Shown in pieces: positions 1 to 64,000 of a stretch of DNA of 64,000 nt. The stretch covers positions 1 through 64,000 of the forward strand of contig CANJLG010000011.1 of the NCBI GenBank assembly GCA_947475095.1, given 5' to 3'. A program made the translations under genes and the position numbers. Numbering within the stretch: the first letter of the stretch is position 1; every line of letters begins with the position of its first letter. This DNA comes from Flavobacteriales bacterium. Its GTDB lineage: Bacteria > Bacteroidota > Bacteroidia > Flavobacteriales_D > Crocinitomicaceae. The notes beneath the pieces were generated by a model. The model was not told the DNA's origin. It saw nothing but the letters and a program-made list of their open reading frames with translations, and did no database searches.

Positions 1-1047
1 GAGCAAATTGGGTATCCAATTTTAATTAAAGCTTCTGCAGGTGGTGGTGGAAAAGGTATGCGCTTGGTTGAAAATACCGCTGAATTCGAAAGTCAAATGA
101 AATTAGCGCAAAGTGAAGCAAGATCATCTTTTGGTGACGATGCTGTTTTTATTGAAAAGTTTGTCGATAAGCCACGACATATTGAAATTCAAGTTTTTGC
201 GGATCAGTTCGGAAATGTTGTCTATCTATTCGAAAGAGAATGCTCTATTCAACGCCGACACCAAAAAGTGATTGAGGAAGCACCTAGTGTAGTGCTCACG
301 CCAGCACTTCGCAAAGAAATGGGTGAGGCCGCTGTCGCTGTTTGTAAAGCATGTAAGTATGAGGGCGCCGGAACTGTTGAATTTTTATTGGATGGCAAAC
401 TAAATTTTTATTTTTTAGAAATGAATACGCGCTTGCAAGTGGAACATCCAGTAACTGAAGAAATTACAGGTTTAGATTTAGTGGAATGGCAAATAAGGGT
501 GGCGCGTGGCGAAAAATTACCGAAAAGCCAAGACGAAATTGTTTGCAATGGCCACGCTATTGAAGTGCGTGTTTATGCAGAAGATGCTATGAATGGATTT
601 ACACCTGATATTGGTACACTTGAACGATATAGAATTCCAAGCGGAAAAAGTGTTCGGGTAGATGATGCCTTTTTGGAAGGAATGGAAATTCCAATTTATT
701 ACGATCCTATGATTGCTAAATTAGTGGTGTGGGGAAAAACACGAAAAGATGCCATCGCTCGCTCTATTGAAGCAATTGATGATTATCAGATTTCAGGCGT
801 TAAAACAACACTTGACTTCGGAAAATTTGTGCTGAAACATCCTGCGTTTATTTCCGGTGATTTTGATACGAATTTTGTCAAAACATATTTTTCAGATCCA
901 AGTGTTATGCATCAAGCAATGACGGAGGAAAAAGATGCGCTTTTGCACGCTATTGATAAAATCTGGGATGACATTAATGCCTTTAAGGAACGTGAATTTG
1001 CATCGAATGAAATAACGAGCTCCTGGAAAAATAAGTTGCAATCATGA
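1..1047 (+). CDS. accC: Biotin carboxylase subunit of acetyl-/acyl-CoA carboxylase, 5' end cut off by window
   Basis: The reading frame is open from base 1, so the gene begins upstream of the window; the first in-frame ATG (base 58) is internal. The glycine-rich ATP-grasp loop (ASAGGGGKGM) is at the very start, followed by FIEKFVDKPRHIEIQVFAD, the ECSIQRRHQK segment, and EMNTRLQVEHPVTEEITG with the metal- and bicarbonate-binding residues of biotin carboxylases. The C-terminal biotin-carboxylase domain (GHAIEVRVYAEDA) follows. The protein would carboxylate the biotin of a carrier protein with ATP and bicarbonate, the first half-reaction of malonyl-CoA (or propionyl-CoA carboxylase) formation. 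The last ~55 residues are an extra charged tail seen in some acyl-CoA carboxylase subunits. No carrier or carboxyltransferase gene is in the window, so acetyl- versus propionyl-CoA specificity is open. Confidence 0.9.
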   Translation, partial: EQIGYPILIKASAGGGGKGMRLVENTAEFESQMKLAQSEARSSFGDDAVFIEKFVDKPRHIEIQVFADQFGNVVYLFERECSIQRRHQKVIEEAPSVVLTPALRKEMGEAAVAVCKACKYEGAGTVEFLLDGKLNFYFLEMNTRLQVEHPVTEEITGLDLVEWQIRVARGEKLPKSQDEIVCNGHAIEVRVYAEDAMNGFTPDIGTLERYRIPSGKSVRVDDAFLEGMEIPIYYDPMIAKLVVWGKTRKDAIARSIEAIDDYQISGVKTTLDFGKFVLKHPAFISGDFDTNFVKTYFSDPSVMHQAMTEEKDALLHAIDKIWDDINAFKEREFASNEITSSWKNKLQS

Positions 1048-1093
1048 TAATTTTTCTTATTTCACATTGAATTTTAAGGTACTTTTACGACAA

Positions 1094-1101
1094 AATATTT
1101 G
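1094..1101 (+). promoter_or_regulatory. Possible -7 element upstream of sucC
   Basis: AATATTTG differs at one position from the Bacteroidota -7 consensus TAnnTTTG and ends three bases before the sucC ATG, which would make the transcript leaderless or nearly so. No well-spaced -33 TTTG is evident. Weak call. Confidence 0.25.
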
Positions 1102-1104
1102 CAC

Positions 1105-2319
1105 ATGAATTTACACGAATACCAAGGAAAAGCAATTCTAAAAAGTTATGGAGTTGCAGTACAAGAAGGAATTGTTGTTGATAAAGTCGAGGACGCCCTT
1201 GCTGCAGCAAATGAGTTAACAGCACTGACAGGTACGACCTGGTTTGTTATCAAAGCCCAAATACATGCCGGAGGCCGAGGAAAAGGGACAGTAGAAGAAA
1301 CGGGTTCTCATGGCGTAACACTTGCTAAAGGTATTGATCAAGTGGAAGAAAAAGTCCGTGGGATTTTGGGAGGTCATTTAACAACGGCTCAAACCAACGG
1401 TAAAGGAAAAAAAGTAAATAAAGTGCTTATTGCACAAGATGTATATTATCCAGGTGAAGCGGAAATTGAAGAGTTTTATATGTCAGTTTTACTCGATCGG
1501 GAAATAAGCAAAAATGTCATTGTTTATTCTACGGAAGGTGGAATGGACATTGAGCATGTTTCCGAACATACGCCCGAGAAAATTCATAGAGAAATTATTG
1601 ACCCACGTGTTGGATTACAAGGATTTCAAGCAAGAAAAATAGCCTTTAATTTGGGATTATCAGGCGAAGCGTTTAAGCAAATGGTGAAGTTTATTCCAAC
1701 CTTGTATAAAGCATATGAAGGAATTGATGCGGCTATGTTTGAAATAAATCCACTTTTCAAAACATCAGACAATAAAATTATTGCTGTTGATGCAAAAGTA
1801 ACCTTAGATGGAAACGGTTTATTCCGTCATCCTGATTATGAAGCCATGCGCGATAAAACGGAAGAGGATCCAACGGAAGTGGAAGCAGATGAGGTAGGCT
1901 TGAATTTCGTGAAATTAGATGGTAATGTGGGATGTATGGTAAATGGGGCAGGTTTAGCGATGGCAACCATGGACATCATCAAACTTTCAGGTGGAAATCC
2001 TGCTAATTTCTTAGATGTTGGAGGTACTGCTAATGCAGAACGTGTTGAAAAAGCATTTCATATTATTTTAAAAGACCCTAATGTTAAGGCGATATTGATA
2101 AATATTTTTGGTGGTATTGTTCGTTGCGATCGTGTTGCCCAAGGTATTGTTGATGCCTATAAAAACATCGGCCAAATTCCAGTGCCAATTATTGTTCGTT
2201 TACAAGGAACAAATGCCGTAGAAGCCAAAAAAATCATTGATGATTCTGGTTTGAATGTGCATTCAGCTGTCCAGTTACAAGAAGCTGCTGATTTGGTGAA
2301 AGAGGTATTGGCAAACTAA
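1105..2319 (+). CDS. sucC: Succinyl-CoA synthetase (ADP-forming) beta subunit
   Basis: The 404-residue product begins MNLHEYQGKAILKSYGV, the usual SucC N-terminus; the ATG at 1105 is chosen over an in-frame TTG at 1099 for that reason. The N-terminal ATP-grasp part carries KAQIHAGGRGK and the metal-binding EINPL segment; the C-terminal CoA-ligase domain shows NGAGLAMATMD, FLDVGGTA and INIFGGIVRCD. With SucD it makes the TCA-cycle enzyme that converts succinyl-CoA and ADP to succinate, CoA and ATP in the cytoplasm. Length fits the family (about 390-405). sucD is not adjacent downstream, as is common in Bacteroidota, where the two genes are often unlinked. The 3' end abuts a repeat block. Confidence 0.95.
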   Translation: MNLHEYQGKAILKSYGVAVQEGIVVDKVEDALAAANELTALTGTTWFVIKAQIHAGGRGKGTVEETGSHGVTLAKGIDQVEEKVRGILGGHLTTAQTNGKGKKVNKVLIAQDVYYPGEAEIEEFYMSVLLDREISKNVIVYSTEGGMDIEHVSEHTPEKIHREIIDPRVGLQGFQARKIAFNLGLSGEAFKQMVKFIPTLYKAYEGIDAAMFEINPLFKTSDNKIIAVDAKVTLDGNGLFRHPDYEAMRDKTEEDPTEVEADEVGLNFVKLDGNVGCMVNGAGLAMATMDIIKLSGGNPANFLDVGGTANAERVEKAFHIILKDPNVKAILINIFGGIVRCDRVAQGIVDAYKNIGQIPVPIIVRLQGTNAVEAKKIIDDSGLNVHSAVQLQEAADLVKEVLAN

Positions 2320-2330
2320 AAAACAACGCC

Positions 2331-2600
2331 GCTGGCCGAGTGATTCCGGTATCTCGATACAATCGCCCATGGCGACCACTCATTAGCGGAATCAGGATCC
2401 TACATTCCACAATATGACCCCGCTGGCCGAGTGATTCAGCCCTCTCGATACAATCGCCCATGGCGATCACTCGATTGGCGGAATAGTGTCAATGTGGTGG
2501 AGGCGGAATCGAAATCTTGCATCCCAATAAACGCCCTCGCCAGTCGAGTGTCCGCCGAAGGTGGATGTATCGATCCGCCATTGCGGAGGCGGATAAAAAT
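2331..2600. repeat. Interspersed palindrome-rich repeat block A (two core units plus a long tail)
   Basis: This fills most of the 2320-2688 gap and contains no credible gene. Core unit 1 is near 2331-2420 and core unit 2 near 2421-2484; both have GGCCGAGTGATTC, then TCGATACAATCGCCCATGGC, then a CACTCG...GCGGAAT segment. In the core, TCGCC-CAT-GGCGA forms a 5-bp hairpin, and GATTCCGCT can pair with AGCGGAATC, while CGAGTG can pair with CACTCG. Unit 2 is followed by a ~90-base tail (about 2485-2572) that recurs almost unchanged after core unit 4 in block B (about 5398-5477). Base composition is clearly more GC-rich than the neighbours. Confidence 0.85.
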
Positions 2601-2660
2601 TCACCAAAAACAAAAAATAAATAGGGTAAAAATAGGGTATTCCTTAATTATTCGAGCAAC

Positions 2661-2674
2661 ATACCTTAAGGTAT
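2661..2674. promoter_or_regulatory. Perfect 14-bp palindrome upstream of the orphan membrane protein gene
   Basis: ATACCTTAAGGTAT is a perfect dyad lying 15 bases before the ATG at 2689. A near -7 match (TAACTTTA, 2676-2683) directly follows it. It could be an operator; no binding protein is implied by the sequence. Confidence 0.35.
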
Positions 2675-2688
2675 AGTAACTTTAACTA

Positions 2689-4011
2689 ATGAAATTAGTT
2701 TTTGGATTTATCTTCTTTTTATCCTCTTATTTATGTTTTGCGCAAAGCATTCGGTTCAATAATTTAAATCCCTGCGTTTTTTATAATTATGAAGTGGACA
2801 AATTGTGTGTTATTGACGATAGCTCCCAAATGTTGCTCATTTCTTTGGAGTCTAAAAAGGTGGAGCGACGACCCATTCATTTGGATAAGCAAATTACCTT
2901 TAATCAGTTGCTGACTGAGTACGTTCCACTATCAGAGAAAGGCAGCCCCATTTATTTTGTTGATAGGGGGTGCGGTTACGTTTTGCAGCTAAGGAATGAT
3001 TCCATTGTACGTATTGACAATTCGTTTCATCATCGAAATCAATACGGCGGCGCCTTTTTCTTGCATGAGGGGGTTCCAAATATATTTGGTGGATACGGCC
3101 TTTTTTCGTCCAAAAATTTTATTACCAAATTTGATCCAAAATTGAAAGAGTGGTACCTTGACAACCAAAGTAAGCTGGTCGAGCCAGCTTATACATTTCC
3201 ATACTATAAGGACAAGGATAATTTATATGCACTTGTTAACATAAATGAATCATTTGATAAAACCAATTTTAAAAAACTTTGGAGATACAATCTCACAAAT
3301 GAATCATGGATTTTTGAAGGTCAAATCAACTATTTTGATTCAATTAAAGTTTCATTAAGAAAAGTAATAAATAATATATTAATCTTTAACACCTTTTTTT
3401 TGGAATTAGATTTTAAGAATAATTGCATCAATCGATTCAATCAAAACCCTTTTAATTCAATTTTGATTATTTATAAATTTAAAAATTATTACATAAAACT
3501 GCAGCATCAAACGATTTCAGATGTTCATTCTAGTTTAATGCTAATATATGATGAATCTGTATTCAAACGAGAATTTCTTATCGATCAAAATGTTTTATTA
3601 GTCACGGAAAATGTTTCTTTTTATGCGAAAGTTTTCGCTTTAATCGCGATCTTGTTACTTGGATTTATTTTCGTTATTTACTTTTTTATCCGAAAGAGAA
3701 AAAAGCAAGCTCCAAATTATACGATGAGTGAATCGTCCATTGAATTGTTAAATTTATGGGTATTCAAGCGCCATGGTATATTGGAATTATCGGATTTGAA
3801 TGATCTAGTGAATCCGGAACATTTATCCATTGAAACCATGAAAAAACGCCGTGAGGCCTTATTAAAGACTTTCGTTTTTGACATGGCAAAAAATTATAGG
3901 CTACCACCAAAATTCATTTTTACTGAAACTTTAAACCCAATGGATAAGCGCATGAAGGTTTTAACCCTACATCCCAAAATCATGGAAATAGTACTAAAGA
4001 AGGGTAATTAA
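2689..4011 (+). CDS. Single-pass membrane protein with large periplasmic domain and charged cytoplasmic tail, function unknown
   Basis: 440 residues. A signal peptide (residues ~1-19, ending LCFAQS) is followed by a ~290-residue periplasmic region rich in aromatic and beta-type sequence, one transmembrane helix (~310-332, VFALIAILLLGFIFVIYFF) and RKRKK, then a ~110-residue cytoplasmic domain containing ELSDLNDLV, ETMKKRREALLK and a C-terminal LNPMDKRMKVLTL. This layout resembles Bacteroidota one-component membrane sensors whose cytoplasmic part carries a winged-helix-like segment, but I cannot name the family. It stands alone between repeat block A and the LamG cargo gene and is much more AT-rich than the repeat. 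A sensory role is inference only. Confidence 0.7.
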   Translation: MKLVFGFIFFLSSYLCFAQSIRFNNLNPCVFYNYEVDKLCVIDDSSQMLLISLESKKVERRPIHLDKQITFNQLLTEYVPLSEKGSPIYFVDRGCGYVLQLRNDSIVRIDNSFHHRNQYGGAFFLHEGVPNIFGGYGLFSSKNFITKFDPKLKEWYLDNQSKLVEPAYTFPYYKDKDNLYALVNINESFDKTNFKKLWRYNLTNESWIFEGQINYFDSIKVSLRKVINNILIFNTFFLELDFKNNCINRFNQNPFNSILIIYKFKNYYIKLQHQTISDVHSSLMLIYDESVFKREFLIDQNVLLVTENVSFYAKVFALIAILLLGFIFVIYFFIRKRKKQAPNYTMSESSIELLNLWVFKRHGILELSDLNDLVNPEHLSIETMKKRREALLKTFVFDMAKNYRLPPKFIFTETLNPMDKRMKVLTLHPKIMEIVLKKGN

Positions 4012-4093
4012 CTAGATTTAGCTTATTTTTTTACGGAACTTCTTTGATTAAGTCTGAATTTTGAACCATGTTTAATTTAAAATCTAAGAAGTT

Positions 4094-5104
4094 ATGAAAA
4101 CAAGAAAAATATTAGTTTTAGCAATTACAATTATTGGTTTTGCAATAACATCCAATGCACAAATCCCTTCCTATGTTCCATTAAGTGGTTTAGCGGCATG
4201 GTATTCTTTTGATGGTGATGCAAATGATGATTCAGGTGGGAGTAATCACGGTACGGTAAATGGTGCAACACTAACCACTGGTAAGTTAGGCAATGTTAAT
4301 ACTGCTTATTCATTTGATGGTTTAAGCAATACAATTTCTTTGGTTGATCCATTTCTAGGAGGAACGCAAAACACTGCCTTCACATTTCATACTTTGGTAA
4401 ATTTTTCAATAAATTCTGCGCAAGTTATATGGTCTAAAACACTTTCTTGGGGTGAAATTTCATTTGCCATTAACAATTTGAATGAAGTTAGTTTTGGTTG
4501 GGCAAATTCGTTGACTGGGAATAAATATTCAACTATATACAGTCAACCTAATGTAATTCAACCAAATGAATGGTACGATATTGTTGTGACTTTTGAAAAT
4601 TCAGTTGGGCAAATCTATTTGAATGGGGTTCCTATTACTACAAATTTACAATGGACAGCCCAAGGCGGTTCTAGTCTTTCAACCACTCAGATTGAAACTT
4701 CTTGTGACTTTTCCCAAGATGCTAATAGTTCAAAAATCGGAACCTATCTAAATGGGTTATTTTTTAATGGAAAAATTGATGAATTCGGTGTTTGGGACCG
4801 CGCCTTGAGTCTTCAAGAAGTGGAGTCTTTATTTAACATTTCTTCGGTAGGTTTGGATGGGATTGAGGCGGGCCCACAATTTACTGTGTCTCCTAATCCT
4901 GCGTTTTCGCAAATAAATATAATTGCAGATCACGGTTTCGAGGGTTCTAGTTTTTATATCCTGAATCATATGGGGCAAACGGTATCGACAGGAAAAATAA
5001 ATTCGACCTCAGAATCGATTGAAATTGGACATTTGGTTCCGGGTATTTATATGGTAAGACTTGGTGAAAATAACAATCAAGCTTTGAAGGTAGTAAAAAA
5101 CTAA
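4094..5104 (+). CDS. Secreted LamG/concanavalin-like protein with T9SS type A sorting domain
   Basis: 336 residues. Signal peptide ~1-22 (ends SNAQ). A LamG-like jelly-roll domain runs from ~30 to 250: LAAWYSFDGDANDDSG at its start, NEWYDIVVTFENSVGQIYLNG in the middle and the typical closing GKIDEFGVWDRALSLQEV. The last ~75 residues are a Por secretion tail: FTVSPNPAFSQINI, a MGQTV turn, VPGIYMVRL and a basic end (VVKN). It should be exported by Sec, moved across the outer membrane by T9SS and anchored or released after tail removal. Such jelly rolls usually bind carbohydrate; the ligand here is unknown. No partner genes lie in an operon with it. Confidence 0.85.
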   Translation: MKTRKILVLAITIIGFAITSNAQIPSYVPLSGLAAWYSFDGDANDDSGGSNHGTVNGATLTTGKLGNVNTAYSFDGLSNTISLVDPFLGGTQNTAFTFHTLVNFSINSAQVIWSKTLSWGEISFAINNLNEVSFGWANSLTGNKYSTIYSQPNVIQPNEWYDIVVTFENSVGQIYLNGVPITTNLQWTAQGGSSLSTTQIETSCDFSQDANSSKIGTYLNGLFFNGKIDEFGVWDRALSLQEVESLFNISSVGLDGIEAGPQFTVSPNPAFSQINIIADHGFEGSSFYILNHMGQTVSTGKINSTSESIEIGHLVPGIYMVRLGENNNQALKVVKN

Positions 5105-5120
5105 AATCTGGTTATATTTT

Positions 5121-5267
5121 ATGGGAATCCATGAATTGGGTGCAGCCACAAAAATACTAGTAAAAATTACCGACCCAAATGGCAAAACTATCCCACGCCG
5201 AAAAAACACGGTTATGCTTTTCATTTACGAAGATGGCACCGTAGAACGAGTAGTGGAGATGGAGTAA
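5121..5267 (+). pseudogene. Orphan T9SS-tail-like fragment (48 codons), probably a gene remnant
   Basis: An open frame of 48 codons (start MGIHELGAATK) reads KILVKITDPNGKTI then VMLFIYEDGTVERVVEME. The pattern 'D-x-x-G-K/R ... fY-DGTVE+' is the end of a second style of Bacteroidota C-terminal sorting domain, seen on large secreted proteins. Nothing resembling a cargo domain or signal peptide precedes it, and it lies 16 bases after the stop of the LamG cargo gene and 10 bases before repeat block B. The simplest reading is the last piece of a deleted cargo gene left beside a repeat; a real 48-residue peptide is less likely. Confidence 0.5.
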
Positions 5268-5276
5268 TAAACAAGC

Positions 5277-5795
5277 CGTTGGCCGAGTGATTCCGCTCTT
5301 TCGATACAATCGCCTATGGCGACCACTCGATACTATTCCGCTTTCTCGATACAATCGCCCATGGCGATCACTCGATTGGCGGAATAGTGTCAATGTGGTG
5401 GAGGCGGAATCGAAATCCTGCATCCCAATAAACGCCCTCGCCAATCGAGTGTCCACCGAAGGTGGATGTATCGAGATGGCGGGAAATAGAAAAAATAAAA
5501 TATAAAAACATAACGCTGCTGACCGAGTGATTCCGCTCTCTCGATACAATCGCCCATGGCGACCACTCGATTAGCGGAATCAGGATCCAACATTCCACAA
5601 TATGACCCGGTTGGCCGAGTGATTCCGCTTCCGCCTTGGCGGATCGGTACAATCGCCCATGGCGATCACTCGATTAGCGGAATCAGGATCCAACATTCAA
5701 CAATATGACCCCGTTGGCCGAGTGATTCCGCCCTCTCGATACAATCGCCCATGGCAATCACTCGATTGGCGGAATAGTATCGAGGTCAGCGGGAA
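5277..5795. repeat. Interspersed palindrome-rich repeat block B (five core units)
   Basis: Core units start near 5277, 5333, 5515, 5609 and 5711. All carry ATTCCGC..., TCGATACAATCGCC(C/T)ATGGC and usually CACTCGATT(A/G)GCGGAAT. Units 5 and 6 are followed by the spacer GGATCCAACATTC(C/A)ACAATATGACC, as unit 1 is in block A. Unit 4 carries the same ~90-base tail as unit 2. The block accounts for nearly all of the 535 bases between the T9SS-tail remnant and the glycosyltransferase gene; short frames inside it on both strands are by-products of the repeat. Confidence 0.85.
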
Positions 5796-5802
5796 ATAAT
5801 TA

Positions 5803-6762
5803 CTAATCCTCTAATGCTAATTCGCCACACTTAAAATGACCTTCCGGACATGTATTGTGTCCGTGGAGGCCACAGGGTCGGCAAGGTAATCCAGCCACTT
5901 CTATTATTTTTGAATCTTCGGATAATGGACCAAAGCCAAATGCGGGTATGGTGGAACAGAAAAAGGCTGTTACTGGGGCATTCACGGCGCTTGCGAAATG
6001 AAGCGGACCTGAATCATTCACAAAGTTTCTTTTTGCATTTTTCATGAAGGCAACGGATTGCATAATGCTTAAGTCGCCTGCTAATGATCTTACTTCTTTG
6101 GTCGATTCTGAGATGATTTGGTCGCAAAGTGCTTTGTCGTTGGGACCTCCCATTAAAAAAATAGCGTGATCCGCGTCACTTAATTTCTCAATTAACTGCA
6201 ACCAGGTAGCAATGGGCGCTTGTTTGGTGAACCATATTGATGCAGGCGCTAAGCAATAATAAGCGGTGTCTTGAAATTTTGAAACGAAAGAATAATCATC
6301 ACTGGATGGATAAAGACTTGGTTTTCTAATGTTGATGTCGCAAAAGGAAGCGATTAATGTTAGATTACGATCTACCTCATGTTCTCCATTACCAATCGCA
6401 TGCTTGTATGATTTTGAATACAGAAATGAAAATGGATTTTTTTTGAATCCTATTTTTTGCTTCGCACCTGATAAAGCGCAAATTAATCCTGAACTTGCAT
6501 ATCGGTGTAAATTAACGATTGTATCGTATTTCTCCTGGCGGATAAGACGGATATTTTCTTTTAGGCTTACCCATTTATTCCCTTTGTCGAAGATAAATAC
6601 CTTGTTCACATTTGGGTGTCCACTTAGCAATTCCTCATTTCCTTTTTTTACCAAATAGTCTATCTGTATGTTTGGAAATTGCTCGTGTAAGTTAGCGATA
6701 AGCGGGGTAGATAAAATGACATCGCCAATGAATGCGGTCTGAATTAGCAGGATCTTTTTCAT
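5803..6762 (-). CDS. Glycosyltransferase family 9 (heptosyltransferase-like)
   Basis: 319 residues beginning MKKILLIQTAFIGDVILSTP, the GDxxLSTPL signature of the ADP-heptose:LPS heptosyltransferase family. The C-terminal half has FLMGGPNDKALCD and the nucleotide-sugar binding NDSGPLHFASAVNAPV. The enzyme should add a heptose or related sugar to the lipopolysaccharide core on the inner face of the membrane. The extreme C-terminus has a cysteine-rich stretch (CRPCGLHGHNTCPEGHFKC) that is common in this family. It starts at the base after the stop of the 1,094-residue cargo gene and so is probably co-transcribed with it. The exact sugar cannot be told from sequence. Confidence 0.85.
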   Translation of the reverse strand: MKKILLIQTAFIGDVILSTPLIANLHEQFPNIQIDYLVKKGNEELLSGHPNVNKVFIFDKGNKWVSLKENIRLIRQEKYDTIVNLHRYASSGLICALSGAKQKIGFKKNPFSFLYSKSYKHAIGNGEHEVDRNLTLIASFCDINIRKPSLYPSSDDYSFVSKFQDTAYYCLAPASIWFTKQAPIATWLQLIEKLSDADHAIFLMGGPNDKALCDQIISESTKEVRSLAGDLSIMQSVAFMKNAKRNFVNDSGPLHFASAVNAPVTAFFCSTIPAFGFGPLSEDSKIIEVAGLPCRPCGLHGHNTCPEGHFKCGELALED

Positions 6763-9700
6763 CTATCGTATTAAAGTAACAAATCCACGTTTGGTTATTT
6801 GTCTGCCGCCGGCATCTTGAACCGTTACTACATAAAGGTAATTATCGTTTGGTGCATCATCTTTTCCTCCGTTAATTTTTCCGTCCCAACCCAAATTAAG
6901 ATCATTGCTTTCGAAAATGATATTACTCCATCGATTCATGATGTACATGCTATAATTTTTTGGGTCAATATTGGTTAAAATGGGTAAAAATACGGTGTTC
7001 ACTCCGCTTGGGCAAAATGAATTAGGAATGTAAATTATAGGGGTGTAAACCAAGCAAAATAGGTTTGATCTACTCGTTTCCGAAAATCCATAGCTATTTA
7101 CATTTTCTTTTGCTTCAACATAATAGCAAATTTCTCCTGGGAAATCATTACTCAGAAGGACATCTTCATAACTGAGTTGATTTGAATTTACGCTACCTAA
7201 AGATTGACTAAGTCCGCTCAGGATATTATAGCTGAATACTTCGTATTGGTTTACATTACCATCGAATCCAAGATAAGGCGACCAATAAACATAGTTTATT
7301 TGTTGTATTTCATCGGCGACACCTTGTAATAAAATACTTGTAGCATGATTACCATTGGAGCCATCATAGCCGCAACTATCAATGTATTGTGTTCGATAGG
7401 TATAGGATTGAACGCCGACATTAACATCGGTATCGGTAAATGTCGAAAGATTTCCAACAACAGGAGAGCGACCAATTTCTTCGAAAACGGAGGAACTGTT
7501 TAAGCGCTGAAATATTACTTCTTTTACCCCTACGCTACCATCGATGTAAGCTGCTAAATCAATATTTTCGTTCATTACGCTTGCTAATTTAAGGTAATGA
7601 AATGCTGGTTGCTGTGGAATTGGGACATCAAAGCCAAATGGATTTGAATAGGCTATTTGTCCATTTGATAGGTTGGCACCAATGTAAATATCGTAGTGAT
7701 TTCCACCGATCACATTCACACTTGCTGCATTCCCATTAGCTGTTCCCAGCAGAACTAATGCCCCCAATTCATAACTATAAATTCCGTAGGAGCTGGTCGT
7801 CCAGCCTTGGTAAGCAGTCCAGCTTAAATCTATTTTTTGTTGGCACATGTTGATCGCTCCATTGAGTTGAACGGTTTTATTGACAGGGCTTTTCGCTGAG
7901 GTTTGAAAGGTTATTGGGACGGCATTGGTAAAACATGAATCGAAGGCTGCTACAGAATAGGAGTAGGGGCCTTGACTTGGATCAATAGCATAGGAATAGG
8001 AAGTATTTCCAATTCCCCAAACGGTATCGAGTTCAAACAATACGCCCATCGAATTAAAGGTGTAAACAACGTATCCATAGGTGTCAGCTTGATTGTTTTG
8101 ATTCCAAGTCAACAGTAAATTATTGTTGTTCGTAGGATCAAATCCAGCACTTTGAATGGTTGGAATAGAGGGAGTAAGCATGTCCTCAAAATCATCACTT
8201 GGAATGTTGGATTGAAAATCACAAGGGCTATTTGGCAGAACGATTTGGTAGCCAATGGTTGCGTTACAAATGGTTATGGTGTCTTTGTATTGTGTGGTAT
8301 TGTAGGGAACAGAATCTATTAAAGTAAAATTTCCTGCAGGATATTCTTGATAAATATGGTAGTAGCTTCCGAATGTAGCTAAGGCCGTTGGTACTGGTTT
8401 ATTCCATTGAAGAACGGCTGTTCCATTTCCGGGATTAATAAGGTCTAGATGAATGTTGGAAATCGTGTCGCTGTATTTGGTGATGTTTCCGTTGCACCCA
8501 GAAACAACCGCAATATAAAAGGATTGCGCTGTAGTAATTCCACTTAACGAAAATTGATTGGTAGCAAGTGTTGGAATAGAAGCTAACAATCCATTCTGAA
8601 CAGAATAAAGTTGGTAAGAAACAAAGCTGCTGATAGGGTCATTGATGGGTGTCCAACTAATAATTACATTTCCGGCATTATCAGTTTGAATACAATCTAT
8701 TTTTGGAGCTTGTAGAATTCCGGGATTTAGTACGTTAATTTGAATGGTGGCATAATTAACCTTGGGTATTTGGCAATAATTATCTTGTGCTCTAAAAACA
8801 AAGGTATAGGGAATACTCTCAAGCACATTACCATACTGATTGACCAAATGATCGCAGCTAGTCTGCCAAGAGAAGGACACATTTGCTTGCTGTATTCCTG
8901 AAAGAGGAAGGGATTGATTTAGCGCAGCGCAAGGAAAAACTTGACAGCCAGTCGCTGAGGTAAAATTGTTCCCAAACATAGGACCACTTGCTGTTAAGGT
9001 AACCGTTTGAGGGCTACCATCTTGAAGGAACTCGTTATCGTTTGCTATAACATTAAAAGTAACTAAATCTCCTGCATTAACGCTGGCAGTATACACGCCG
9101 CCGGCAAAAGGTGCAGTGAAAATTGGTGCATTGTTTCCTGTTGCACATGGAACAATTACCAACTGCATTTCTCGCTCAACTTCGGCGATCAAAATGCCTT
9201 GGCGATAGGATTTCACCAATACTTTCACAACAAAATTCCCAACCGTGAACGAATTAAAGGTTATTTCACCATTGGAAGAATTTATGGCTGCAGAAACATT
9301 AGATGGATTAACACTATTGTTTGGTGTAGGCGATGAAAAGGTAAATCCGGGTTCAAAAGGAATAGGAATAGGATTCAATGGTGGATTGTAAGTGCCTGTT
9401 GGGAAATTATTATAAGGAATCCCAAATTCAATATAAAGCGAATCTAAATCAGGGTCCACGGCATTCATGTTATATCGGAATGGTGTTCCAGCGCAACTTA
9501 CAAAATAAGGTGCTTGTAAAAAGGTGGGGGAATTATCTGTACAACCGTTATCGATGCCATGCGCAAACATTTTAGCACTGAGTGTAATGCCATATGTTGA
9601 GGGTGAAGTTATGTTTGTCAATGAGTTACTCCGCGCAAAATTTTCATAAGTGAAAATCCATCCTTGAGTAGGCGGAATGCCTTGAATAGTGATGGCTGCA

Positions 9701-10047
9701 CTTCGATACGTAATTTTTTCGATGGCGCCAATCCCATTTCCTCCAGAAGTTCCAGAACCGCAATCTAAGGGAAGGGGGCCGCCAGCTACAGTGGTGCAAA
9801 GCGGTGAAATGTCTACACGCGAAACAAAGGGTAAAATAATCGTAGTTAAAGTTGGATGATTCCAAACACGAAGCGCTTCTGAAAGCGTATTTACTTCGGC
9901 GCCATTGCAATCGCGGTAAAAAACCAGTTCAAAGATATACTTATTGTTTCCGTCACATTTCCATGTTATTTCTCCCCCCATTACATGCGATCCAAAGGCT
10001 TTGGCACTAAGGAAAAGAAAGATAAATAGCGGAAGTAATTTTAGCAT
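6763..10047 (-). CDS. Giant secreted protein with gliding-motility-type (T9SS type B) C-terminal domain
   Basis: 1,094 residues. Signal peptide ~1-19, then SHVMGGEITWKC, the opening of a common Bacteroidota surface-protein family. The middle contains Ig/fibronectin-like beta domains with regular tyrosine/tryptophan patterns and many cysteines (residues ~300-1000). The last ~85 residues are the type B sorting domain: IYIPNSFCPSGVNTVF, MYIMNRWSNIIFES, GWDGKINGG and the final KRGFVTLIR. It should be carried across the outer membrane by T9SS and remain cell-surface attached or be released as an adhesin. No enzyme motif is visible. It precedes, without a gap, the family 9 glycosyltransferase gene. 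Confidence 0.85.
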   Translation of the reverse strand: MLKLLPLFIFLFLSAKAFGSHVMGGEITWKCDGNNKYIFELVFYRDCNGAEVNTLSEALRVWNHPTLTTIILPFVSRVDISPLCTTVAGGPLPLDCGSGTSGGNGIGAIEKITYRSAAITIQGIPPTQGWIFTYENFARSNSLTNITSPSTYGITLSAKMFAHGIDNGCTDNSPTFLQAPYFVSCAGTPFRYNMNAVDPDLDSLYIEFGIPYNNFPTGTYNPPLNPIPIPFEPGFTFSSPTPNNSVNPSNVSAAINSSNGEITFNSFTVGNFVVKVLVKSYRQGILIAEVEREMQLVIVPCATGNNAPIFTAPFAGGVYTASVNAGDLVTFNVIANDNEFLQDGSPQTVTLTASGPMFGNNFTSATGCQVFPCAALNQSLPLSGIQQANVSFSWQTSCDHLVNQYGNVLESIPYTFVFRAQDNYCQIPKVNYATIQINVLNPGILQAPKIDCIQTDNAGNVIISWTPINDPISSFVSYQLYSVQNGLLASIPTLATNQFSLSGITTAQSFYIAVVSGCNGNITKYSDTISNIHLDLINPGNGTAVLQWNKPVPTALATFGSYYHIYQEYPAGNFTLIDSVPYNTTQYKDTITICNATIGYQIVLPNSPCDFQSNIPSDDFEDMLTPSIPTIQSAGFDPTNNNNLLLTWNQNNQADTYGYVVYTFNSMGVLFELDTVWGIGNTSYSYAIDPSQGPYSYSVAAFDSCFTNAVPITFQTSAKSPVNKTVQLNGAINMCQQKIDLSWTAYQGWTTSSYGIYSYELGALVLLGTANGNAASVNVIGGNHYDIYIGANLSNGQIAYSNPFGFDVPIPQQPAFHYLKLASVMNENIDLAAYIDGSVGVKEVIFQRLNSSSVFEEIGRSPVVGNLSTFTDTDVNVGVQSYTYRTQYIDSCGYDGSNGNHATSILLQGVADEIQQINYVYWSPYLGFDGNVNQYEVFSYNILSGLSQSLGSVNSNQLSYEDVLLSNDFPGEICYYVEAKENVNSYGFSETSRSNLFCLVYTPIIYIPNSFCPSGVNTVFLPILTNIDPKNYSMYIMNRWSNIIFESNDLNLGWDGKINGGKDDAPNDNYLYVVTVQDAGGRQITKRGFVTLIR

Positions 10048-10092
10048 GAAATCATTAAAAAATAATAATCAATAAGTGGTAACGCTTTTTTA

Positions 10093-11361
10093 TCAATTAA
10101 GTTGCTGTCCGGCAGTAATTACTAGCATTTCATCCCATATCAAGTATTTTTGAGCCAGTGCTTTTATTTCCTGAGGCGTAATGGTTTTTAATACATGAAT
10201 GGCGCGGTTGTAAAATGAATAATCCAAGTCTGCAACCTCTACTTGTAAAAATAAATCCATCATCGAAAACGGGCCATCAGCTGCTTTTAAGGATTGCCCC
10301 ATGAGGTAATTTCTTACCATAGTCAACTCTTGTTCTCCCACTAATTCATTTCGCATTTTATCCATTTCCTTTTTAATTTCATCAAGCGTAGGATCCACAA
10401 ATTTTTCCCCAACCTGTGTCATAATCGCAAAATATCCGTTTTGATAAATCTCAGCTAACATACTTCCAATTCCATAAGTATAGCCTTTGTCTTCGCGAAT
10501 ATTTTTCATTAAACGGCTACCAAAGTAATCGCCAAAAATGGTATTCATTACGTTAAAGCCATGGTAATCGGCGTGATGCTTATCAAACATTATTTTAGCA
10601 ACACGAATTCCGGACTGCAAGGCACCTGCTTTTTCTACGTGGAAAACTCCTTTTTCAGGATTGAATGTCATGGATTTTGGGATTATTTTCTTTTTATACC
10701 ATGGTCCAAGAAGTGCATGTATCGCATTTGTATCCTCGTTATTTACATTTCCAATTAAGCTTACCTTATTGATTCCCTTGCGATAATAGGTATCATAAAA
10801 ATCTTGAATGAGTGCTCGATTTATGGTATCAAAATCGTTTAATTCAATTGTTTTTCCATAAAGTGTCCCTTTGAACAATCGTTTTTGTAGCTCTATTTGG
10901 GCTAAATAATTCACTTTAGCTAGATTCACTTTTAGTTTTTGCTTCCGATCTTTCAATAACTCCTTTACTTCACCCTCCGGAAATGTTACATTTTCTAGTG
11001 CACTTAGCACAACACGAAGAAGTTCTTGCAGTTGACTATTTAAAGAATAGAGCGAAAGTATCGCATACTCATGGCTAACATTTATATCAACAAATCCACC
11101 TAGATCATCGATTTCATTATGAATTTCTTCAGATGATTTTGTTGAAGATCCAGAGAATAAAAGGCCTGCGGTGAAGTTTGCTACCAAGGGATTATTGACA
11201 ATGGTTCCAGCTGAAAAATACAGGTCTAATTTTACGGCATCACTCCCTGTATTCTCCAAAGAATAGAATGGGAGTTGATTGTCAATCAGTACTTTTTTAG
11301 GTGTCAAGAAGTTTATTTCTTCAACATCTCGGATGGTGGGGGCTATTTTTCTATCTATCAT
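10093..11361 (-). CDS. M16 peptidase-family protein, probably non-catalytic partner
   Basis: 422 residues with the M16 (pitrilysin/processing peptidase) fold, but the N-terminal HxxEH zinc site is absent: the equivalent region reads ANFTAGLLFSGSSTKSSEE. The C-terminal part keeps the R-Y pair region of the family (GYTYGIGSMLAEIYQNGYF). In two-subunit M16 enzymes one chain lacks the metal site and helps bind substrate. The ATG overlaps the stop of the upstream, metal-binding M16 gene by four bases (ATGA), which fits equimolar translation of a heterodimer. No signal peptide is seen, so it is presumably cytoplasmic. Substrate unknown. Confidence 0.85.
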   Translation of the reverse strand: MIDRKIAPTIRDVEEINFLTPKKVLIDNQLPFYSLENTGSDAVKLDLYFSAGTIVNNPLVANFTAGLLFSGSSTKSSEEIHNEIDDLGGFVDINVSHEYAILSLYSLNSQLQELLRVVLSALENVTFPEGEVKELLKDRKQKLKVNLAKVNYLAQIELQKRLFKGTLYGKTIELNDFDTINRALIQDFYDTYYRKGINKVSLIGNVNNEDTNAIHALLGPWYKKKIIPKSMTFNPEKGVFHVEKAGALQSGIRVAKIMFDKHHADYHGFNVMNTIFGDYFGSRLMKNIREDKGYTYGIGSMLAEIYQNGYFAIMTQVGEKFVDPTLDEIKKEMDKMRNELVGEQELTMVRNYLMGQSLKAADGPFSMMDLFLQVEVADLDYSFYNRAIHVLKTITPQEIKALAQKYLIWDEMLVITAGQQLN

Positions 11362-12599
11362 TTTTTAATGCTTTTAACCTGAAGCAGTGAGCAATTTTCT
11401 TTTCGAAGTATTGATTGAGCAAGTTCTAAGAGGTGAGACGCTTCGATGGCTTGATAGATTTGAGCTTCTTCGTTTATACCATTTGCGTCGCCTAATAATT
11501 CGAAAAAACAAAGATTCATAGCCCTATTTAATAAACCTTGTTCTTGAAATTCTCTTGAGGTTAGAATCTTCAATTTTAATCGTTTTAATTCCTGATCGCT
11601 TATTGGAATAGATTTATACTGATCCAACACCAACCATAGCGCTGCATCTAATTCCTCTAAAGTTTTTCCAGTAGCAATTTTACCAGTAATCACAAGCAAT
11701 CCCTCATCTATTGATCCTAGGATATAGGTATTTATTTCTGTGACGAGCTGCAATTCTTTTTTCAATTGCAGGTATAATTTACTTGATTTTTCTTTAGATA
11801 ATTCATCTGAAAGCACATCGGCAATATAATATCCTTCAGACTTTCTTTCTGCCATTTTAAAGGCATAGTAAAAGCAGTCTGCTGGAACATCTCGTTCAAT
11901 TCTTTTTATTCTTAACGCTTCTTGTTTTGGTTCTGCAGGTATAATCCTTGGTGGCTTTTTTCTTTTAGGGATATCACCAAACCATTTTTGAACCATTGTT
12001 TTTACATCAGCAAGTTCAAAATTTCCTGCGATACAAAGAATGGCATTAGAAGGGTGATAATATTTATTAAAAAAAGCTTTTACATCATCAAGTTTGGCAT
12101 CTTCAATATGTTTTATTTCTTTTCCAATGGTTGCCCATTTGTATGGGTGTATTTGATAGGCGAGTGGTCTTAATTCCAGCCAAACATCGCCATAGGGTTG
12201 GTTCAAATAATTTTGTTTAAACTCTTCGATAACAACACTTCGTTGTACCTCCAAACTTTTTTTAGAGAAAGCCAATGAAAGCATACGATCACTTTCTAAC
12301 CAAAGCGCGGTTTCAATATTCTGGGCAGGAAGTAAATTATAGTAATTTGTAATATCATTTGAGGTAAATGCATTGCTTTCTCCACCGGCGTTTTGCAGGG
12401 GAGAATCAAATTCAGGAATATTAATTGATCCACCAAACATAAGGTGTTCAAATAAATGAGCAAAGCCTGTTTGGTGTTCCGATTCATCTCGCGCTCCAAC
12501 ATCGTATAAGGTATTTACAACTGCCATTGGCGTAGTTATATCTTTATGAAAAAGCACTTTTAATCCATTCGTTAATTCAAATCGCTCAAATTGTATCAT
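11358..12599 (-). CDS. M16 zinc metallopeptidase, catalytic subunit
   Basis: 413 residues. Residues ~45-60 read TGFAHLFEHLMFGGS, containing the inverted zinc motif HxxEH; the third ligand Glu lies about 75 residues on in VVIEEFKQNY. N-terminal opening FELTNGLKVLFHKD is typical for the family. It should cleave peptides or unfolded proteins together with the metal-free M16 protein encoded immediately downstream. No signal peptide is apparent. The gene begins two bases after the stop of the nitronate monooxygenase-like gene and is likely in the same transcript. Confidence 0.9.
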   Translation of the reverse strand: MIQFERFELTNGLKVLFHKDITTPMAVVNTLYDVGARDESEHQTGFAHLFEHLMFGGSINIPEFDSPLQNAGGESNAFTSNDITNYYNLLPAQNIETALWLESDRMLSLAFSKKSLEVQRSVVIEEFKQNYLNQPYGDVWLELRPLAYQIHPYKWATIGKEIKHIEDAKLDDVKAFFNKYYHPSNAILCIAGNFELADVKTMVQKWFGDIPKRKKPPRIIPAEPKQEALRIKRIERDVPADCFYYAFKMAERKSEGYYIADVLSDELSKEKSSKLYLQLKKELQLVTEINTYILGSIDEGLLVITGKIATGKTLEELDAALWLVLDQYKSIPISDQELKRLKLKILTSREFQEQGLLNRAMNLCFFELLGDANGINEEAQIYQAIEASHLLELAQSILRKENCSLLQVKSIKK

Positions 12600-12601
12600 A
12601 C

Positions 12602-13570
12602 TTAAAATTGAAATTTTGTGGTGTTTTGTTCTTTCAGTGCTTCTTTGAATTCACTTAGTATTTCTGCGATAATTTCTGCTGCTGGTAAAATGGTATCTAA
12701 TAAAGCAGAAACTTGACCAATTTCAAGCTCTCCATTCGCTAAATCGCCTTCAAACATGCCTTTCTTAGCGCGTCCTCTCCCTAATAATGTTTTTAATTCA
12801 TCCTTCGAAGCACATGATTCATAGGCCTTTCTAATTGATTCTGAAAATTCATTTTTAAGTAATCTAACCGGTGTTATTTCTTTTAAGGTCAATAAGGTGT
12901 CTCCTTCTTGAGCAGAAATCACCGCTTGCTTAAAGTTGTTATGAGCACTTGCTTCAACAGAAGCGACAAATCTACTTCCTACTTGAACAGCATCAGCGCC
13001 TAAATTCATTGCTGCTAACATCGCTCTTCCAGTGGCAATTCCACCTGCAGCAATCAATGGGATATTGATTTTCTTGGCCACCATTGGAACTAAGCACATG
13101 GTAGTGGTTTCATCACGTCCGTTATGACCGCCAGCCTCAAATCCTTCTGCAACAACGGCATCTACGCCTGCTTCTTCTGCCTTTAAGGCAAATTTTAAAG
13201 ATGATACTACATGGACAACAATGATTCCATGCGATTTTAGATGGCTTGTCCAAATACTTGGATTTCCTGCTGATGTAAATACAATTGGAACCTTGTGTTT
13301 AATGATTGTGGCGATATGCTTATCGCTATCTGGATAAAGCATTGGGAGATTTACTGCAAAAGGTTTTGTTGTTGCTGCTTTGCAGCTGATAATTTGTTGC
13401 TCAAGTATTTCGGGATACATAGAACCTGAACCAATAATCCCCAATCCGCCTGCATTAGAAACAGCAGATGCTAATTCCCAACCAGAACACCAAATCATTC
13501 CTGCTTGAATCAAGGGAAAGTCAATGTTAAACAATTCACAAATACGATTTTCACCCATTTTACTATTCAT
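12602..13570 (-). CDS. Nitronate monooxygenase / 2-nitropropane dioxygenase-like flavoprotein
   Basis: About 320 residues with the FMN-binding TIM-barrel signatures IQAGMIWCSGWELASAVSN (N-term), VVAEGFEAGGHNGRDE and IPLIAAGGIATGRAMLAA-MNLGADAVQVGSRF. The family includes nitronate monooxygenases and the enoyl-ACP reductase FabK; the AGGH motif suits the former but substrate is not settled. The frame is open to a TTG at 13579, but that codon lies inside a -7 element (13577-13584), so translation must begin further down: either ATG 13570 or ATG 13558 (MGENRICELFNI, which matches family N-termini best). It heads an apparent operon with the two M16 genes. Confidence 0.85.
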   Translation of the reverse strand: MNSKMGENRICELFNIDFPLIQAGMIWCSGWELASAVSNAGGLGIIGSGSMYPEILEQQIISCKAATTKPFAVNLPMLYPDSDKHIATIIKHKVPIVFTSAGNPSIWTSHLKSHGIIVVHVVSSLKFALKAEEAGVDAVVAEGFEAGGHNGRDETTTMCLVPMVAKKINIPLIAAGGIATGRAMLAAMNLGADAVQVGSRFVASVEASAHNNFKQAVISAQEGDTLLTLKEITPVRLLKNEFSESIRKAYESCASKDELKTLLGRGRAKKGMFEGDLANGELEIGQVSALLDTILPAAEIIAEILSEFKEALKEQNTTKFQF

Positions 13571-13576
13571 TGCTAA

Positions 13577-13584
13577 CAAAATTA
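13577..13584 (-). promoter_or_regulatory. -7 promoter element for the nitronate monooxygenase-M16 operon
   Basis: On the minus strand TAATTTTG matches TAnnTTTG perfectly. It ends six bases before ATG 13570, so the transcript starts at about that codon; with ATG 13558 the leader would be about 12 bases. Confidence 0.5.
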
Positions 13585-13682
13585 AGGAATTTGGCGAATT
13601 GTTGCCTTAGTTATAATAATCTAATGCAAATTATTTTCAATTCTTTAAAAATGACACGTAATCACGCTAGTTTATTCTTTTA

Positions 13683-13710
13683 TTGTGATCTAATGTAATT
13701 ATTACCTTTG
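13683..13710 (+). promoter_or_regulatory. Bacteroidota-type promoter for the 1,350-residue cargo gene
   Basis: TTG at 13683-13685, 17-base spacer, then TACCTTTG (13703-13710), a perfect TAnnTTTG. Start of transcription would be near 13716, giving a ~48-base leader before ATG 13764. Confidence 0.6.
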
Positions 13711-13763
13711 TCAAGATGATTTTTTAACATCAATTTATATTAATTTAGGAGCAAATTATATTC

Positions 13764-16700
13764 ATGAGGCATCTTGTCATTGTTTTTAGTTTCTTAATGC
13801 TCATCTATTGTTCTTGGGGTCAGGCTTCTAAATTAGGTATAGGAGCTTCGAACTTGAATCATTCGGGAGGATTTTTTGAAAATAAAGGGCAATGGCCCGC
13901 ATCCGTTCTTTTTAAGTCAGATGTCTGGGGAGGAAAAATATGGGTGCAACAACATAAACTCATTTACCATCAACAAGATTTCAGTGCCATGCACGAGAAT
14001 CACGGTCATCTTAAGCAGGGCTCAGTCACTGCGCTCAAAGAGACCGTAGTTCACGTTAATTTTTTAAATTCAAATGAGGTCACAGATGTCGAGTATAAAG
14101 GTAAAACTCCTTATTACCACAACTACCTAATAGGTAAGGATTCTAGTAAATGGGGAAGAGGAGTTTATGGTTATCAGGAATTCACCCTTAAGAATTACTA
14201 TGCGTCAATCGACATGACTTGGGCGCTTGCTAAAGGTCAACATAAGTATCAATTTACAGTGCATCCCGGTGCTAATCCTGCTGATATTGTGTGGGAATAT
14301 GTTGGGCAAAAGAGCGTAGACATCAACCGTAAAGGGCAATTGAACATAGAAACGGAACTAGGTTCGATTTCAGAGCAAAAACCTGTTGCTTTCCAGCTGA
14401 TTGGTGGCCGTCGAGTGGAAGTAAAATGTCGGTTTATTTTGGACGGCAATCAAGTTCATTTTGAACTTGGTCAGTACGACAAAACGATTCCTTTAGTAAT
14501 TGATCCTGTTTTGGTATTTGCGACCTATAATGGTGCTTTTTCTGACAATTTCGGAATGACGGCCACGTATGGTAATAATGGCATTGCCTTTTCCGCGGGT
14601 ACGGTATATGGTAATAATTTCCCCATTCCGAACGTAAATGTTTTTGATCCAACTTCTAATTTTACGGCTATTGGAGGAAATTATGGCATAACCGATGTGT
14701 TTATCACCAAATATAATTCCCAGGGAACAGCCTTACTTTGGGCTACTTTCTTAGGTGGCGGTAACAGCGTACAAGGAACCGAAACGGCCAATAGTTTGAT
14801 CTGTGATTCACTCGATAACATTTGTGTTTTTGGAGCGACATCTAGTATAGATTTTCCGACTTCTCCCGGCGCTTTTCAGCCCAACCATGCCGGTGGAGTA
14901 GCCGGTGCAAATTTCACTTCTAATGGAGTGTATTTTCAAAATCAAGGTACTGATATTTATGTGTCAAAAATCAGTGCTAACGGGCAAAATCTTTTAGCTT
15001 CTACGTATGTAGGTGGTTCGGGCAATGATGGAGTAAATTATAATGTCTCTGGCACCTACGACTCGTTGGTTTCGAATTACGGCGATCAATTTCGAGGTGA
15101 AATCATGCTTGATGAACAGGGAAATACCATCATTGCGTCTTGTACCCGTTCACTCAATTTTCCTACGCTTAATCCTTTTCAAGCAACTAATAACGGCCAA
15201 GAAGATGGGGTTATTTTTCGCCTAAATCCCAATTTTTCGAACCTTCAATTCTCAACGTATTATGGAGGCACTCAAAATGACGCTTGTTACTCTGTAAAAA
15301 TAGATACTTTGTCCAATGTTGTGGTATGTGGAGGAACGTCCTCATCCGATCTGCCTGGTACGGTTGGCGGTCTCATGGGTACTTATCAAGGTGGAAAATC
15401 AGATGGGTTTGTTATTCGATTAAATCCGACTGGAACAGCCTTAACGGCGGGAACATATTTAGGGCGAACGGCCTATGACCAAACGTTTTTTGTAGAAGTA
15501 GACAGAGATAATAACGTCTTTGTTTTGGGGCAATCTGTGGGTGGAACTTTTCCCGTTTGGAATGCGCCCTACACTAATTCAAGCTCCAGCCAATTTGTTA
15601 TCAAGTTAAATAATAATCTAAGCACAAATATGGCTTCCACTCAGATAGGAAATGGAAGCTCACAAATTAACATCTCCCCTTCTGCCTTTTTGGTAGATAT
15701 TTGTGGTAACATTTATGTTTCCGGTTGGGGCGCAAATATCCTCCAAAACATACCCATTTCCGGGATGCCTGTTACGCCGAATGCCTTTCAATCCACTACC
15801 ACAGGATTTGATTTTTACCTTATGGTCATTGAACATGATTTTCAAAGTTTGTTGTACGCAACATACATGGGAGGCCCGATTGCTCATGAACACGTTGATG
15901 GTGGTACCAGTAGATTCGATAAAAATGGAGTTGTGTACCAATCGGTATGCGGTGGATGCGGCGGACTTAGCGATTTCCCTACCACGCCAGGGGCATATTC
16001 CGCTAGCAACAATAGTAGCAACTGTAATAATCTGCTATTCAAATTTGATTTTCAGCTCATTCCGACTGCCATTTTTAATTCAAGTGCTAATATAGGTTGC
16101 GAAGATTTTCAGGTCAATTTTATCAATTTCTCTTCTCAAAATGATTCCTATTTGTGGGATTTCGGCAACAACCAAACCTCTTCAACGATTTTTAATCCAA
16201 TCATTACCTATACTGAACCTGGAGTTTACAATGTTTTCTTGTATGTAACCGATAGCGTTTGTTTACTCACTGATACGGCATTAACTACCATTACGGTTTT
16301 GGATTCTATTGTTTTTAACTTGTATGATACCCTCAGCCTATGCTCTAATGCTCCTTATTTACTTAGTCTACAAGCCAACGGAACCGCCAATGAGTTCATC
16401 TGGTCTCAAAGTCCAAATTTTACAAATCCTTTGAATTCAAATCCTAGTAGCCCTTCTGTTTTATTGATCAGTGCCAATCCTGGATGGTACTATGTATCAG
16501 TTTCTAATGGTTTTTGCACTACCACGGATAGTGTCTTCGTGGAATTCGACGTGCCCGTAAATGCCAGTTTTCTACCTTCGGAAGTAGGGGGATGTGTCCC
16601 TTTAACAGTAAATTTTAATAATTCATCAAGTATTACGAGTAACTTTTATTGGGATTTTGGAAATGGTGCTATCGATTCTGTTAATTATAATACAAGTATA

Positions 16701-17816
16701 ACTTATACCCAAGCAGGTTCTTATTTAGTTTCGCTCATTATAGTTGATTCCTTGTGTGCTAGTACGGATACTACTAATTTTATGATTAATGTTTCGCCCT
16801 CTGTAGCGGTAAACCTGACTGATGTTATTTACTTATGCTCTAGTGAAGCAATTACCTTACAACCTTTTGTAAGCGGTGCTGCTAATTATTTTATCTGGTC
16901 AACAAATAACCAATTTACAGATACCTTGAATGCAACGATACTAGACACAACTTTGTTCTTAATTGATCCCCAACCAGGGTATTATTATTTTCAAGCGGGT
17001 AATAATAACTGCTTCGTAACAGATAGTGTTTCGATTGAAATTTTTAGCAATCAGCTAAATTTAACTGCGTCCAATACGCTTTGTTTAGGAGATAGTCTTT
17101 TGGCTTCAGTGATAAATACAGGGCAGGAATTGTTTACGTATGAATGGTCTCCTTTATCAATTATCCTAAATCCAAGTAATTCAAATCAGGTATTTGTTCA
17201 ACCATTAACGTCGCAATATATCTATGTGGAGGCCACATCGGCCAATAATTGTGTTGTGAATGATTCGGTTTTTGTAAATGTGTTTTATCTTGATCCTAGC
17301 TCTGTCATTGCTTCTGCTCAACCAACATTGGTGGTGCCAGGTTCGCAAGTTTTGCTGAGCGGACTTCCAAGTGGAATGGCAACTTATTCTTGGACGCCTA
17401 CTGCGGGTCTTAATACGCCAACTTTGCAGAACACTTTCGCAACGGTTCAACAAACCACCATTTTTACGCTCACTGTTTCTGATGGGGTTTGCTTTATAAG
17501 TGATACAACAGAAGTGAAGGTGTATGAAATAATTTGTGATCACCCGTATGTTTTTGTTCCGAATGCATTTTCACCAAATGGTGATGGAAATAATGATATC
17601 TTGTTTGTGAGAGGACTTTGGGTCGAAAAAGTGATTTTCCGAATTTTTGATCGTTGGGGAGAGTTGGTTTTTGAGTCCGATCAGGTCGCAAATGGTTGGG
17701 ATGGCACCTTCCAAGGTCGTAAATTAGACCCTGATGTTTATGATTATTATTTGGACGTAACGTGTATCGGAGGATTGAAGTCAATTAGTAAAGGAAATGT
17801 AACATTAATGAAATAA
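13764..17816 (+). CDS. Giant T9SS type B cargo protein with ENKGQ domain, SBBP beta-propeller and PKD domains
   Basis: 1,350 residues. Signal peptide ~1-19. Residues ~30-250 form the N-terminal domain that opens FFENKGQWPASVLF (called DUF7948 in recent databases, from memory). Then come seven-bladed-propeller style SBBP repeats (~255-770) with repeated 'YxxYxGG' and 'D...N.y..G.t.S.dfPt' motifs. Two PKD-like domains follow (around VNFINFSSQNDSYLWDFGN and VNFNNSSSITSNFYWDFGN), then Ig-like segments and a type B sorting domain: YVFVPNAFSPNGDGNNDILF, IFDRWGELVFES, GWDGTF and KGNVTLMK. It is a surface or secreted adhesin-like protein. The downstream M42 peptidase gene starts three bases after its stop. 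Confidence 0.88.
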   Translation: MRHLVIVFSFLMLIYCSWGQASKLGIGASNLNHSGGFFENKGQWPASVLFKSDVWGGKIWVQQHKLIYHQQDFSAMHENHGHLKQGSVTALKETVVHVNFLNSNEVTDVEYKGKTPYYHNYLIGKDSSKWGRGVYGYQEFTLKNYYASIDMTWALAKGQHKYQFTVHPGANPADIVWEYVGQKSVDINRKGQLNIETELGSISEQKPVAFQLIGGRRVEVKCRFILDGNQVHFELGQYDKTIPLVIDPVLVFATYNGAFSDNFGMTATYGNNGIAFSAGTVYGNNFPIPNVNVFDPTSNFTAIGGNYGITDVFITKYNSQGTALLWATFLGGGNSVQGTETANSLICDSLDNICVFGATSSIDFPTSPGAFQPNHAGGVAGANFTSNGVYFQNQGTDIYVSKISANGQNLLASTYVGGSGNDGVNYNVSGTYDSLVSNYGDQFRGEIMLDEQGNTIIASCTRSLNFPTLNPFQATNNGQEDGVIFRLNPNFSNLQFSTYYGGTQNDACYSVKIDTLSNVVVCGGTSSSDLPGTVGGLMGTYQGGKSDGFVIRLNPTGTALTAGTYLGRTAYDQTFFVEVDRDNNVFVLGQSVGGTFPVWNAPYTNSSSSQFVIKLNNNLSTNMASTQIGNGSSQINISPSAFLVDICGNIYVSGWGANILQNIPISGMPVTPNAFQSTTTGFDFYLMVIEHDFQSLLYATYMGGPIAHEHVDGGTSRFDKNGVVYQSVCGGCGGLSDFPTTPGAYSASNNSSNCNNLLFKFDFQLIPTAIFNSSANIGCEDFQVNFINFSSQNDSYLWDFGNNQTSSTIFNPIITYTEPGVYNVFLYVTDSVCLLTDTALTTITVLDSIVFNLYDTLSLCSNAPYLLSLQANGTANEFIWSQSPNFTNPLNSNPSSPSVLLISANPGWYYVSVSNGFCTTTDSVFVEFDVPVNASFLPSEVGGCVPLTVNFNNSSSITSNFYWDFGNGAIDSVNYNTSITYTQAGSYLVSLIIVDSLCASTDTTNFMINVSPSVAVNLTDVIYLCSSEAITLQPFVSGAANYFIWSTNNQFTDTLNATILDTTLFLIDPQPGYYYFQAGNNNCFVTDSVSIEIFSNQLNLTASNTLCLGDSLLASVINTGQELFTYEWSPLSIILNPSNSNQVFVQPLTSQYIYVEATSANNCVVNDSVFVNVFYLDPSSVIASAQPTLVVPGSQVLLSGLPSGMATYSWTPTAGLNTPTLQNTFATVQQTTIFTLTVSDGVCFISDTTEVKVYEIICDHPYVFVPNAFSPNGDGNNDILFVRGLWVEKVIFRIFDRWGELVFESDQVANGWDGTFQGRKLDPDVYDYYLDVTCIGGLKSISKGNVTLMK

Positions 17817-17819
17817 CAA

Positions 17820-18899
17820 ATGAAAAAAATAATAACCGCTAAATCAGAATCTTTTTTAGAAAAATACCTCAATAATCCTAGTCCTACTGGCTTTGAATCA
17901 GAAGGTCAAAAATTATGGTTGGAATACATCAAGCCATTCGTCGATGATTATTTTGTCGATAATTACGGTTCAGTTGCTGGGATAATTAATCCGGGAATGG
18001 AGTATAAAGTAGTGATTGAGGCGCATGCTGATGAGATTTCTTGGTTTGTTCATTACATTACCAAAGATGGCTTTATTTATTTGAAACGAAATGGTGGTTC
18101 AGATCATATGATTGCGCCTTCTAAACGAGTTAATATCCATACGGAAAAAGGTCCGGTTAAAGCTATTTTTGGGTGGCCTGCCATTCATATGCGTCATGCT
18201 AAAGAAGAAACACCGAGCATGAAAAATATCTTCTTAGATTGTGGCTGTGCTACAAAAGAGGAAGTGGAGAAATTGGGGGTTCATGTGGGTTGCGTGGCTA
18301 CTTTTGAAGATGAATTTATGATCTTGAACAAGAATAAATACGTTGGACGTGCCTTAGATAATAGAGTAGGTGGCTTTATGATTGCTGAAGTGGCTCGCTT
18401 GTTAAAGGAAACGAAAACTAGCCTTCCCTTTAGTTTATATGTCGTGAATGCCGTTCAAGAGGAAATTGGTCTGCGTGGTGCTGAAATGATTGCGCATAGA
18501 ATAAAACCTAATGTTGCCTTAGTAACGGATGTATGCCACGATACAGCAACGCCGATGGTTGATAAAATTGAAAATGGCGATCAAAAGTCGGGCGATGGTC
18601 CAGTGTTAACCTATGGTCCTGCGGTACAGAATAATTTCTTGAAATTAATTATTAAAGCGGCCGAAAAAAACAAAATTCCTTTTCAACGCGCTGCTGTTTC
18701 GCGCTCTACGGGAACAGATACTGATGCCTTTGCGTATTCGAATGAAGGAGTAACCAGCGCGCTCATTTCCTTGCCTTTGAGGTACATGCATACCACGGTT
18801 GAAACGGTTCAAAAAGAGGATGTTGAAAATTGCATTCGTTTAATTTTTGAGACCTTGAAAACCATCAAGAATGGACAGGATTTTAGGTATTTAAAGTAA
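17820..18899 (+). CDS. M42-family metal-dependent aminopeptidase
   Basis: 359 residues. The dinuclear metal site of the M42/M18/M28 fold is complete: EAHADE (~66), GRALDNRVGG (~178-188), VQEEIGLRG (~212), VTDVCHD (~237) and RYMHTTVE (~322). The PDZ-like insert between first and second metal ligands is present. Such enzymes trim N-terminal residues from peptides in the cytoplasm as large dodecameric shells; some relatives were named endoglucanases by mistake. Start at 17820 gives MKKIITAKSESFLEKYL. It sits three bases behind the giant cargo gene, so it may be read from the same promoter, though a functional tie is not evident. Confidence 0.9.
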   Translation: MKKIITAKSESFLEKYLNNPSPTGFESEGQKLWLEYIKPFVDDYFVDNYGSVAGIINPGMEYKVVIEAHADEISWFVHYITKDGFIYLKRNGGSDHMIAPSKRVNIHTEKGPVKAIFGWPAIHMRHAKEETPSMKNIFLDCGCATKEEVEKLGVHVGCVATFEDEFMILNKNKYVGRALDNRVGGFMIAEVARLLKETKTSLPFSLYVVNAVQEEIGLRGAEMIAHRIKPNVALVTDVCHDTATPMVDKIENGDQKSGDGPVLTYGPAVQNNFLKLIIKAAEKNKIPFQRAAVSRSTGTDTDAFAYSNEGVTSALISLPLRYMHTTVETVQKEDVENCIRLIFETLKTIKNGQDFRYLK

Positions 18900-18939
18900 A
18901 ATAATTGATTAGTTAGGTTTTCTTTCTTATTTAAATGCT

Positions 18940-18947
18940 TATTTTTG
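18940..18947 (+). promoter_or_regulatory. -7 promoter element upstream of the 705-residue SprB-repeat gene
   Basis: TATTTTTG is a perfect TAnnTTTG, 19 bases before ATG 18967. No -33 TTTG with the right spacing is obvious. Confidence 0.45.
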
Positions 18948-18966
18948 GTAGACTAACTCTACCATT

Positions 18967-21084
18967 ATGAAAATAAAATTCTTACTAGTTTTCGCTTATT
19001 CATTTTTTAATTTTTGCATTTATTCTCAATGTAATCTGATGGCAACCACAGTTGCCAACAATGCAATGGGTGGTGGGGCAAATGGCAGTGTTACATTAAC
19101 TGTTTCTGGTGGAACACCTCCTTATACTTTTGTTTGGAATAGTGGACAGACTACTCAGAATATTAATTTACTCCCTCCAGGTTGTTATTCAGTTATGATT
19201 ACGGACGCAGTAGGTTGTCAAGCAATGGCCATGGCCTGTTTAACGAATCTCACAGGTCCTATACTTTATGCGAATTCAAATCCTGTAAGTACGTTTTCTG
19301 TTGTAAACGGAGGTTTCACGCCTCAATGGGTGTGCGCTAACCAAACACTTCAAACCGATGGTGGAATAATGAAGATTTATTTGGAATCAGGTGCCACCAT
19401 GATTACGGGTGGTGGAATAGATACGGTTTATGCTAAAACTGGCTCCACAATTACCATGACAGGAGGGATTCACGTCATATACCACGAACCTGGTGTTACC
19501 TTAAACATGAATGGTGGAATTCCGACCCTTTATCCTTGTCCAAGTTTGGTGTTCAATTATTCCCTTGCGCCTGTTGGTGGTTGCGCTCCTATATTGACTT
19601 GTAACCTCGCAGTTTCTTTAAGTGTGGGAAATACGATCGGAGGAGCAAACAACGGAAGTATTAATACCACAGTTTCCAACGGTACCTTTCCGTTTACGTA
19701 TGCGTGGAGTAATGGTCAAACTACTTCCAACTTGAGTAACCTTGCAACTGGAGCATACAGTGTGATTGTAACAGATGCCAATGGATGTGCAGATACGGCC
19801 GCCGCTACCTTAATTAATTTAGCTGGTCCAACAGTTCTGTCTAATTCTAATGTGGTAAGCAGCTATCAAGTTGTGAACGGAGGATTTACCCCACAATGGG
19901 TTTGTCAAAATGATACCTTGTATACTGATGGTGGGATTATGAATGTTTACCTTGAATCTGGCGCAACCATGATTACGGGTGGTGGAATCGATAGTATTTT
20001 TGCGAAAACTGGTTCCACAATTATCATGAATGGTGGAATCCATAGAATCTATCATGAGCCTGGTGTGAATCTCGTTATGAATGGTGGGATTCCTTATTTG
20101 TATCCATGTCCGAGCTTAGTGTTTAATTACACTCAAGCGCCTGCGAATGGCTGCGTGCCAGTGCCGGTTTGTAATTTATCTGCAAGCGTTTCAACTATTA
20201 ACATAGATTGTTATGGGATGGCCTCAGGGTCTGTTACTGCAAACACCACTGGAGGAACAGGTCCTTACACTTATTTGTGGTCTCCAGGTGGAGCAACTAC
20301 CCAAACTGTCTCTAATTTACCTGCGGGCTGCTATACCGTTACTATTACTGATGTTAATGGATGTGTTGTAACTCAAACAGCGTGTATTACTCAAGCCCCT
20401 ATCTTTTCAGCAATTGCAACGATTGTAAACCCAATTTTATGTAATGGAAACAACGCTACAGTTATCGTGGCAGCATCTGGTGGAACTAGTCCGTATTCAG
20501 GAACAGGTTCATTTACTGTTCCAGCAGGAAATTACAACTATTCAGTTAGCGATGTAAACGGCTGTAACAGCAGCGTTTTTATTACTATATCAACACCTAC
20601 AGCAATTACATTCTCGACCAATTCTACCGATGAATTAATGGGCTTAGATGGAACTGCAACAGCAAGTGTATCGGGTGGTACCGCTCCGTATTCGTATCTA
20701 TGGACACCAGGCGGTCAAACGGGCGCGACTGCAACTGGGTTGGCTGCAGGGACATATACGGTCGAAGTAACCGATGCTAACGGCTGCACTGAATCCACAC
20801 AGGTTCAGGTTGCATCGCAAGTAGGCTTGAATGAACATAGTAGTTCGGACATAATTTCGATCTACCCAAATCCTGCAACTGAACAACTTTATATTAGAAA
20901 TCTAGTTGAAAATGATCCGATTGAAATTAAAATTTATTCGATCGATGGTCAGTTACTTAGTACGCTAAATGTATCGAGTGGCGTGGTCGTTTGCTTACCT
21001 GTTGATCAGTGGTCAAAAGGTGTCTATCATGTACATGTGAAATCAGCATCTGCTGCTTATACAATGCCTTTTGCGAAACAATAA
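18967..21084 (+). CDS. Secreted SprB-repeat protein with duplicated 17-residue-rung modules and T9SS type A tail
   Basis: 705 residues. Signal peptide ~1-20. Two tandem 190-residue units (21-210 and 211-400) each contain a SprB-like repeat (GGTPPYTFVWNSGQTTQNI ... CYSVMITDAVGC) and a module with four 17-residue rungs starting GGI and carrying IY/VY at positions 6-7, e.g. GGIDTVYAKTGSTITMT and GGIHVIYHEPGVTLNMN. Three more SprB-type repeats follow (~401-620). The last ~80 residues form a type A sorting tail (IISIYPNPATEQLYI, SIDGQLLSTL, KGVYHVHV). The rung pattern suggests a short parallel beta-helix. Role is likely surface adhesion or matrix; no catalytic motif is seen. Confidence 0.85.
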   Translation: MKIKFLLVFAYSFFNFCIYSQCNLMATTVANNAMGGGANGSVTLTVSGGTPPYTFVWNSGQTTQNINLLPPGCYSVMITDAVGCQAMAMACLTNLTGPILYANSNPVSTFSVVNGGFTPQWVCANQTLQTDGGIMKIYLESGATMITGGGIDTVYAKTGSTITMTGGIHVIYHEPGVTLNMNGGIPTLYPCPSLVFNYSLAPVGGCAPILTCNLAVSLSVGNTIGGANNGSINTTVSNGTFPFTYAWSNGQTTSNLSNLATGAYSVIVTDANGCADTAAATLINLAGPTVLSNSNVVSSYQVVNGGFTPQWVCQNDTLYTDGGIMNVYLESGATMITGGGIDSIFAKTGSTIIMNGGIHRIYHEPGVNLVMNGGIPYLYPCPSLVFNYTQAPANGCVPVPVCNLSASVSTINIDCYGMASGSVTANTTGGTGPYTYLWSPGGATTQTVSNLPAGCYTVTITDVNGCVVTQTACITQAPIFSAIATIVNPILCNGNNATVIVAASGGTSPYSGTGSFTVPAGNYNYSVSDVNGCNSSVFITISTPTAITFSTNSTDELMGLDGTATASVSGGTAPYSYLWTPGGQTGATATGLAAGTYTVEVTDANGCTESTQVQVASQVGLNEHSSSDIISIYPNPATEQLYIRNLVENDPIEIKIYSIDGQLLSTLNVSSGVVVCLPVDQWSKGVYHVHVKSASAAYTMPFAKQ
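19027..20166 (+). repeat. 570-bp in-frame tandem duplication inside the SprB-repeat gene
   Basis: Bases 19027-19596 and 19597-20166 encode the same domain pair at a constant offset of 570 bases (190 codons). Long nucleotide stretches are still alike, for instance around 19399-19423 and 19969-19993, while synonymous differences are frequent elsewhere, so the copying is not recent. Confidence 0.8.
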
Positions 21085-21109
21085 TCGGTGAATTTCTTTT
21101 GAATCATCG

Positions 21110-21139
21110 TTTGATTTAGTTAAAAAATACCTACTTTTG
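21110..21139 (+). promoter_or_regulatory. Promoter of the signal recognition particle RNA
   Basis: TTTG (21110-21113), an 18-base spacer and TACTTTTG (21132-21139) match the Bacteroidota -33/-7 consensus exactly. Predicted start of transcription at about 21144 coincides with the 5' end of the RNA's terminal stem. Confidence 0.75.
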
Positions 21140-21143
21140 CCTT

Positions 21144-21241
21144 GGGGTAAGTCTTTTACGACCAGCTCCCTCTGAATCCTCCAGGTCGGGAACGAAGCAA
21201 AGGTGTGAGGTTGTAGCGGTGCGATAGGAGTAGCTTACCCC
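21144..21241 (+). ncRNA. ffs: Signal recognition particle RNA, small bacterial (4.5S) type
   Basis: The ~98-base RNA is closed by an 8-bp terminal stem, GGGGTAAG (21144-21151) with CTTACCCC (21234-21241). Near the apex lies CAGGTCGGGAACGAAGC: a GGAA tetraloop closed by TCG/CGA, followed by the asymmetric AAGC strand that binds the Ffh M domain, the hallmark of domain IV. CCTC (21179-) pairs with GAGG beyond it. With Ffh it targets nascent membrane and secreted proteins to the inner membrane. A run of seven Ts (21244-21250) right after the closing stem serves as terminator. Confidence 0.88.
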
Positions 21242-21250
21242 TCTTTTTTT
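21234..21250 (+). terminator. T-run terminator of the SRP RNA
   Basis: The closing stem of the RNA ends at 21241 and is followed by C and TTTTTTT (21244-21250), so the terminal helix doubles as the terminator hairpin. Confidence 0.6.
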
Positions 21251-21268
21251 CTTAAAGTATTGAAAATC

Positions 21269-21562
21269 ATGAAATCCATTTTCTTTCTTTCTTTTATATT
21301 TCTTCTTTTTGTTTCGTGTAATAAAGATCGAGCTTGTCCTGGTTCTGTTGAAGGTGTTATGCATAATTATGCAGGATTAGATGGTTGTGGATGGGTCATT
21401 GAAATCAATGGTTCCATCTATGAGCCAACGAATATCAATGACTTTAATGCTAATTTTTTAGTGGAGGGAAAGCAGGTGAATGTTAGCTATGAGGAGAAGG
21501 GAATGGCTAGTATTTGTATGGTGGGGCCGACGATTTTCATAAGTTGCTTAAGTGAAAATTAA
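21269..21562 (+). CDS. Small lipoprotein, function unknown
   Basis: 97 residues starting MKSIFFLSFIFLLFVSC; the ATG at 21269 is preferred over an in-frame TTG at 21260. Residues 14-17 (FVSC) form a lipobox, so the mature protein should be lipid-anchored at Cys17 and begin CNKDRACPGSVEG. The body has four further cysteines and a small beta-rich pattern (GCGWVIEINGSIYEP ... VNVSYEEKG), which looks like the small Bacteroidota lipoproteins of about 100 residues with a conserved GCGW start. It begins 19 bases after the SRP RNA terminator; no promoter of its own is clear. Confidence 0.75.
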   Translation: MKSIFFLSFIFLLFVSCNKDRACPGSVEGVMHNYAGLDGCGWVIEINGSIYEPTNINDFNANFLVEGKQVNVSYEEKGMASICMVGPTIFISCLSEN

Positions 21563-21583
21563 TAATCTGCTAATTAAATTACC

Positions 21584-21613
21584 TTGCTGACTTGAAAGTT
21601 CTATGTAATTTTG
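21584..21613 (+). promoter_or_regulatory. Promoter of the epimerase-CBS/DAHP synthase operon
   Basis: TTG at 21584-21586, a 19-base spacer and TAATTTTG at 21606-21613 (perfect TAnnTTTG). Transcription should start near 21619, giving a leader of only ~8 bases before ATG 21627. Confidence 0.6.
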
Positions 21614-21626
21614 GGAAAAGTCAAGC

Positions 21627-22631
21627 ATGAAAATATCCGCGTCAATTTACAGTGATAAAAATCGAGGTCTAGAGGCGGTAATTGCTGATTTGGCTGCGCA
21701 TCAAGTGGAGTTGCTCCATGTAGATTGTAATGATGATGTAGCGGTTTTCGATGACATTAAGCGAATTCGAAGCTGGTGTAGTTTGCCCATCGACCTTCAT
21801 ATAATTACTGATCAACCGGCTAAATTCTTTCCACTTTTATTGGAAACACCAGTTGATTATTTAACTTTTCAGTTCGAAAACCTATCAGAGCCCCTTGTTA
21901 TACCAAAAGAAATTACAGGAAAAAAAGGATTGGCAATAACCACACATACTTCGGTAGCTGCTTTTGATAGCTATTCCTGGTTTGATTTTATCCTCATCAT
22001 GGCAACTATTCCGGGTCAGAGTGGGGGTCTCTTTGATAAGCATAACTTTAGTAAAATCAGATCATTCAGAAATCGGTATCCGAGTAAATCCATTCATGTT
22101 GATGGTGGGGTCAATGCTGAGGTTTCGTTTATTCTTAGAAATATGGGGGTGAGCACCTCTGTTTCTGGCTCTTATTTATTTAACGCCCCAAGTATAGGTC
22201 AAGCCTTAATGAATTTGACCAAGCGAGATATTGAGTCCCAATTTATGGTCTCTGATTTTATGACGCCACTTCAAGAAGCGCCATTTGTAAGGGAATCATC
22301 TTGCACGAAAAAATCAATTTTAGAAACTGTCGAAAATGGAAATCTTGGGTTTTGTCTCGTTATTGATGAGCTGAATAAACTTATAGGGATCGTTTCGAGC
22401 GCGGATATTCGTAAAGCGCTATTGCGTAAAATTGATGATCCGCAAACCATCACGCCAAGTGATTTCATGAATCGAAAACCGCGAACCTTGTACACGCATT
22501 ATACCGTTTACGAAATGCTACAGGATATAAAAAAATGCCCATTTTCAGTCATGTATCTTCCCGTTATCGATGAAAATCAAACGGTGCATGGAATTGTTAA
22601 CTTTGTACACCTTATTAAAGGAGAATTATGA
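21627..22631 (+). CDS. Ribulose-phosphate 3-epimerase-like barrel fused to a CBS-domain pair
   Basis: 334 residues. Residues 1-~205 match ribulose-phosphate epimerase: ISASIYS at the N-terminus, LLHVDCND (~35), PIDLHII (~57), FILIMATIPGQSGG (~120) and SIHVDGGVN (~155). The catalytic Ser, two His and two Asp of the family can all be placed. Residues ~210-334 form two CBS motifs (FMTPLQEAPFV ... LIGIVSSADIRKAL; FMNRKPRTLYTHYTV ... VHGIVNFVHLI), which usually bind adenine nucleotides. The natural reading is an epimerase interconverting ribulose-5- and xylulose-5-phosphate under energy-charge control. It is first in an operon and overlaps the DAHP synthase ATG by four bases. The fusion is unusual; activity is inferred. 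Confidence 0.75.
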   Translation: MKISASIYSDKNRGLEAVIADLAAHQVELLHVDCNDDVAVFDDIKRIRSWCSLPIDLHIITDQPAKFFPLLLETPVDYLTFQFENLSEPLVIPKEITGKKGLAITTHTSVAAFDSYSWFDFILIMATIPGQSGGLFDKHNFSKIRSFRNRYPSKSIHVDGGVNAEVSFILRNMGVSTSVSGSYLFNAPSIGQALMNLTKRDIESQFMVSDFMTPLQEAPFVRESSCTKKSILETVENGNLGFCLVIDELNKLIGIVSSADIRKALLRKIDDPQTITPSDFMNRKPRTLYTHYTVYEMLQDIKKCPFSVMYLPVIDENQTVHGIVNFVHLIKGEL

Positions 22632-23623
22632 TTATACAACTAAAGAAAAGCGTTTCTAATGAGCAAGCTAAACAATTAGCTGCTGCAGTAAATGCCTTTC
22701 ATATTTATAATGAAAACCACGTTTTAATTACTGGTTCAGGAACAAAGGAGCTTCCCGCTTTATTGGAGGATGTTTCGGATAAATATTGGGTGTTTCCAAA
22801 TGATATGCAATTGGCTTCTAAAGTTTATCAAGCTAATAAACGCACGGTTAATTTTGGTAATGTTTCGATAGGAGGAACAACTAATCATACGGTTTTAATT
22901 GGCGGACCATGTTCAGTGGAATCGGAAGATCAAATTCGTTCTTCGGCTGAATTATTAGTTAATCTGGGATTAAGCACCTTGAGAGGCGGTTGTTACAAGC
23001 CTAGAACAAGTCCTTATTCTTTTCAAGGATTAGGATTGGAAGGATTGAAATTATTAGCTAAAATGCGAGAGGAATTTGGTTTGAATGTTATTACTGAAGC
23101 ACGTGATGCAACTCATATTGATGAAATAATTGAGTATACTGATATTATTCAAGTAGGGGCAAAAGCAATGTATGATCAGGGAATTTTACGTGCTTGTGCC
23201 AAAACGAACAAGCCAGTTTTGATTAAGCGTGGCTTTGGGACTACATTACAAGAATTTGTGCAGGCAGCAGAATTTGTGCTTTCAGGAGGAAATGAAAATG
23301 TTGTTTTGTGTGAAAGAGGAATCAGAACATTTGAAACTGGAACGCGCTTCACCCTAGATTTATGCGGGGTGGCTTGGCTGCAAGAATATACGAATTTGCC
23401 GATAATACTCGATCCTTCTCACGCCATTGGTTATGCATACGGGGTTCCTGTTCTCGCAAAAGCTTGTGTTGCAATGGGAATTGATGGATTACTTATCGAA
23501 ACACATCCCAATCCAAAAGTTGCTTTGTCTGATGCTTCGCAGCAATTGACATACCCTCAATTTGAGCAGTTGCATCACGATCTTCAAAAAGTCGCAGCAA
23601 GTGTAGGATTTAAAATGGTTTAA
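22628..23623 (+). CDS. aroF: 3-deoxy-7-phosphoheptulonate (DAHP) synthase with N-terminal regulatory domain
   Basis: 331 residues of the short, Thermotoga-like class: a ~70-residue N-terminal ferredoxin-like domain (MIIQLKKSVSNEQAKQLA...) used for feedback control by aromatic amino acids, then a TIM barrel with IGGPCSVES (~90), LRGGCYKPRTSPYSFQGLG, IIQVGAKAMYDQG, PVLIKRGFGTT, CERGIRTFE and ILDPSHAIGYAY. It joins erythrose-4-phosphate and phosphoenolpyruvate, the first step of the shikimate pathway. The gene overlaps the epimerase-CBS gene by four bases and is one base from the next gene, so the four genes are certainly co-transcribed. Confidence 0.92.
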   Translation: MIIQLKKSVSNEQAKQLAAAVNAFHIYNENHVLITGSGTKELPALLEDVSDKYWVFPNDMQLASKVYQANKRTVNFGNVSIGGTTNHTVLIGGPCSVESEDQIRSSAELLVNLGLSTLRGGCYKPRTSPYSFQGLGLEGLKLLAKMREEFGLNVITEARDATHIDEIIEYTDIIQVGAKAMYDQGILRACAKTNKPVLIKRGFGTTLQEFVQAAEFVLSGGNENVVLCERGIRTFETGTRFTLDLCGVAWLQEYTNLPIILDPSHAIGYAYGVPVLAKACVAMGIDGLLIETHPNPKVALSDASQQLTYPQFEQLHHDLQKVAASVGFKMV

Positions 23624-23624
23624 T

Positions 23625-24302
23625 ATGCACCTAGAACAAAATATTAAAGGGCTTTGCTCAAAACATGGTATCGATTTTAATAGCTTTTTAGGTGATCTTG
23701 AAGTGGATGCTGTGGAAGAATTATCTGTCTTTGATTTAGAAGCAATATGCGAAGAATATGAAGTCGATTTATTTTCCCTGCTTTTTAAACCGCTCTATAA
23801 AACGGCTGCATTAAAAAAGAAACTAGATAAGATTAAGTTTTTAGTACTAGATGTTGACGGTGTAATGACCGATGGTGGCATGTATATGTCTGAAAATGGG
23901 GATCAACTTAAAAAATACAACACCAAAGATGGAATGGGCATTATTCACTTGACAAAAAGTGGATTTCAAGTTGGGATTATTTCCTCAGGTTTCACGAATT
24001 CTATGGTTCAAAAACGAGCTGAATTATTAGGTATTCAAAAATGTTACGTTGGACGAGAATCTAAACTAGAAATATTAACAAGTTGGTGTACTGAACAAGC
24101 TATTAAGTTGGATGAAGTTGCTTTTATTGGTGACGATATTAATGATCTTCCTATCCTGAAAAAAGTTGGAATTGCTGCATGTCCTTCTGATGCTGTTGTA
24201 TCAGTAAAGTCGGCTGCTCATATTGTTCTTACCGCTCCTGGTGGAGCCGGATGTATCCGTGAATTTATTGATGCCTTTCTACTAAATGAACCCATTTCTT
24301 AA
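23625..24302 (+). CDS. KdsC-like HAD phosphatase with N-terminal extension
   Basis: 225 residues. The HAD part (from ~65) carries LVLDVDGVMTDGG (nucleophile DxD), KKYNTKDGMGI, VGIISSG, and FIGDDINDLPIL: the sequence layout of 3-deoxy-D-manno-octulosonate-8-phosphate phosphatase and the phosphatase half of sialic-acid-type enzymes. The extra ~60 residues at the N-terminus (MHLEQNIKGLCSKHGIDF...) are acidic and helical and are not part of the usual ~175-residue KdsC. Being sandwiched behind DAHP synthase rather than KDO-8-P synthase leaves the substrate open: KDO-8-P, a DAHP-like ulosonate or another sugar phosphate. Confidence 0.8.
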   Translation: MHLEQNIKGLCSKHGIDFNSFLGDLEVDAVEELSVFDLEAICEEYEVDLFSLLFKPLYKTAALKKKLDKIKFLVLDVDGVMTDGGMYMSENGDQLKKYNTKDGMGIIHLTKSGFQVGIISSGFTNSMVQKRAELLGIQKCYVGRESKLEILTSWCTEQAIKLDEVAFIGDDINDLPILKKVGIAACPSDAVVSVKSAAHIVLTAPGGAGCIREFIDAFLLNEPIS

Positions 24303-24317
24303 TTATCAAACTTTAGT

Positions 24318-25535
24318 ATGAAAACAATGCGCATAGGGATTATCCGTGAAGGGAAAATACCACCAGATTTTAGAGTTGCCCTCACACCATTGCAATGCTT
24401 GGCTGTGAAGAAAATGTATCCTAATTTAAAAATTGTGGTTCAAACAAGCCCAATACGAGCCTATAATGACGAGGAATATGCATCGCTCGGTATTGAGATT
24501 GTTGAAGATTTAGCGGATTGTGATGTGATATTTGGTATAAAGGAAGTTCCCATTGAGAACTTGATTCCGAATAAGATGTTTTTCTTTTTTTCGCATACCA
24601 TAAAACAACAACCCTTCAATCGACTCCTTCTTAAAAGTATTCTTGCGAAGAAAATTCAATTAGTGGATTATGAAGTTATTCGTGATGTAAAACACAGTCG
24701 TTTAATTGGTTTTGGCCGCTATGCAGGAATTGTTGGTTGTTATAACGCTTTTCTTACCTATGGACTAAAAAGTGGTCGTTACAGTTTAAAGCCAGCACAC
24801 ACATGCCATGATCGTAAAGAGGTGGAGGCAGAATTGAAGAAAGTAAACCTGCCGAATGATTTTCGAGTGGTTTTAACCGGTTTTGGTAGGGTGGGGCATG
24901 GTGCTGCAGAAATCATGCGCTTATTGCCTATAAAAGAAATTACAGCAGCGGAATTTTTAACGCAAACCTTTAATTATCCTGTTTTTACTCAATTGGAAAG
25001 CGGAGATTATTATGCTAATACCCTGAACGAACCCTTCGATAAAACCCATTTTTACAAGCATCCTGAACATTATATTTCCACTTTTAGTAAGTATTTACCA
25101 CTTTGCGACATGTATATTCCTTGTCATTTTTGGGATAGCCGTTCACCTAAAATCGTAGAGCAAGCTGATTTAAATATGCCAAATCGACGAATAAAGGTGA
25201 TTGCTGATATTTCATGCGATGTAGCGGGACCAATTGCCAGTACCATTCGCTCTTCAAAAATATCCTCACCAATTTATGGCTATGATCCTTCAACTGGTCT
25301 TGAGCTTGATTTTATGGATGAAAATGCGATTGCTGTTATGGCCGTTGATAATTTGCCGTGCGAATTACCTCGAGATGCATCAGAACATTTTGGTGATGAG
25401 TTGATTAAGATAGTGATACCAATATTACTTGGCGACGACCCTGAAAACATTCTGGAGCGCGCATCGGAAACGAATAAACTCGGAGAATTGATGCCTGAAT
25501 TCAGCTATTTAAGCGACTATGTTAGTTTACCGTAA
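24318..25535 (+). CDS. Saccharopine dehydrogenase/alanine dehydrogenase-like NAD(P) oxidoreductase
   Basis: 405 residues. The N-terminal domain (MRIGIIREGKIPPDFRVALT, SPIRAYNDEEY, DVIFGIKEVP, FFFSHTIKQQ, LVDYEVIRD, GFGRYAGIVGCYNAF) matches lysine-forming saccharopine dehydrogenase and the alanine dehydrogenase/transhydrogenase superfamily. A Rossmann motif VVLTGFGRVGHGAAEIM lies at ~190-207, and IADISCDVAGPIAST is the region near the active site. The likely chemistry is reversible oxidation of an amino-acid-type secondary amine with NAD(H); substrate not determined. It follows the phosphatase gene by 15 bases. The true start may be ATG 24318 or 24327. Confidence 0.75.
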   Translation: MKTMRIGIIREGKIPPDFRVALTPLQCLAVKKMYPNLKIVVQTSPIRAYNDEEYASLGIEIVEDLADCDVIFGIKEVPIENLIPNKMFFFFSHTIKQQPFNRLLLKSILAKKIQLVDYEVIRDVKHSRLIGFGRYAGIVGCYNAFLTYGLKSGRYSLKPAHTCHDRKEVEAELKKVNLPNDFRVVLTGFGRVGHGAAEIMRLLPIKEITAAEFLTQTFNYPVFTQLESGDYYANTLNEPFDKTHFYKHPEHYISTFSKYLPLCDMYIPCHFWDSRSPKIVEQADLNMPNRRIKVIADISCDVAGPIASTIRSSKISSPIYGYDPSTGLELDFMDENAIAVMAVDNLPCELPRDASEHFGDELIKIVIPILLGDDPENILERASETNKLGELMPEFSYLSDYVSLP

Positions 25536-25675
25536 GTTGCATTCTGATAATATTCCGTTTAAATGCAAGAAATATTTTTTATTCGTAAAATAGCATTCAT
25601 CTCAAGAAAGTAAAAACATAACAATCAAATGCGTATTTATTATAGTAATAATTTCTAAATGGAATGGAAATTGGT

Positions 25676-25683
25676 TAAATTTG
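25676..25683 (+). promoter_or_regulatory. -7 promoter element setting a leaderless start
   Basis: TAAATTTG, a perfect TAnnTTTG, ends five bases before ATG 25689 and lies downstream of the alternative ATG at 25659, which therefore cannot be on this transcript. Confidence 0.5.
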
Positions 25684-25688
25684 GGGGA

Positions 25689-26771
25689 ATGAAATTTCAG
25701 CTTTCTTTTCTGCTATTCGCTTTTCCCTTTATTGTGCTCTGTCAAGGGGTTATTCCTGTTAAAAACTTCAATAATTTTTTCATGAGTTTTAACAATGGAT
25801 TTTTTAATCAAATTGAAGTGCAAGCGATCGGTACCTATAAAGCTGGAGATGAAATGGTTGCGTATATTGATAATCGTGGGAATTTGAGATTGTATGATGG
25901 TAAAACTCGTAGAGATATTACCAACTTAAATGTTGATTTTCAGGTTTCTGATCATTTGTTAGGGTATCGAATCGGACCAACTTTAAACATGTGGGATGCA
26001 GGAAAACTTCAAACGCTTACTTATTTTGGAAGAGATTACCTTGTAAAAGATAGTCTTATTGTCTATGAAGACACTCGATTTAATACTATTAATGTGTATT
26101 GGAATAAATCAACTACTACTTTGGCTACGGTGATGGGAGATTTGTCACTTCCAGCTTCTGTAGGAGAAAATATGGTGGTATTTAAAGATAATGGCAATTT
26201 GTTTAAAATATTTTGGCAGGGAATGATCTACGAAATTGGCTCTTGGACAGGTTCGGCTATTGATTTTCAAATTGGCACAGATATCTTATGTTTTAATGAC
26301 CCAACCACTCGAACTTTTGTGGCTTTTCAGAACGGGCAATTTATCGATGTCGAAGCTCAGTTTATGAGAAAATATAAGGCTGGCAGAGGGTTTTTAGTGT
26401 ATGAAGATTTGAATTCCAACTTATGGTTATTTAAAAATGGTGAGAAGGTGCAGCTTTCGAATTTTTCTCCATCTTTTTGGGATGTAAAAGACGATATGGT
26501 TGTTTGGTCTGAAAATTCGTATTTATTTGCTTACACTAACGATGCAAAAGTCGAGGTAGCTAATTTTACACCAACAGATTATCAAATAAAAAATAATATT
26601 TTAGCTTTCCGAAACATTATGGGTGGAGTTAGCGCATTAGTTGATGGTAAAACAGAAGAAATTACAACTGTTTTTAAAGCTGAATATGAAATCTATGGCA
26701 ATTCAGTATTGGTAAAGTTGTTAAATCAAAGCAACATTGTTTTTCAGAAAGGCCATCTTTATTCAAATTAG
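25689..26771 (+). CDS. Secreted beta-propeller-like protein, function unknown
   Basis: 360 residues. Start at 25689 gives a clean signal peptide (MKFQLSFLLFAFPFIVLCQG); an upstream in-frame ATG at 25659 adds ten charged residues and lies before the -7 element. The mature part is made of ~45-residue repeats with the pattern 'vx DG/NG ... L ... D.lv.y.d ... l.vw..g', e.g. DEMVAYIDNRGNLRLYDG, DSLIVYEDTRFNTINVYWN, ENMVVFKDNGNLFKIFWQG, GRGFLVYEDLNSNLWLFKNG. This suggests a beta-propeller without recognisable catalytic residues. The NlpC/P60 gene starts five bases after its stop, so a periplasmic or surface role linked to the cell wall is possible. Confidence 0.7.
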   Translation: MKFQLSFLLFAFPFIVLCQGVIPVKNFNNFFMSFNNGFFNQIEVQAIGTYKAGDEMVAYIDNRGNLRLYDGKTRRDITNLNVDFQVSDHLLGYRIGPTLNMWDAGKLQTLTYFGRDYLVKDSLIVYEDTRFNTINVYWNKSTTTLATVMGDLSLPASVGENMVVFKDNGNLFKIFWQGMIYEIGSWTGSAIDFQIGTDILCFNDPTTRTFVAFQNGQFIDVEAQFMRKYKAGRGFLVYEDLNSNLWLFKNGEKVQLSNFSPSFWDVKDDMVVWSENSYLFAYTNDAKVEVANFTPTDYQIKNNILAFRNIMGGVSALVDGKTEEITTVFKAEYEIYGNSVLVKLLNQSNIVFQKGHLYSN

Positions 26772-26776
26772 GACGC

Positions 26777-27652
26777 ATGAGGTTAATTTCTTGCTTTTTC
26801 ATTTTATTTTGTTTTTGCAATCTCTATTCTCAGGTTTCACAATTTGATAAATTAGAGCAGTTATATGATCAGGCTCATTTCAAATCAGTTTATAGAAAAT
26901 CTAAGGTGTTAATTGATAATCCAGAGTTTGACTATTCTTTGGTTCCTCTATATTATAAATCTATTTCCACTTTACAACTCTTGCGGAACGATCGTTGGCG
27001 AAAAAGTCATAATGAAGCGTTTCTAGCACTCACAGATGCTTTTGATAAATTAAAAAAATCCAATAAAGGCAAGCTTTTACTCATTAATCATCAGAATGAA
27101 TTATCTTCACTAAAGCTTGATTTAGCCTCTTGGCTAGGCGATTTAAATCGCCGAAAAGAGAAGGATCTATCTTATTATTATGATGAGGAAATTAAATCAT
27201 TATTCTACGGTATAACTGATTCCCCAGTTAATGAAGTCTTTAATTGGAATCCTCCCACTTCTCAGCAACTTGCAGAACGTGTTTCACTTATTGAATATGC
27301 TAAGCAATTTATTGGGGTCCCTTATGTTTGGGCTGGTGAAAGTCCTGATGGTTTTGATTGCAGTGGATTCACTTCTTTCGTTTTTATAAATAAGAAAATA
27401 GTATTGCCTCGTCGTGCTATGGATCAATATGAAGCTACAAATAAGGTGAGTGCTGAAAAAGCTCAAATTGGCGATTTGGTTTTCTTTTCAAATGGCGGGG
27501 AAATATCGCATGTTGGTATTCTTGTATCTGAAATAGGAAAAGAAAAAGTAATGATTCATGCAAGCAGCAGTAAAGGAATTACTTTCGATAAAATAGATGG
27601 TTCTAGTTATTGGGAGAAACGCCTTCATGGTTTTGGTTCAATCATTAAATAA
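26777..27652 (+). CDS. NlpC/P60-family cell-wall peptidase
   Basis: 291 residues. Signal peptide ~1-19 (LFCFCNLYSQ). An N-terminal ~150-residue helical region precedes the C40 domain (~170-291): FIGVPYVWAGESPDGFDCSG with the catalytic Cys in DCSG, GDLVFFSN, the His in SHVGILV and the second polar residue in MIHASSSKG. These enzymes cut gamma-D-Glu-diaminopimelate or related peptide bonds in peptidoglycan stems. The gene lies directly behind the propeller protein gene and converges on the transglutaminase-like gene with three bases between stops. Confidence 0.88.
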   Translation: MRLISCFFILFCFCNLYSQVSQFDKLEQLYDQAHFKSVYRKSKVLIDNPEFDYSLVPLYYKSISTLQLLRNDRWRKSHNEAFLALTDAFDKLKKSNKGKLLLINHQNELSSLKLDLASWLGDLNRRKEKDLSYYYDEEIKSLFYGITDSPVNEVFNWNPPTSQQLAERVSLIEYAKQFIGVPYVWAGESPDGFDCSGFTSFVFINKKIVLPRRAMDQYEATNKVSAEKAQIGDLVFFSNGGEISHVGILVSEIGKEKVMIHASSSKGITFDKIDGSSYWEKRLHGFGSIIK

Positions 27653-27655
27653 TCA

Positions 27656-29383
27656 TTAAAACCCCCAGCTGTTTTTTGCAAATGCTTTAAATTTATAAGT
27701 CCCAGTTGATTTTTCAACTTTCATAAATATTTTACCTTCCTCATTGTTAGGTAAATTTGAAAATGAAAATGAATATCCTTGATATTTATTCTCATCACCT
27801 GATTCCTGAAATGCTTCATCTTTATAGCTGTAAGATACATGATGACAGGCATTAAAAATGGAAAATTTAAATTGACTAATATTCATTTTTCCAGCTTCTT
27901 TTATAAAGTCTTTAAATTTCATGGGTTTCGTCATGTATATTTTCAATTCATTATAAATTGTTTCATTTTTCAGTTTTGCACAGGCAAGAAAAGCAATTGC
28001 CATCGAATAAGCATTTTTTTGGTCTAGATTCGATATTAACGATTCATAGAATTGATTTTCTGTTCCATTAATAACAATGTAATGTAGGGTGCCAATTCCA
28101 TCTATATCAATAGTTAAATAATTTATCAGCTCTGGTAGGTTAACACTTATTGAATTCGTGCTAATTTTATTTGTTAGTTTTCCGTCATTTGCTATCACTT
28201 TTCGAGCAACTTCGTTTTTTTCTCCTTCAAATCGGACAAAAGGATAACCAAGTTCATTTCGTGTGATATTTGTCACATTCATTTTTTGTTTAAAATTGAT
28301 GGTGAATGTCCCTTGGGCAAATTGTATTGGAGAGGTTTTATCAAGATTACTTAATTGATTGTGGCCATTTCTTTCGATTGGATCTACATATGGTAATTGC
28401 ATGAAGTCGTACATGGTTAAGGTCGAATCATATAAATTTGGATTTTCTGCTGATTGATTATCCTCAAAATGACTTATAATCATGTCCTTAGGTTTCATTA
28501 AATACCAATTTGAATGTATATTTTTAGACCAAGTAATATCTGTTGTATAGGGAATATTATCCAAAATTACTTGATTCCATGCGTGGCTATGTCCACTATA
28601 AAAAACATCTTGAATGGTATTTCTTACGGCTCCACTAACATACTCGGTTTTGATGCCAATCCGCTCCATTAAATCTTTGTACACTCGGCTATATCCTTCG
28701 CAAACCGCCTCTTTTTCTTTTCCAAATACCAGTCCATTCACATTTGTTTGTGCGGTATCGCCGCGATTATATTTAAATCTTGAAATAATGAAGGCTGAAA
28801 TAGCATCGGATTTTTCTCTTTCTGTTGATTTTTCAAAAGTAAGTGCCGCGCATAAACAATCTAAGTCATCGGAGGCGAAACATTTTCTTGAAACCATGGT
28901 GTCTCCACTAAGTGGATGTATAAACCATTGCTTAGTATAAAGTGACTTCTCACACGGCACGATTACAGGTCTTTTTTTGATTAATAAATGGATTTTCTTT
29001 GAATAGAAATTTGATTTACTGAAAAATAAAGTACTTAAATCAGTATGGTATTTATTGGAACAAGGCCTGACCAAATTTAGGTCTCCGCTTTTAATAATTT
29101 CTAGAGACTCACTTGTCAAAAGGGATAATTTGTTTTTATACAGGGTGGTTTGCCCTTTAGTGTATTCACAAATTAGATCATTATTCTTGTGGTAGGTAAT
29201 TAATTCAAATTTCTCATCTTTTAATAATCGCAAGATACTAAACTCATTTTCAGTATCATTCATTAAATAAGTGTTAATTACAGCATCTAGGTCTGTTTCT
29301 TTTGGTGCTTGGTAAGGAAGGTTTTGACAATGTAGCGCTGATTGAAAAACAACCGCTACTAGTATAAAGAGGTACTTGAACAT
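27656..29383 (-). CDS. Exported transglutaminase-like (papain-fold) protein
   Basis: 575 residues. Signal peptide ~1-19. The transglutaminase-core domain is at ~195-300: FKYNRGDTAQ, EAVCEGYSRVYKDLM (Cys), SGHSHAWNQVILDN (His) and YTTDITWS (Asp), i.e. an intact Cys-His-Asp triad. The C-terminal ~270 residues are a beta-rich region of unknown type. Many Bacteroidota proteins of this kind are periplasmic peptidases or peptidase-like proteins rather than cross-linkers. There is no operon partner upstream; the next gene ends 81 bases away on the same strand. Confidence 0.8.
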   Translation of the reverse strand: MFKYLFILVAVVFQSALHCQNLPYQAPKETDLDAVINTYLMNDTENEFSILRLLKDEKFELITYHKNNDLICEYTKGQTTLYKNKLSLLTSESLEIIKSGDLNLVRPCSNKYHTDLSTLFFSKSNFYSKKIHLLIKKRPVIVPCEKSLYTKQWFIHPLSGDTMVSRKCFASDDLDCLCAALTFEKSTEREKSDAISAFIISRFKYNRGDTAQTNVNGLVFGKEKEAVCEGYSRVYKDLMERIGIKTEYVSGAVRNTIQDVFYSGHSHAWNQVILDNIPYTTDITWSKNIHSNWYLMKPKDMIISHFEDNQSAENPNLYDSTLTMYDFMQLPYVDPIERNGHNQLSNLDKTSPIQFAQGTFTINFKQKMNVTNITRNELGYPFVRFEGEKNEVARKVIANDGKLTNKISTNSISVNLPELINYLTIDIDGIGTLHYIVINGTENQFYESLISNLDQKNAYSMAIAFLACAKLKNETIYNELKIYMTKPMKFKDFIKEAGKMNISQFKFSIFNACHHVSYSYKDEAFQESGDENKYQGYSFSFSNLPNNEEGKIFMKVEKSTGTYKFKAFAKNSWGF

Positions 29384-29464
29384 GGCTGAAGGTATAGGTT
29401 TACCCTACAACTTAATTCAATTAAAAAGATACAGTCGTAAATATTGATCTACATTCTCAAGGAA

Positions 29465-30040
29465 TTATTTCGAATGATCTTCTGCATCTTTGTTTTCTTT
29501 ACTTTTTGTTTCTGGCTTTATCTTGGCTTTAACAAACTTGCGGAGGAAAAAGGATGAGATGATAGAAATGAGTAATGAAAGAATAGCCAATAACAAGGTG
29601 ATTTTATTTAGTATGTCATTTGAAAAACCAACTGAAACTGTAATCAAAGAGAAAATATAAAATACTGAAACTAAACTGATGGTGAGTTTTCGCATTTTTG
29701 AATTTGTATGCCATATTAATGCACACCAAGAAGAATAAAAGTTTGTGATTACCGGAAATAATAAGAAGTGCCCATATTCTTCAAGCATTTCAGGAAGTTT
29801 GATGAAGACTACAGCAATCGCGAGGTAAATTATTATTTGAATTAAAGAAAAAAGTTTTGTGACATAATTAAGGTGTAAGTAGCTGCTTCCAATAATTAAT
29901 AAGGGGCCTATCGAATAAACTGCAAATTGAGGTGCTCCAATACTTGAAAATGTAATGGTCTGGAATGTAGAAAAAAGAAATATGAAAATGGCGATTATAA
30001 AAAATAATAGCCAAACATTTCTTAATAATCTTTTAATCAT
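29465..30040 (-). CDS. Small multi-pass membrane protein, function unknown
   Basis: 191 residues with about five or six hydrophobic helices between residues 8 and 165 and a lysine/glutamate-rich cytoplasmic tail (KIKPETKSKENKDAEDHSK). No family is recognised. Its ATG overlaps the end of the agmatinase-family gene by eight bases, so it is the last gene of the pyrR-like/murQ/agmatinase-like operon. Confidence 0.7.
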   Translation of the reverse strand: MIKRLLRNVWLLFFIIAIFIFLFSTFQTITFSSIGAPQFAVYSIGPLLIIGSSYLHLNYVTKLFSLIQIIIYLAIAVVFIKLPEMLEEYGHFLLFPVITNFYSSWCALIWHTNSKMRKLTISLVSVFYIFSLITVSVGFSNDILNKITLLLAILSLLISIISSFFLRKFVKAKIKPETKSKENKDAEDHSK

Positions 30041-31076
30041 TTTCTTTTCTATTTTTTTCGGTTAGACAAACTAGATTCCATAAAACACGCGCACCAACGT
30101 TGGCATCCCAGTCTCCTTTTTCTCCGGGGCTAACTTCATTTAAATCAAAACCAATAATGTTTTTGCCTGCATCGATTAGAGAAAAGAGCATAAAATTTAA
30201 TGCTTCTAGTTCAAATCCTCCTGCTACGGGGGTTCCTGTGTTTGGGCATAATTCCGGATTCAAACCATCAATATCAAAGGAAATATAAATATTTTTTGGT
30301 AATTGCTTTATGATATCTTTTACTTGATCTGCCCATGTCTTTCCTAGATAGTGAGCTTCTTTAAGGTCCCAATCGTAAAATGTGTGAATTCTAGGATCAC
30401 TTTTGGATAGTTCAAACTCATTTTCTGAGACATCTCTTACCCCAACTTGTACAATTTTTGATAAATTTCCACACGTTTTTAAGGCATTAAACATGATGCT
30501 AGCGTGCGATTGTTCAAATCCTTCGTAAGCATCTCTTAAATCTGCATGTGCATCGATTTGAAGGATGCCAAAATCAGTATATTTTTCATTAAGTGCTTGA
30601 AGTAATCCAAGTGGTGTTGAATGTTCGCCACCAAGCACTGCAACAATTTTCCCTTGGTTCAGTAATTTAGTTGCACGTTCTTTTAGGTGATCTTTCAGGG
30701 CTAAATGTGCTTTATTTATATAAGAAAGTTCTTCTTTAAATTTGTCTTGTGCGCTTAATTCGCCTTCCGATTCTACTAATGCAAGGTAGTCGATACTCAT
30801 CTTGCAGCATGTGTCGTTAATTTCTTCCCATTCTTTCGAAATAGGCGCCATAAACACTTTCGTATCGTAGGCACGATTAAGTTTCGGGTGAAAAAAGTCA
30901 AGCTGTGTAGATGCATTTAATATGGCCTCAGGTCCTTTGCTTGTTCCTTTCCCATAGGATGCAGTAGCGTCCCAAGGAACAGGAATTATCACGAGTGTTG
31001 CTTCCTCTTCGGTACATGGAAATCCAAAAATATTACCGTTGGCAATTCCAACGCCGTTTGGGTCAAAATTGGTCAT
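30033..31076 (-). CDS. Agmatinase/arginase-family (ureohydrolase) enzyme
   Basis: 347 residues. The binuclear manganese ligands are in VLGGEHS (~150), QIDAHADLRDAYEG (~175) and ISFDIDGLNPELCP (~265), all intact. Family members hydrolyse agmatine, arginine, formiminoglutamate or related guanidino compounds. The N-terminal NIFGFPCTEEEATLVIIPVPWDAT start and a ~55-residue insert at 85-140 are common in the Bacteroidota agmatinase-like group, whose substrate is poorly known. The ATG overlaps the murQ stop (ATGA), so the gene is translationally linked to murQ. Confidence 0.85.
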   Translation of the reverse strand: MTNFDPNGVGIANGNIFGFPCTEEEATLVIIPVPWDATASYGKGTSKGPEAILNASTQLDFFHPKLNRAYDTKVFMAPISKEWEEINDTCCKMSIDYLALVESEGELSAQDKFKEELSYINKAHLALKDHLKERATKLLNQGKIVAVLGGEHSTPLGLLQALNEKYTDFGILQIDAHADLRDAYEGFEQSHASIMFNALKTCGNLSKIVQVGVRDVSENEFELSKSDPRIHTFYDWDLKEAHYLGKTWADQVKDIIKQLPKNIYISFDIDGLNPELCPNTGTPVAGGFELEALNFMLFSLIDAGKNIIGFDLNEVSPGEKGDWDANVGARVLWNLVCLTEKNRKEND

Positions 31077-31882
31077 TTGTTTGTATAAGCATTAATTGCA
31101 TTTCTAACGGAACCGAACTCTCCAAGTAATTTTGCTGCATCGTCATACGGAATTGACAAGGCCTCTTGAATCATTAATGTTCCTCTATCTACAAGTTTAT
31201 CATTAGTTAATTGCATGTCAACCATTTTATTACCTTTCACACGTCCTAATCGGATCATTAGACAAGTGGAAATCATGTTTAATACTAATTTTTGTGCCGT
31301 GCCGGATTTCATTCTTGTGCTACCAGTCACAAATTCAGGACCGACAATGGGTGTGATGGGAAATTGAACGCAACTTGAAAGAACAGCGCCTGGATTGCAA
31401 CAAATACCCGCCGTTAGTAAGCCAAAGTCATTTGCTTTTTCGATGGCGCCAATAACATAAGGTGTGCTTCCAGATGCGGCTATACCAACGAGCGTATCCA
31501 TGGGGGTAATGTTATAGGCTTTTAGGTCTTCCCATCCTTGGTTTCTATCATCTTCTGCAAATTCTACGGCTTTTCTGATGGCTTTATCCCCACCTGCAAT
31601 AAGACCGACTACAATTCCATGGTCAATTCCAAAGGTTGGTGGACATTCGCTTGCATCTACAATGCCTAATCGTCCACTCGTGCCAGCCCCAATGTAAAAT
31701 AGTCGCCCATTATTTTTCATGCGAAGCAGGCAGGCCTCAATAAATGCCTCAATAGCAGGAATTTCTTTTTCCACTGCGAGGGCAACTAATTGATCTTCTT
31801 TGTTGATATTCGTAAGCAAATCGAGTGTTGATAGTTGCTCTAAATTAGTGTAATTTGAATCAGACTCCGTAACCCGTTTCAT
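31073..31882 (-). CDS. murQ: N-acetylmuramic acid 6-phosphate etherase
   Basis: 269 residues with a SIS fold. Key segments are RLFYIGAGTSGRLGIVDASE-CPPTFG (~60-85), GGDKAIRKAVEFAEDD (~100) with the catalytic acid, GIAASGSTPYVIGA and FVTGSTRMKSGTAQK. The enzyme splits the lactyl ether of MurNAc-6-P to give GlcNAc-6-P and D-lactate in peptidoglycan recycling. Length is a little short of the E. coli protein (298) because the extreme C-terminal helices are trimmed. Four-base overlaps join it to the phosphoribosyltransferase upstream and the agmatinase-family gene downstream. Confidence 0.92.
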   Translation of the reverse strand: MKRVTESDSNYTNLEQLSTLDLLTNINKEDQLVALAVEKEIPAIEAFIEACLLRMKNNGRLFYIGAGTSGRLGIVDASECPPTFGIDHGIVVGLIAGGDKAIRKAVEFAEDDRNQGWEDLKAYNITPMDTLVGIAASGSTPYVIGAIEKANDFGLLTAGICCNPGAVLSSCVQFPITPIVGPEFVTGSTRMKSGTAQKLVLNMISTCLMIRLGRVKGNKMVDMQLTNDKLVDRGTLMIQEALSIPYDDAAKLLGEFGSVRNAINAYTNK

Positions 31883-32373
31883 ACTAAGTAGGCTTTAGAA
31901 TCTGTTTCATTAAACTCAATTTCAATGCGGTCTTTCAATGTGGTAGAAAGTCCAAGACCAAAATAATCTGCTTTTATTGGATATCTGCGGTGTGTCCGAT
32001 CAACTAAAACGACTGTCTTGATGGATTTGGTGGGTTGTTCCAAGAATTTCATTAAAGCGTATTGTAAGGTTTTACCGGAATTAATCACGTCGTCCACTAA
32101 AATGATAAAACCATTCTTTAATTTACTTTCTTCAATGCTTAACTTAATTTTTTTGGACCAAGGCTCTTCTTTGTCTATTTCGATTTCAAAAACGTGACTT
32201 GTTATTGTTGAATTTTTTTCTATTATTTCGGAGAGTTCTTTGGCCAAATAAAAACCATTTCCTGCGATTCCTCCAATGAAAATCGTACTTTCATCAGGAC
32301 AATTTTCGATGATTTGATGTCCTAAACGAGTAATTTTCTGTTGTATCTGCTGGTGGTTAAGGATGACTTCCAT
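31879..32373 (-). CDS. PyrR-like phosphoribosyltransferase
   Basis: 164 residues. The PRPP-binding loop is FIILVDDVINSGKTLQYAL (~88-106), and VDRTHRRYPIKADYFGLGLS with a following KDRIEIEF resembles the C-terminus of PyrR, the uracil phosphoribosyltransferase/regulator of pyrimidine genes. No pyrimidine genes are nearby; it instead leads the operon with murQ. It could be a nucleobase-salvage enzyme. Its promoter sits just upstream with a short or absent leader. Confidence 0.78.
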   Translation of the reverse strand: MEVILNHQQIQQKITRLGHQIIENCPDESTIFIGGIAGNGFYLAKELSEIIEKNSTITSHVFEIEIDKEEPWSKKIKLSIEESKLKNGFIILVDDVINSGKTLQYALMKFLEQPTKSIKTVVLVDRTHRRYPIKADYFGLGLSTTLKDRIEIEFNETDSKAYLV

Positions 32374-32377
32374 GAAA

Positions 32378-32399
32378 CAAAATTATTTAAACAAAGATA
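32378..32399 (-). promoter_or_regulatory. Two overlapping -7 elements for the PyrR-like/murQ operon
   Basis: On the minus strand TATCTTTG (32392-32399) and TAATTTTG (32378-32385) both match TAnnTTTG. The first would give a leader of ~12 bases before ATG 32373; the second would give a leaderless message. Confidence 0.45.
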
Positions 32400-32502
32400 C
32401 ATTTTCAGAATGAATTATGTCTATGTACTTTACGATTCTATATTTTTTTAGCAAAATTATTATTGGCTTCAGTATTCTTTAATTATTGATTACTTTCGTT
32501 TC

Positions 32503-33522
32503 ATGTCAGCCTGGAGAGATTCATATCAAATAATAAAACACGCCTCTGTTCTAAAAATATGGAATATATCCCTGCTGAAAATAAGTTATCTTCTCAGTAG
32601 AGTATTAAAAAGACCAATTATTTTTGGCTTTCCATTTACTTTAAGTATTGAACCCACTACTGCTTGTAATCTTGCCTGTCCAGAGTGCCCTAGTGGTTTG
32701 AAGCAGTTTTCGAGACCTACCGGAAAATTAGATTTAAATGTACACAAGCAAATGCTTGAACAAGTAAAAAAAACTGTTTTTTATATTAATTATTATTTTC
32801 AGGGTGAACCGTTTATTCATCCTCAATTTTTGGATTTGATACGGGAAGCAAAGCTTGCAAAAATGTATACCGCAACGTCTACGAATGCTCATTTTATTGA
32901 TAAAGCCAAAGCCTTAGAGATTATTGATTCCGGTCTGGATCGATTGATTATTTCTGTGGATGGAATCACACAGGCGACGTATGAGCAATACCGAGTCAAT
33001 GGCAGTTTATCTAAAGTGTTGGAAGCATCTGCTTTTTTGGTGGAAGCTAAAAAGGAACGGAGGTCAGCAACGCCTTTTTTGATTTTTCAATTTTTAGCTG
33101 TCAAGCCGAATGAATCCGAAATCCCCGCAGTTTTTACGCTGGCAAAAGAAATAGGGATTGATGAGGTTCGAATTAAAACAGCACAATTATACGATTTTAA
33201 GAATGGAAATAGTTTAATGCCCGAGCAAGAAGAATATGCACGTTATGCTAAGCAATCCGATGGCACGTATAAATTAAAAGGTCGTCAGGGAAATCATTGC
33301 TGGAGAATGTGGTCTGGAAGTGTCTTAACGTGGGATGGGAAAGTAGTTCCGTGTTGTTTTGACAAAGACGCGTCGCACGTTCTTGGAAATGTTACAGATC
33401 AACATTTTCGAGGCATATGGAAGTCAAAAGAATATCAAAAATTTCGGTATGCAGTGCTAGCAAATCGGCAAGAAATCGACATCTGCAAAAATTGCTCTGA
33501 GGGAACAAAAGTTTGGAGCTGA
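32503..33522 (+). CDS. Radical SAM protein with SPASM domain
   Basis: 339 residues. The radical SAM cluster motif is TACNLACPECPSG (~55-67; CxxxCxxC), followed by YYFQGEPFIHP and SVDGITQATYEQYRVNG typical of the barrel. The C-terminal SPASM-type half has CWRMWSGSVLTWDGKVVPCC, GNVTDQHFRGIWKS and ICKNCSEG, which would hold an auxiliary iron-sulfur cluster. These proteins modify peptides, sugars or other substrates through a 5'-deoxyadenosyl radical. No short precursor peptide gene is seen beside it. It converges on the channel gene with ten bases between stops. Confidence 0.85.
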   Translation: MSAWRDSYQIIKHASVLKIWNISLLKISYLLSRVLKRPIIFGFPFTLSIEPTTACNLACPECPSGLKQFSRPTGKLDLNVHKQMLEQVKKTVFYINYYFQGEPFIHPQFLDLIREAKLAKMYTATSTNAHFIDKAKALEIIDSGLDRLIISVDGITQATYEQYRVNGSLSKVLEASAFLVEAKKERRSATPFLIFQFLAVKPNESEIPAVFTLAKEIGIDEVRIKTAQLYDFKNGNSLMPEQEEYARYAKQSDGTYKLKGRQGNHCWRMWSGSVLTWDGKVVPCCFDKDASHVLGNVTDQHFRGIWKSKEYQKFRYAVLANRQEIDICKNCSEGTKVWS

Positions 33523-33532
33523 GATCTTTTAC

Positions 33533-35437
33533 TTATCCTTCCTCAGATAAAACAATAATTTTATCTAAGTCTGTAAATTGAATATAATCATCTTTCTTAG
33601 GATTAATAACTACCCCATAAGCAGCATCTTGGTTGTGAATTAATGAGTTAATTCGATATCCAATAGCCGTATCACCTCTTCTTTTGGCACTTTCCATGAG
33701 TGTATAAAAGTTTACACTTTCTTCCGTTTTAATATAATCATTTATTGGCTTTAGATAAATTTCACTTCCTTCAGATCGCATTAAATCTTCAAAAACTCTC
33801 ATCAATTGTTTGTTTTCAGAAACTTGACTCATCATTAAACTAATAAGTTTATCACTGACGATAAAATCATCGGCCTTTGTAACGTTAGCTAAGTCTCGGT
33901 TTTTAATATCGAGCATTTCAGAAACGATTTTTATTTCTTTGTTCAATGTTTCTGAAATGTGACGAAGGTGTAAAAGCGTAATCATCGTTGATGCATCTGC
34001 TTCTTGTATTTCCATCTCTTCGCGGTAACAAAGAACTTGAATACTATTATAGTCTATTATATTTAAGTCTTTAATAACGCTATTGTCCGTTGTGTCTTTG
34101 TGGGTAAAATTTATGATTAAATTATTAAAGTCGTTTTTATAATTTGAAATTATCGATTCATCAATAGGGAAACTTGAAATGATATCTACGATTGAATTTT
34201 TTGCTACATAATCATTTAATTCACGCAGTAATAATCCTCCTCTTGTATTCCATCCTAGCATTAGAATTTTTTCAGGGCTTGATTCAGAGTTATTTGAATG
34301 CTGAATAGCTGCCTCATTAATTAAAAAATCTTTTGTTGTTGATGGAATTAAGGAGTCATCATCTTCTGTTATAGCGATTACTTCGTCACCCGGCATCAAA
34401 ACGTAATCCATAGGAGGATTAATTAATATAACCGAATTTGCTTTATTGTTTATTCCAATTACAGCTGAATCATTAAAGGCGACAATAACTTCCGAATAGG
34501 GTTTGGCTATCAAGTTATCTATTTGAGAAAAATAAATTTCAGCACCATCGAAGTCCATTAATTCCTGATAAACAATAGATAATCCACTTTGTCGGGAGGT
34601 TTGAATTATTATTTTGGCAATAATTTCATCTGATAAAATAATTTCTAGTTCATCACCTCCTATTAACTTACATATTTCAATATTTCTCTCATTATTTAAT
34701 TCTGTTGTGATATGATATGGATCGATTCTTCTATTCGGACTTTTAGTAATAGCCAAGATTGTTTTAATGATTTGAGCATCTGATTTATTAAAGTCATCTG
34801 ATAAAATAATGATGCTTTTTGAATCTTGAGGATTTACTATTTCAAGATCTTGTAAATTATTTGGGCTACCATTTCTACAGACGATTTTTAGCTTTCCTAG
34901 ATTTGGAAACGCTTCTTTTATTTCATCCTCCATTTCTACCTTATCTTTTTCCGCTAAAATTACTATTCGCGGTTTTTTCTTATTTTCATTTGCAATACTT
35001 AGCTCGGAAATAATTGTAAATATCTTAGTTGACCAACCTAGAATTAAGGTATGATTTTTTTCAATAACGAAGCTTCTGCCTTGTCTTAATTGATCTAATT
35101 TAGCTTCAATGCCATTATTCAATACACCGATTAAGGTTGAGATTATGAATATTCCACCAATTGTTACTAGAAATGCTATTATTCGAAAGCTCCATCCGGA
35201 ATCGCCGCCCATTGTCCCAGGGTCCAAGGTTCTCATTAGGCTAAGCCAAGCACCTTCAATAAAATTCAATTCTTCTTCCCCCTCGGGTTTAATAGCCAGT
35301 AAGCTAATGACAGCTGCTGCAACGATGACAATTAAAAGAGAAGTAATACCAAGCAATGAAATCATTGCAAGGGTGCCCTTGCTCATCAAGTTATCAAATT
35401 TGTATCGTAATGTACTGAGTAAATTTCTTTTTTTCAT
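33533..35437 (-). CDS. CASTOR/POLLUX-type ion channel protein with RCK-like domains
   Basis: 634 residues. Hydrophobic helices at ~20-48 and ~83-107 flank a pore-like segment (IEGAWLSLMRTLDPGTMGGD). After this come two Rossmann/RCK units, the first beginning NHTLILGWSTKIFTIISEL (~130) and the second ILMLGWNTRGGLLLRELN (~390), each with a C-terminal TrkA-C-like part. This order fits the plant CASTOR/POLLUX nuclear cation channels and their bacterial relatives. It should sit in the inner membrane with the RCK region in the cytoplasm. It lies 176 bases downstream of the SPFH/GYF gene group on the same strand; co-regulation is possible but not proven. Confidence 0.82.
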   Translation of the reverse strand: MKKRNLLSTLRYKFDNLMSKGTLAMISLLGITSLLIVIVAAAVISLLAIKPEGEEELNFIEGAWLSLMRTLDPGTMGGDSGWSFRIIAFLVTIGGIFIISTLIGVLNNGIEAKLDQLRQGRSFVIEKNHTLILGWSTKIFTIISELSIANENKKKPRIVILAEKDKVEMEDEIKEAFPNLGKLKIVCRNGSPNNLQDLEIVNPQDSKSIIILSDDFNKSDAQIIKTILAITKSPNRRIDPYHITTELNNERNIEICKLIGGDELEIILSDEIIAKIIIQTSRQSGLSIVYQELMDFDGAEIYFSQIDNLIAKPYSEVIVAFNDSAVIGINNKANSVILINPPMDYVLMPGDEVIAITEDDDSLIPSTTKDFLINEAAIQHSNNSESSPEKILMLGWNTRGGLLLRELNDYVAKNSIVDIISSFPIDESIISNYKNDFNNLIINFTHKDTTDNSVIKDLNIIDYNSIQVLCYREEMEIQEADASTMITLLHLRHISETLNKEIKIVSEMLDIKNRDLANVTKADDFIVSDKLISLMMSQVSENKQLMRVFEDLMRSEGSEIYLKPINDYIKTEESVNFYTLMESAKRRGDTAIGYRINSLIHNQDAAYGVVINPKKDDYIQFTDLDKIIVLSEEG

Positions 35438-35613
35438 AATTAATTTGGTGTCGTTTGAGCTTAATAAGCCTTTTTGTTAGGTTCTATAAAACTAGGATTT
35501 AAATCGTTTTAGATTTTTGCATCAAGAGATTACAAAAGATTATTTTTTGAAATTAAATCTTTGATGTCATTTTAAAATAATATTACTATAGGTGGATTTC
35601 TGAGTACTAATAA

Positions 35614-35973
35614 TTACTGAGCTGCCTTATAAATGAAGTAGGTAATTAAGGTATATGTTAGAATTGAAATACCAGAAACAATGATCAATATCGGAATACT
35701 AGTAAGGAAGGTATTCATTAAAAAGATGAAAATAAATCCAATAATAAAAGAAACAAAACTAAAGGTTTTTATTACCGTTCCTGTTCTTGGTAATGTAAAA
35801 GATACCCCAAAACAAAAAGATAAGGTTGTTAGTCCAAATAGAAAAGAAATTAATGTAATGGCAATTTTAAAGTCTTCTTTTCTCATAATGGAAAGATCAA
35901 TTGCGTAATAACCATAGGCTATTAAACTACTGATTAGAAAGCAGATTAAAAAGGGAACGAGATTCAACTTCAT
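35614..35973 (-). CDS. Small four-helix membrane protein, function unknown
   Basis: 119 residues with four hydrophobic helices (about 5-27, 37-58, 66-88, 92-113) joined by short polar loops. No motif is recognised. It starts two bases after the stop of the GYF_2 protein gene, so it belongs to the same operon. Confidence 0.7.
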   Translation of the reverse strand: MKLNLVPFLICFLISSLIAYGYYAIDLSIMRKEDFKIAITLISFLFGLTTLSFCFGVSFTLPRTGTVIKTFSFVSFIIGFIFIFLMNTFLTSIPILIIVSGISILTYTLITYFIYKAAQ

Positions 35974-35975
35974 AG

Positions 35976-36326
35976 TTAAGTATTTTGAATGAATGGAGGT
36001 GGGGCTAATGCTATTAATTTTAATACTGACGCAATATTTTCAGCCATTAACCAATTTGTCATGCCCGTCTTCCAGAAATAGGTGTTTTTATCTATTTTTT
36101 TCTCAAAAAATAGCCTAATTACCTCAGATTCGGAAAATGGACCCGCTTGATTTCCATCTAATATTACATAGTAGAAATTCTGCGGGTTGTTCATTTGATT
36201 CATAGAACCCGGAATTTGCATCTTGTTAATTGACTCATTCATGGTGTTAACCATTTGTTGAGCAATTGAAACACTCATTCCGAATTCTATTAATCTATTA
36301 ATAGAAAAAAAACTTTCTTCTTCCAT
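35976..36326 (-). CDS. GYF_2-domain protein
   Basis: 116 residues from ATG 36326 (MEEESFFSINRLIEFG); an in-frame ATG at 36365 would overlap the upstream gene by 28 bases. The N-terminal half is helical with SVSIAQQMVNTMNESINKM; the C-terminal half is a GYF_2 domain: FYYVILDGNQAGPFSESEVI, DKNTYFWKTGMTNWLMAENI, ending in APPPF. GYF-type domains bind proline-rich peptides. The SPFH protein of this group carries a matching GYF_2 domain and polyproline stretches, suggesting that these proteins bind each other. Confidence 0.78.
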   Translation of the reverse strand: MEEESFFSINRLIEFGMSVSIAQQMVNTMNESINKMQIPGSMNQMNNPQNFYYVILDGNQAGPFSESEVIRLFFEKKIDKNTYFWKTGMTNWLMAENIASVLKLIALAPPPFIQNT

Positions 36327-36337
36327 GTTTATATTTT

Positions 36338-36643
36338 TTAGCCCATCATGCAATAAATCCACCAAATTGCATCAGCAATAGCAAGGTATGCCCAATATTT
36401 AGTGGTACCAGTTCTTAAACCTTTAACCATAAAGATCAATGCAGCAAAACCAATATTGAAGGCAATAAGTGTAACATAAAGTTTATTGTCTGCACTTTCT
36501 AAGGCGCCAAAGTCTAATTTAAAAGCTGCTTTCAATCCATCTTGTACAAATAAGGCAATTGGTAATATGTTTATGAAAATTAGTACAAAAAACATAATAA
36601 CATTAATCACAAATTTACCTGCTGTTGGTTTATCGTTACTCAT
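36338..36643 (-). CDS. Small three-helix membrane protein, function unknown
   Basis: 101 residues with hydrophobic helices at ~12-33, ~53-72 and ~82-98. No family recognised. It is 86 bases behind the SPFH gene and 11 bases ahead of the GYF_2 gene on the same strand. Confidence 0.7.
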   Translation of the reverse strand: MSNDKPTAGKFVINVIMFFVLIFINILPIALFVQDGLKAAFKLDFGALESADNKLYVTLIAFNIGFAALIFMVKGLRTGTTKYWAYLAIADAIWWIYCMMG

Positions 36644-36729
36644 AATAAAATAATTTAAATTAATTCCCTACTCTTTGGTTTTTCGGGTTCCACCTTTTTT
36701 AACGTTTTATATTGTTTTTTACACTCAGT

Positions 36730-38073
36730 TTAAATTGTTGGCGGTGGTGGCGGTGGTGGTGGAACAGCACTAAATAAAGTTGCTAATTCTTGCACATTGC
36801 CTGCTATTTCCCACGCCGCCATTCCTGCTTTCCAAACATGTGTGTTTTGGCCAAGTTGTCCATTTTGCACCATTTGTTGCAATTGTTGTAAATTAAAAGG
36901 GCCAGCAGTTTGACCATTTACTGAAACGCTATAAGCAATTGTTGGTGGAGGTGGGGGTGTGTTTTGTTGTTGGTTCATATTTTGTCCCATATTATTCATC
37001 ATGCCTGCCATTTGATTTCCCATGGCTCCACCCATCATCATTCCGGTCATCATTCCAGCTGGATTCATTCCGCCGCCTCCGCCACCTCCCATGTCTCCCA
37101 TACTACCTAAACTGGCTGCCCCTGTTTTTAAAACATCCGTCTGCTGGTTTAAGGCATGAGCACCCATGAAATTTGTCTCCGTTTGTAATTTTTGTCCTCT
37201 TTGGGCCTCTTCTCTTTGAATTCTGAGTGTCTCGCTCATATTTGCAGCATTAATAGCCTGCATATCTGCAAGATTTTGAATGCCAATATCGGTTTGAGCG
37301 CTCGTTGTTTTTGTAGTTTGCTCCGCAGTAACTTTTCTTAATTCAGCATATCCTTCACTTTCCTTATCAACTTCTATAGAGGCTAAATCAAACCCTTTTA
37401 CATTAACTCCGAAATCAGCCTCAAGTCGTTCTTTAATTTTTACAGCGATTAAGTCATTGATATCAAGTAATTTTCGTTCCATTTGCAAAACAGGCATGTT
37501 ATTATCTGCGGGAGCATTGGTAATTACACCTTTTACATACTTGGTTACAGCATCCTTGATTTGTTGATTAAAATCATCTAATTCGAAATTAATTAATCGG
37601 TTTAGTTTTATAAAGCTCTGATAATCAGTAATATTAAAGGTAATAGTACCACGAGCAGCGACTGGCACTGCGAAGTCTAAAAATCGCGGATCGAAAACAT
37701 CAAAGAAAGGAATACCAAATCTAACTTGAATATTACCGGATAAATTGATGAAATATATTTCTGCCTGAAATGGTGAAGCGCCACCAAATGCCAATCCAAC
37801 AATACCCGATAAAACCGGAAAATTGGCAGTTTTAATTGTTTGGTCGTAAGGTCCAGTAATATAGTCCTGCAACGAGCCGTCTTTTTGCTGGTAAACAAAA
37901 ACGGCCATTTCTCCATCTTTAACACGCAAGCTGCTACCATAGCGTATTGCATTTTCTTTTTTTGTTGAATTTGCTTCGCCAGATGGTCTCCATTTCCAAA
38001 CAAGATATTCTTGCTCGTCACAACGGATTACATCCATCATTCCACCTTCTGATTTTTTTCCGAATAGGCCCAT
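36730..38073 (-). CDS. YdjI-like SPFH-domain protein with C-terminal GYF_2 domain
   Basis: 447 residues beginning MGLFGKKSEGG. An SPFH/Band 7 domain of the YdjI type (old name 'virion core protein-like') covers ~15-240: YLVWKWRPSG, LRVKDGEMAVFVYQQKDG, FINLSGNIQVRFGIPF, ARGTITFNITDYQSFIKLN. A helical region (~240-320) and a Gly/Met-rich linker (GGGGGGGMNPAGMMTGMMMG) follow, then PPPPP, a GYF_2 domain (AYSVSVNGQTAGPFNLQQLQ ... NTHVWKAGMAAWEIAG) and a terminal polyproline run. In Bacillus subtilis the related YdjI sits with PspA in a membrane-stress operon. No PspA is found here. The protein should form membrane-associated assemblies. Confidence 0.85.
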   Translation of the reverse strand: MGLFGKKSEGGMMDVIRCDEQEYLVWKWRPSGEANSTKKENAIRYGSSLRVKDGEMAVFVYQQKDGSLQDYITGPYDQTIKTANFPVLSGIVGLAFGGASPFQAEIYFINLSGNIQVRFGIPFFDVFDPRFLDFAVPVAARGTITFNITDYQSFIKLNRLINFELDDFNQQIKDAVTKYVKGVITNAPADNNMPVLQMERKLLDINDLIAVKIKERLEADFGVNVKGFDLASIEVDKESEGYAELRKVTAEQTTKTTSAQTDIGIQNLADMQAINAANMSETLRIQREEAQRGQKLQTETNFMGAHALNQQTDVLKTGAASLGSMGDMGGGGGGGMNPAGMMTGMMMGGAMGNQMAGMMNNMGQNMNQQQNTPPPPPTIAYSVSVNGQTAGPFNLQQLQQMVQNGQLGQNTHVWKAGMAAWEIAGNVQELATLFSAVPPPPPPPPTI

Positions 38074-38087
38074 ACTTTTATTGTCTT

Positions 38088-39668
38088 TTAATTAACTTTT
38101 ATATTTATTTGATTCGCATAGTATGTAATTTCTTCCATTGCTTTTTTATCTTCTTTCAAACTAAATTTGGCTTTCATAACAATTTGTTCGGCCTTTGTAA
38201 ACCAGGCTTTATAGATTTTTCCTTTACCTGTGCCCATCATCATGAAATTGGGTTTGTTCTTGCATTCTGGCACTGCCATTGTCAAAAACTCAAGAATGTC
38301 TTCTTTAGAATTGGGAATTGGGAAGGATGAAATAATACTTGCTTTCCGTGTTAATATAATTTCTTCAATATTTGTAGTAAGTGATTTCATTGCTCTTAAG
38401 TTAGCAGTGGGATCAGTAAATCTGCTAAAAACACTACTACTTTGTATTGGTTGATTTTTCTCATTCGATTCTCTTTCTCTTTCTTCGGATTCAACCGCTA
38501 TTAGCTGTTCATGAAGTTTTGTGACAGATGATACGGCACTAATGTTAGAAAAAGAATGCCCGCAATCAGCGCAAATTGCAGAGTATGATTGAACAATGGC
38601 GTTACAAGCAGGACATTTCCTAAGTTCACCCATTTTATTATTATTTACATTTTGTTGGGCTTGGGGAATAGGCTGTGCTGGAGGTGGGGGCGTGCTTGAT
38701 TGAGGGATAACCGGTATTGTGTTAGCTTGGCTATTATTTTTTTGTTGCTTTTCGAATAGTCGTGCACTCAGTACCATTTCGAATTCATCATGGTCAATTC
38801 CTGCTGCAGTTGCCTTTTTAAATAGAATTTCTCGTTCTTTTTCTGACAATTCTCCATCCATAAGAGCCATCTCAATAAATTTTTCTAATTGTTCGTCGTA
38901 CATAGATTCAGAATTTGTAGTTTGGGATATATTATTTTGTATTGAAGAACCAGTATCGCTATTGGAAGGTTCTTCTTTAGTAACTTGGGGTGTTATCACT
39001 TCAATTATTGGGGCATTCGCAGTACTTTCTGAAGATTTGGGCTTCATTAAGTTTTGTTTTGTCTCATTAAACTCAAATTCTGTAATAACGTCATCTTCCT
39101 CTAATTCTTTGAGCATTCTTAAGGCATCAGTCATGACCAAGGAACTATCTTGAGATAGCTTAAAAAGGAGCATTGATTTTTGGGACTTGAAATCTTTTTC
39201 CGTAATTATATCATCATCAGTTAATTCTGAAAGTTGGGTTAACTCTTTTTGCCATTTGCTTAAATTGGTTTTAGAATTAAGGTTTGAACCAACTGAATTT
39301 GATTGACTATTTTCAACAGTATTTGACTGGCTGTTTTCTGAAAAATTAGGGGATGTTATGCTATTAGCAGCTCTTTGTTTTTTATAATTTTCCTGCCCTA
39401 TTTCAATTTGTTTTTTTATTGCTGTGACATCAGCAGCTGTAAAGCCGGAAGCCGTAATAATGTCCCAGCCAACGGAATAGATGATGATGGTTGAATATCC
39501 AATAAAAGGAGTTTTTAACTTTACAGAAGAGATCAAGTGAAAGGGGATCGTTTTTTCTTTTCCGCCAAAAAGACCTGGTATTTTTAGGGTTATACCTATT
39601 GGTTCAATAATAACTCTTGCTGGAAACAATTTATTACCGTCTGATAATCTTGACGCTTCAAATTCCAT
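38088..39668 (-). CDS. PH-SHOCT-TerB-zinc-ribbon multidomain protein
   Basis: 526 residues from ATG 39668 (MEFEASRLSDG); the in-frame ATG at 39698 lies upstream of the -7 element and is unlikely. Order of parts: a PH-like beta domain (~1-90, with GLFGGKEKTIPFHLISSVKL); two SHOCT-like segments (SELTDDDIITEKDFKSQKSM and ELEEDDVITEFEFNETKQNL); a TerB-type helical domain (EMALMDGELSEKEREILFKK); a proline-rich linker; a zinc ribbon (KCPACNAIVQ ... CADCGHSF); and a ~145-residue C-terminal domain I do not recognise. SHOCT, TerB and zinc ribbons recur in membrane-stress and Ter-type systems. The SPFH gene begins 14 bases downstream. Confidence 0.78.
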   Translation of the reverse strand: MEFEASRLSDGNKLFPARVIIEPIGITLKIPGLFGGKEKTIPFHLISSVKLKTPFIGYSTIIIYSVGWDIITASGFTAADVTAIKKQIEIGQENYKKQRAANSITSPNFSENSQSNTVENSQSNSVGSNLNSKTNLSKWQKELTQLSELTDDDIITEKDFKSQKSMLLFKLSQDSSLVMTDALRMLKELEEDDVITEFEFNETKQNLMKPKSSESTANAPIIEVITPQVTKEEPSNSDTGSSIQNNISQTTNSESMYDEQLEKFIEMALMDGELSEKEREILFKKATAAGIDHDEFEMVLSARLFEKQQKNNSQANTIPVIPQSSTPPPPAQPIPQAQQNVNNNKMGELRKCPACNAIVQSYSAICADCGHSFSNISAVSSVTKLHEQLIAVESEERERESNEKNQPIQSSSVFSRFTDPTANLRAMKSLTTNIEEIILTRKASIISSFPIPNSKEDILEFLTMAVPECKNKPNFMMMGTGKGKIYKAWFTKAEQIVMKAKFSLKEDKKAMEEITYYANQINIKVN

Positions 39669-39686
39669 TTTATTTAATTTTTTTAT

Positions 39687-39694
39687 CAAATTTA
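39687..39694 (-). promoter_or_regulatory. -7 promoter element of the SPFH/TerB/GYF group
   Basis: Minus-strand TAAATTTG matches TAnnTTTG. Transcription would start near 39681, a leader of ~13 bases before ATG 39668. This supports the shorter start of the first gene. A -33 element is not clear. Confidence 0.45.
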
Positions 39695-39800
39695 ACAATA
39701 ATTCTTAAGTAATAAAAGTATTAATTATAACATTTCATCATTTTCTTGAGTTTGCCTACTCACGAATTATTAAATTTAAAGAATCAATAAATCATTTTCT

Positions 39801-39808
39801 TACTTTTG
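39801..39808 (+). promoter_or_regulatory. -7 promoter element of dapF, near-leaderless start
   Basis: TACTTTTG, a perfect TAnnTTTG, ends only four bases before ATG 39813 and ten before ATG 39819. Confidence 0.5.
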
Positions 39809-39818
39809 CAATATGCTA

Positions 39819-40601
39819 ATGAAAACGATTGAATTTGCTAAATATGAAGGGACAGGAAACGATTTTATTGTAATTGATAATTTGGATGGCCGGTATGATT
39901 ATCTGTCTGCTAATGAAGTTAAAAAATTATGTAATCGAAAGCTTGGTATAGGTGCTGATGGCTTAATTTTAATAAATCCATCGGATTCAAGTGATTTTTA
40001 CATGGATTATTATAATTCAGATGGATCTAAAAGTTTTTGTGGTAATGGATCTCGTTGCGCTGTATTATTTACCCTAAGCCTTGGTGTTCATTCTGGAACT
40101 ACTATTTTTAATGCAATCGATGGAGTCCACAAGGCGCATGTCCTAAACGATCTTATCTTTATTGAAATGAGTGATGTGAGCGGCATTGATCGGGTTTTAG
40201 GAGATTTTGTTTTAAATACGGGTTCGCCACACTATGTTAAATTTTCTGAGGATTTATCAACTGAAAATGTCTTAAAGCATGGTCGTGAAATACGATACAG
40301 TGATTCTTTCTGTCAAGAGGGGATAAATGTAAATCTAGTTCACGTTTTATCATCAAATGAAATAAAAATCGCTACCTATGAACGAGGTGTCGAGGACGAA
40401 ACGTATTCATGTGGAACTGGTGCAACCGCCTCTGCTATCACTCATGATTTTTGCTCAAATAATGTAGGGAATAACGTAAAAGTTTTTGTTAAAGGAGGTG
40501 AATTATCGGTGAGCTTTAAACGAGGCGAAAAGGGTGCTTATCAGAACATTGTCCTCTCTGGTCCTGCGAATTTGATTTTTAACGGGCAGGCCACTATCTG
40601 A
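39819..40601 (+). CDS. dapF: Diaminopimelate epimerase
   Basis: 260 residues starting MKTIEFAKYEGTGNDFIVID (an ATG two codons upstream, 39813, is also possible). The two catalytic cysteines are in KSFCGNGSRCA (~75) and YSCGTGATASA (~207). GIGADGLILI and NTGSPHYVKF are typical substrate-binding regions. The enzyme turns LL- into meso-diaminopimelate for lysine and peptidoglycan synthesis. Its promoter is divergent from that of the SPFH group. Other dap genes are not in the window. Confidence 0.93.
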   Translation: MKTIEFAKYEGTGNDFIVIDNLDGRYDYLSANEVKKLCNRKLGIGADGLILINPSDSSDFYMDYYNSDGSKSFCGNGSRCAVLFTLSLGVHSGTTIFNAIDGVHKAHVLNDLIFIEMSDVSGIDRVLGDFVLNTGSPHYVKFSEDLSTENVLKHGREIRYSDSFCQEGINVNLVHVLSSNEIKIATYERGVEDETYSCGTGATASAITHDFCSNNVGNNVKVFVKGGELSVSFKRGEKGAYQNIVLSGPANLIFNGQATI

Positions 40602-40754
40602 TTTTTTATCCTTCAAATTACATTGAAATAGTAATTATATAGTTCATTCGAAACGGATTTATTATTGCCCATAAGGTCAAAAATTTATAGGTCTTTTCTT
40701 TTCTTCTGTTTCAGAAATTTCAATATTTTATTCTAAGTTTAAAACTATTCAAAC

Positions 40755-40762
40755 TATATTTG
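40755..40762 (+). promoter_or_regulatory. -7 promoter element upstream of the GNAT/mltG genes
   Basis: TATATTTG (perfect TAnnTTTG) would start a transcript near 40768 with a ~70-base leader. The rest of the 40602-40838 gap shows nothing recognisable. Confidence 0.4.
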
Positions 40763-40838
40763 GCTATCAAAAAAAAGGAAATATGTATTTTATTCTGTTG
40801 ATAGAATGTATTTTTTCTAACTAAGCGTAACCTGCAAC

Positions 40839-41366
40839 ATGTTAAAAGGGAAAGATTTATTTTTAAGGGCAGTTGAAAGTTCAGATGCAACGTCGCTTTT
40901 TTTGTGGGAAAATGATGCGAATCATTGGCGAATTGCCAATACCGAAGTTCCTTTTTCTATGCATGCTATCCACAATCTTATTGAACAATATGCCTCAATT
41001 AGAACTTCTGGACAGTTACGCTTAATCATTTGCATTCAAGAAACTAATCAGGCTATTGGTGCCATTGATCTATATGATGTTAATTTCAAACACGGATTTG
41101 CAACGGTCGGAATTTTAATTGCTGACAAGGAGCATCGAATGTTAGGTTATGCAAAACAAGCATTGACATTATTAATCAATTATTCTGAAAATATTCTAGA
41201 TTTAGCCAATTTGCAATGTTTTATCCATGCTGATAATATACCTAGCATTAGCTTGTTTGAAGGCTTGGGTTTTGAAAAGGTAGGGATCAGAAAAAGTTGG
41301 TATCGATTTAAAGGTCAACGAATAGATGAAATATGTTATCAGTTATGTCTAATAAAAGAAAGTTAG
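40839..41366 (+). CDS. GNAT-family N-acetyltransferase
   Basis: 175 residues with the RimJ/RimL-type layout: MLKGKDLFLRAVESSDATSL at the N-terminus, AIGAIDLYDVN (beta 4), FATVGILIADKEHRMLGYAKQA (acetyl-CoA pyrophosphate loop region) and CFIHADNIPSISLFEGLGF near the C-terminus. It would acetylate an amine such as a protein N-terminus, antibiotic or polyamine; the substrate is not told by the sequence. Its 3' end overlaps the mltG start. Confidence 0.85.
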   Translation: MLKGKDLFLRAVESSDATSLFLWENDANHWRIANTEVPFSMHAIHNLIEQYASIRTSGQLRLIICIQETNQAIGAIDLYDVNFKHGFATVGILIADKEHRMLGYAKQALTLLINYSENILDLANLQCFIHADNIPSISLFEGLGFEKVGIRKSWYRFKGQRIDEICYQLCLIKES

Positions 41367-42436
41367 TTGTTTTTGGCCTTGTTGCCCTTGTAGCAGGATT
41401 GGTTTTTTTATACCCGTATCTATTAGTCTATTTATCTGGAAAGAAAACTTCGATTAATTCTCAGAGCAAGATTTTTTATGTGAAAGAAAAAACTACTTTA
41501 ATTGGTTTGGCAAAAGAATTAAAAGACAATGGAATTATTAATGATCAAGCTGCTTTTATATCTGTCGGAAATTATAAAGGAATGGGAACCTCAGAAATTC
41601 CATTAGGAAAGTATAGAATTCAAGCTTTCACTTCTTATCGAGCCCTGATAAATGGGTTCAAGCGCAATAAAAAAGGGAATGGAATTGCAGAAATAGAAGT
41701 TGAATTAAATTTTAATAATTGTTTGACAATTAGCGATCTAGCAAAAAAAGCTTCGAAGCATTTACTTATTGATAGTACTAAATTGATTGCTTTACTATCA
41801 AACCCCCAAACGTTATCGAAATATGGGTTTACAGCAGAACAATTTCCTGCGATGTTTATTCCAAATACGTATAAGTTCTATTATGATACCGACGAAAAGC
41901 AATTTTTGGAACGCATGGCGCGGGAGTTTAATGACTTTTGGACAGCAGAACGAAAGTTAAAAATGAAAAATATCGGTTTAAATTCCCCCAGTGAGGTGGT
42001 AACATTGGCAAGTATAGTCTACTGTGAGCAATCCATTGTTTCGGAGGAGTGGCCAATAATTGCAGGCTTGTATTTAAATCGACTAAATAAGGGAATCCGG
42101 ATGCAGTCAGATCCCACTTTTAAGTTTTGCTGGGGTGATCAATTAAAAGGTGTTCAACGTTTGTTGAATGTTCATAGAGATATTGATTGCGCCTATAATA
42201 CTTACAAAATCGACGGCCTACCGCCGGGACCTATTTGCTTCCCCTCTAAAAAGGTGGTGGATGCTGTTTTAAATCGTTCAAAAGTGGATTTTATATACAT
42301 GTGTGCAAAGCCAGATTATTCGCATTGTCACAACTTCGCGGTTGAAGGCGCTGAGCATATGAAAAATGCAAAGGATTTCCAACAATGGTTAGCAGAGGAA
42401 ATTAAAAAAAAAGAAAGTAAAAAAAGTACGAAATGA
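41345..42436 (+). CDS. mltG: Endolytic murein transglycosylase
   Basis: 363 residues from ATG 41345 (MSNKRKLVVFGLVALVAG); an ATG at 41333 adds four residues. One N-terminal transmembrane helix (~7-26) is followed by a LysM-like segment and the YceG domain. VTLASIVYCEQSIVSEEW holds the conserved active-site Glu, and GLYLNRLNKGIRMQSDPTFK plus YNTYKIDGLPPGPICFP are family signatures. The enzyme cleaves nascent glycan strands in the periplasm and sets their length. Starts overlap the GNAT gene end and ATGA overlaps the next gene. Confidence 0.92.
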   Translation: MSNKRKLVVFGLVALVAGLVFLYPYLLVYLSGKKTSINSQSKIFYVKEKTTLIGLAKELKDNGIINDQAAFISVGNYKGMGTSEIPLGKYRIQAFTSYRALINGFKRNKKGNGIAEIEVELNFNNCLTISDLAKKASKHLLIDSTKLIALLSNPQTLSKYGFTAEQFPAMFIPNTYKFYYDTDEKQFLERMAREFNDFWTAERKLKMKNIGLNSPSEVVTLASIVYCEQSIVSEEWPIIAGLYLNRLNKGIRMQSDPTFKFCWGDQLKGVQRLLNVHRDIDCAYNTYKIDGLPPGPICFPSKKVVDAVLNRSKVDFIYMCAKPDYSHCHNFAVEGAEHMKNAKDFQQWLAEEIKKKESKKSTK

Positions 42437-43422
42437 AAAGAAGGTCATTTTTTAAAACGGGTTTAGGTTTGGGAGCGATTACTATGCTTCAGCCTTTAAA
42501 AGGAGCTACCGTTTTGGCTTCTTCATTTGAAGGTGTGGCTGCTGGTCCAATCGTTTTGTCGACTTGGATTCATGGATTAGAAGCGAATCGGGCGGCATGG
42601 GAAGTACTTGCTAAAGGTGGAAAAGCGCTTGATGCTGTTGAAAAAGGAGTTCGTATTACAGAAGCTGATTTAGCCAATAGAAGTGTTGGCATAGGTGGAC
42701 GTCCAGATAGGGATGGACACGTTACACTGGATGCTTGTATCATGGATGAAAAATCTCGTTGCGGTGCGGTAGCTTTTATGGAAGGTATTGCACATCCGAT
42801 ATCCGTAGCAAGGGCAATCATGGAAACGACACAGCATGTGATGCTTGTGGGTGAAGGGGCAGAAAAATTCGCAAGTGAAAATGGTTTTGAAAAAGCTAAA
42901 ATGCCAATTGCTGAAGTAAAAAAAGATTGGAAAGAATGGAAGAAAGAAAATAAAGAGATTTTTAAAAAGCCGATTATTAATCACGAAAATCATGATACAA
43001 TTGGTATGATTGCTATGGATTCCAATGGTGATTTGAGCGGCGCTTGTACGACCAGCGGCTGGGCATATAAAATGCACGGTCGGGTAGGGGATTCGCCCAT
43101 AATTGGGGCAGGTTTATTTGTCGATAATGAAATTGGTGCAGCTACTTCAACAGGATTAGGAGAGGCCATCATTCGTGTTGCCGGAAGTAGTATGGTGGTA
43201 GAGTTAATGCGACATGGCTATTCGCCTGCAGACGCTTGTAAAGAAGTGGTAAATCGTATAATAAAAAAACACAGTGACCTGAGTAATTTACAATGTGGAT
43301 TTATTGCCATTGATAAAAAAGGAAATTATGGGGCCTATTCGGTTTACGCAGGATTCAATTATGCGCTGAAAACAGCCTCTGAAGACAAAATGGTGGATGC
43401 TGGTTTCGATCGAAATTGGTGA
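42433..43422 (+). CDS. Glycosylasparaginase / isoaspartyl peptidase-type Ntn hydrolase
   Basis: 329 residues. The N-terminus MKRRSFFKTGLGLGAITML has a twin-arginine-like export motif and a hydrophobic stretch. The self-cleaving site is ENHDTIGMIAMDSNGDLSG (~180), where the Thr of HDTIG becomes the new N-terminus and nucleophile. HGRVGDSPIIGAGLFVDNEI and AATSTGLGEAIIR follow the family closely and match glycosylasparaginase of flavobacteria. It removes asparagine-linked sugars from glycoasparagine or hydrolyses beta-aspartyl peptides, probably in the periplasm. Joined to mltG by a four-base overlap. Confidence 0.9.
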   Translation: MKRRSFFKTGLGLGAITMLQPLKGATVLASSFEGVAAGPIVLSTWIHGLEANRAAWEVLAKGGKALDAVEKGVRITEADLANRSVGIGGRPDRDGHVTLDACIMDEKSRCGAVAFMEGIAHPISVARAIMETTQHVMLVGEGAEKFASENGFEKAKMPIAEVKKDWKEWKKENKEIFKKPIINHENHDTIGMIAMDSNGDLSGACTTSGWAYKMHGRVGDSPIIGAGLFVDNEIGAATSTGLGEAIIRVAGSSMVVELMRHGYSPADACKEVVNRIIKKHSDLSNLQCGFIAIDKKGNYGAYSVYAGFNYALKTASEDKMVDAGFDRNW

Positions 43423-43460
43423 TGCTTTTTACTTCAAGTAAAAAAAAAATCGAATTAAAA

Positions 43461-43499
43461 TAAAAAATGCGTAAGCAAATTAAGCTTACGCATTTTTTT
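43461..43499. terminator. Bidirectional rho-independent terminator
   Basis: A 15-bp perfect stem, AAAAAATGCGTAAGC (43462-43476) with GCTTACGCATTTTTT (43484-43498), around a 7-base loop. A-run on one side and T-run on the other allow it to end both the glycosylasparaginase message and the converging lipoprotein message. Confidence 0.85.
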
Positions 43500-43531
43500 A
43501 AATAAGTTAACTAAAAGTTATCTAATCAAAA

Positions 43532-44107
43532 TTATAATTTATAGGCATCCATAGCATCTTGCATTGCTTTTTCAGCATCTTTCTGTGCACCTTTAACAGC
43601 ATCACCAGCCTCTTCCATTGCGTCGTTCATGTCTTCATTAGAATTTAGAAGCTTCATTGATTCCCCTAATGCTTTACCATACATTTCGTATGCAGCGTCT
43701 AGGTCTACCATCTTTCCAGCTTCTAATTGAACTGCTAGTTTAGTCAAGGAAAGCATAGCCTTTAATTCTGAACTTGAGAATTTTTCCTTCGCATAACTTT
43801 CTAATTCATCCATTTTTTCTTTAAAAGCATCTTTTTCTTCAGCTGTTCCAGTTTTAACTATTTCAGCATATTCTGCAATCATTTCTTTGTACTTATTTGA
43901 TGCATCTTGCGCTGATGTTAGCGATTCTACATTCAAGTCACTGGAACCCATGCTTGCACCTGTTTCATCATCATCTGCGCTAGCTTCACTAGTTGGGGGT
44001 GTTGTAACTGACGCTTTACTATCGTCTGTTTTTGATCCTCCACAACTATTTAAAGCAAGAGAAAAACCAGCAATTAATACAGAAACATAAATTAATTTTG
44101 TTTTCAT
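43532..44107 (-). CDS. Putative lipoprotein with acidic coiled-coil-like body
   Basis: 191 residues. Signal MKTKLIYVSVLIAGFSLALNSC with a lipobox (LNSC, Cys22). A disordered Ser/Thr/Asp-rich stretch (~24-60) is followed by a highly helical, acidic region with heptad-like spacing (AEKAMQDAMDA at the end). No family recognised. The gene stands alone, with a long pyrimidine tract just upstream of its start. Confidence 0.75.
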   Translation of the reverse strand: MKTKLIYVSVLIAGFSLALNSCGGSKTDDSKASVTTPPTSEASADDDETGASMGSSDLNVESLTSAQDASNKYKEMIAEYAEIVKTGTAEEKDAFKEKMDELESYAKEKFSSSELKAMLSLTKLAVQLEAGKMVDLDAAYEMYGKALGESMKLLNSNEDMNDAMEEAGDAVKGAQKDAEKAMQDAMDAYKL

Positions 44108-44315
44108 TTTTTTTCTTTTTTTCTTTTTTTTCCTACTCTAAAAGACTTTTCGGAACCCGTCGAAATAAAACTTAATATTTATCTCAAAACAAATATATAT
44201 ATAAATTGATATTTATTTCATTTTTTAAAGTAATATGGTTTATTTAATGATTTTTTTATTTTATGGTCAATATTTATTAATCATTATTGGTTTCTTTTTA
44301 TTTTTTTTGCAGAAC

Positions 44316-46778
44316 ATGAATTTATTAAAAGGTAATTTACTGTTATTATTTCACATTTTTTTAGTAAATTTTTATGCTCAGCAGGAACTTACTTGGGAGT
44401 TTTATCATCCCATAAAAAAAGTATGGTTAGCTTTTGGTAAAGCCGGGAGTATTCAAGAAAAATTAATGGAACTTGGCGAATTACCTGATCCCTTTTTTGG
44501 AGACAATGAGAAACTGTATCAATGGATTGAGGAGCATGAATGGAAGTTTAGAAGTACATTTTATCTTTCAGAAAAGGAACTGAGTGCAGAAAGTTTGGTT
44601 TTGAATTTTCCCAATATTGATACCTATGGCGAAGTTACAATCAATGAGACTTTTCTTAGACGAACAGCTAATTTTTTTCATCCGTATAACTTTGAGATCA
44701 AAGATTTATCGAAACCGGGTTACAATACTGTTTATTTGACCATTACGCCACCGGTATTGTATCACAAATCTCGCTACGAAAATGAAAGTTTCCATTACCC
44801 AGCTCCTAATGACCCTGCTAAAATTAAGGCTGCGCCCTTAACTCGAAAACCTCAATTTCAGTTTGGCTGGGATTGGTCATTGAGAATGAATACCATCGGA
44901 TTTTCGAAACCAGTTCAACTTATCGCTGCTAGTACTAATTCCATTCAGCATTGCGTGGTGAATACCTTATATCAATCGAGTAATGCGGCCACATTATTGT
45001 ATGTGCTGGATACTAAAGTTCCTATGAATGGTGGTGCTATTTCTTCGGCATTGTTTGGAGTACATCCATTGATTATGGATTCGCTTCCCTCGAATCATTT
45101 TCAGTTTGATTTTCAATTAGAAAATCCTAAATTATGGTGGCCTGCAGGTTTTGGAGAACCAAATTTATATACGGATACGCTTCGTTTGCTAAATTCAAAA
45201 GGTCAGGTGATCGACCAACTTGTAATTGACTTTGGGGTGCGTACAGCTCAATTAGTACAGACAAAAGACGAATGGGGGACATCCTATGAATTTCACGTAA
45301 ATGATGTTCCTGTTTTTTGCAAAGGCGCAAATTACATTCCACAATCCGTTTTTCCTGCTGCCGTAAAAGATCTTGAAATTGAAAATATGATTGATCAAAT
45401 GATCGCTGCTAACTTCAATATGGTTCGAGTTTGGGGTGGCGGATATTATCCCAGTGATGTTTTCTATAAAACCTGCGATAAAAAAGGATTGTTGGTGTGG
45501 CAAGATTTAATGTTCGCTTGTGCTATGTATCCAGGGGACAGTGAATTTTTAAATAATGTAGAAACTGAATTAAATTATCAAATCCCACGAATTATCGCGC
45601 ATCCTAGTGTCATTCTTATCAATGGCAACAACGAAGTGGATGTGGCGTGGAAGAATTGGGGCTTCCAACTACAATATTCCTTGAGTGATAAATCACAAAA
45701 AGTAATTGAAAAAGCTTACACAGATTTGTTTCATACACTTGCCGATAAGGTGGTTTCTACCTGGACAAGCACTTCCTACATTCATACTTCACCACTCAGT
45801 AATTGGGGAAAAAATGAATTGTATAATCATGGTTCACAACACTATTGGGGGGTCTGGCACGGTACTGATCCAATATCGAATTTTGCAACAAAAATTGGTC
45901 GCTTTAATGCTGAATATGGATTTCAAAGTTTTCCGGAATTTTCAACCTTGTCCTCTTTTTCAGATCGCAAAGATTGGGATTTAAATGCTAAGGTCATGAA
46001 ACATCACCAAAAGAGTTATGTCGGTAATGGTATGATTCTTAAACACACTACTTACCTATTTGGTGAACCTAAATCATTCGAGGAATTTGTTTATTTAGCT
46101 CAACTCACTCAAGCACATGCGGTTTCTTCTGCCATCAATGGACATCGATTAGATGCGCCAAGATGCATGGGAACGCTTTACTGGCAATTGAATGATTGCT
46201 GGCCTGCACCAACTTGGTCGAGTATCGACTATTATGGTAATTGGAAAGCACTACATTATGCCGTCCGTGATGATTATAGGCAAGTCGCGATATTGAAAAA
46301 GACGGACTCAAATGGGAATGTTCAATTGTTTTTAAAGTCAGATGATCCAAAAAGCAATGAAAGTGCTGTACAGGTTGTAATAGAGGTCTATAATTTAGAC
46401 GGGGTAATGCTATCTAGTTCAACTCAAAAATTAGCCATTGACTACATGGAACAAATTTCATTGGGAACATTTAAACAGCAAAACCAAATCGTAAAAGTGT
46501 TAGTCGGAAATAAGTACGAACGATCGTTTCTTCTTAGCCAACAAAAATCCTTTCAGGGAAATGCTAAGTACTTGTTGAGTATCGAAAATTTAAACCTGAC
46601 TCAAAAAACAGGGACGCTGCGCTTGGAAAATACCGATTTCATGGCAGACGTTTGGTTTTATTCGTCAGTTTTAGGTGTGCATTTTAACAATAATTTTGAA
46701 CATTTTCTCCCAGGTGTTCATCTTATACCTTTTATTTTTACTGATCAAATTGGAGACATTAAACTCATGAATCGATGA
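44316..46778 (+). CDS. Glycoside hydrolase family 2 beta-mannosidase-like enzyme
   Basis: 820 residues from ATG 44316, which gives a proper signal peptide (MNLLKGNLLLLFHIFLVNFYAQ); an ATG at 44235 would add 27 hydrophobic residues. Sugar-binding jelly-roll, Ig-like and TIM-barrel parts follow. The general acid lies in LINGNNEVDVAWKNWG and the nucleophile in FNAEYGFQSFPEF, the beta-mannosidase pattern. FGWDWSLRM and GTLYWQLNDCWPAPTWSSID are also family marks. It would release mannose from beta-mannosides in the periplasm. Overlap of four bases with the TonB-receptor gene suggests coupled uptake and digestion. Confidence 0.88.
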   Translation: MNLLKGNLLLLFHIFLVNFYAQQELTWEFYHPIKKVWLAFGKAGSIQEKLMELGELPDPFFGDNEKLYQWIEEHEWKFRSTFYLSEKELSAESLVLNFPNIDTYGEVTINETFLRRTANFFHPYNFEIKDLSKPGYNTVYLTITPPVLYHKSRYENESFHYPAPNDPAKIKAAPLTRKPQFQFGWDWSLRMNTIGFSKPVQLIAASTNSIQHCVVNTLYQSSNAATLLYVLDTKVPMNGGAISSALFGVHPLIMDSLPSNHFQFDFQLENPKLWWPAGFGEPNLYTDTLRLLNSKGQVIDQLVIDFGVRTAQLVQTKDEWGTSYEFHVNDVPVFCKGANYIPQSVFPAAVKDLEIENMIDQMIAANFNMVRVWGGGYYPSDVFYKTCDKKGLLVWQDLMFACAMYPGDSEFLNNVETELNYQIPRIIAHPSVILINGNNEVDVAWKNWGFQLQYSLSDKSQKVIEKAYTDLFHTLADKVVSTWTSTSYIHTSPLSNWGKNELYNHGSQHYWGVWHGTDPISNFATKIGRFNAEYGFQSFPEFSTLSSFSDRKDWDLNAKVMKHHQKSYVGNGMILKHTTYLFGEPKSFEEFVYLAQLTQAHAVSSAINGHRLDAPRCMGTLYWQLNDCWPAPTWSSIDYYGNWKALHYAVRDDYRQVAILKKTDSNGNVQLFLKSDDPKSNESAVQVVIEVYNLDGVMLSSSTQKLAIDYMEQISLGTFKQQNQIVKVLVGNKYERSFLLSQQKSFQGNAKYLLSIENLNLTQKTGTLRLENTDFMADVWFYSSVLGVHFNNNFEHFLPGVHLIPFIFTDQIGDIKLMNR

Positions 46779-48685
46779 AACATTTAACACTTACCTTAGG
46801 CTTATTTTGTAGCTGTTCAATATTGGCTCAAAACGGTAATCCCAACCTTACTCCAGCACCCTGCGATACAATCCCATTAAAAAAAGAGGTTGTAGTGTAT
46901 GGAAAGGGATTGCCCGAAAACTTTACTGATCGCTCTTCGAGTATTCAGATAATCAGCATGGTTCAAAATAAAGACATGCCTATTAGGTCTGTGAATGAAG
47001 CATTATTGTTTGTGCCAGGTTTAGATTTGAGGCAACGTGGTGGACAAGGAATTCAGGGTGATCTTAGCATTAGAGGTGGCACATTCGAACAAAATCTTAT
47101 TTTGATAAACGGATTTAAACTTGTGGATCCCCAAACTGGACACCATGCCTTAAATCTTCCCGTTCTTCTGACAAATGTACAGAGCATTGAGTTGTACAAA
47201 GGTTCTGCCACTCGAATTTTTGGCCAAAATGCCATGACTGGCGCTGTGAATTTTGTGACTCAAGTTACTAATAAATTCGGCGTTAACATGCAGGTTTTTG
47301 CTGGAGATTTTGGTGGTGTAGGTACCCAAGCTACTGTTTCAGCACCCATTGGTAAACTAAAGCAATCTTTCTCCATGGGCTATGATAAAAGCAATGGTCA
47401 TTGGTATAATTCGGACCATGTTAATCAGCAATATTTTTATGATGCGGCTTTGCCTGTCGGAAAAAAACAAGAGGTGCGAGCAATTGTGGGGTATACCGAC
47501 CGGTCATTTGGTGCTAATGGTTACTATACTTCTGCTTTTCCGGATCAGTGGGAATCTACACAAATGGGCTTGGCTGGACTATCGCATCAAATAAGCTTGA
47601 ACAAATTAAAATTCCTTACCAAAGCATCCTTGCGAACGCATCGCGATGAGTTTCGTTTAAAGCGATTTGACCCTGCTTTTTACACCAATAAACATTGGTC
47701 TGAAGTAATGACTCTTGAGGAAACAGGGCAATGGAATTCACGGACAGGCACAACAGGTTTCGGCGTTGAGTTTAGACAAGAAGGCTTGAAAAGTTCCAAT
47801 TTAGGTGAACGCGATCGGACTTATTTTTCTGGTTTTATTGATCATAAGTTGACTTTTTTAAATCGAAAGTTGGTCATTGTTGGCAATGCACATTATTTTA
47901 ATTTAGGCATGAATGGGAATGTTTATCAAAAGGTTCTTCCGGGTTTTGAGGTTTCATTTATGCCTATTAAGACACTTAGAATTTTTGGAAATATCAGTCA
48001 AAGCTACCGGGCTCCCTCTTACACTGAATTATTTTACCAAGATCCATCTAATGTTGGAAATCCCGATTTGCAGCCAGAATATGCGACGAATGCCGAACTG
48101 GGTGCTAGTTTTTCTTGGGCTGATCTATCTGAGTTGAATAGCACGGAAAAGTCAAGAATTACAGTAGATGTCACACTATATCGTCGAAATACGATTAACA
48201 TGATTGATTGGCTTAGAACGACCAATGCTATGTTAAATCCATGGAAGCCTGTGAATTTGTCATCCGTGATCTTTACAGGAATTGAGAGTAACGTGAGCTA
48301 CCGATGGAATGGAAATGGTGTCATCATGATTCGAGAATTATCGCTTGGATACAATTATTTAGATGCGAGCCATCAGTTTGTTGATGCACTTGGTCAATCT
48401 GAGTCGCGCTATGCTTTTTCGGGTTTGAGAAATCAATTGATAGGACGTCTTACTTTGAATTTGACGCATTGGGTCAATATAACAGTTGCATACCGTGGAA
48501 TTGATCGAGTAGGGGGAAATGCTTATTCCTTGATGGATGCAAAAATCAAAGTGAATCCAACGCGCAACCTTTCCATGTTCTTAGAAGGAAATAATCTTTT
48601 TAACACATACTACATTGAAGCAGGATATGTTCAAATGCCAGGAAGATGGTTTAAGTTGGGCATGTCTATTTCATTTAGTGAGTAG
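46775..48685 (+). CDS. TonB-dependent outer-membrane receptor
   Basis: 636 residues. Signal peptide ~1-19. A plug domain at ~45-155 carries SVNEALLFVPGLDLRQRGGQ, GDLSIRGGTFEQNLILINGF and VQSIELYKGSATRIFGQNAM, followed by a 22-strand barrel (FGNISQSYRAPSYTELFYQD, NPDLQPEYATNAELG) and a C-terminal aromatic segment RWFKLGMSISFSE. The sequence is nearer BtuB-like siderophore/vitamin receptors than SusC proteins, as there is no SusC-type N-terminal extension and no SusD partner. ATGA overlap with the upstream beta-mannosidase gene. Confidence 0.9.
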   Translation: MKHLTLTLGLFCSCSILAQNGNPNLTPAPCDTIPLKKEVVVYGKGLPENFTDRSSSIQIISMVQNKDMPIRSVNEALLFVPGLDLRQRGGQGIQGDLSIRGGTFEQNLILINGFKLVDPQTGHHALNLPVLLTNVQSIELYKGSATRIFGQNAMTGAVNFVTQVTNKFGVNMQVFAGDFGGVGTQATVSAPIGKLKQSFSMGYDKSNGHWYNSDHVNQQYFYDAALPVGKKQEVRAIVGYTDRSFGANGYYTSAFPDQWESTQMGLAGLSHQISLNKLKFLTKASLRTHRDEFRLKRFDPAFYTNKHWSEVMTLEETGQWNSRTGTTGFGVEFRQEGLKSSNLGERDRTYFSGFIDHKLTFLNRKLVIVGNAHYFNLGMNGNVYQKVLPGFEVSFMPIKTLRIFGNISQSYRAPSYTELFYQDPSNVGNPDLQPEYATNAELGASFSWADLSELNSTEKSRITVDVTLYRRNTINMIDWLRTTNAMLNPWKPVNLSSVIFTGIESNVSYRWNGNGVIMIRELSLGYNYLDASHQFVDALGQSESRYAFSGLRNQLIGRLTLNLTHWVNITVAYRGIDRVGGNAYSLMDAKIKVNPTRNLSMFLEGNNLFNTYYIEAGYVQMPGRWFKLGMSISFSE

Positions 48686-48703
48686 TTAGAAAAGTAGAAA
48701 ATG

Positions 48704-48848
48704 GTGCTAAAGCACAATAGGAAGATGTCTTTATTTTAGTTTGGCTAAAGCCAAACTGAATAGATAATTGTTATATAATCTGTTTTATCTATTGAGCTTG
48801 CTTTTCAGCAAGCGATCAGAAAAGAAATAACAGATTTGGCTTTAGCCA
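48704..48848. repeat. Cluster of four short hairpins with a shared GCT-AA/TT-AGC core
   Basis: GTGCT-AA-AGCAC (48704-48715), AGTTTGGCT-AA-AGCCAAACT (48738-48757), GCTTGCT-TTTC-AGCAAGC (48796-48813) and TGGCT-TT-AGCCA (48837-48848) lie within 145 bases. The second and fourth are reverse complements of one another over GCTAAAGCCAAA. A degraded copy of the GAGCTTGCTTTT part occurs near 54312. Likely an interspersed repeat and possible terminator of the TonB-receptor message. Confidence 0.55.
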
Positions 48849-48875
48849 CATAATATACTTGTTGATAAATTAATG

Positions 48876-48883
48876 TATATTTG
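48876..48883 (+). promoter_or_regulatory. -7 promoter element of the SprB-like/SprF pair
   Basis: TATATTTG is a perfect TAnnTTTG 47 bases before ATG 48931; upstream TTG triplets are spaced too close to be a good -33 element. Confidence 0.4.
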
Positions 48884-48930
48884 ATATTGAAAATAATTTA
48901 AGTATTATTTCAACTTCAAAATCTGACCAT

Positions 48931-51900
48931 ATGAAATTTATTTTTTTTCTAGCGATTCTATTTTTAGTAATTAATCAAAGTTTCTCTCAAGAATCCATTC
49001 AAGCAACTTGGGGAATTGAACATTCAAAAAACAAAAGTTTTGTTGAGAATTTGGGTCAATTCGACCATGAGGAGAATCTTTCTACTGGTAAAATTAAATT
49101 TGCCATTGATTTTGGATCTACAAAAATATTTTTTGGTGAGAAGGGGGTGTCCTATAATTTCTTAGAAATACAAAAAAAATCAAAAGGTGAAAGGGCTGAA
49201 TTAATGAATCAACCCGTTAAAACATTTGTGGAGCATAAGCAAAAGGAAGCGCTTACGGGAAAATTCTTAGTAAAATCGGATCAGGTAACCATGTTTTGGG
49301 AGAATGCCTCTTCGGATGTCGAAATAAATGGCATGAATGTTACCTCTGATTACCATAGTTATACATTCGATAATAAAAACAAGGTGTCTCAAAACATCAA
49401 CTTTGTGAAGGGTTTTGAGTACATCATTTATAAAAATATTTACCCAAATATTGATGTTAAATATGAAGTTCATCCGGTGATTGGAATTAAATATGCGTTC
49501 ATTCTACATGCTGGAGCGGATCCAACTCATATTAAAATGATCTATGACCGTCAACTTTCATTAAATGACAATGCCATCCACATCTCCACTTTATTTGGTG
49601 ACGTAATCGATCATGCACCAATTACTTTTTATGAAGAGGAAAGGGAAAATGCCATTACTTCCCATTACAAGTTAGCAAACAATCAAATTACTTTTGAACT
49701 TGGCGCATATGATTTAACGAAAAGTATTGTAATAGACCCTTGGGTTCAAACTCCTGTATTTCCTTTAAATTGGGATTGTGTTTGGGAGCTGGATACCGAT
49801 GCTTTAGGAAATGTATACATCATTGGTGGTGTGGATCCAATGCAATTAAAAAAATACAATAATGCTGGAGTTTTACAATGGTCTTATAATACGCCATACG
49901 ACACCACGCAATGGTTGGGTACATTAGCCACGGATGATATCGGAAATTCTTATGTTACGAATGGAACAGGGTATGAAATACTTAAAGTCAACACCGCAGG
50001 AGGATTGGTTTGGAGTAATCCAGCGCCAAGTGGCGGACAATTAAGCACTGAATTTTGGAATATTGCCTTTAATTGCGATCAAACAAAATTAATTATTGGA
50101 GGAACAGGGGGCAATTTAAATCTTCACGGTAGAATTTATGAAGTGGATATGTCAAATGGAAACATTACAACATCCACGCAAGTAACAGCTACTGCTAGTC
50201 TTTTCGGTATCCCACCCCAAATTCAAGAGGTTAGAGGTTTAACGGCTGCTCCAAACGGTAAATATTATTTTGTTTCACTTGACACCATTGGTTATTTAAA
50301 TGACAATTTAACGCTTTGCGGGGCAGGTTCAACGTCGCTTTATGAGAAAAACCATGGGGTGAATTGGAGTTATAAAAGTGAAAATTGGCGCTATAATAAT
50401 ACTGGAATTAAAGTTATTCGCGCGGATGCGAACTTCGTATACTTGAACAAGGGAAATGAACTACAAAAAAGATCCTTAGTTAATTTAAGTCTAATTGCTA
50501 GTGTGGCTATACCTGGAGGTGTCTTGTCGACTCCTTTTCTAAGTGATAATGTCACTGAAAATGCTGGAATTGACATTGATAATTGTGGGAATATTTATGT
50601 GGGTTCCAAAACAGGTGTCTATAAATTTAATTCAAGTTTAGTGCAACAGGCTTTTTACCCCACCGCTTTTTATGTGTACGATGTACGTGTAAGCACGGGA
50701 GGTGATGTTGTAGCTTGTGGTGGAAGCGGAAATAGTAGCTCAGCAACAAGAACTGGCGGTGTTCAGTCTTTTGCGGCTAGCGCTTGCGCAATTATCCCAA
50801 TTACCTGTTGTGATGCCACGATTTGTATTCCTCAAAGTTTATGCGATAACGACGCTCCTGTTACCTTGACGCCAGCGGTGTCGGGAGGAACATGGAGCGG
50901 AACTGGTGTTAGTGCAGGGGGTGTTTTCAGTCCTTCCGTCGTTGGTCCGGGAAATTATACGATAACCTATACCTTAGCCTGTGGTTCTGAATCTATAATT
51001 ATTCCTGTTAGTTCTTGTTCGTCAATTTTAGCAGCATGTGTCGAATTAAATGGAACCTTATCCGCTATTAATGGTGTTCCTTCTTTTTCTTGGCAAAATT
51101 CAACAACGACAATTCCTTGTATTGCTGGTTTTGGTTCATATTGTGGGATTTTTACTGTTGCTGGGGCACCCGTTACTGCATGGAGTACTTTCGCTACTGG
51201 TGCAAATATTCCGGCACCTAGCACTTGGCCTATTCAATTAGTTGATAATCTCGGAACGGTCGTAGTGTATGCGAATTTAGCAGCCATTCCTTCCTGTCTG
51301 GTTAATCCTTGTTTGCCTTTCAATTTTACCATTCCTACTCAAACAAATGTCTTGTGTTTTGGTGGCACCACCGGATCTGCAACCGTTTCTGCAAGCGGCG
51401 GAACTGCTCCTTATAGCTATACTTGGACACAAGGAAGTTTGGCAGGTCCAACGCAAAGTAACTTAGCTGCTGGGTCGTATACCATAAATGTATTGGATGC
51501 TGCACTTTGTCCGGGTACAACAACGGTAGTTATAACACAGCCTGCAACAGCATTAACGATAGGGATGTCTAACACGCCAACAAGTTGCGGAGGAAGTTCA
51601 GGTACTGCAACTGCTGCGCCTTCTGGTGGGACCGCTCCTTATTCGTACTTATGGACGCCGAGTGGGGGAAATTCTTCTTTGGCATCCAATCTTTCGGCAG
51701 GAGTATATTCTGTTACAATTACGGATAATAATGGCTGTCAAGCAAATGGAAATACGACAGTCACTACAAACGGTGGCCCAACCATCTCCCTAGTTTCAAG
51801 TCAAAATGTTTCCTGTTTCAATGGGAATAATGGTTCAGCAATTGTTTCAGCAACTGGAGGCGCTGGCACCTTAACTTATTCTTGGATGCCGGGTGGATTG

Positions 51901-53205
51901 AGTGGAGCTACTCAAAGTACATTATTAGCAAATACCTACAATGTTACAGTTACAGACGGAAATGGCTGTACATCATCAACAACTGTAATCATTTCTGAAC
52001 CTCCTGTACTTTCTTTAGTATCCTCTACTATTATCCCTGCAAATTGTGGTGTTAATGATGGATCAGCAACTGTAATTCCCTCAGGCGGAACTGGTGCTTA
52101 TAGCTATGCTTGGTCGCCTATTGGTGGAACATTAGCCACCGCTTCAACTATTCCTGGTGGAGTGTATAATGTAGTAGTCACAGATGCGAATGGTTGTGTT
52201 AGTAATATGGATATTATCGTTTCAAATATTGGCGGTCCAACAGTAAGTATGCAATCTGCTACTGATGTTTCTTGTTATGGATTAAGTGATGGTTCTGCAT
52301 CGGTCACAGTAAGTGGCGCAACTGCTCCATATACTTATTTATGGTCACCATTAGGCGGAACAGGAGCGAGTGCTTCGAATCTAACGGCAGGAAATTATAA
52401 TGTAGCGGTGACAGATGCTGTGGGATGTATTGGTACAGTATCCATAACCATAAGTAGTCCTACGCAAATATTAATTACTGAAACAATTTCAGCGGTAAAT
52501 TGTCCTAATTTGGATGGTCAGATTACTACTACCGTTATGGGAGGTTCAGGACCATATACTTACCTTTGGTCGCCAAATGGTGAAACAAGTTCTTCATTAA
52601 TTAATTTAGCAAGCGGAGATTATTCCTTACAAGTAAGTGATATAAATGGCTGTTCAATTAGTGAGTCGTATACGGTTAATAGTATAGGATCAATAGGGAT
52701 AACAGCGACACCAATTTCAACAACTATAATTGAAGGAGAATCTGTCCAGATGAATGCATACGGTGCACTTACTTATAGTTGGTCACCAACAGTTGGATTA
52801 AATTGTAACACATGCTCAAATCCAATTGCAACGCCTACTTCAACCACAATTTATACAGTAACAGGAACTGATGCAGCCGGTTGTAGTGGCACGGCAGATG
52901 TCACAATAATTGTAGAAATAGATTGCCATGATTATTTCATTCCTACTGTCTTTGCACCAAATGATGGAGGTCCAACAGAAAATAACATGCTTTGTGTGTT
53001 TGGAAATTGCATAGCTGAATTTAATTATGCCGTTTATGATCGATGGGGAGAGAAGGTTTTTGAAACAAGTAATTTATCTAATTGTTGGGATGGATCGTTT
53101 AGAAACAAACCTTTAAATGCAGGTGTATTTGCTTATAAATTCGTGGGGACCCTGTTTGATGGAACACGTGTTGTGGAGTCTGGAAATGTAACATTAGTAA
53201 GATAA
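48931..53205 (+). CDS. SprB-like giant adhesin: ENKGQ-type domain, six SprB repeats, T9SS type B sorting domain
   Basis: 1,424 residues. Signal peptide ~1-19. N-terminal domain with SFVENLGQFDHEENL (~30-245), akin to that of the 1,350-residue cargo protein. A propeller-like region follows (~265-620). Residues ~807-1265 hold six ~75-residue SprB repeats, each with a conserved Cys start, 'sGGTAPYSYlWtP', 'sNLaaGsYsVtVTDxnGC'. Then an Ig-like segment (SWSPTVGLNCNTCSNP) and the C-terminal sorting domain: DYFIPTVFAPNDGGPTENNM, YDRWGEKVFET, CWDGSF, ESGNVTLVR. In Flavobacterium johnsoniae SprB is the mobile gliding adhesin; this is a relative, not necessarily the orthologue. The sprF-like gene is four bases downstream. 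Confidence 0.88.
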   Translation: MKFIFFLAILFLVINQSFSQESIQATWGIEHSKNKSFVENLGQFDHEENLSTGKIKFAIDFGSTKIFFGEKGVSYNFLEIQKKSKGERAELMNQPVKTFVEHKQKEALTGKFLVKSDQVTMFWENASSDVEINGMNVTSDYHSYTFDNKNKVSQNINFVKGFEYIIYKNIYPNIDVKYEVHPVIGIKYAFILHAGADPTHIKMIYDRQLSLNDNAIHISTLFGDVIDHAPITFYEEERENAITSHYKLANNQITFELGAYDLTKSIVIDPWVQTPVFPLNWDCVWELDTDALGNVYIIGGVDPMQLKKYNNAGVLQWSYNTPYDTTQWLGTLATDDIGNSYVTNGTGYEILKVNTAGGLVWSNPAPSGGQLSTEFWNIAFNCDQTKLIIGGTGGNLNLHGRIYEVDMSNGNITTSTQVTATASLFGIPPQIQEVRGLTAAPNGKYYFVSLDTIGYLNDNLTLCGAGSTSLYEKNHGVNWSYKSENWRYNNTGIKVIRADANFVYLNKGNELQKRSLVNLSLIASVAIPGGVLSTPFLSDNVTENAGIDIDNCGNIYVGSKTGVYKFNSSLVQQAFYPTAFYVYDVRVSTGGDVVACGGSGNSSSATRTGGVQSFAASACAIIPITCCDATICIPQSLCDNDAPVTLTPAVSGGTWSGTGVSAGGVFSPSVVGPGNYTITYTLACGSESIIIPVSSCSSILAACVELNGTLSAINGVPSFSWQNSTTTIPCIAGFGSYCGIFTVAGAPVTAWSTFATGANIPAPSTWPIQLVDNLGTVVVYANLAAIPSCLVNPCLPFNFTIPTQTNVLCFGGTTGSATVSASGGTAPYSYTWTQGSLAGPTQSNLAAGSYTINVLDAALCPGTTTVVITQPATALTIGMSNTPTSCGGSSGTATAAPSGGTAPYSYLWTPSGGNSSLASNLSAGVYSVTITDNNGCQANGNTTVTTNGGPTISLVSSQNVSCFNGNNGSAIVSATGGAGTLTYSWMPGGLSGATQSTLLANTYNVTVTDGNGCTSSTTVIISEPPVLSLVSSTIIPANCGVNDGSATVIPSGGTGAYSYAWSPIGGTLATASTIPGGVYNVVVTDANGCVSNMDIIVSNIGGPTVSMQSATDVSCYGLSDGSASVTVSGATAPYTYLWSPLGGTGASASNLTAGNYNVAVTDAVGCIGTVSITISSPTQILITETISAVNCPNLDGQITTTVMGGSGPYTYLWSPNGETSSSLINLASGDYSLQVSDINGCSISESYTVNSIGSIGITATPISTTIIEGESVQMNAYGALTYSWSPTVGLNCNTCSNPIATPTSTTIYTVTGTDAAGCSGTADVTIIVEIDCHDYFIPTVFAPNDGGPTENNMLCVFGNCIAEFNYAVYDRWGEKVFETSNLSNCWDGSFRNKPLNAGVFAYKFVGTLFDGTRVVESGNVTLVR

Positions 53206-53209
53206 AAAT

Positions 53210-54229
53210 ATGAAAATACTGAGTCGTCAAATCTTAAAGTGTGTAGCGATACTAGCGTGTACTTGTACAATGTCATATGCGCAAGATGTGCATTTTTCAC
53301 AAATAGAGTACTCACCACTCCTCTTAAATCCTGCGTTGAGCGGGGCAAATTCCACGGTAAATGGGGTGCTTAATTATCGGAGTCAATGGAATAGTGTGGC
53401 TATTCCATATAAAACGATTGCTGCTTCCGTGGATGGTAGATTTAATGATAATAAAAGAAAAAAAAATGGGATCATTGCTGGTGGGATTAGTTTTTTTAAT
53501 GATCAAGCGGGGGATTTGAAAATCACATCCAACTCCGTGAATGTAAATCTTGCTTATCATTTAATTTTGGATGAATCCAACAAGATTGGCTTAGGAATTT
53601 CAACTGGATTTGGACAAAGATCAATTGATCCATATGGAGGAAGATGGACCAGTCAATATAATGGTACCGTGTATAATAGTTCTTTGCCAAGTAATGAAGT
53701 GCTAAATATACCTAGCTTTTCATTTTTTGATGCAGGTGCAGGTCTTTTGTATTCCTATCAGCGAGATAAACACGCGAGTGTGAAATCTAATTTTAGCAAT
53801 ATAAATGTTGGTTTGGCGGCCTATCATCTAAATCGACCAAGTAATTCTTTCCTCAATCAAGCAGATGATAAATTGTATGTGCGTTGGACTGCATTCGTCA
53901 ATTCAACTATTTCCATTCCAAATTCTAAAGGGAGTATTTTACCGGGAATTTATTTTCAAAAACAAGGGCCAGCAATGGAAATACTTTATGGATTGTATTA
54001 CAAAACTCAATTGAGCACTAGAAATAGTGGGGGGATTCATCAACCGACTGCGTTTTCTATTGGCTTGTTCAATCGGTTTAAAGATGCAATGGCAATTAAG
54101 TTTATGTATGAATTAGGTCCATACGCAGCCGGTTTTTGTTACGATTTAAACATTTCGAGTCTCAACGAAATTTCTAAAACAAGGGGTGGATTTGAATTTT
54201 TTCTCCGATTTAATTTGGCTAAAAAATAA
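53210..54229 (+). CDS. PorP/SprF-family T9SS outer-membrane protein
   Basis: 339 residues. Signal peptide ~1-24 (CTCTMSYAQ) followed by DVHFSQIEYSPLLLNPALSG, the hallmark opening of the family. INYRSQW-like (VLNYRSQWNSV), GISFFNDQAGD and a barrel of amphipathic strands follow, ending FEFFLRFNLAKK. SprF-type proteins work with one specific neighbouring large cargo and are needed for its secretion or attachment by T9SS. The four-base gap to the SprB-like gene supports that pairing. Confidence 0.92.
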   Translation: MKILSRQILKCVAILACTCTMSYAQDVHFSQIEYSPLLLNPALSGANSTVNGVLNYRSQWNSVAIPYKTIAASVDGRFNDNKRKKNGIIAGGISFFNDQAGDLKITSNSVNVNLAYHLILDESNKIGLGISTGFGQRSIDPYGGRWTSQYNGTVYNSSLPSNEVLNIPSFSFFDAGAGLLYSYQRDKHASVKSNFSNINVGLAAYHLNRPSNSFLNQADDKLYVRWTAFVNSTISIPNSKGSILPGIYFQKQGPAMEILYGLYYKTQLSTRNSGGIHQPTAFSIGLFNRFKDAMAIKFMYELGPYAAGFCYDLNISSLNEISKTRGGFEFFLRFNLAKK

Positions 54230-54567
54230 GCTTTCTGAAAGTTGTTATTTCGTATTTGTTGAGACAATCGCCAAACTGTAATTAATAAACTTTATTTATC
54301 TCTTATAGCTCTCTTGAGCTTGCTTTTATTTAGCAGTTATAAATATGAATAATCATTCAAAAATTTAAAATAGTACTGACTAATTGCTTTTTTACCACAA
54401 AATCTTTTTGTCATGATTTTAAATAAAAATATATGCCAAAAAGGGATTTAATTCATGTTTTTTTCGCTGGATTACATCCAGCGTTAAAAATAGTTAACCC
54501 CTAGGGGGTTATATAATTGTGTATGTGTTGGATAAGGGTAAATGTATTTTGAAGGATAATTTAAGGG
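54230..54567. other. Intergenic region with two perfect hairpins
   Basis: No gene is visible in these 338 bases. CGCTGGA-TTACA-TCCAGCG (54465-54483) and TAACCCC-TAG-GGGGTTA (54495-54511) are perfect 7-bp stems 11 bases apart. The first is flanked by a T-run on its left and TTAAAAAT on its right and may act as a terminator between the converging genes. A partial match to the 48704-48848 repeat lies near 54312. Confidence 0.55.
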
Positions 54568-55842
54568 CTACTTATTCTTCAAGTCGAGTGTAAAATAGAA
54601 TACATCCAACCACCCTTTCCATTTTCTTTTTTCAGCAAGCGTTTCGTTGTGCCAAATGAAAATAAAATCTCCACCATATTTCTGAACTTCCTCATACAAT
54701 TTCGCAATTTTTTCCTTTGCTTCATCAATGCTTAAGTTAAGGTATTCATTTAGTGTCCCATCCATATAGGCGAAGGGGTGCACGCGGAGTTTTGTGACCT
54801 CATTTTTACTTAAATCAAACCAAAGAAACGATCGAGCTGTTCCTGCTCTGAATCCGGCAATATCGGCATAGCCCATGGTGTAGTCGTCTGTAATTTCTTG
54901 CTCTATTAAGGTTTGGTAACTCAGCGGAAATTCAAGTTTAAGATAATGTTGCCGGCTTTTGAAAACCCGTTTTGAAATTATTTCCTCTAGGCGTTCTATT
55001 TCTTCATGCAAATAAAAATAATAGCTCGTTGATTTATAACTCGGATGAATTCCAATTTCGGCATGTTCACTCATTTTTTTAATTAAAGCTTGGTGTTTTG
55101 GATGCTTATGAGATAGATTCTTATCATATTTCCCGTAATCGCCAAGTAACCAGAACAAGAGAATGTTAAATCCTTTTTCTTTTGTATTGGTAATGATTTC
55201 ATACGTATAAAAAGGGTCTTTTTTTAAGCCGCTTAAAACTTGTTGTCGCTCCATCAAGCGTTTTGTTTTTCCAAAGATAAGATCGCGTAGATTAGCCAAA
55301 GAAGATCGAATTATTCCCTTGTGTTTGTATGCGTAGGCATTATCAATATCAAATGTTGGTATAAACTGCTGCTCTTCTGGCTCAGATGCGGCAGAAAGAG
55401 ATAGAAAATCAAGAATTGCGATACTCCAACGATCACAAACGGCTGTTTCGTGCCACCCTAATTTATATAAAATGGAATTTTTCCCTTCAAATCGTCTATG
55501 TTTGTCCAATAGTTTATTGGAGTATTCTTCGATTCTGCTAAGAATATAAAATATACTGGCAAGAGGATCCACTACATCATCGAATTGAAGACATTTAAGC
55601 CCGTTAAAGTCTCCACTTTTTATCTGGTAGTCTCTAATTTTTTCATCGGAAAGGAGGGAGGACGGTATGATTTTTTTTACATTTTCGAAATGCCGATCCG
55701 AATAATTAAAACGTTGTCCATCAAGCCGATCAAAAGAAACAAAATCATTACATAAGGTGTATTGTATCCCTCTATTGGCGAAAATAAAGTCCAAGGTATA
55801 AATGAGTCTGTTGGAAATGGTATCGGTGTAAATAAAAAGCAT
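54568..55842 (-). CDS. Polysaccharide deacetylase-like protein
   Basis: 424 residues from ATG 55842 (MLFIYTDTISNRLIYTLDFI); an ATG at 55869 would overlap the upstream gene by 28 bases, while this start shares one base with its stop codon. The N-terminal ~130 residues are a Bacteroidota-specific domain. The deacetylase-like barrel has QFIPTFDIDNAYAYKHKG (metal Asp), AEIGIHPSYKSTSYY (His pair region), GYADIAGFRAGTARSF and FIFIWHNETLAEKR. Such proteins are thought to act on cell-surface polysaccharide. Its link to the UDP-GlcNAc 2-epimerase gene supports a polysaccharide role. Confidence 0.8.
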   Translation of the reverse strand: MLFIYTDTISNRLIYTLDFIFANRGIQYTLCNDFVSFDRLDGQRFNYSDRHFENVKKIIPSSLLSDEKIRDYQIKSGDFNGLKCLQFDDVVDPLASIFYILSRIEEYSNKLLDKHRRFEGKNSILYKLGWHETAVCDRWSIAILDFLSLSAASEPEEQQFIPTFDIDNAYAYKHKGIIRSSLANLRDLIFGKTKRLMERQQVLSGLKKDPFYTYEIITNTKEKGFNILLFWLLGDYGKYDKNLSHKHPKHQALIKKMSEHAEIGIHPSYKSTSYYFYLHEEIERLEEIISKRVFKSRQHYLKLEFPLSYQTLIEQEITDDYTMGYADIAGFRAGTARSFLWFDLSKNEVTKLRVHPFAYMDGTLNEYLNLSIDEAKEKIAKLYEEVQKYGGDFIFIWHNETLAEKRKWKGWLDVFYFTLDLKNK

Positions 55843-56993
55843 TAGAGATCGCTGATAATTTTTGAACAAATAAATTCTGCTGCATTTGCATCGCCATAAA
55901 AACTTGGGAAGGTGAAATCGTTACGCGTACTAAGGGTTTTAAAAGCATTACTAATTTTTTCTTCATTTGCTCCTGCTAAAACTGCGTTTCCGTTTTCTAC
56001 AATTTCAATCCATTCTGTTTGATCTCTTAAAATCACACAGGGTTTTTGGAAGAAAAAAGCCTCTTTTTGTAAACCACCACTATCGGTAATGATAAGTTGG
56101 GCATTTTTCTCCAAGGCAATAATGTCTATGAATCCAGCTGGCGGAATGAGTTTAATAGAAGCATTCGATTCAAGCATTATTCTTAGGTCAGGGTGAAGCA
56201 ATTCATCCATTTTTTTACGAGTACGCGGATGCAGGGGTAAAATGATTGACCAAAGTGAGCTTAGCTGAATAGAGAGTAATGCCCTGAATATTGAATTCAA
56301 GTTCTTGGCATCATCGGTATTCGAATCGCGGTGTATGGTGCACAAAATATAGTTGGAATTGGGGATATTTAATCCTTCCAAAATAGTTGATTTATCCTCG
56401 GATAATCCTGCAAAATGCATGCTGTTATCGTACATTACATCTCCGCAATGGTAAATATTCGGGTGATCGATGCTAGCCTTGGATTGTCGCGTTAGATTAA
56501 ACCCTTCTTTTTTTAAATTCGCAAGGCCTGTTGGGGTGGGTGTAAAAAGTAGCGTTGACATGTGATCACAGGCGATTCGATTAATTTCTTCTGGCATTGA
56601 TTTGTTAAAGCTTCTCAATCCTGCTTCTACATGAATCACCGGAATATGCATTTTTGCTGCAGCTAATGCACCTGCTACTGTTGAATTAGTATCGCCATAA
56701 ACCAACACTGTATCTGGTTTTTCGTGCTCGAAAATAGTTGCTAAGCCACTAATCATTTTTGCCGTTTGTTCTCCGTGCGATCCGCTTCCTACGTGTAAAT
56801 TATGATGAGGTGGATCGATGTTCAACTCCTTAAAAAATACCTCCGACATATTCTCATCATAGTGTTGCCCTGTATGCACAATTATTTCAGTGAGAATATT
56901 CGAATAATTTGCTCGAATAGCCCTACTAATAGCAGATGATTTTATGATTTGAGGGCGAGCACCGATAATAGTAATTATTTTTTTTGTTTTCAT
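55842..56993 (-). CDS. wecB: UDP-N-acetylglucosamine 2-epimerase (non-hydrolysing)
   Basis: 383 residues: IITIIGARPQIIKSSAISRA at the N-terminus, VHTGQHYDENMSEVFF, VLVYGDTNSTVAGALAA, HVEAGLRSFNKSMPEEINR, CTIHRDSNTDD and LIITDSGGLQKEAFFFQKP. All are standard for the enzyme that equilibrates UDP-GlcNAc and UDP-ManNAc, supplying ManNAc for surface glycans. It is placed three bases behind radC and one base before the deacetylase-like gene. Confidence 0.93.
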   Translation of the reverse strand: MKTKKIITIIGARPQIIKSSAISRAIRANYSNILTEIIVHTGQHYDENMSEVFFKELNIDPPHHNLHVGSGSHGEQTAKMISGLATIFEHEKPDTVLVYGDTNSTVAGALAAAKMHIPVIHVEAGLRSFNKSMPEEINRIACDHMSTLLFTPTPTGLANLKKEGFNLTRQSKASIDHPNIYHCGDVMYDNSMHFAGLSEDKSTILEGLNIPNSNYILCTIHRDSNTDDAKNLNSIFRALLSIQLSSLWSIILPLHPRTRKKMDELLHPDLRIMLESNASIKLIPPAGFIDIIALEKNAQLIITDSGGLQKEAFFFQKPCVILRDQTEWIEIVENGNAVLAGANEEKISNAFKTLSTRNDFTFPSFYGDANAAEFICSKIISDL

Positions 56994-56996
56994 AAC

Positions 56997-57683
56997 TTAT
57001 AGTAGGCCTTCATCGGCGAAGCTAAAATAACCATTATCTGTGAAAATAAGGTGGTCGAGGATGCTTAATTCGATGCATTTTCCAAATTGTATGAGTTGAT
57101 TGGTCAGTTGAATGTCTTTTTGACTTGGTTTCAAATTTCCACTTGGGTGATTATGACTAAGAATAATCCCTGTTGCATGCAAATCTAAAGCGTGTCGAAA
57201 TATAATCTTTCCATCTGCTAATGTTCCGGTCATTCCTCCAATTGAAATTTGCTTGTGCTGTATTATTTCGTTGCTATTATTTAAGTATAATGCGAAAAAT
57301 TCTTCATGATGAAGATCGGAAAGAAACGGACTTAAATAAGCAAATGCTTGAGATGATTGAGTGATTTTTGTCTTTGATATTGGCATTGCTTTATTTCGCC
57401 TACGTCCCAGTTCTAAGCAGGCAATGATACTCACTGCCTTGGCTTGACCTATGCCTTTTATTTTCATTAGTTCGTTTGTTTGAACCCTGGAAAAGCGTAA
57501 TAAATCACCGTCAAACTCTTTTAGGATCGTTTTGGCTAAGTCTAAGGCACTTTGATGCTGTGTTCCAGAGCCAATGAGTATCGCGATTAATTCCGCATCT
57601 GAAAGTGCTGATTTTCCTTTTAATAAGAGTTTTTCTCTTGGCCGATCATCTGCAGCCCAATTCTTTATTCCGTTTGTATTCAT
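56997..57683 (-). CDS. radC: RadC-family JAB-domain protein
   Basis: 228 residues. A helix-hairpin-helix (IKGIGQAKAVSIIACLELGR, ~75-95) precedes the JAB/MPN metal domain with EEFFALYLNNSNEII, the HxH of ILSHNHPSGNLKPS and a downstream Asp (SILDHLIFTDNGYFSF). The name 'DNA repair protein RadC' is historic; the biochemical role is unsettled. The RPREKLLLKGKSALSDAELIA opening is typical. Confidence 0.93.
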   Translation of the reverse strand: MNTNGIKNWAADDRPREKLLLKGKSALSDAELIAILIGSGTQHQSALDLAKTILKEFDGDLLRFSRVQTNELMKIKGIGQAKAVSIIACLELGRRRNKAMPISKTKITQSSQAFAYLSPFLSDLHHEEFFALYLNNSNEIIQHKQISIGGMTGTLADGKIIFRHALDLHATGIILSHNHPSGNLKPSQKDIQLTNQLIQFGKCIELSILDHLIFTDNGYFSFADEGLL

Positions 57684-57766
57684 TAAAAATTGTCGTGAAT
57701 ATTATTTTACTGCTCACTAAACAAGATTATGCCTTATTTATTGAATGTAGAGATTGATTTATAATG

Positions 57767-57829
57767 CACTACGCTCGATTCACTTAAATGGCATCGAGCG
57801 GAGTCGAGAGGCACGGAACACAATTATTA
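57767..57829. repeat. Interspersed inverted repeat, copy 1
   Basis: ACTACGCTCGAT (57768-57779) pairs with ATCGAGCGGAGT (57793-57804) with one mismatch across a 13-base loop, followed by the tail GAGAGGCACGGAACACAATT. Similar 'tcgacttcgctcgat' repeats are scattered in many Bacteroidota genomes. The 57684-58068 gap otherwise holds no convincing gene. Confidence 0.75.
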
Positions 57830-58007
57830 TTTCATGAGTGAAGTGCTGCGCCAAGGCGAATCTTCATCCTCTCTTTGCCAATCGAGACTAAAAAAACAAA
57901 TTATTGGCAATCGTACCAGTAAAAATATTTTAATGTTAAATGTCAAGAATTCATTATCTCCAATCCTAAGATACACTGAAACTACGATACGTTTTGATTT
58001 AAGTATC

Positions 58008-58075
58008 TCTCGACTTCGCTCGATTTACTTAAAGGGCATCGAGCGAAGTCGAGAGGCACGGTACACAATTATTTT
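58008..58075. repeat. Interspersed inverted repeat, copy 2
   Basis: TCTCGACTTCGCTCGAT (58008-58024) and ATCGAGCGAAGTCGAGA (58038-58054) form a perfect 17-bp stem with a 13-base loop, followed by GGCACGGTACACAATTATT as in copy 1. Its right end reaches into the stop codon of the 58-residue membrane protein gene and may act as its terminator. Confidence 0.8.
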
Positions 58076-58245
58076 TGTCTGTAATAAGCCCAAATTACTC
58101 CCATTGCAATAAATCCAACTCCCATTCCAATTGCACCGCCAATTTCTTGTGCATTAAATAGCATTCCGATGCCAGCTCCAATAAACATACATCCAAAAAA
58201 TACAACACCGCCAATTTTAATTCCACTTATCTTATTTACTTCCAT
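58069..58245 (-). CDS. 58-residue membrane protein
   Basis: A short open frame (ATG 58245, TAA 58069-58071) encodes MEVNKISGIKIGGVVFFGCM, FIGAGIGMLFNAQEIGGAIG and MGVGFIAMGVIWAYYRQK. Two glycine-rich hydrophobic helices (~10-30 and ~36-54) with a short polar turn (NAQE) and a basic C-terminus (YYRQK) fit a hairpin inner-membrane protein. It lies 18 bases downstream of gcvT on the same strand. Codon use and composition match a real gene and the frame is flanked by ordinary intergenic DNA. Function unknown. Confidence 0.65.
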   Translation of the reverse strand: MEVNKISGIKIGGVVFFGCMFIGAGIGMLFNAQEIGGAIGMGVGFIAMGVIWAYYRQK

Positions 58246-58263
58246 TTTATTTTGAGTTTTAAG

Positions 58264-59346
58264 TTATTTTTTGTAAAAAGGCGCTTTAACCACTTTAGCT
58301 TTGATTCCTTTCTCACGAATTTCGATAAAAATTTCTGAGTCAATGGCACTATTTTCTATCGTAACATAGCCCATTCCAATCGCAATTTTCATACTTGGCG
58401 ACATGGTGCCTGAGGTTACTTTTCCAATAACAACTTGATTAGCATCAAGAATAGGGTAGTCGTGGCGGGGAATTCCGCGATCTACCATTTCAAAAGCGAT
58501 TAATTTTTTCGTAAGACCGGCTTCTTTTTGGGCTTTCAGAAACTCAGCATCAACAAAATCTTTTGTGAATTTCGTAATCCATCCTAATCCTGCCTCTAGT
58601 GGCGAAGTGGTATCATCAATATCGTTTCCATATAAGCAGAAGCCCATTTCTAAACGTAAGGTATCGCGTGCGGCTAATCCAATTGGTTTGATACCAAATG
58701 AATCTCCGGCTTTAAATACTTCGTTCCAAACTTTCTCGGCATCTTCATTTTTCACATAAATTTCAAATCCTCCTGATCCTGTATAACCGGTTGCGGAAAT
58801 CATTACATTTTCAATGCCTGCAAAAGTTGCGTGCTGAAAAGTATAATAAACCATGGATGATAAATCAATTTCAGTAAGGGATTGCATCGCTTCGGCAGCT
58901 TTGGGACCTTGAATAGCTAATAATGAATACGTATCTGAAAGATTATGCATTTCCGCACCCATTGTGTTCTGTTGTGACATCCAGTTCCAGTCTTTTTCTA
59001 TGTTTGATGCGTTGACTACGATAAAGTATTCTTCCGCATTTACGCGATAAATAATAAGATCGTCAACTATTCCACCTTTGCCATTCGGCATGCAAGAATA
59101 TTGAGCTTTTCCATCCACTAATACGGAGGCATCATTCGAAGAAAATGTTTGAATTAAAGCTAAGGCGTTGGGGCCTTTTATTACGAATTCACCCATGTGT
59201 GAAACATCAAATACACCAACACCGTTTCGAACGGTTTCATGTTCAGCGTTTACTCCTTCGTATTGTACTGGCATATTGTATCCAGCGAAAGGAACCATTT
59301 TGGCACCAAGTTGCTCGTGAACATGGGAAAGTGCTGTGTTTTTCAT
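58264..59346 (-). CDS. gcvT: Aminomethyltransferase (glycine cleavage system T protein)
   Basis: 360 residues: [85 protein letters not shown] and [14 protein letters not shown]. These bind tetrahydrofolate and the aminomethyl-lipoyl arm. With GcvP, GcvH and lipoamide dehydrogenase it splits glycine to CO2, ammonia and methylene-tetrahydrofolate. The other gcv genes are not adjacent, and no glycine riboswitch is visible upstream. Confidence 0.94.
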
Positions 59347-59376
59347 CGTATATTTTGAATTATTGTAATGTGATTC

Positions 59377-59943
59377 TTATGATTTAACGCGCTCTACGTA
59401 AATGCCTGTTCGCGTATCTACTTTAATCATTTCTCCATTTGCGATAAACAATGGAACTTTTACTTCAGCTCCGGTAGAAATGGTGGCGGGTTTCATTGAA
59501 TTCGTTGCGGTATCACCTTTCACTCCTGGCTCTGTATAGGTTACTTCAGCTGTGATATACATGGGTAATTCCACCACTAATGGCATTTCCTCTTCCGCAT
59601 GAAACAAAATATTCGCAATCATTCCTTCTTGCAAAAAGCCTGGTTTTTCAACCATTTTTAAAGGAATGTTTACTTGCTCATAGCTTTCGTTATTCATAAA
59701 GATAAAGGAATCACTTTCTTGATAAAGATATTGATATTCTCTATTTTCGATCCGTACGATTTCAATTTTATGTCCAGCTGAGAAAGTATGATCCAATACT
59801 TTTTGGGACTCTATTTGACGCATTTTTGTACGCACAAATGCAGGACCCTTCCCTGGTTTTACGTGTTGAAATTCAATGATCTGAAATAATTTTTCGTTGT
59901 GTCGAATACACAATCCGTTCCGTATCTCTGCAGTTGTAGCCAT
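59377..59943 (-). CDS. efp: Translation elongation factor P
   Basis: 188 residues of three beta-barrel domains: an N-terminal KOW-like part with IRNGLCIRHNEKLFQIIEFQ, HVKPGKGPAFVRTKMRQIES containing the Lys (GKG) that reaches the ribosomal peptidyl site, and the C-terminal TEPGVKGDTATNSMKPATIS and IKVDTRTGIYVERV. It relieves stalling at proline runs, which are present in several proteins of this window. A -7 element lies just upstream. Confidence 0.95.
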   Translation of the reverse strand: MATTAEIRNGLCIRHNEKLFQIIEFQHVKPGKGPAFVRTKMRQIESQKVLDHTFSAGHKIEIVRIENREYQYLYQESDSFIFMNNESYEQVNIPLKMVEKPGFLQEGMIANILFHAEEEMPLVVELPMYITAEVTYTEPGVKGDTATNSMKPATISTGAEVKVPLFIANGEMIKVDTRTGIYVERVKS

Positions 59944-59959
59944 GGCTTAATTTTGGAGT

Positions 59960-59967
59960 CAAAGATA
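59960..59967 (-). promoter_or_regulatory. -7 promoter element of efp
   Basis: Minus-strand TATCTTTG matches TAnnTTTG and ends 16 bases before ATG 59943. No well-spaced -33 element is clear. Confidence 0.45.
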
Positions 59968-60004
59968 ATAGAATTCTTAAAATACCCGAGAAATATACGC
60001 CTGC

Positions 60005-60685
60005 TTAATTAAATTTATAACTCAATCCTAGTTGTAAACCAGCTGAAACAGCCATCGTTTTTTGATAAGTAGGGTAGAATATTGAATTACTTAAATTAAA
60101 CCCCATCGCATCCACACCTTTTGCATCGGCGAAACCATAATTTAATCGCATCCCCATTATTAAGCCTAGCGGAATGCTTTTTGAAAGCTGAACATTTGCG
60201 CCAAATCCCATCACCACAGAGGTATAGTTTTGATAGCTCGATTTTACATCTGAAGTCGAATTTATCATTCCATCGTACGTATAGCGTGCCGACGAAATGA
60301 TATTGAATTGAGGGCCGATTTCAAAATAACCACCGCTTTCGCCTCGTAATTTCAAAAGTATTGGAATTTGAAATTGCTTTAATTGTACTTCTGATGTGTA
60401 GTCAGAACCTAAAATGGTTCCTTTATAAGCTCCTTTGTGTGTGCCTCCTAAAATTTCAACACCTAAGCCAACCGAATTGAAATATCCATTAATTCCAACT
60501 CCATAGGTTGTTCCCCAACCTGGTGCATAATCTTGCTCATCACCTTTATCTGAAATATTATTATTTAACAACCATGTAGAGCTTATGATCGATTTGCCTT
60601 GGGCTTCGAGTTGAAAACCAAATTTTTGTGCTTGAGATTGAGAGATAAAAAGGAGACAAGTAATTCCTAGGACTATTTTTTTCAT
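60005..60685 (-). CDS. Outer-membrane beta-barrel protein
   Basis: 226 residues. Signal peptide ~1-19 (LLFISQSQAQ). The mature part alternates hydrophobic and polar residues in strands: KFGFQLEAQG, YGVGINGYFNSVGLGVEILG, QFQIPILLKLRGESGGYFEI, GFGANVQLSKSIPLGLIMGM, AGLQLGLSYKFN. QIPILLKL is typical of the porin-family 'outer membrane protein beta-barrel' proteins of Bacteroidota related to PorT. Function unknown. Single gene. Confidence 0.82.
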   Translation of the reverse strand: MKKIVLGITCLLFISQSQAQKFGFQLEAQGKSIISSTWLLNNNISDKGDEQDYAPGWGTTYGVGINGYFNSVGLGVEILGGTHKGAYKGTILGSDYTSEVQLKQFQIPILLKLRGESGGYFEIGPQFNIISSARYTYDGMINSTSDVKSSYQNYTSVVMGFGANVQLSKSIPLGLIMGMRLNYGFADAKGVDAMGFNLSNSIFYPTYQKTMAVSAGLQLGLSYKFN

Positions 60686-60833
60686 AATTTTTAATTTAAA
60701 GATTACATTTTCAAAAACAATTTTACGAAAAAAAATGATTGAAAATCAAAATAGTTAACTATTTGCTTTTATCTTTTGAATAATTTTATTCTAAAGGCCC
60801 CTATACGTGGAAAACCAACTCAAATTTTACTGC

Positions 60834-62519
60834 TTAAAATGTCGCCTTTAATTTTATGTCCATAATTTCTTTGCTGACAGGATGTGAAAAAATGATTCTA
60901 GCAGCATGTAAATGCAATCTATTATCAATCTTTCCATATAGATCATCACCTATAATTGGTGCGTTTAAGCCCAAGGAATGAGCAGCATGAACACGAAGTT
61001 GATGCGTCCTGCCTGTAATAGGCTTAAAGATCACCCTCGTTCTACCATCTTTTCGTTCAATAACTTCCCAATGCGTAAGAGCGGATTTCCCATGTTTAAA
61101 ACACACGAGTTGGCGGGGACGATCATCTATATCTAAACGAAGAGGAAGTTTAATTTGTCCTTTATCTTGAGAAAGTGTTCCATCTAAGAGCGCTTCATAT
61201 TCTTTTTGTATTTTTCTATCAATGAATTGTTTTTGCAAGTTGATGTAAACATCACTTGTCAAGGCAATTAGCATTAATCCAGAGGTTGACATGTCTAAGC
61301 GATGAACAACTAAAGGTCCGCTTGCGTTTGGAAATTGCATTTTCATTCTTTCCGCAACAGAATCTTTAATATGGATGCCTGGAACCGCTAAAAATTCAGC
61401 TGGTTTATTGATTACCAAAAGGTATTCGTCTTGATAAACAATCTCAAGCGTTTTTCCTTCTCCAGGGTTCTGTAGCATTGGATTTTCAGCTACTTCAATT
61501 CCTTCGAGCATATGTGCTAAAATAGGACCGCATTTACCGCGACAAGCGGGATAATATTGTCCATGAACCCGTATTTCTGATTTTGGAGATTGGCCCCACC
61601 AGAATTCTGCTATTGTGATGGGGTGCAGACCATGTAGAAATGCATATTGAAGTAACTTTGGAGCAGCACATTCTCCAGCTGCAGACGGTGGTTTTTGGGT
61701 ATAGGTATCAGAAAATATTTCCCCAATATTTTTTTGTTTGCCAAGATTATTGAGAAAGATATAATTGTCAAATAATTGTTGCTGCAATTCGGAAGATTGA
61801 TTTTTTCTATCAAGCTTTAAGGAATTAATTTCATTCAACATGGGTGCAATTTCGATTTCTAATTTGTCCTGCTGAAGCTTCCAATGAGCGCGTTGATTTT
61901 TATAATAAGATTGTTCTGCAATACTTTCTTTTCTTAAGGATTCTAATAACGTATTCTGATCGATTTCTTCTTCCTGAATTAAGTTTTGTCGTATCGTTTT
62001 TCGTGCCGCTTTCGCGATGCTTATTTTATTTCTTATGTCAGTTAAAACTTCATGCGAATCGCTTAATTGTTGCTCTTGTTGCTTTAAAAGTGATACATAA
62101 GTAGCATTCTTTTCTAGTAACTTAATTTTTCGATTGAATTCATTTAACTGTTCAATTTCCTTTAAGAAAAACCCATCTTCTTCAAGCATGTCATAAACAG
62201 GAGGAACGAAGTTAGGGTGGTGATTTTTCCCTGCTAGTTTTCCTGAAAAAGCCATAAGGTACCCAATCTTTCCATCTGTATTTTTAACGACCAATACGCC
62301 AAACATTTTCCCGATAATTAGTCCGTCCTTATCTCGATCTAGTCCAAAATTATGCGATAATCCGTCTTCTTTTCTCAATAACTCCTGCAATTCTTCTGCT
62401 GCAATCTGAGCAAGTTTACTTGGAGTATAATAAAATGGATAATCAAAGGGCTGGTCTGTTGGTAAACCTTTAATAGAAGATTTAAATTCGTTAAAACAAG
62501 CTGGAGTGGAGGGATTCAA
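60834..62519 (-). CDS. RluA-family pseudouridine synthase with long N-terminal extension
   Basis: 561 residues beginning at a TTG (62517-62519); the frame closes two codons upstream, and an AGAAG stretch lies four bases before the TTG, so a non-ATG start is likely. The catalytic domain is C-terminal (~355-561): YLLVINKPAEFLAVPG, VVHRLDMSTSGLMLIALT with the catalytic Asp in HRLD, and KPITGRTHQLRVHAAH. The N-terminal ~340 residues, with a coiled coil (~135-250) and a Cys-rich HGQYYPACRGKCGPILAHML segment, are found in a Bacteroidota RluA subgroup. It would make pseudouridine in rRNA or tRNA. Confidence 0.88.
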   Translation of the reverse strand: MNPSTPACFNEFKSSIKGLPTDQPFDYPFYYTPSKLAQIAAEELQELLRKEDGLSHNFGLDRDKDGLIIGKMFGVLVVKNTDGKIGYLMAFSGKLAGKNHHPNFVPPVYDMLEEDGFFLKEIEQLNEFNRKIKLLEKNATYVSLLKQQEQQLSDSHEVLTDIRNKISIAKAARKTIRQNLIQEEEIDQNTLLESLRKESIAEQSYYKNQRAHWKLQQDKLEIEIAPMLNEINSLKLDRKNQSSELQQQLFDNYIFLNNLGKQKNIGEIFSDTYTQKPPSAAGECAAPKLLQYAFLHGLHPITIAEFWWGQSPKSEIRVHGQYYPACRGKCGPILAHMLEGIEVAENPMLQNPGEGKTLEIVYQDEYLLVINKPAEFLAVPGIHIKDSVAERMKMQFPNASGPLVVHRLDMSTSGLMLIALTSDVYINLQKQFIDRKIQKEYEALLDGTLSQDKGQIKLPLRLDIDDRPRQLVCFKHGKSALTHWEVIERKDGRTRVIFKPITGRTHQLRVHAAHSLGLNAPIIGDDLYGKIDNRLHLHAARIIFSHPVSKEIMDIKLKATF

Positions 62520-62548
62520 GTTCTTCTAAATAAGGTACGTTTGTCGTG

Positions 62549-62556
62549 CAAAGGTA
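62549..62556 (-). promoter_or_regulatory. -7 promoter element of the RluA-family gene
   Basis: Minus-strand TACCTTTG matches TAnnTTTG; start near 62543 leaves a ~24-base leader before the TTG codon. Confidence 0.45.
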
Positions 62557-62594
62557 AACTTTTTAGAAATCTATGCGAGGTATGATGTTGTATC

Positions 62595-63422
62595 TTATTC
62601 TTCAATAAATTCAATCCTGTCGGAGCATAAGTTTATCTTCCGATGTCGGTATAATTTACCAACTGCTTGCTTAAAGGTTTTTTTACTCATCCCTAATTGT
62701 TCTCTAATATCCTCAGGATTTGAACGGTCAGTAAGAAACAATACTTTTTCTTTTCTTAATTTTTCAAGTAAATCTTCCGATGCCATGTCGTATTTCTCAA
62801 AGGTAGTGGGCTCAAAACGCACATCTAATTTACCATCCTCGCGAACTTTTGTCACATAGCCCTTTGATCGCTCGCCTCTTTCTAGGGGTTTATTGAAATC
62901 TTGGGTATAGATTAGGCCGGAGTATTTATTATTAACAATGACATTGATCCCCAATTCTGTTTGTTCGCAAATTAAAAGATCAACCTCTTGCCCTGTCAAC
63001 TCTTCATCACAAAAGTCAAAGCTCTTTTTCACCTTCATGCTACCGAAAAGTCGGTCTGTTTCATGATCATATTTTAAAACAAACAAGTATTTTTCATCGA
63101 TAAACAACTTGTAAATTTGCTCGCGAAACGGAACAAAAAGATCTTTATCTAAACCCCAATCTGCAAAGGCACCAAAAGGATTTATTTCAGCGATTCTTAG
63201 GTAGGCAAATCCGCCAAGTAGTAGGTGAGGGGTTTCAGTAGTCGCTACAATTCTATTTTCAGAATCCTTCATGATGAATACAGAAACTTCGCTATCAACT
63301 TGCATGGCATCGCTTAGGTATTTTTTTGGCAACAAGACCTCGTTACCTTGAATGTCTTCCAAAAACGCACCAACTAGCGTTAATCGATTGATTGTTAATT
63401 TATTAAATACGCCTAGTTGCAT
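62595..63422 (-). CDS. CvfB/YitL-like S1-domain RNA-binding protein
   Basis: 275 residues made of tandem S1-like OB folds and a C-terminal winged helix. The first reads LGVFNKLTINRLTLVGAFLE; the second has FAYLRIAEINPFGAFADWGL and DLFVPFREQI; the third ELGINVIVNNKYSGLIYTQD. The winged-helix end is DIREQLGMSKKTFKQAVGKL with RHRKINLCSDRIEFIEE. Family members bind RNA and affect translation or virulence gene expression in Firmicutes; earlier names call them GntR-like regulators. The gene directly follows the terminal gene of the window (adjacent start and stop). Confidence 0.88.
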   Translation of the reverse strand: MQLGVFNKLTINRLTLVGAFLEDIQGNEVLLPKKYLSDAMQVDSEVSVFIMKDSENRIVATTETPHLLLGGFAYLRIAEINPFGAFADWGLDKDLFVPFREQIYKLFIDEKYLFVLKYDHETDRLFGSMKVKKSFDFCDEELTGQEVDLLICEQTELGINVIVNNKYSGLIYTQDFNKPLERGERSKGYVTKVREDGKLDVRFEPTTFEKYDMASEDLLEKLRKEKVLFLTDRSNPEDIREQLGMSKKTFKQAVGKLYRHRKINLCSDRIEFIEE

Positions 63423-64000
63423 TTATGGTTTATTTTTTCTACGTTTCTTTTTTTTGTATTTACCCGTTGTAATTGACAAATTATTTGGATCTCTACGATC
63501 GCGTCTAAGGTGTTTTTTTTTCGGTTTATCAGTATTATTATCTTCATTTAAGGTGTTTACTTCGGGCAGTCTTGCAACATGACCGATATCGTTTTTTCGA
63601 TTAGGGTCGGCGGGATTAATCCATCCGTCTTTCCCCTTTTTTTTCTTAATTTCCCCTGTCTTCTCGTTTACAACGAAGTTGGTTTGATTTTTATTCACTT
63701 CCTCATCATTAAGGGTGATTACATCTTCATTGAGGACCCAACTTTCGTTTTCCCATAGAAAGGCATCATAGGAAAAATCGGGAACGTAAAACGAGTACAC
63801 TCCTGCTAAAGTTGGTGATTCTGGCGATAGATGATCAAAAACGATACGTCCGTATTTATCTTCGTATTTCAACGACATGGATGATTTATCCGAGTATTCA
63901 AAAACAACCCGTTTGAGCACTTCTTTTTTCTTAATAAATACGGGACTTCCAAATTTCACATTGTTTCCAGAAAACGTTAGTACATCAATAATTTTAAAAT
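63423..64000 (-). CDS. Hypothetical protein, 5' end beyond the window
   Basis: The frame is open from the window edge on the minus strand: residues FKIIDVLTFSGNNVKFGSPV are read upstream of an internal GTG (63959) that could be mistaken for a start. The visible ~192 residues include SSMSLKYEDKYGRIVFDHLS, VYSFYVPDFSYDAFLWENES and a basic C-terminus KYKKKKRRKNKP. The central part resembles a beta-rich, secreted-protein-like domain; the C-terminal half is charged and Asn/Lys-rich. No family recognised. It is followed at once by the CvfB-like gene, suggesting one operon. Confidence 0.7.
   Translation of the reverse strand, partial: FKIIDVLTFSGNNVKFGSPVFIKKKEVLKRVVFEYSDKSSMSLKYEDKYGRIVFDHLSPESPTLAGVYSFYVPDFSYDAFLWENESWVLNEDVITLNDEEVNKNQTNFVVNEKTGEIKKKKGKDGWINPADPNRKNDIGHVARLPEVNTLNEDNNTDKPKKKHLRRDRRDPNNLSITTGKYKKKKRRKNKP

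Follow-up and report, generated by a model that had tools for sequence, protein, structure and literature searches.

Six genes on one strand of a Flavobacteriales genome raise the question of whether an SPFH protein, a pair of GYF_2 domains and small membrane proteins form a membrane scaffold that operates without PspA, and whether the channel gene at the end of the row belongs to it. The window (the whole stretch of DNA analysed, 64,000 nucleotides) carries six consecutive minus-strand ORFs at 33533-39668 according to the ORF list, and the row reported by a first-pass annotation is thus real and in place. The genes are labelled A to F; listed after them is a lipoprotein gene, somewhat apart, that is a possible extra member of the module:

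38088..39668, minus strand: A, proposed adaptor protein, 526 aa
36730..38073, minus strand: B, SPFH protein, 447 aa
36338..36643, minus strand: C, small membrane protein, 101 aa, optional
35976..36326, minus strand: D, GYF_2 protein (ATG start at 36326; TTG start at 36365 in the ORF list)
35614..35973, minus strand: E, small integral membrane protein, 119 aa, probable anchor
33533..35437, minus strand: F, CASTOR/POLLUX-type channel, 634 aa, optional partner
43532..44107, minus strand: lipoprotein gene (label by eye), recurring near the module in some relatives

The intergenic gaps are 14 (A-B), 86 (B-C), 11 (C-D), 2 (D-E) and 176 bp (E-F), the last of which is counted against one joint transcript. 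Promoter and terminator scans gave no signal exceeding that of shuffles, and an NCBIfam search of the six proteins returned nothing over a cut-off.

The conserved unit is a four-gene operon, A-B-D-E, to which C and F are optional additions. A is found upstream, and D and E downstream, of B in 57 of 78 loci (80 were fetched and 2 dropped because the ORF caller gave no full B), nearly all from Bacteroidota. The neighbourhood is conserved far more than chance, and the gene set is kept well beyond close relatives, a point that the first-pass annotation had left to be checked. The distribution of A-B-D-E is patchy and the operon is apparently horizontally transferred. In an even sample of 395 genomes of the class, B is found at E<=1e-60 in 9, the source genome included, while among 60 relatives 15 match B at E<=0.001 and only 7 (again including the source genome) do so over the full length, the remaining matches being more distant SPFH-GYF relatives. 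A quick tree of B, in which 32 of the 82 inner branches are weak, has starred branches that force 2 changes of genus label; since only these 2 are forced and more of the unlabelled rows may belong to that genus, the tree by itself argues only weakly for transfer. The lack of PspA, claimed earlier from the gene row, holds for the whole assembly of this genome, in which PF04012 has no match. Across 33 distinct module genomes (37 handles, with G006=G066, G141=G062, G492=G071 and G215=G086 each entered twice), no PspA is found in 30; the other 3 match at E<=0.001, 2 of them over the cut-off.

Protein B is composed of an SPFH domain, a long helix (residues 240-319), a Gly/Met-rich linker, a polyproline stretch, a GYF_2 domain and a polyproline tail:

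37354..37962, minus strand: SPFH (Band_7_1) domain (Pfam 1.2e-23; second search 3.2e-24)
36943..36957, minus strand: polyproline stretch 5' of GYF_2 (before GYF_2 in protein order; PPxP in 75/78 homologues)
36784..36927, minus strand: GYF_2 domain (Pfam 4.2e-17; fold match to the GltJ GYF domain, 7z3c, E 1.7e-3)
36739..36762, minus strand: C-terminal polyproline tail (present in 75/78 homologues)

The reading of B as an SPFH protein with GYF_2 and polyproline elements is borne out by these matches, with polyproline on both sides of the GYF domain. Mean column identity reaches 69% in an alignment of 40 members, and no transmembrane segment is found in B. Fold comparison of the B model retrieves stomatin, HflK/C, prohibitin and flotillin (best E 1.8e-7), with the GltJ GYF domain as a weaker match.

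Protein D has a conserved N-terminal segment, a GYF_2 domain and a PPP tail, and its designation as a GYF_2 protein is confirmed by the profile match:

36030..36173, minus strand: GYF_2 domain of D (Pfam 1.7e-13)

The GYF_2 domains of B and D score 62.1 and 50.5 bits against a profile cut-off of 25.8 bits. PP is present in the D tail of 63 of 73 homologues by plain count (58/73 by another tail pattern) and missing from 10. The paired GYF_2 and polyproline elements anticipated within one operon are therefore present and conserved in most relatives. The two other small proteins are less readily classified: C has no family by Pfam or NCBIfam, and E, which is conserved in the core operon and has hydrophobic segments in a hydropathy scan, has no Pfam match over a cut-off. 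The helix counts given earlier, three for C and four for E, are not confirmed; a simple hydropathy scan, itself no proof, gives 2 and 3 segments. Homologues of C lie between B and D in four loci (L007, L008, L010 and L079) and are noted elsewhere as a second copy upstream in L010, beyond E in L085 and beside F in L233 (by eye). C is ruled out as a strict partner of F because its homologues occur where no F is found (L085, genome G013; weakly L046 and L055).

The earlier description of F as a channel-like RCK protein of CASTOR/POLLUX type is upheld by Pfam matches to Castor_Poll_mid (4e-32; 110.8 bits against a cut-off of 26.7) and Slo-like_RCK, and by a match to PDB CASTOR at 3.7e-68. Two hydrophobic segments flank a DPG filter and are followed by the gating ring:

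35222..35224, minus strand: filter aspartate D72 of F (aligned by eye with CASTOR D265)

D72 was assigned by eye through comparison with the filter shown in PMC6697748 because the matched solved chains start after the pore; the aspartate is present in 37 of 38 F homologues. The acids of the Ca(II)/Ca(III) sites are also retained, with E300, E358, D359 and D360 of F equivalent to CASTOR E493, E552, D553 and D554 and the identical residue found in 37, 32, 36 and 35 of the 38 homologues, respectively (counts that omit fragments of <550 residues, L188 and L209, and hold two F copies from one genome, G024). The Ca(I) site is not conserved: CASTOR D442, D444 and H463 are N249, R251 and S269 in F, and the positions vary among the 38 homologues. 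According to PMC6697748, plants do not need CASTOR D444 for nodulation. The conserved filter and gating-ring residues suggest that F is a Ca2+-type (Ca2+-permeable) channel gated by Ca2+.

The association of this channel with the module is not due to chance. At E<=1e-30, F is found in 13 of 79 module genomes (12/50 in a first set, which included L079, where a nearby F was already known, and the hand-picked L052, L056 and L060, and 1/29 in the remaining genomes, from which L028 was omitted as the same assembly as L011). In the first set 15 of 50 match at E<=0.001, and the three weaker matches (G077, G088 and G102), none of which lies within the stretch examined around B, are not counted as F. 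Where both genes occur, F lies at most 3.1 kb from B in 8 of 13 genomes, in the same orientation and on either its upstream or its downstream side; the chance expectation is 0.1 genomes at 10 kb (P about 1e-14, calculated as if the genomes were independent, which is not the case). The five genomes with a distant F include three (G060, G068 and G094) in which the B and F contigs are too short for certainty. In the class sample F is found in 24 genomes, the source genome included, and B and F occur together in 3 (the source genome, G439, which is the L010 genome, and G457), in all 3 within 3 kb. With 66 of 79 module genomes lacking F and 21 of 24 F-bearing class-sample genomes lacking B, neither needs the other. 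Gelidibacter gilvus (L052) is an example of a cultured species that carries A-B-D-E but no F. The earlier view that the channel belongs with the gene set thus stands as a non-random linkage, yet one in which the channel is optional.

This optional character leaves some room for a reading in which A-B-D-E is a self-contained membrane-stress module and the channel a frequent passenger of the same mobile or variable regions, functionally uncoupled from its neighbours. The many module genomes without F (none at E<=1e-30), the predominance of F without B, the apparent horizontal transfer of the module and the unrelated genes that come and go alongside it all fit such a passenger. Against it, the 8 genomes with a nearby F keep it always on the same strand while spanning at least three gene arrangements and requiring 7 changes when mapped onto the drawn B tree, and a second type of channel (Ion_trans) is encoded less than 60 bp downstream of E in L071 and farther along in L024 and L046. 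An uncoupled channel is somewhat unlikely.

It is improbable that the module is an accessory anti-phage (conflict) system whose scaffold would sense membrane damage and whose effector would be the channel or a membrane protein. Its patchy spread with signs of transfer, genes in 6 of 81 loci that by eye resemble tyrosine recombinases and a virus contig with an A-B-like pair point in that direction, as do 3 of 80 scanned neighbours that match PADLOC PD-T4-3, with PD-T4-6 models matching one member each among the matches listed. The six proteins themselves, however, have no PADLOC match better than E 0.0067 (PDC-S48, for A; not used). The neighbour scan, which took in 80 hand-picked same-strand neighbours (best 25 of 66 families for PADLOC), returned diverse families with no common effector among the best 25 of 99, and the idea that they form a defence island or common cargo is rejected. 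A plasmid or phage vehicle is likewise rejected, with 0 matches in 72,556 plasmid records, 1 candidate in 50,697 phage records and the single virus contig.

Protein A was first described as a PH-SHOCT-TerB-zinc-ribbon protein and is now divided into a PH-like extension (residues 1-103), helices (about 130-208, earlier taken as SHOCT), a TerB-like region (about 259-315), a zinc ribbon (350-374) and a conserved helical C-terminus (381-520):

38724..38894, minus strand: TerB-like helices (TerB E 0.04; helices of the model within 259-315, mostly with pLDDT above 90)
38547..38621, minus strand: zinc ribbon (four cysteines, each conserved in at least 90% of the aligned family)

The profile searches support GYF_2 in both proteins that carry it, TerB weakly and SHOCT not at all. 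TerB in the window protein reaches 14.6 bits where Pfam requires 24.4, and the best zinc-ribbon match (2.8e-4) 21.4 bits where 29 are required; both fall short, yet they recur in the family at E<=0.01, TerB in 37 of 68 members and Zn_ribbon_3 in 53 of 68. The SHOCT domain is dropped, as it has no Pfam match in A at E<=1 and PF09851 none in the whole genome at E<=10. The PH-like extension is suggested by a low-pLDDT prediction of six strands and a helix, with PH folds among the Foldseek matches at E 0.4 and worse and no Pfam match to bPH. Foldseek returned nothing for the A model at E<=0.001 and a second fold comparison gave helical matches only (Z<8); thus, neither a fold nor its absence is claimed. 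Mean pLDDT is only 70-71 for the predicted structures of A and B, and PPP occurs in only 8 of 67 A proteins. That the module is a TerB-centred system of Ter type, serving against metal or oxidative stress, is highly improbable. The recurrent TerB-like region of the A family speaks for it; against it, TerB in the window protein does not reach the cut-off, the two TerB matches of the genome at E<=0.001 are other proteins, and Pfam scans of A-F hold no Ter family besides TerB. The plain link to Ter systems proposed at first is thus not supported.

The closest known counterpart is PspA-YdjGHI of Bacillus subtilis, which (PMC8581546, PMC11237479) has a Band_7_1 SPFH protein with a C-terminal zinc ribbon and a TPM-domain membrane partner, YdjH. 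In both systems the SPFH protein is of the Band_7_1 family, lacks its own membrane helix and is encoded in one operon with a zinc-ribbon protein and small membrane proteins, and the Band_7_1 model that matches B also matches in B. subtilis. By contrast, the module described here has PspA neither in operon nor in genome, B ends in GYF_2 and polyproline while the zinc ribbon sits on A, A-F have no TPM match at E<=1 (Pfam), and nothing in that system matches D or E. The PSP-like operons set out in PMC11237479 (band-7-2TM-SHOCT, a ligand-sensing K+ channel, a DUF350 4TM protein and a lipoprotein) similarly combine a band-7 protein, a cytoplasmically gated channel, a multi-TM protein and a lipoprotein; they differ in that F is CASTOR-type without a TVGYG filter, A-F include no polyamine genes, and GYF_2, polyproline and TerB-like parts take the place of SHOCT. 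With plant CASTOR/POLLUX/DMI1 (PMC6697748), F shares a gating ring related in sequence over most of its length, the filter aspartate and the Ca(II) and Ca(III) carboxylates; it has two hydrophobic segments instead of four, lacks the Ca(I) residues and lies in a bacterial operon. GltJ of Myxococcus, a gliding-motility protein, provides the only solved GYF relative of B by sequence (7z3c, E 5.5e-5) and the best-ranked GYF fold, whereas the GYF domain of B is fused to SPFH. Stomatin-type proteins (PDB 9oh9, 7vhq and 9zd2) share the SPFH fold with B at only 12-13% identity, and no membrane segment is found in B; one solved stomatin complex includes a membrane channel (aquaporin 1, by PDB title). 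A proposed SPFH-GYF scaffold paired with a CASTOR-type channel was not found described in the literature searched.

The preferred reading, given about an even chance (roughly 0.5), is a PspA-free YdjI-like SPFH scaffold of A-B-D-E that is cross-linked by GYF-polyproline contacts, anchored to the membrane via D and E and coupled in some lineages to a CASTOR-type channel. The scaffold would form in the cytoplasm at the inner face of the membrane and may serve membrane integrity or the response to ion stress. B would oligomerise via its SPFH domain and long helix, as expected from its family, while its flexible tail presents a polyproline ligand on each side of GYF_2, so that B-B and B-D cross-links are possible by predicted binding. 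D probably links the lattice to the membrane protein E, as gene order and the 2-bp gap suggest, and A, which carries the TerB-like region, the zinc ribbon and a conserved helical domain, may act as an adaptor or sensor. The mode of action would resemble the YdjI branch of the phage-shock response, minus PspA. In a subset of lineages, including this genome, linkage points to coupling of the scaffold to the CASTOR-type, probably Ca2+-permeable and Ca2+-gated, channel: either the scaffold would cluster and regulate the channel, as is assumed for stomatins, or it would assemble upon an ion signal that the channel lets in.

A bolder and rather doubtful version of the preferred reading is a stomatin-like bacterial system in which an SPFH lattice joined by GYF-polyproline contacts, not by PspA, would gather CASTOR-type Ca2+ channels and control their opening, turn membrane damage into a Ca2+ signal and recruit repair, taking the place of the phage-shock response in Bacteroidota without PspA.

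The operon is small, and what is predicted for it can be examined protein by protein. The module would offer a bacterial setting for studying the role of prokaryotic CASTOR-type channels and the regulation of channels by SPFH proteins. If the preferred reading is true, GYF-polyproline pairing would be shown able to build SPFH assemblies, and PspA-less Bacteroidota would have a membrane-stress scaffold of their own.

The six consecutive minus-strand genes described in the first-pass annotation are real and include: (i) A, a TerB-like/zinc-ribbon adaptor candidate, (ii) B, an SPFH-polyproline-GYF_2-polyproline protein, (iii) C and E, small membrane proteins, (iv) D, a GYF_2 protein, and (v) F, a CASTOR/POLLUX-type channel.

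39668 to 33533, minus strand: the six genes A to F of the ORF listing, from the ATG of A to the stop of F
Flanks of A to F, plus strand: a dapF-like gene (by eye) and a radical-SAM gene (radical SAM/SPASM by Pfam)

The gaps from A to F are, in order, 14, 86, 11, 2 and 176 bp; the first four are small, thus A-B-C-D-E look like a single operon, with F beyond the larger gap. Pfam matches above cut-offs identify B (Band_7_1 and GYF_2), D (GYF_2) and F (Castor_Poll_mid and Slo-like_RCK), and the nearest solved structures to F are plant CASTOR and DMI1 (E about 1e-68 to 1e-67). The Pfam scan gave zero matches for C and two for E, both far under their cut-offs.

The gene order is more strongly conserved than could be known from the window. 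Searching genome contigs with B gave 270 relatives, of which the 80 best-matching loci were retained, with 64-89% identity in the best segment; these are almost all labelled Bacteroidota (one Verrucomicrobiota, one Spirochaetota and one unlabelled), many being MAGs whose taxon labels may be wrong. Among the 78 loci where the ORF caller found B (excluding L039 and L075), A precedes B and both D and E follow it in 57, all on one strand and within 2.5 kb, and several of the remaining 21 are truncated by contig ends. The conserved unit is A-B-D-E, to which C and F are additions. Conservation of B is striking, with column identity averaging 69% across 40 members, while A seems to duplicate and vary as B stays constant. 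Two to four A-family genes per locus are noted in six relatives (L003, L008, L011, L027, L034 and L079). The window's own genome has a second A-family gene away from the module (locus L232, contig C49, 2545-3402; 36% identity over 267 residues), adjacent to genes labelled by eye as transporter-like and aminotransferase-like.

In the window's A, zinc-ribbon and TerB are the only Pfam matches and both are sub-threshold. The TerB assignment is weaker than proposed for this protein but is retained at the family level, where TerB is matched in 37/68 and Zn_ribbon_3 in 53/68 members (E<=0.01). Conservation reaches >=90% at the four zinc cysteines and at a few TerB-like positions. The window's A has an extra N-terminal half, with a PH-like predicted secondary structure followed by helices that had been labelled SHOCT. 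The SHOCT label is rejected, as the SHOCT model has zero matches in the genome; SHOCT is elsewhere most often paired with PF13421 (PMC3581485). A PH-like fusion is plausible, since stand-alone bPH_1 proteins (E about 1e-46 to 1e-48) lie between B and D in locus L011 and directly after B in L044.

A PPxP stretch precedes GYF_2 in 75 of 78 B homologues, and a polyproline tail is likewise found in 75/78; PP occurs in the D tail in 63/73 (58/73 by a stricter pattern), and PPP in A in just 8/67. The D family alignment also reveals a conserved N-terminal segment. In the predicted structure of B (mean pLDDT 71), the SPFH and GYF folds are accompanied by an 80-residue helix and a low-confidence linker; the best fold matches are stomatin, prohibitin, HflK/C and flotillin. 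Proline-rich peptides are ligands of GYF domains (cf. the title of PDB 3fma). Because polyproline flanks GYF_2 on both sides, these stretches and the domain may cross-link the scaffold proteins.

The reported lack of PspA is upheld by profile search, with none found in the window's genome and matches in 3 of 37 module-genome handles (33 distinct genomes; two above cut-off), compared to 9/14 control genomes. The Band_7_1 model also matches in Bacillus subtilis, where YdjI is required with YdjG and YdjH for placing PspA at the membrane (PMC8581546). YdjI is also mentioned with PspA in PMC10936438.

The module is accessory at the radical-SAM site of the genus, by either insertion or loss. In 12 same-genus loci around this site, 8 of which extend >=9 kb past the radical-SAM gene, tblastn gives no hit to any of A to F (E<=1e-10 across 40% of the query, a setting that could overlook the short C, D and E), and a phosphoribosyltransferase-like neighbour is kept in 7/12. 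Full-length B occurs in 6/37 genomes of the genus. The window's B is 88 and 85% identical to copies in G439 and G141, genomes sharing only the class, and 88% to same-genus G006, yet 73, 70, 65, 65 and 65% to same-genus G013, G024, G014, G030 and G457; this pattern speaks for horizontal transfer. A quick B tree, with just two forced changes of genus label, gives weak support for transfer. Plasmid records revealed no module. Viral contig L234 (5122-7275) has an A-like gene (28% over 151 residues) then a B homologue (51% over 322 residues), with no match to D or E in the stretch examined. An unverified phage record (L235, MT835670.1, 5050-7762) has an A-like and B-like pair, and the next protein begins with a zinc-ribbon-like region; this suggests a wider A-B pair.

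The channel adjoining the module is a recurrent, optional link. At E<=1e-30, which excludes three weaker matches in the set of 50, F is found in 12/50 and 1/29 module genomes (13/79). Of these 13, 8 have F no more than 3.1 kb from B, where chance, calculated for 10 kb, predicts 0.1/13. In all ten near cases, including the window and G457, F and B share a strand, with F directly after E in five (the window, L008, L012, L013 and L079), farther downstream in L010 and upstream of B in four (L004, L007, L036 and G457). In a sample of 395 class genomes, B occurs in 9, F in 24 and both in 3 (the window's own, G439, which is the L010 genome, and G457), all <=3 kb apart. Against linkage, 21 of these 24 F genomes lack B at E<=1e-60, B and F are apart in G063 and G507, and in G024, which has two F copies, B and F fall on separate contigs. 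Explaining the F-near state takes 7 changes on the drawn B tree, where many branches are weak and short-contig loci were scored as not near.

Other genes also recur near the module.

43532-44107, minus strand, window: small lipoprotein-like gene without a Pfam match
12178-13053, relative L071: Ion_trans channel downstream of the module, <60 bp after an E-like gene
13020-13823, relative L024: Ion_trans channel downstream of the module
15862-16728, relative L046: Ion_trans channel downstream of the module

The lipoprotein-like family is near the module in L008, L012, L013, L079, L085 and L086, and in L233 it adjoins F and a C-like protein, with B on another contig. Three related neighbours are noted in L017, L022 and L030; these are probably the three proteins matching LEM-3-like GIY-YIG (Pfam) and PD-T4-3 (PADLOC), which the scans count without naming. 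The window also encodes large proteins that carry CHU_C type IX secretion signals, at 6763-10047 and 13764-17816. The theme of band-7, channel, membrane protein and lipoprotein has precedent in the PSP-like operons of Ravi et al., which include a ligand-sensing K+ channel, a 4TM protein and a lipoprotein, and in one variant a band-7-2TM-SHOCT protein replaces the PspA pair (PMC11237479); the word GYF is absent from its main text. Searches for SPFH with GYF and TerB, or for GYF domain with Bacteroidetes and band 7, found nothing; GYF with SPFH matched two papers, one of which concerns other systems; and no title among the matches listed for SPFH/TerB/zinc-ribbon pairs or castor_poll_mid names such a module; thus, it is undescribed within the limited literature searched (subscription journals and preprints aside).

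The pore of F has TLDPG and not TVGYG. The TLDPG aspartate, aligned by eye to CASTOR D265, and E300, the equivalent of E493, are each kept in 37/38 homologues, and the equivalents of E552, D553 and D554 in 32, 36 and 35 of 38. The window's F lacks the Ca(I) residues D442, D444 and H463, at positions that vary among the 38 homologues compared. CASTOR is a Ca2+-selective, Ca2+-regulated channel, and plant E493 mutants lose function (PMC6697748). As the filter aspartate and E493-type residues are kept, F is likely a Ca2+-type channel whose gate responds to Ca2+ in the cytoplasm, with a selectivity that we infer from these residues; in a mechanism that is inferential, such a channel would act with the scaffold.
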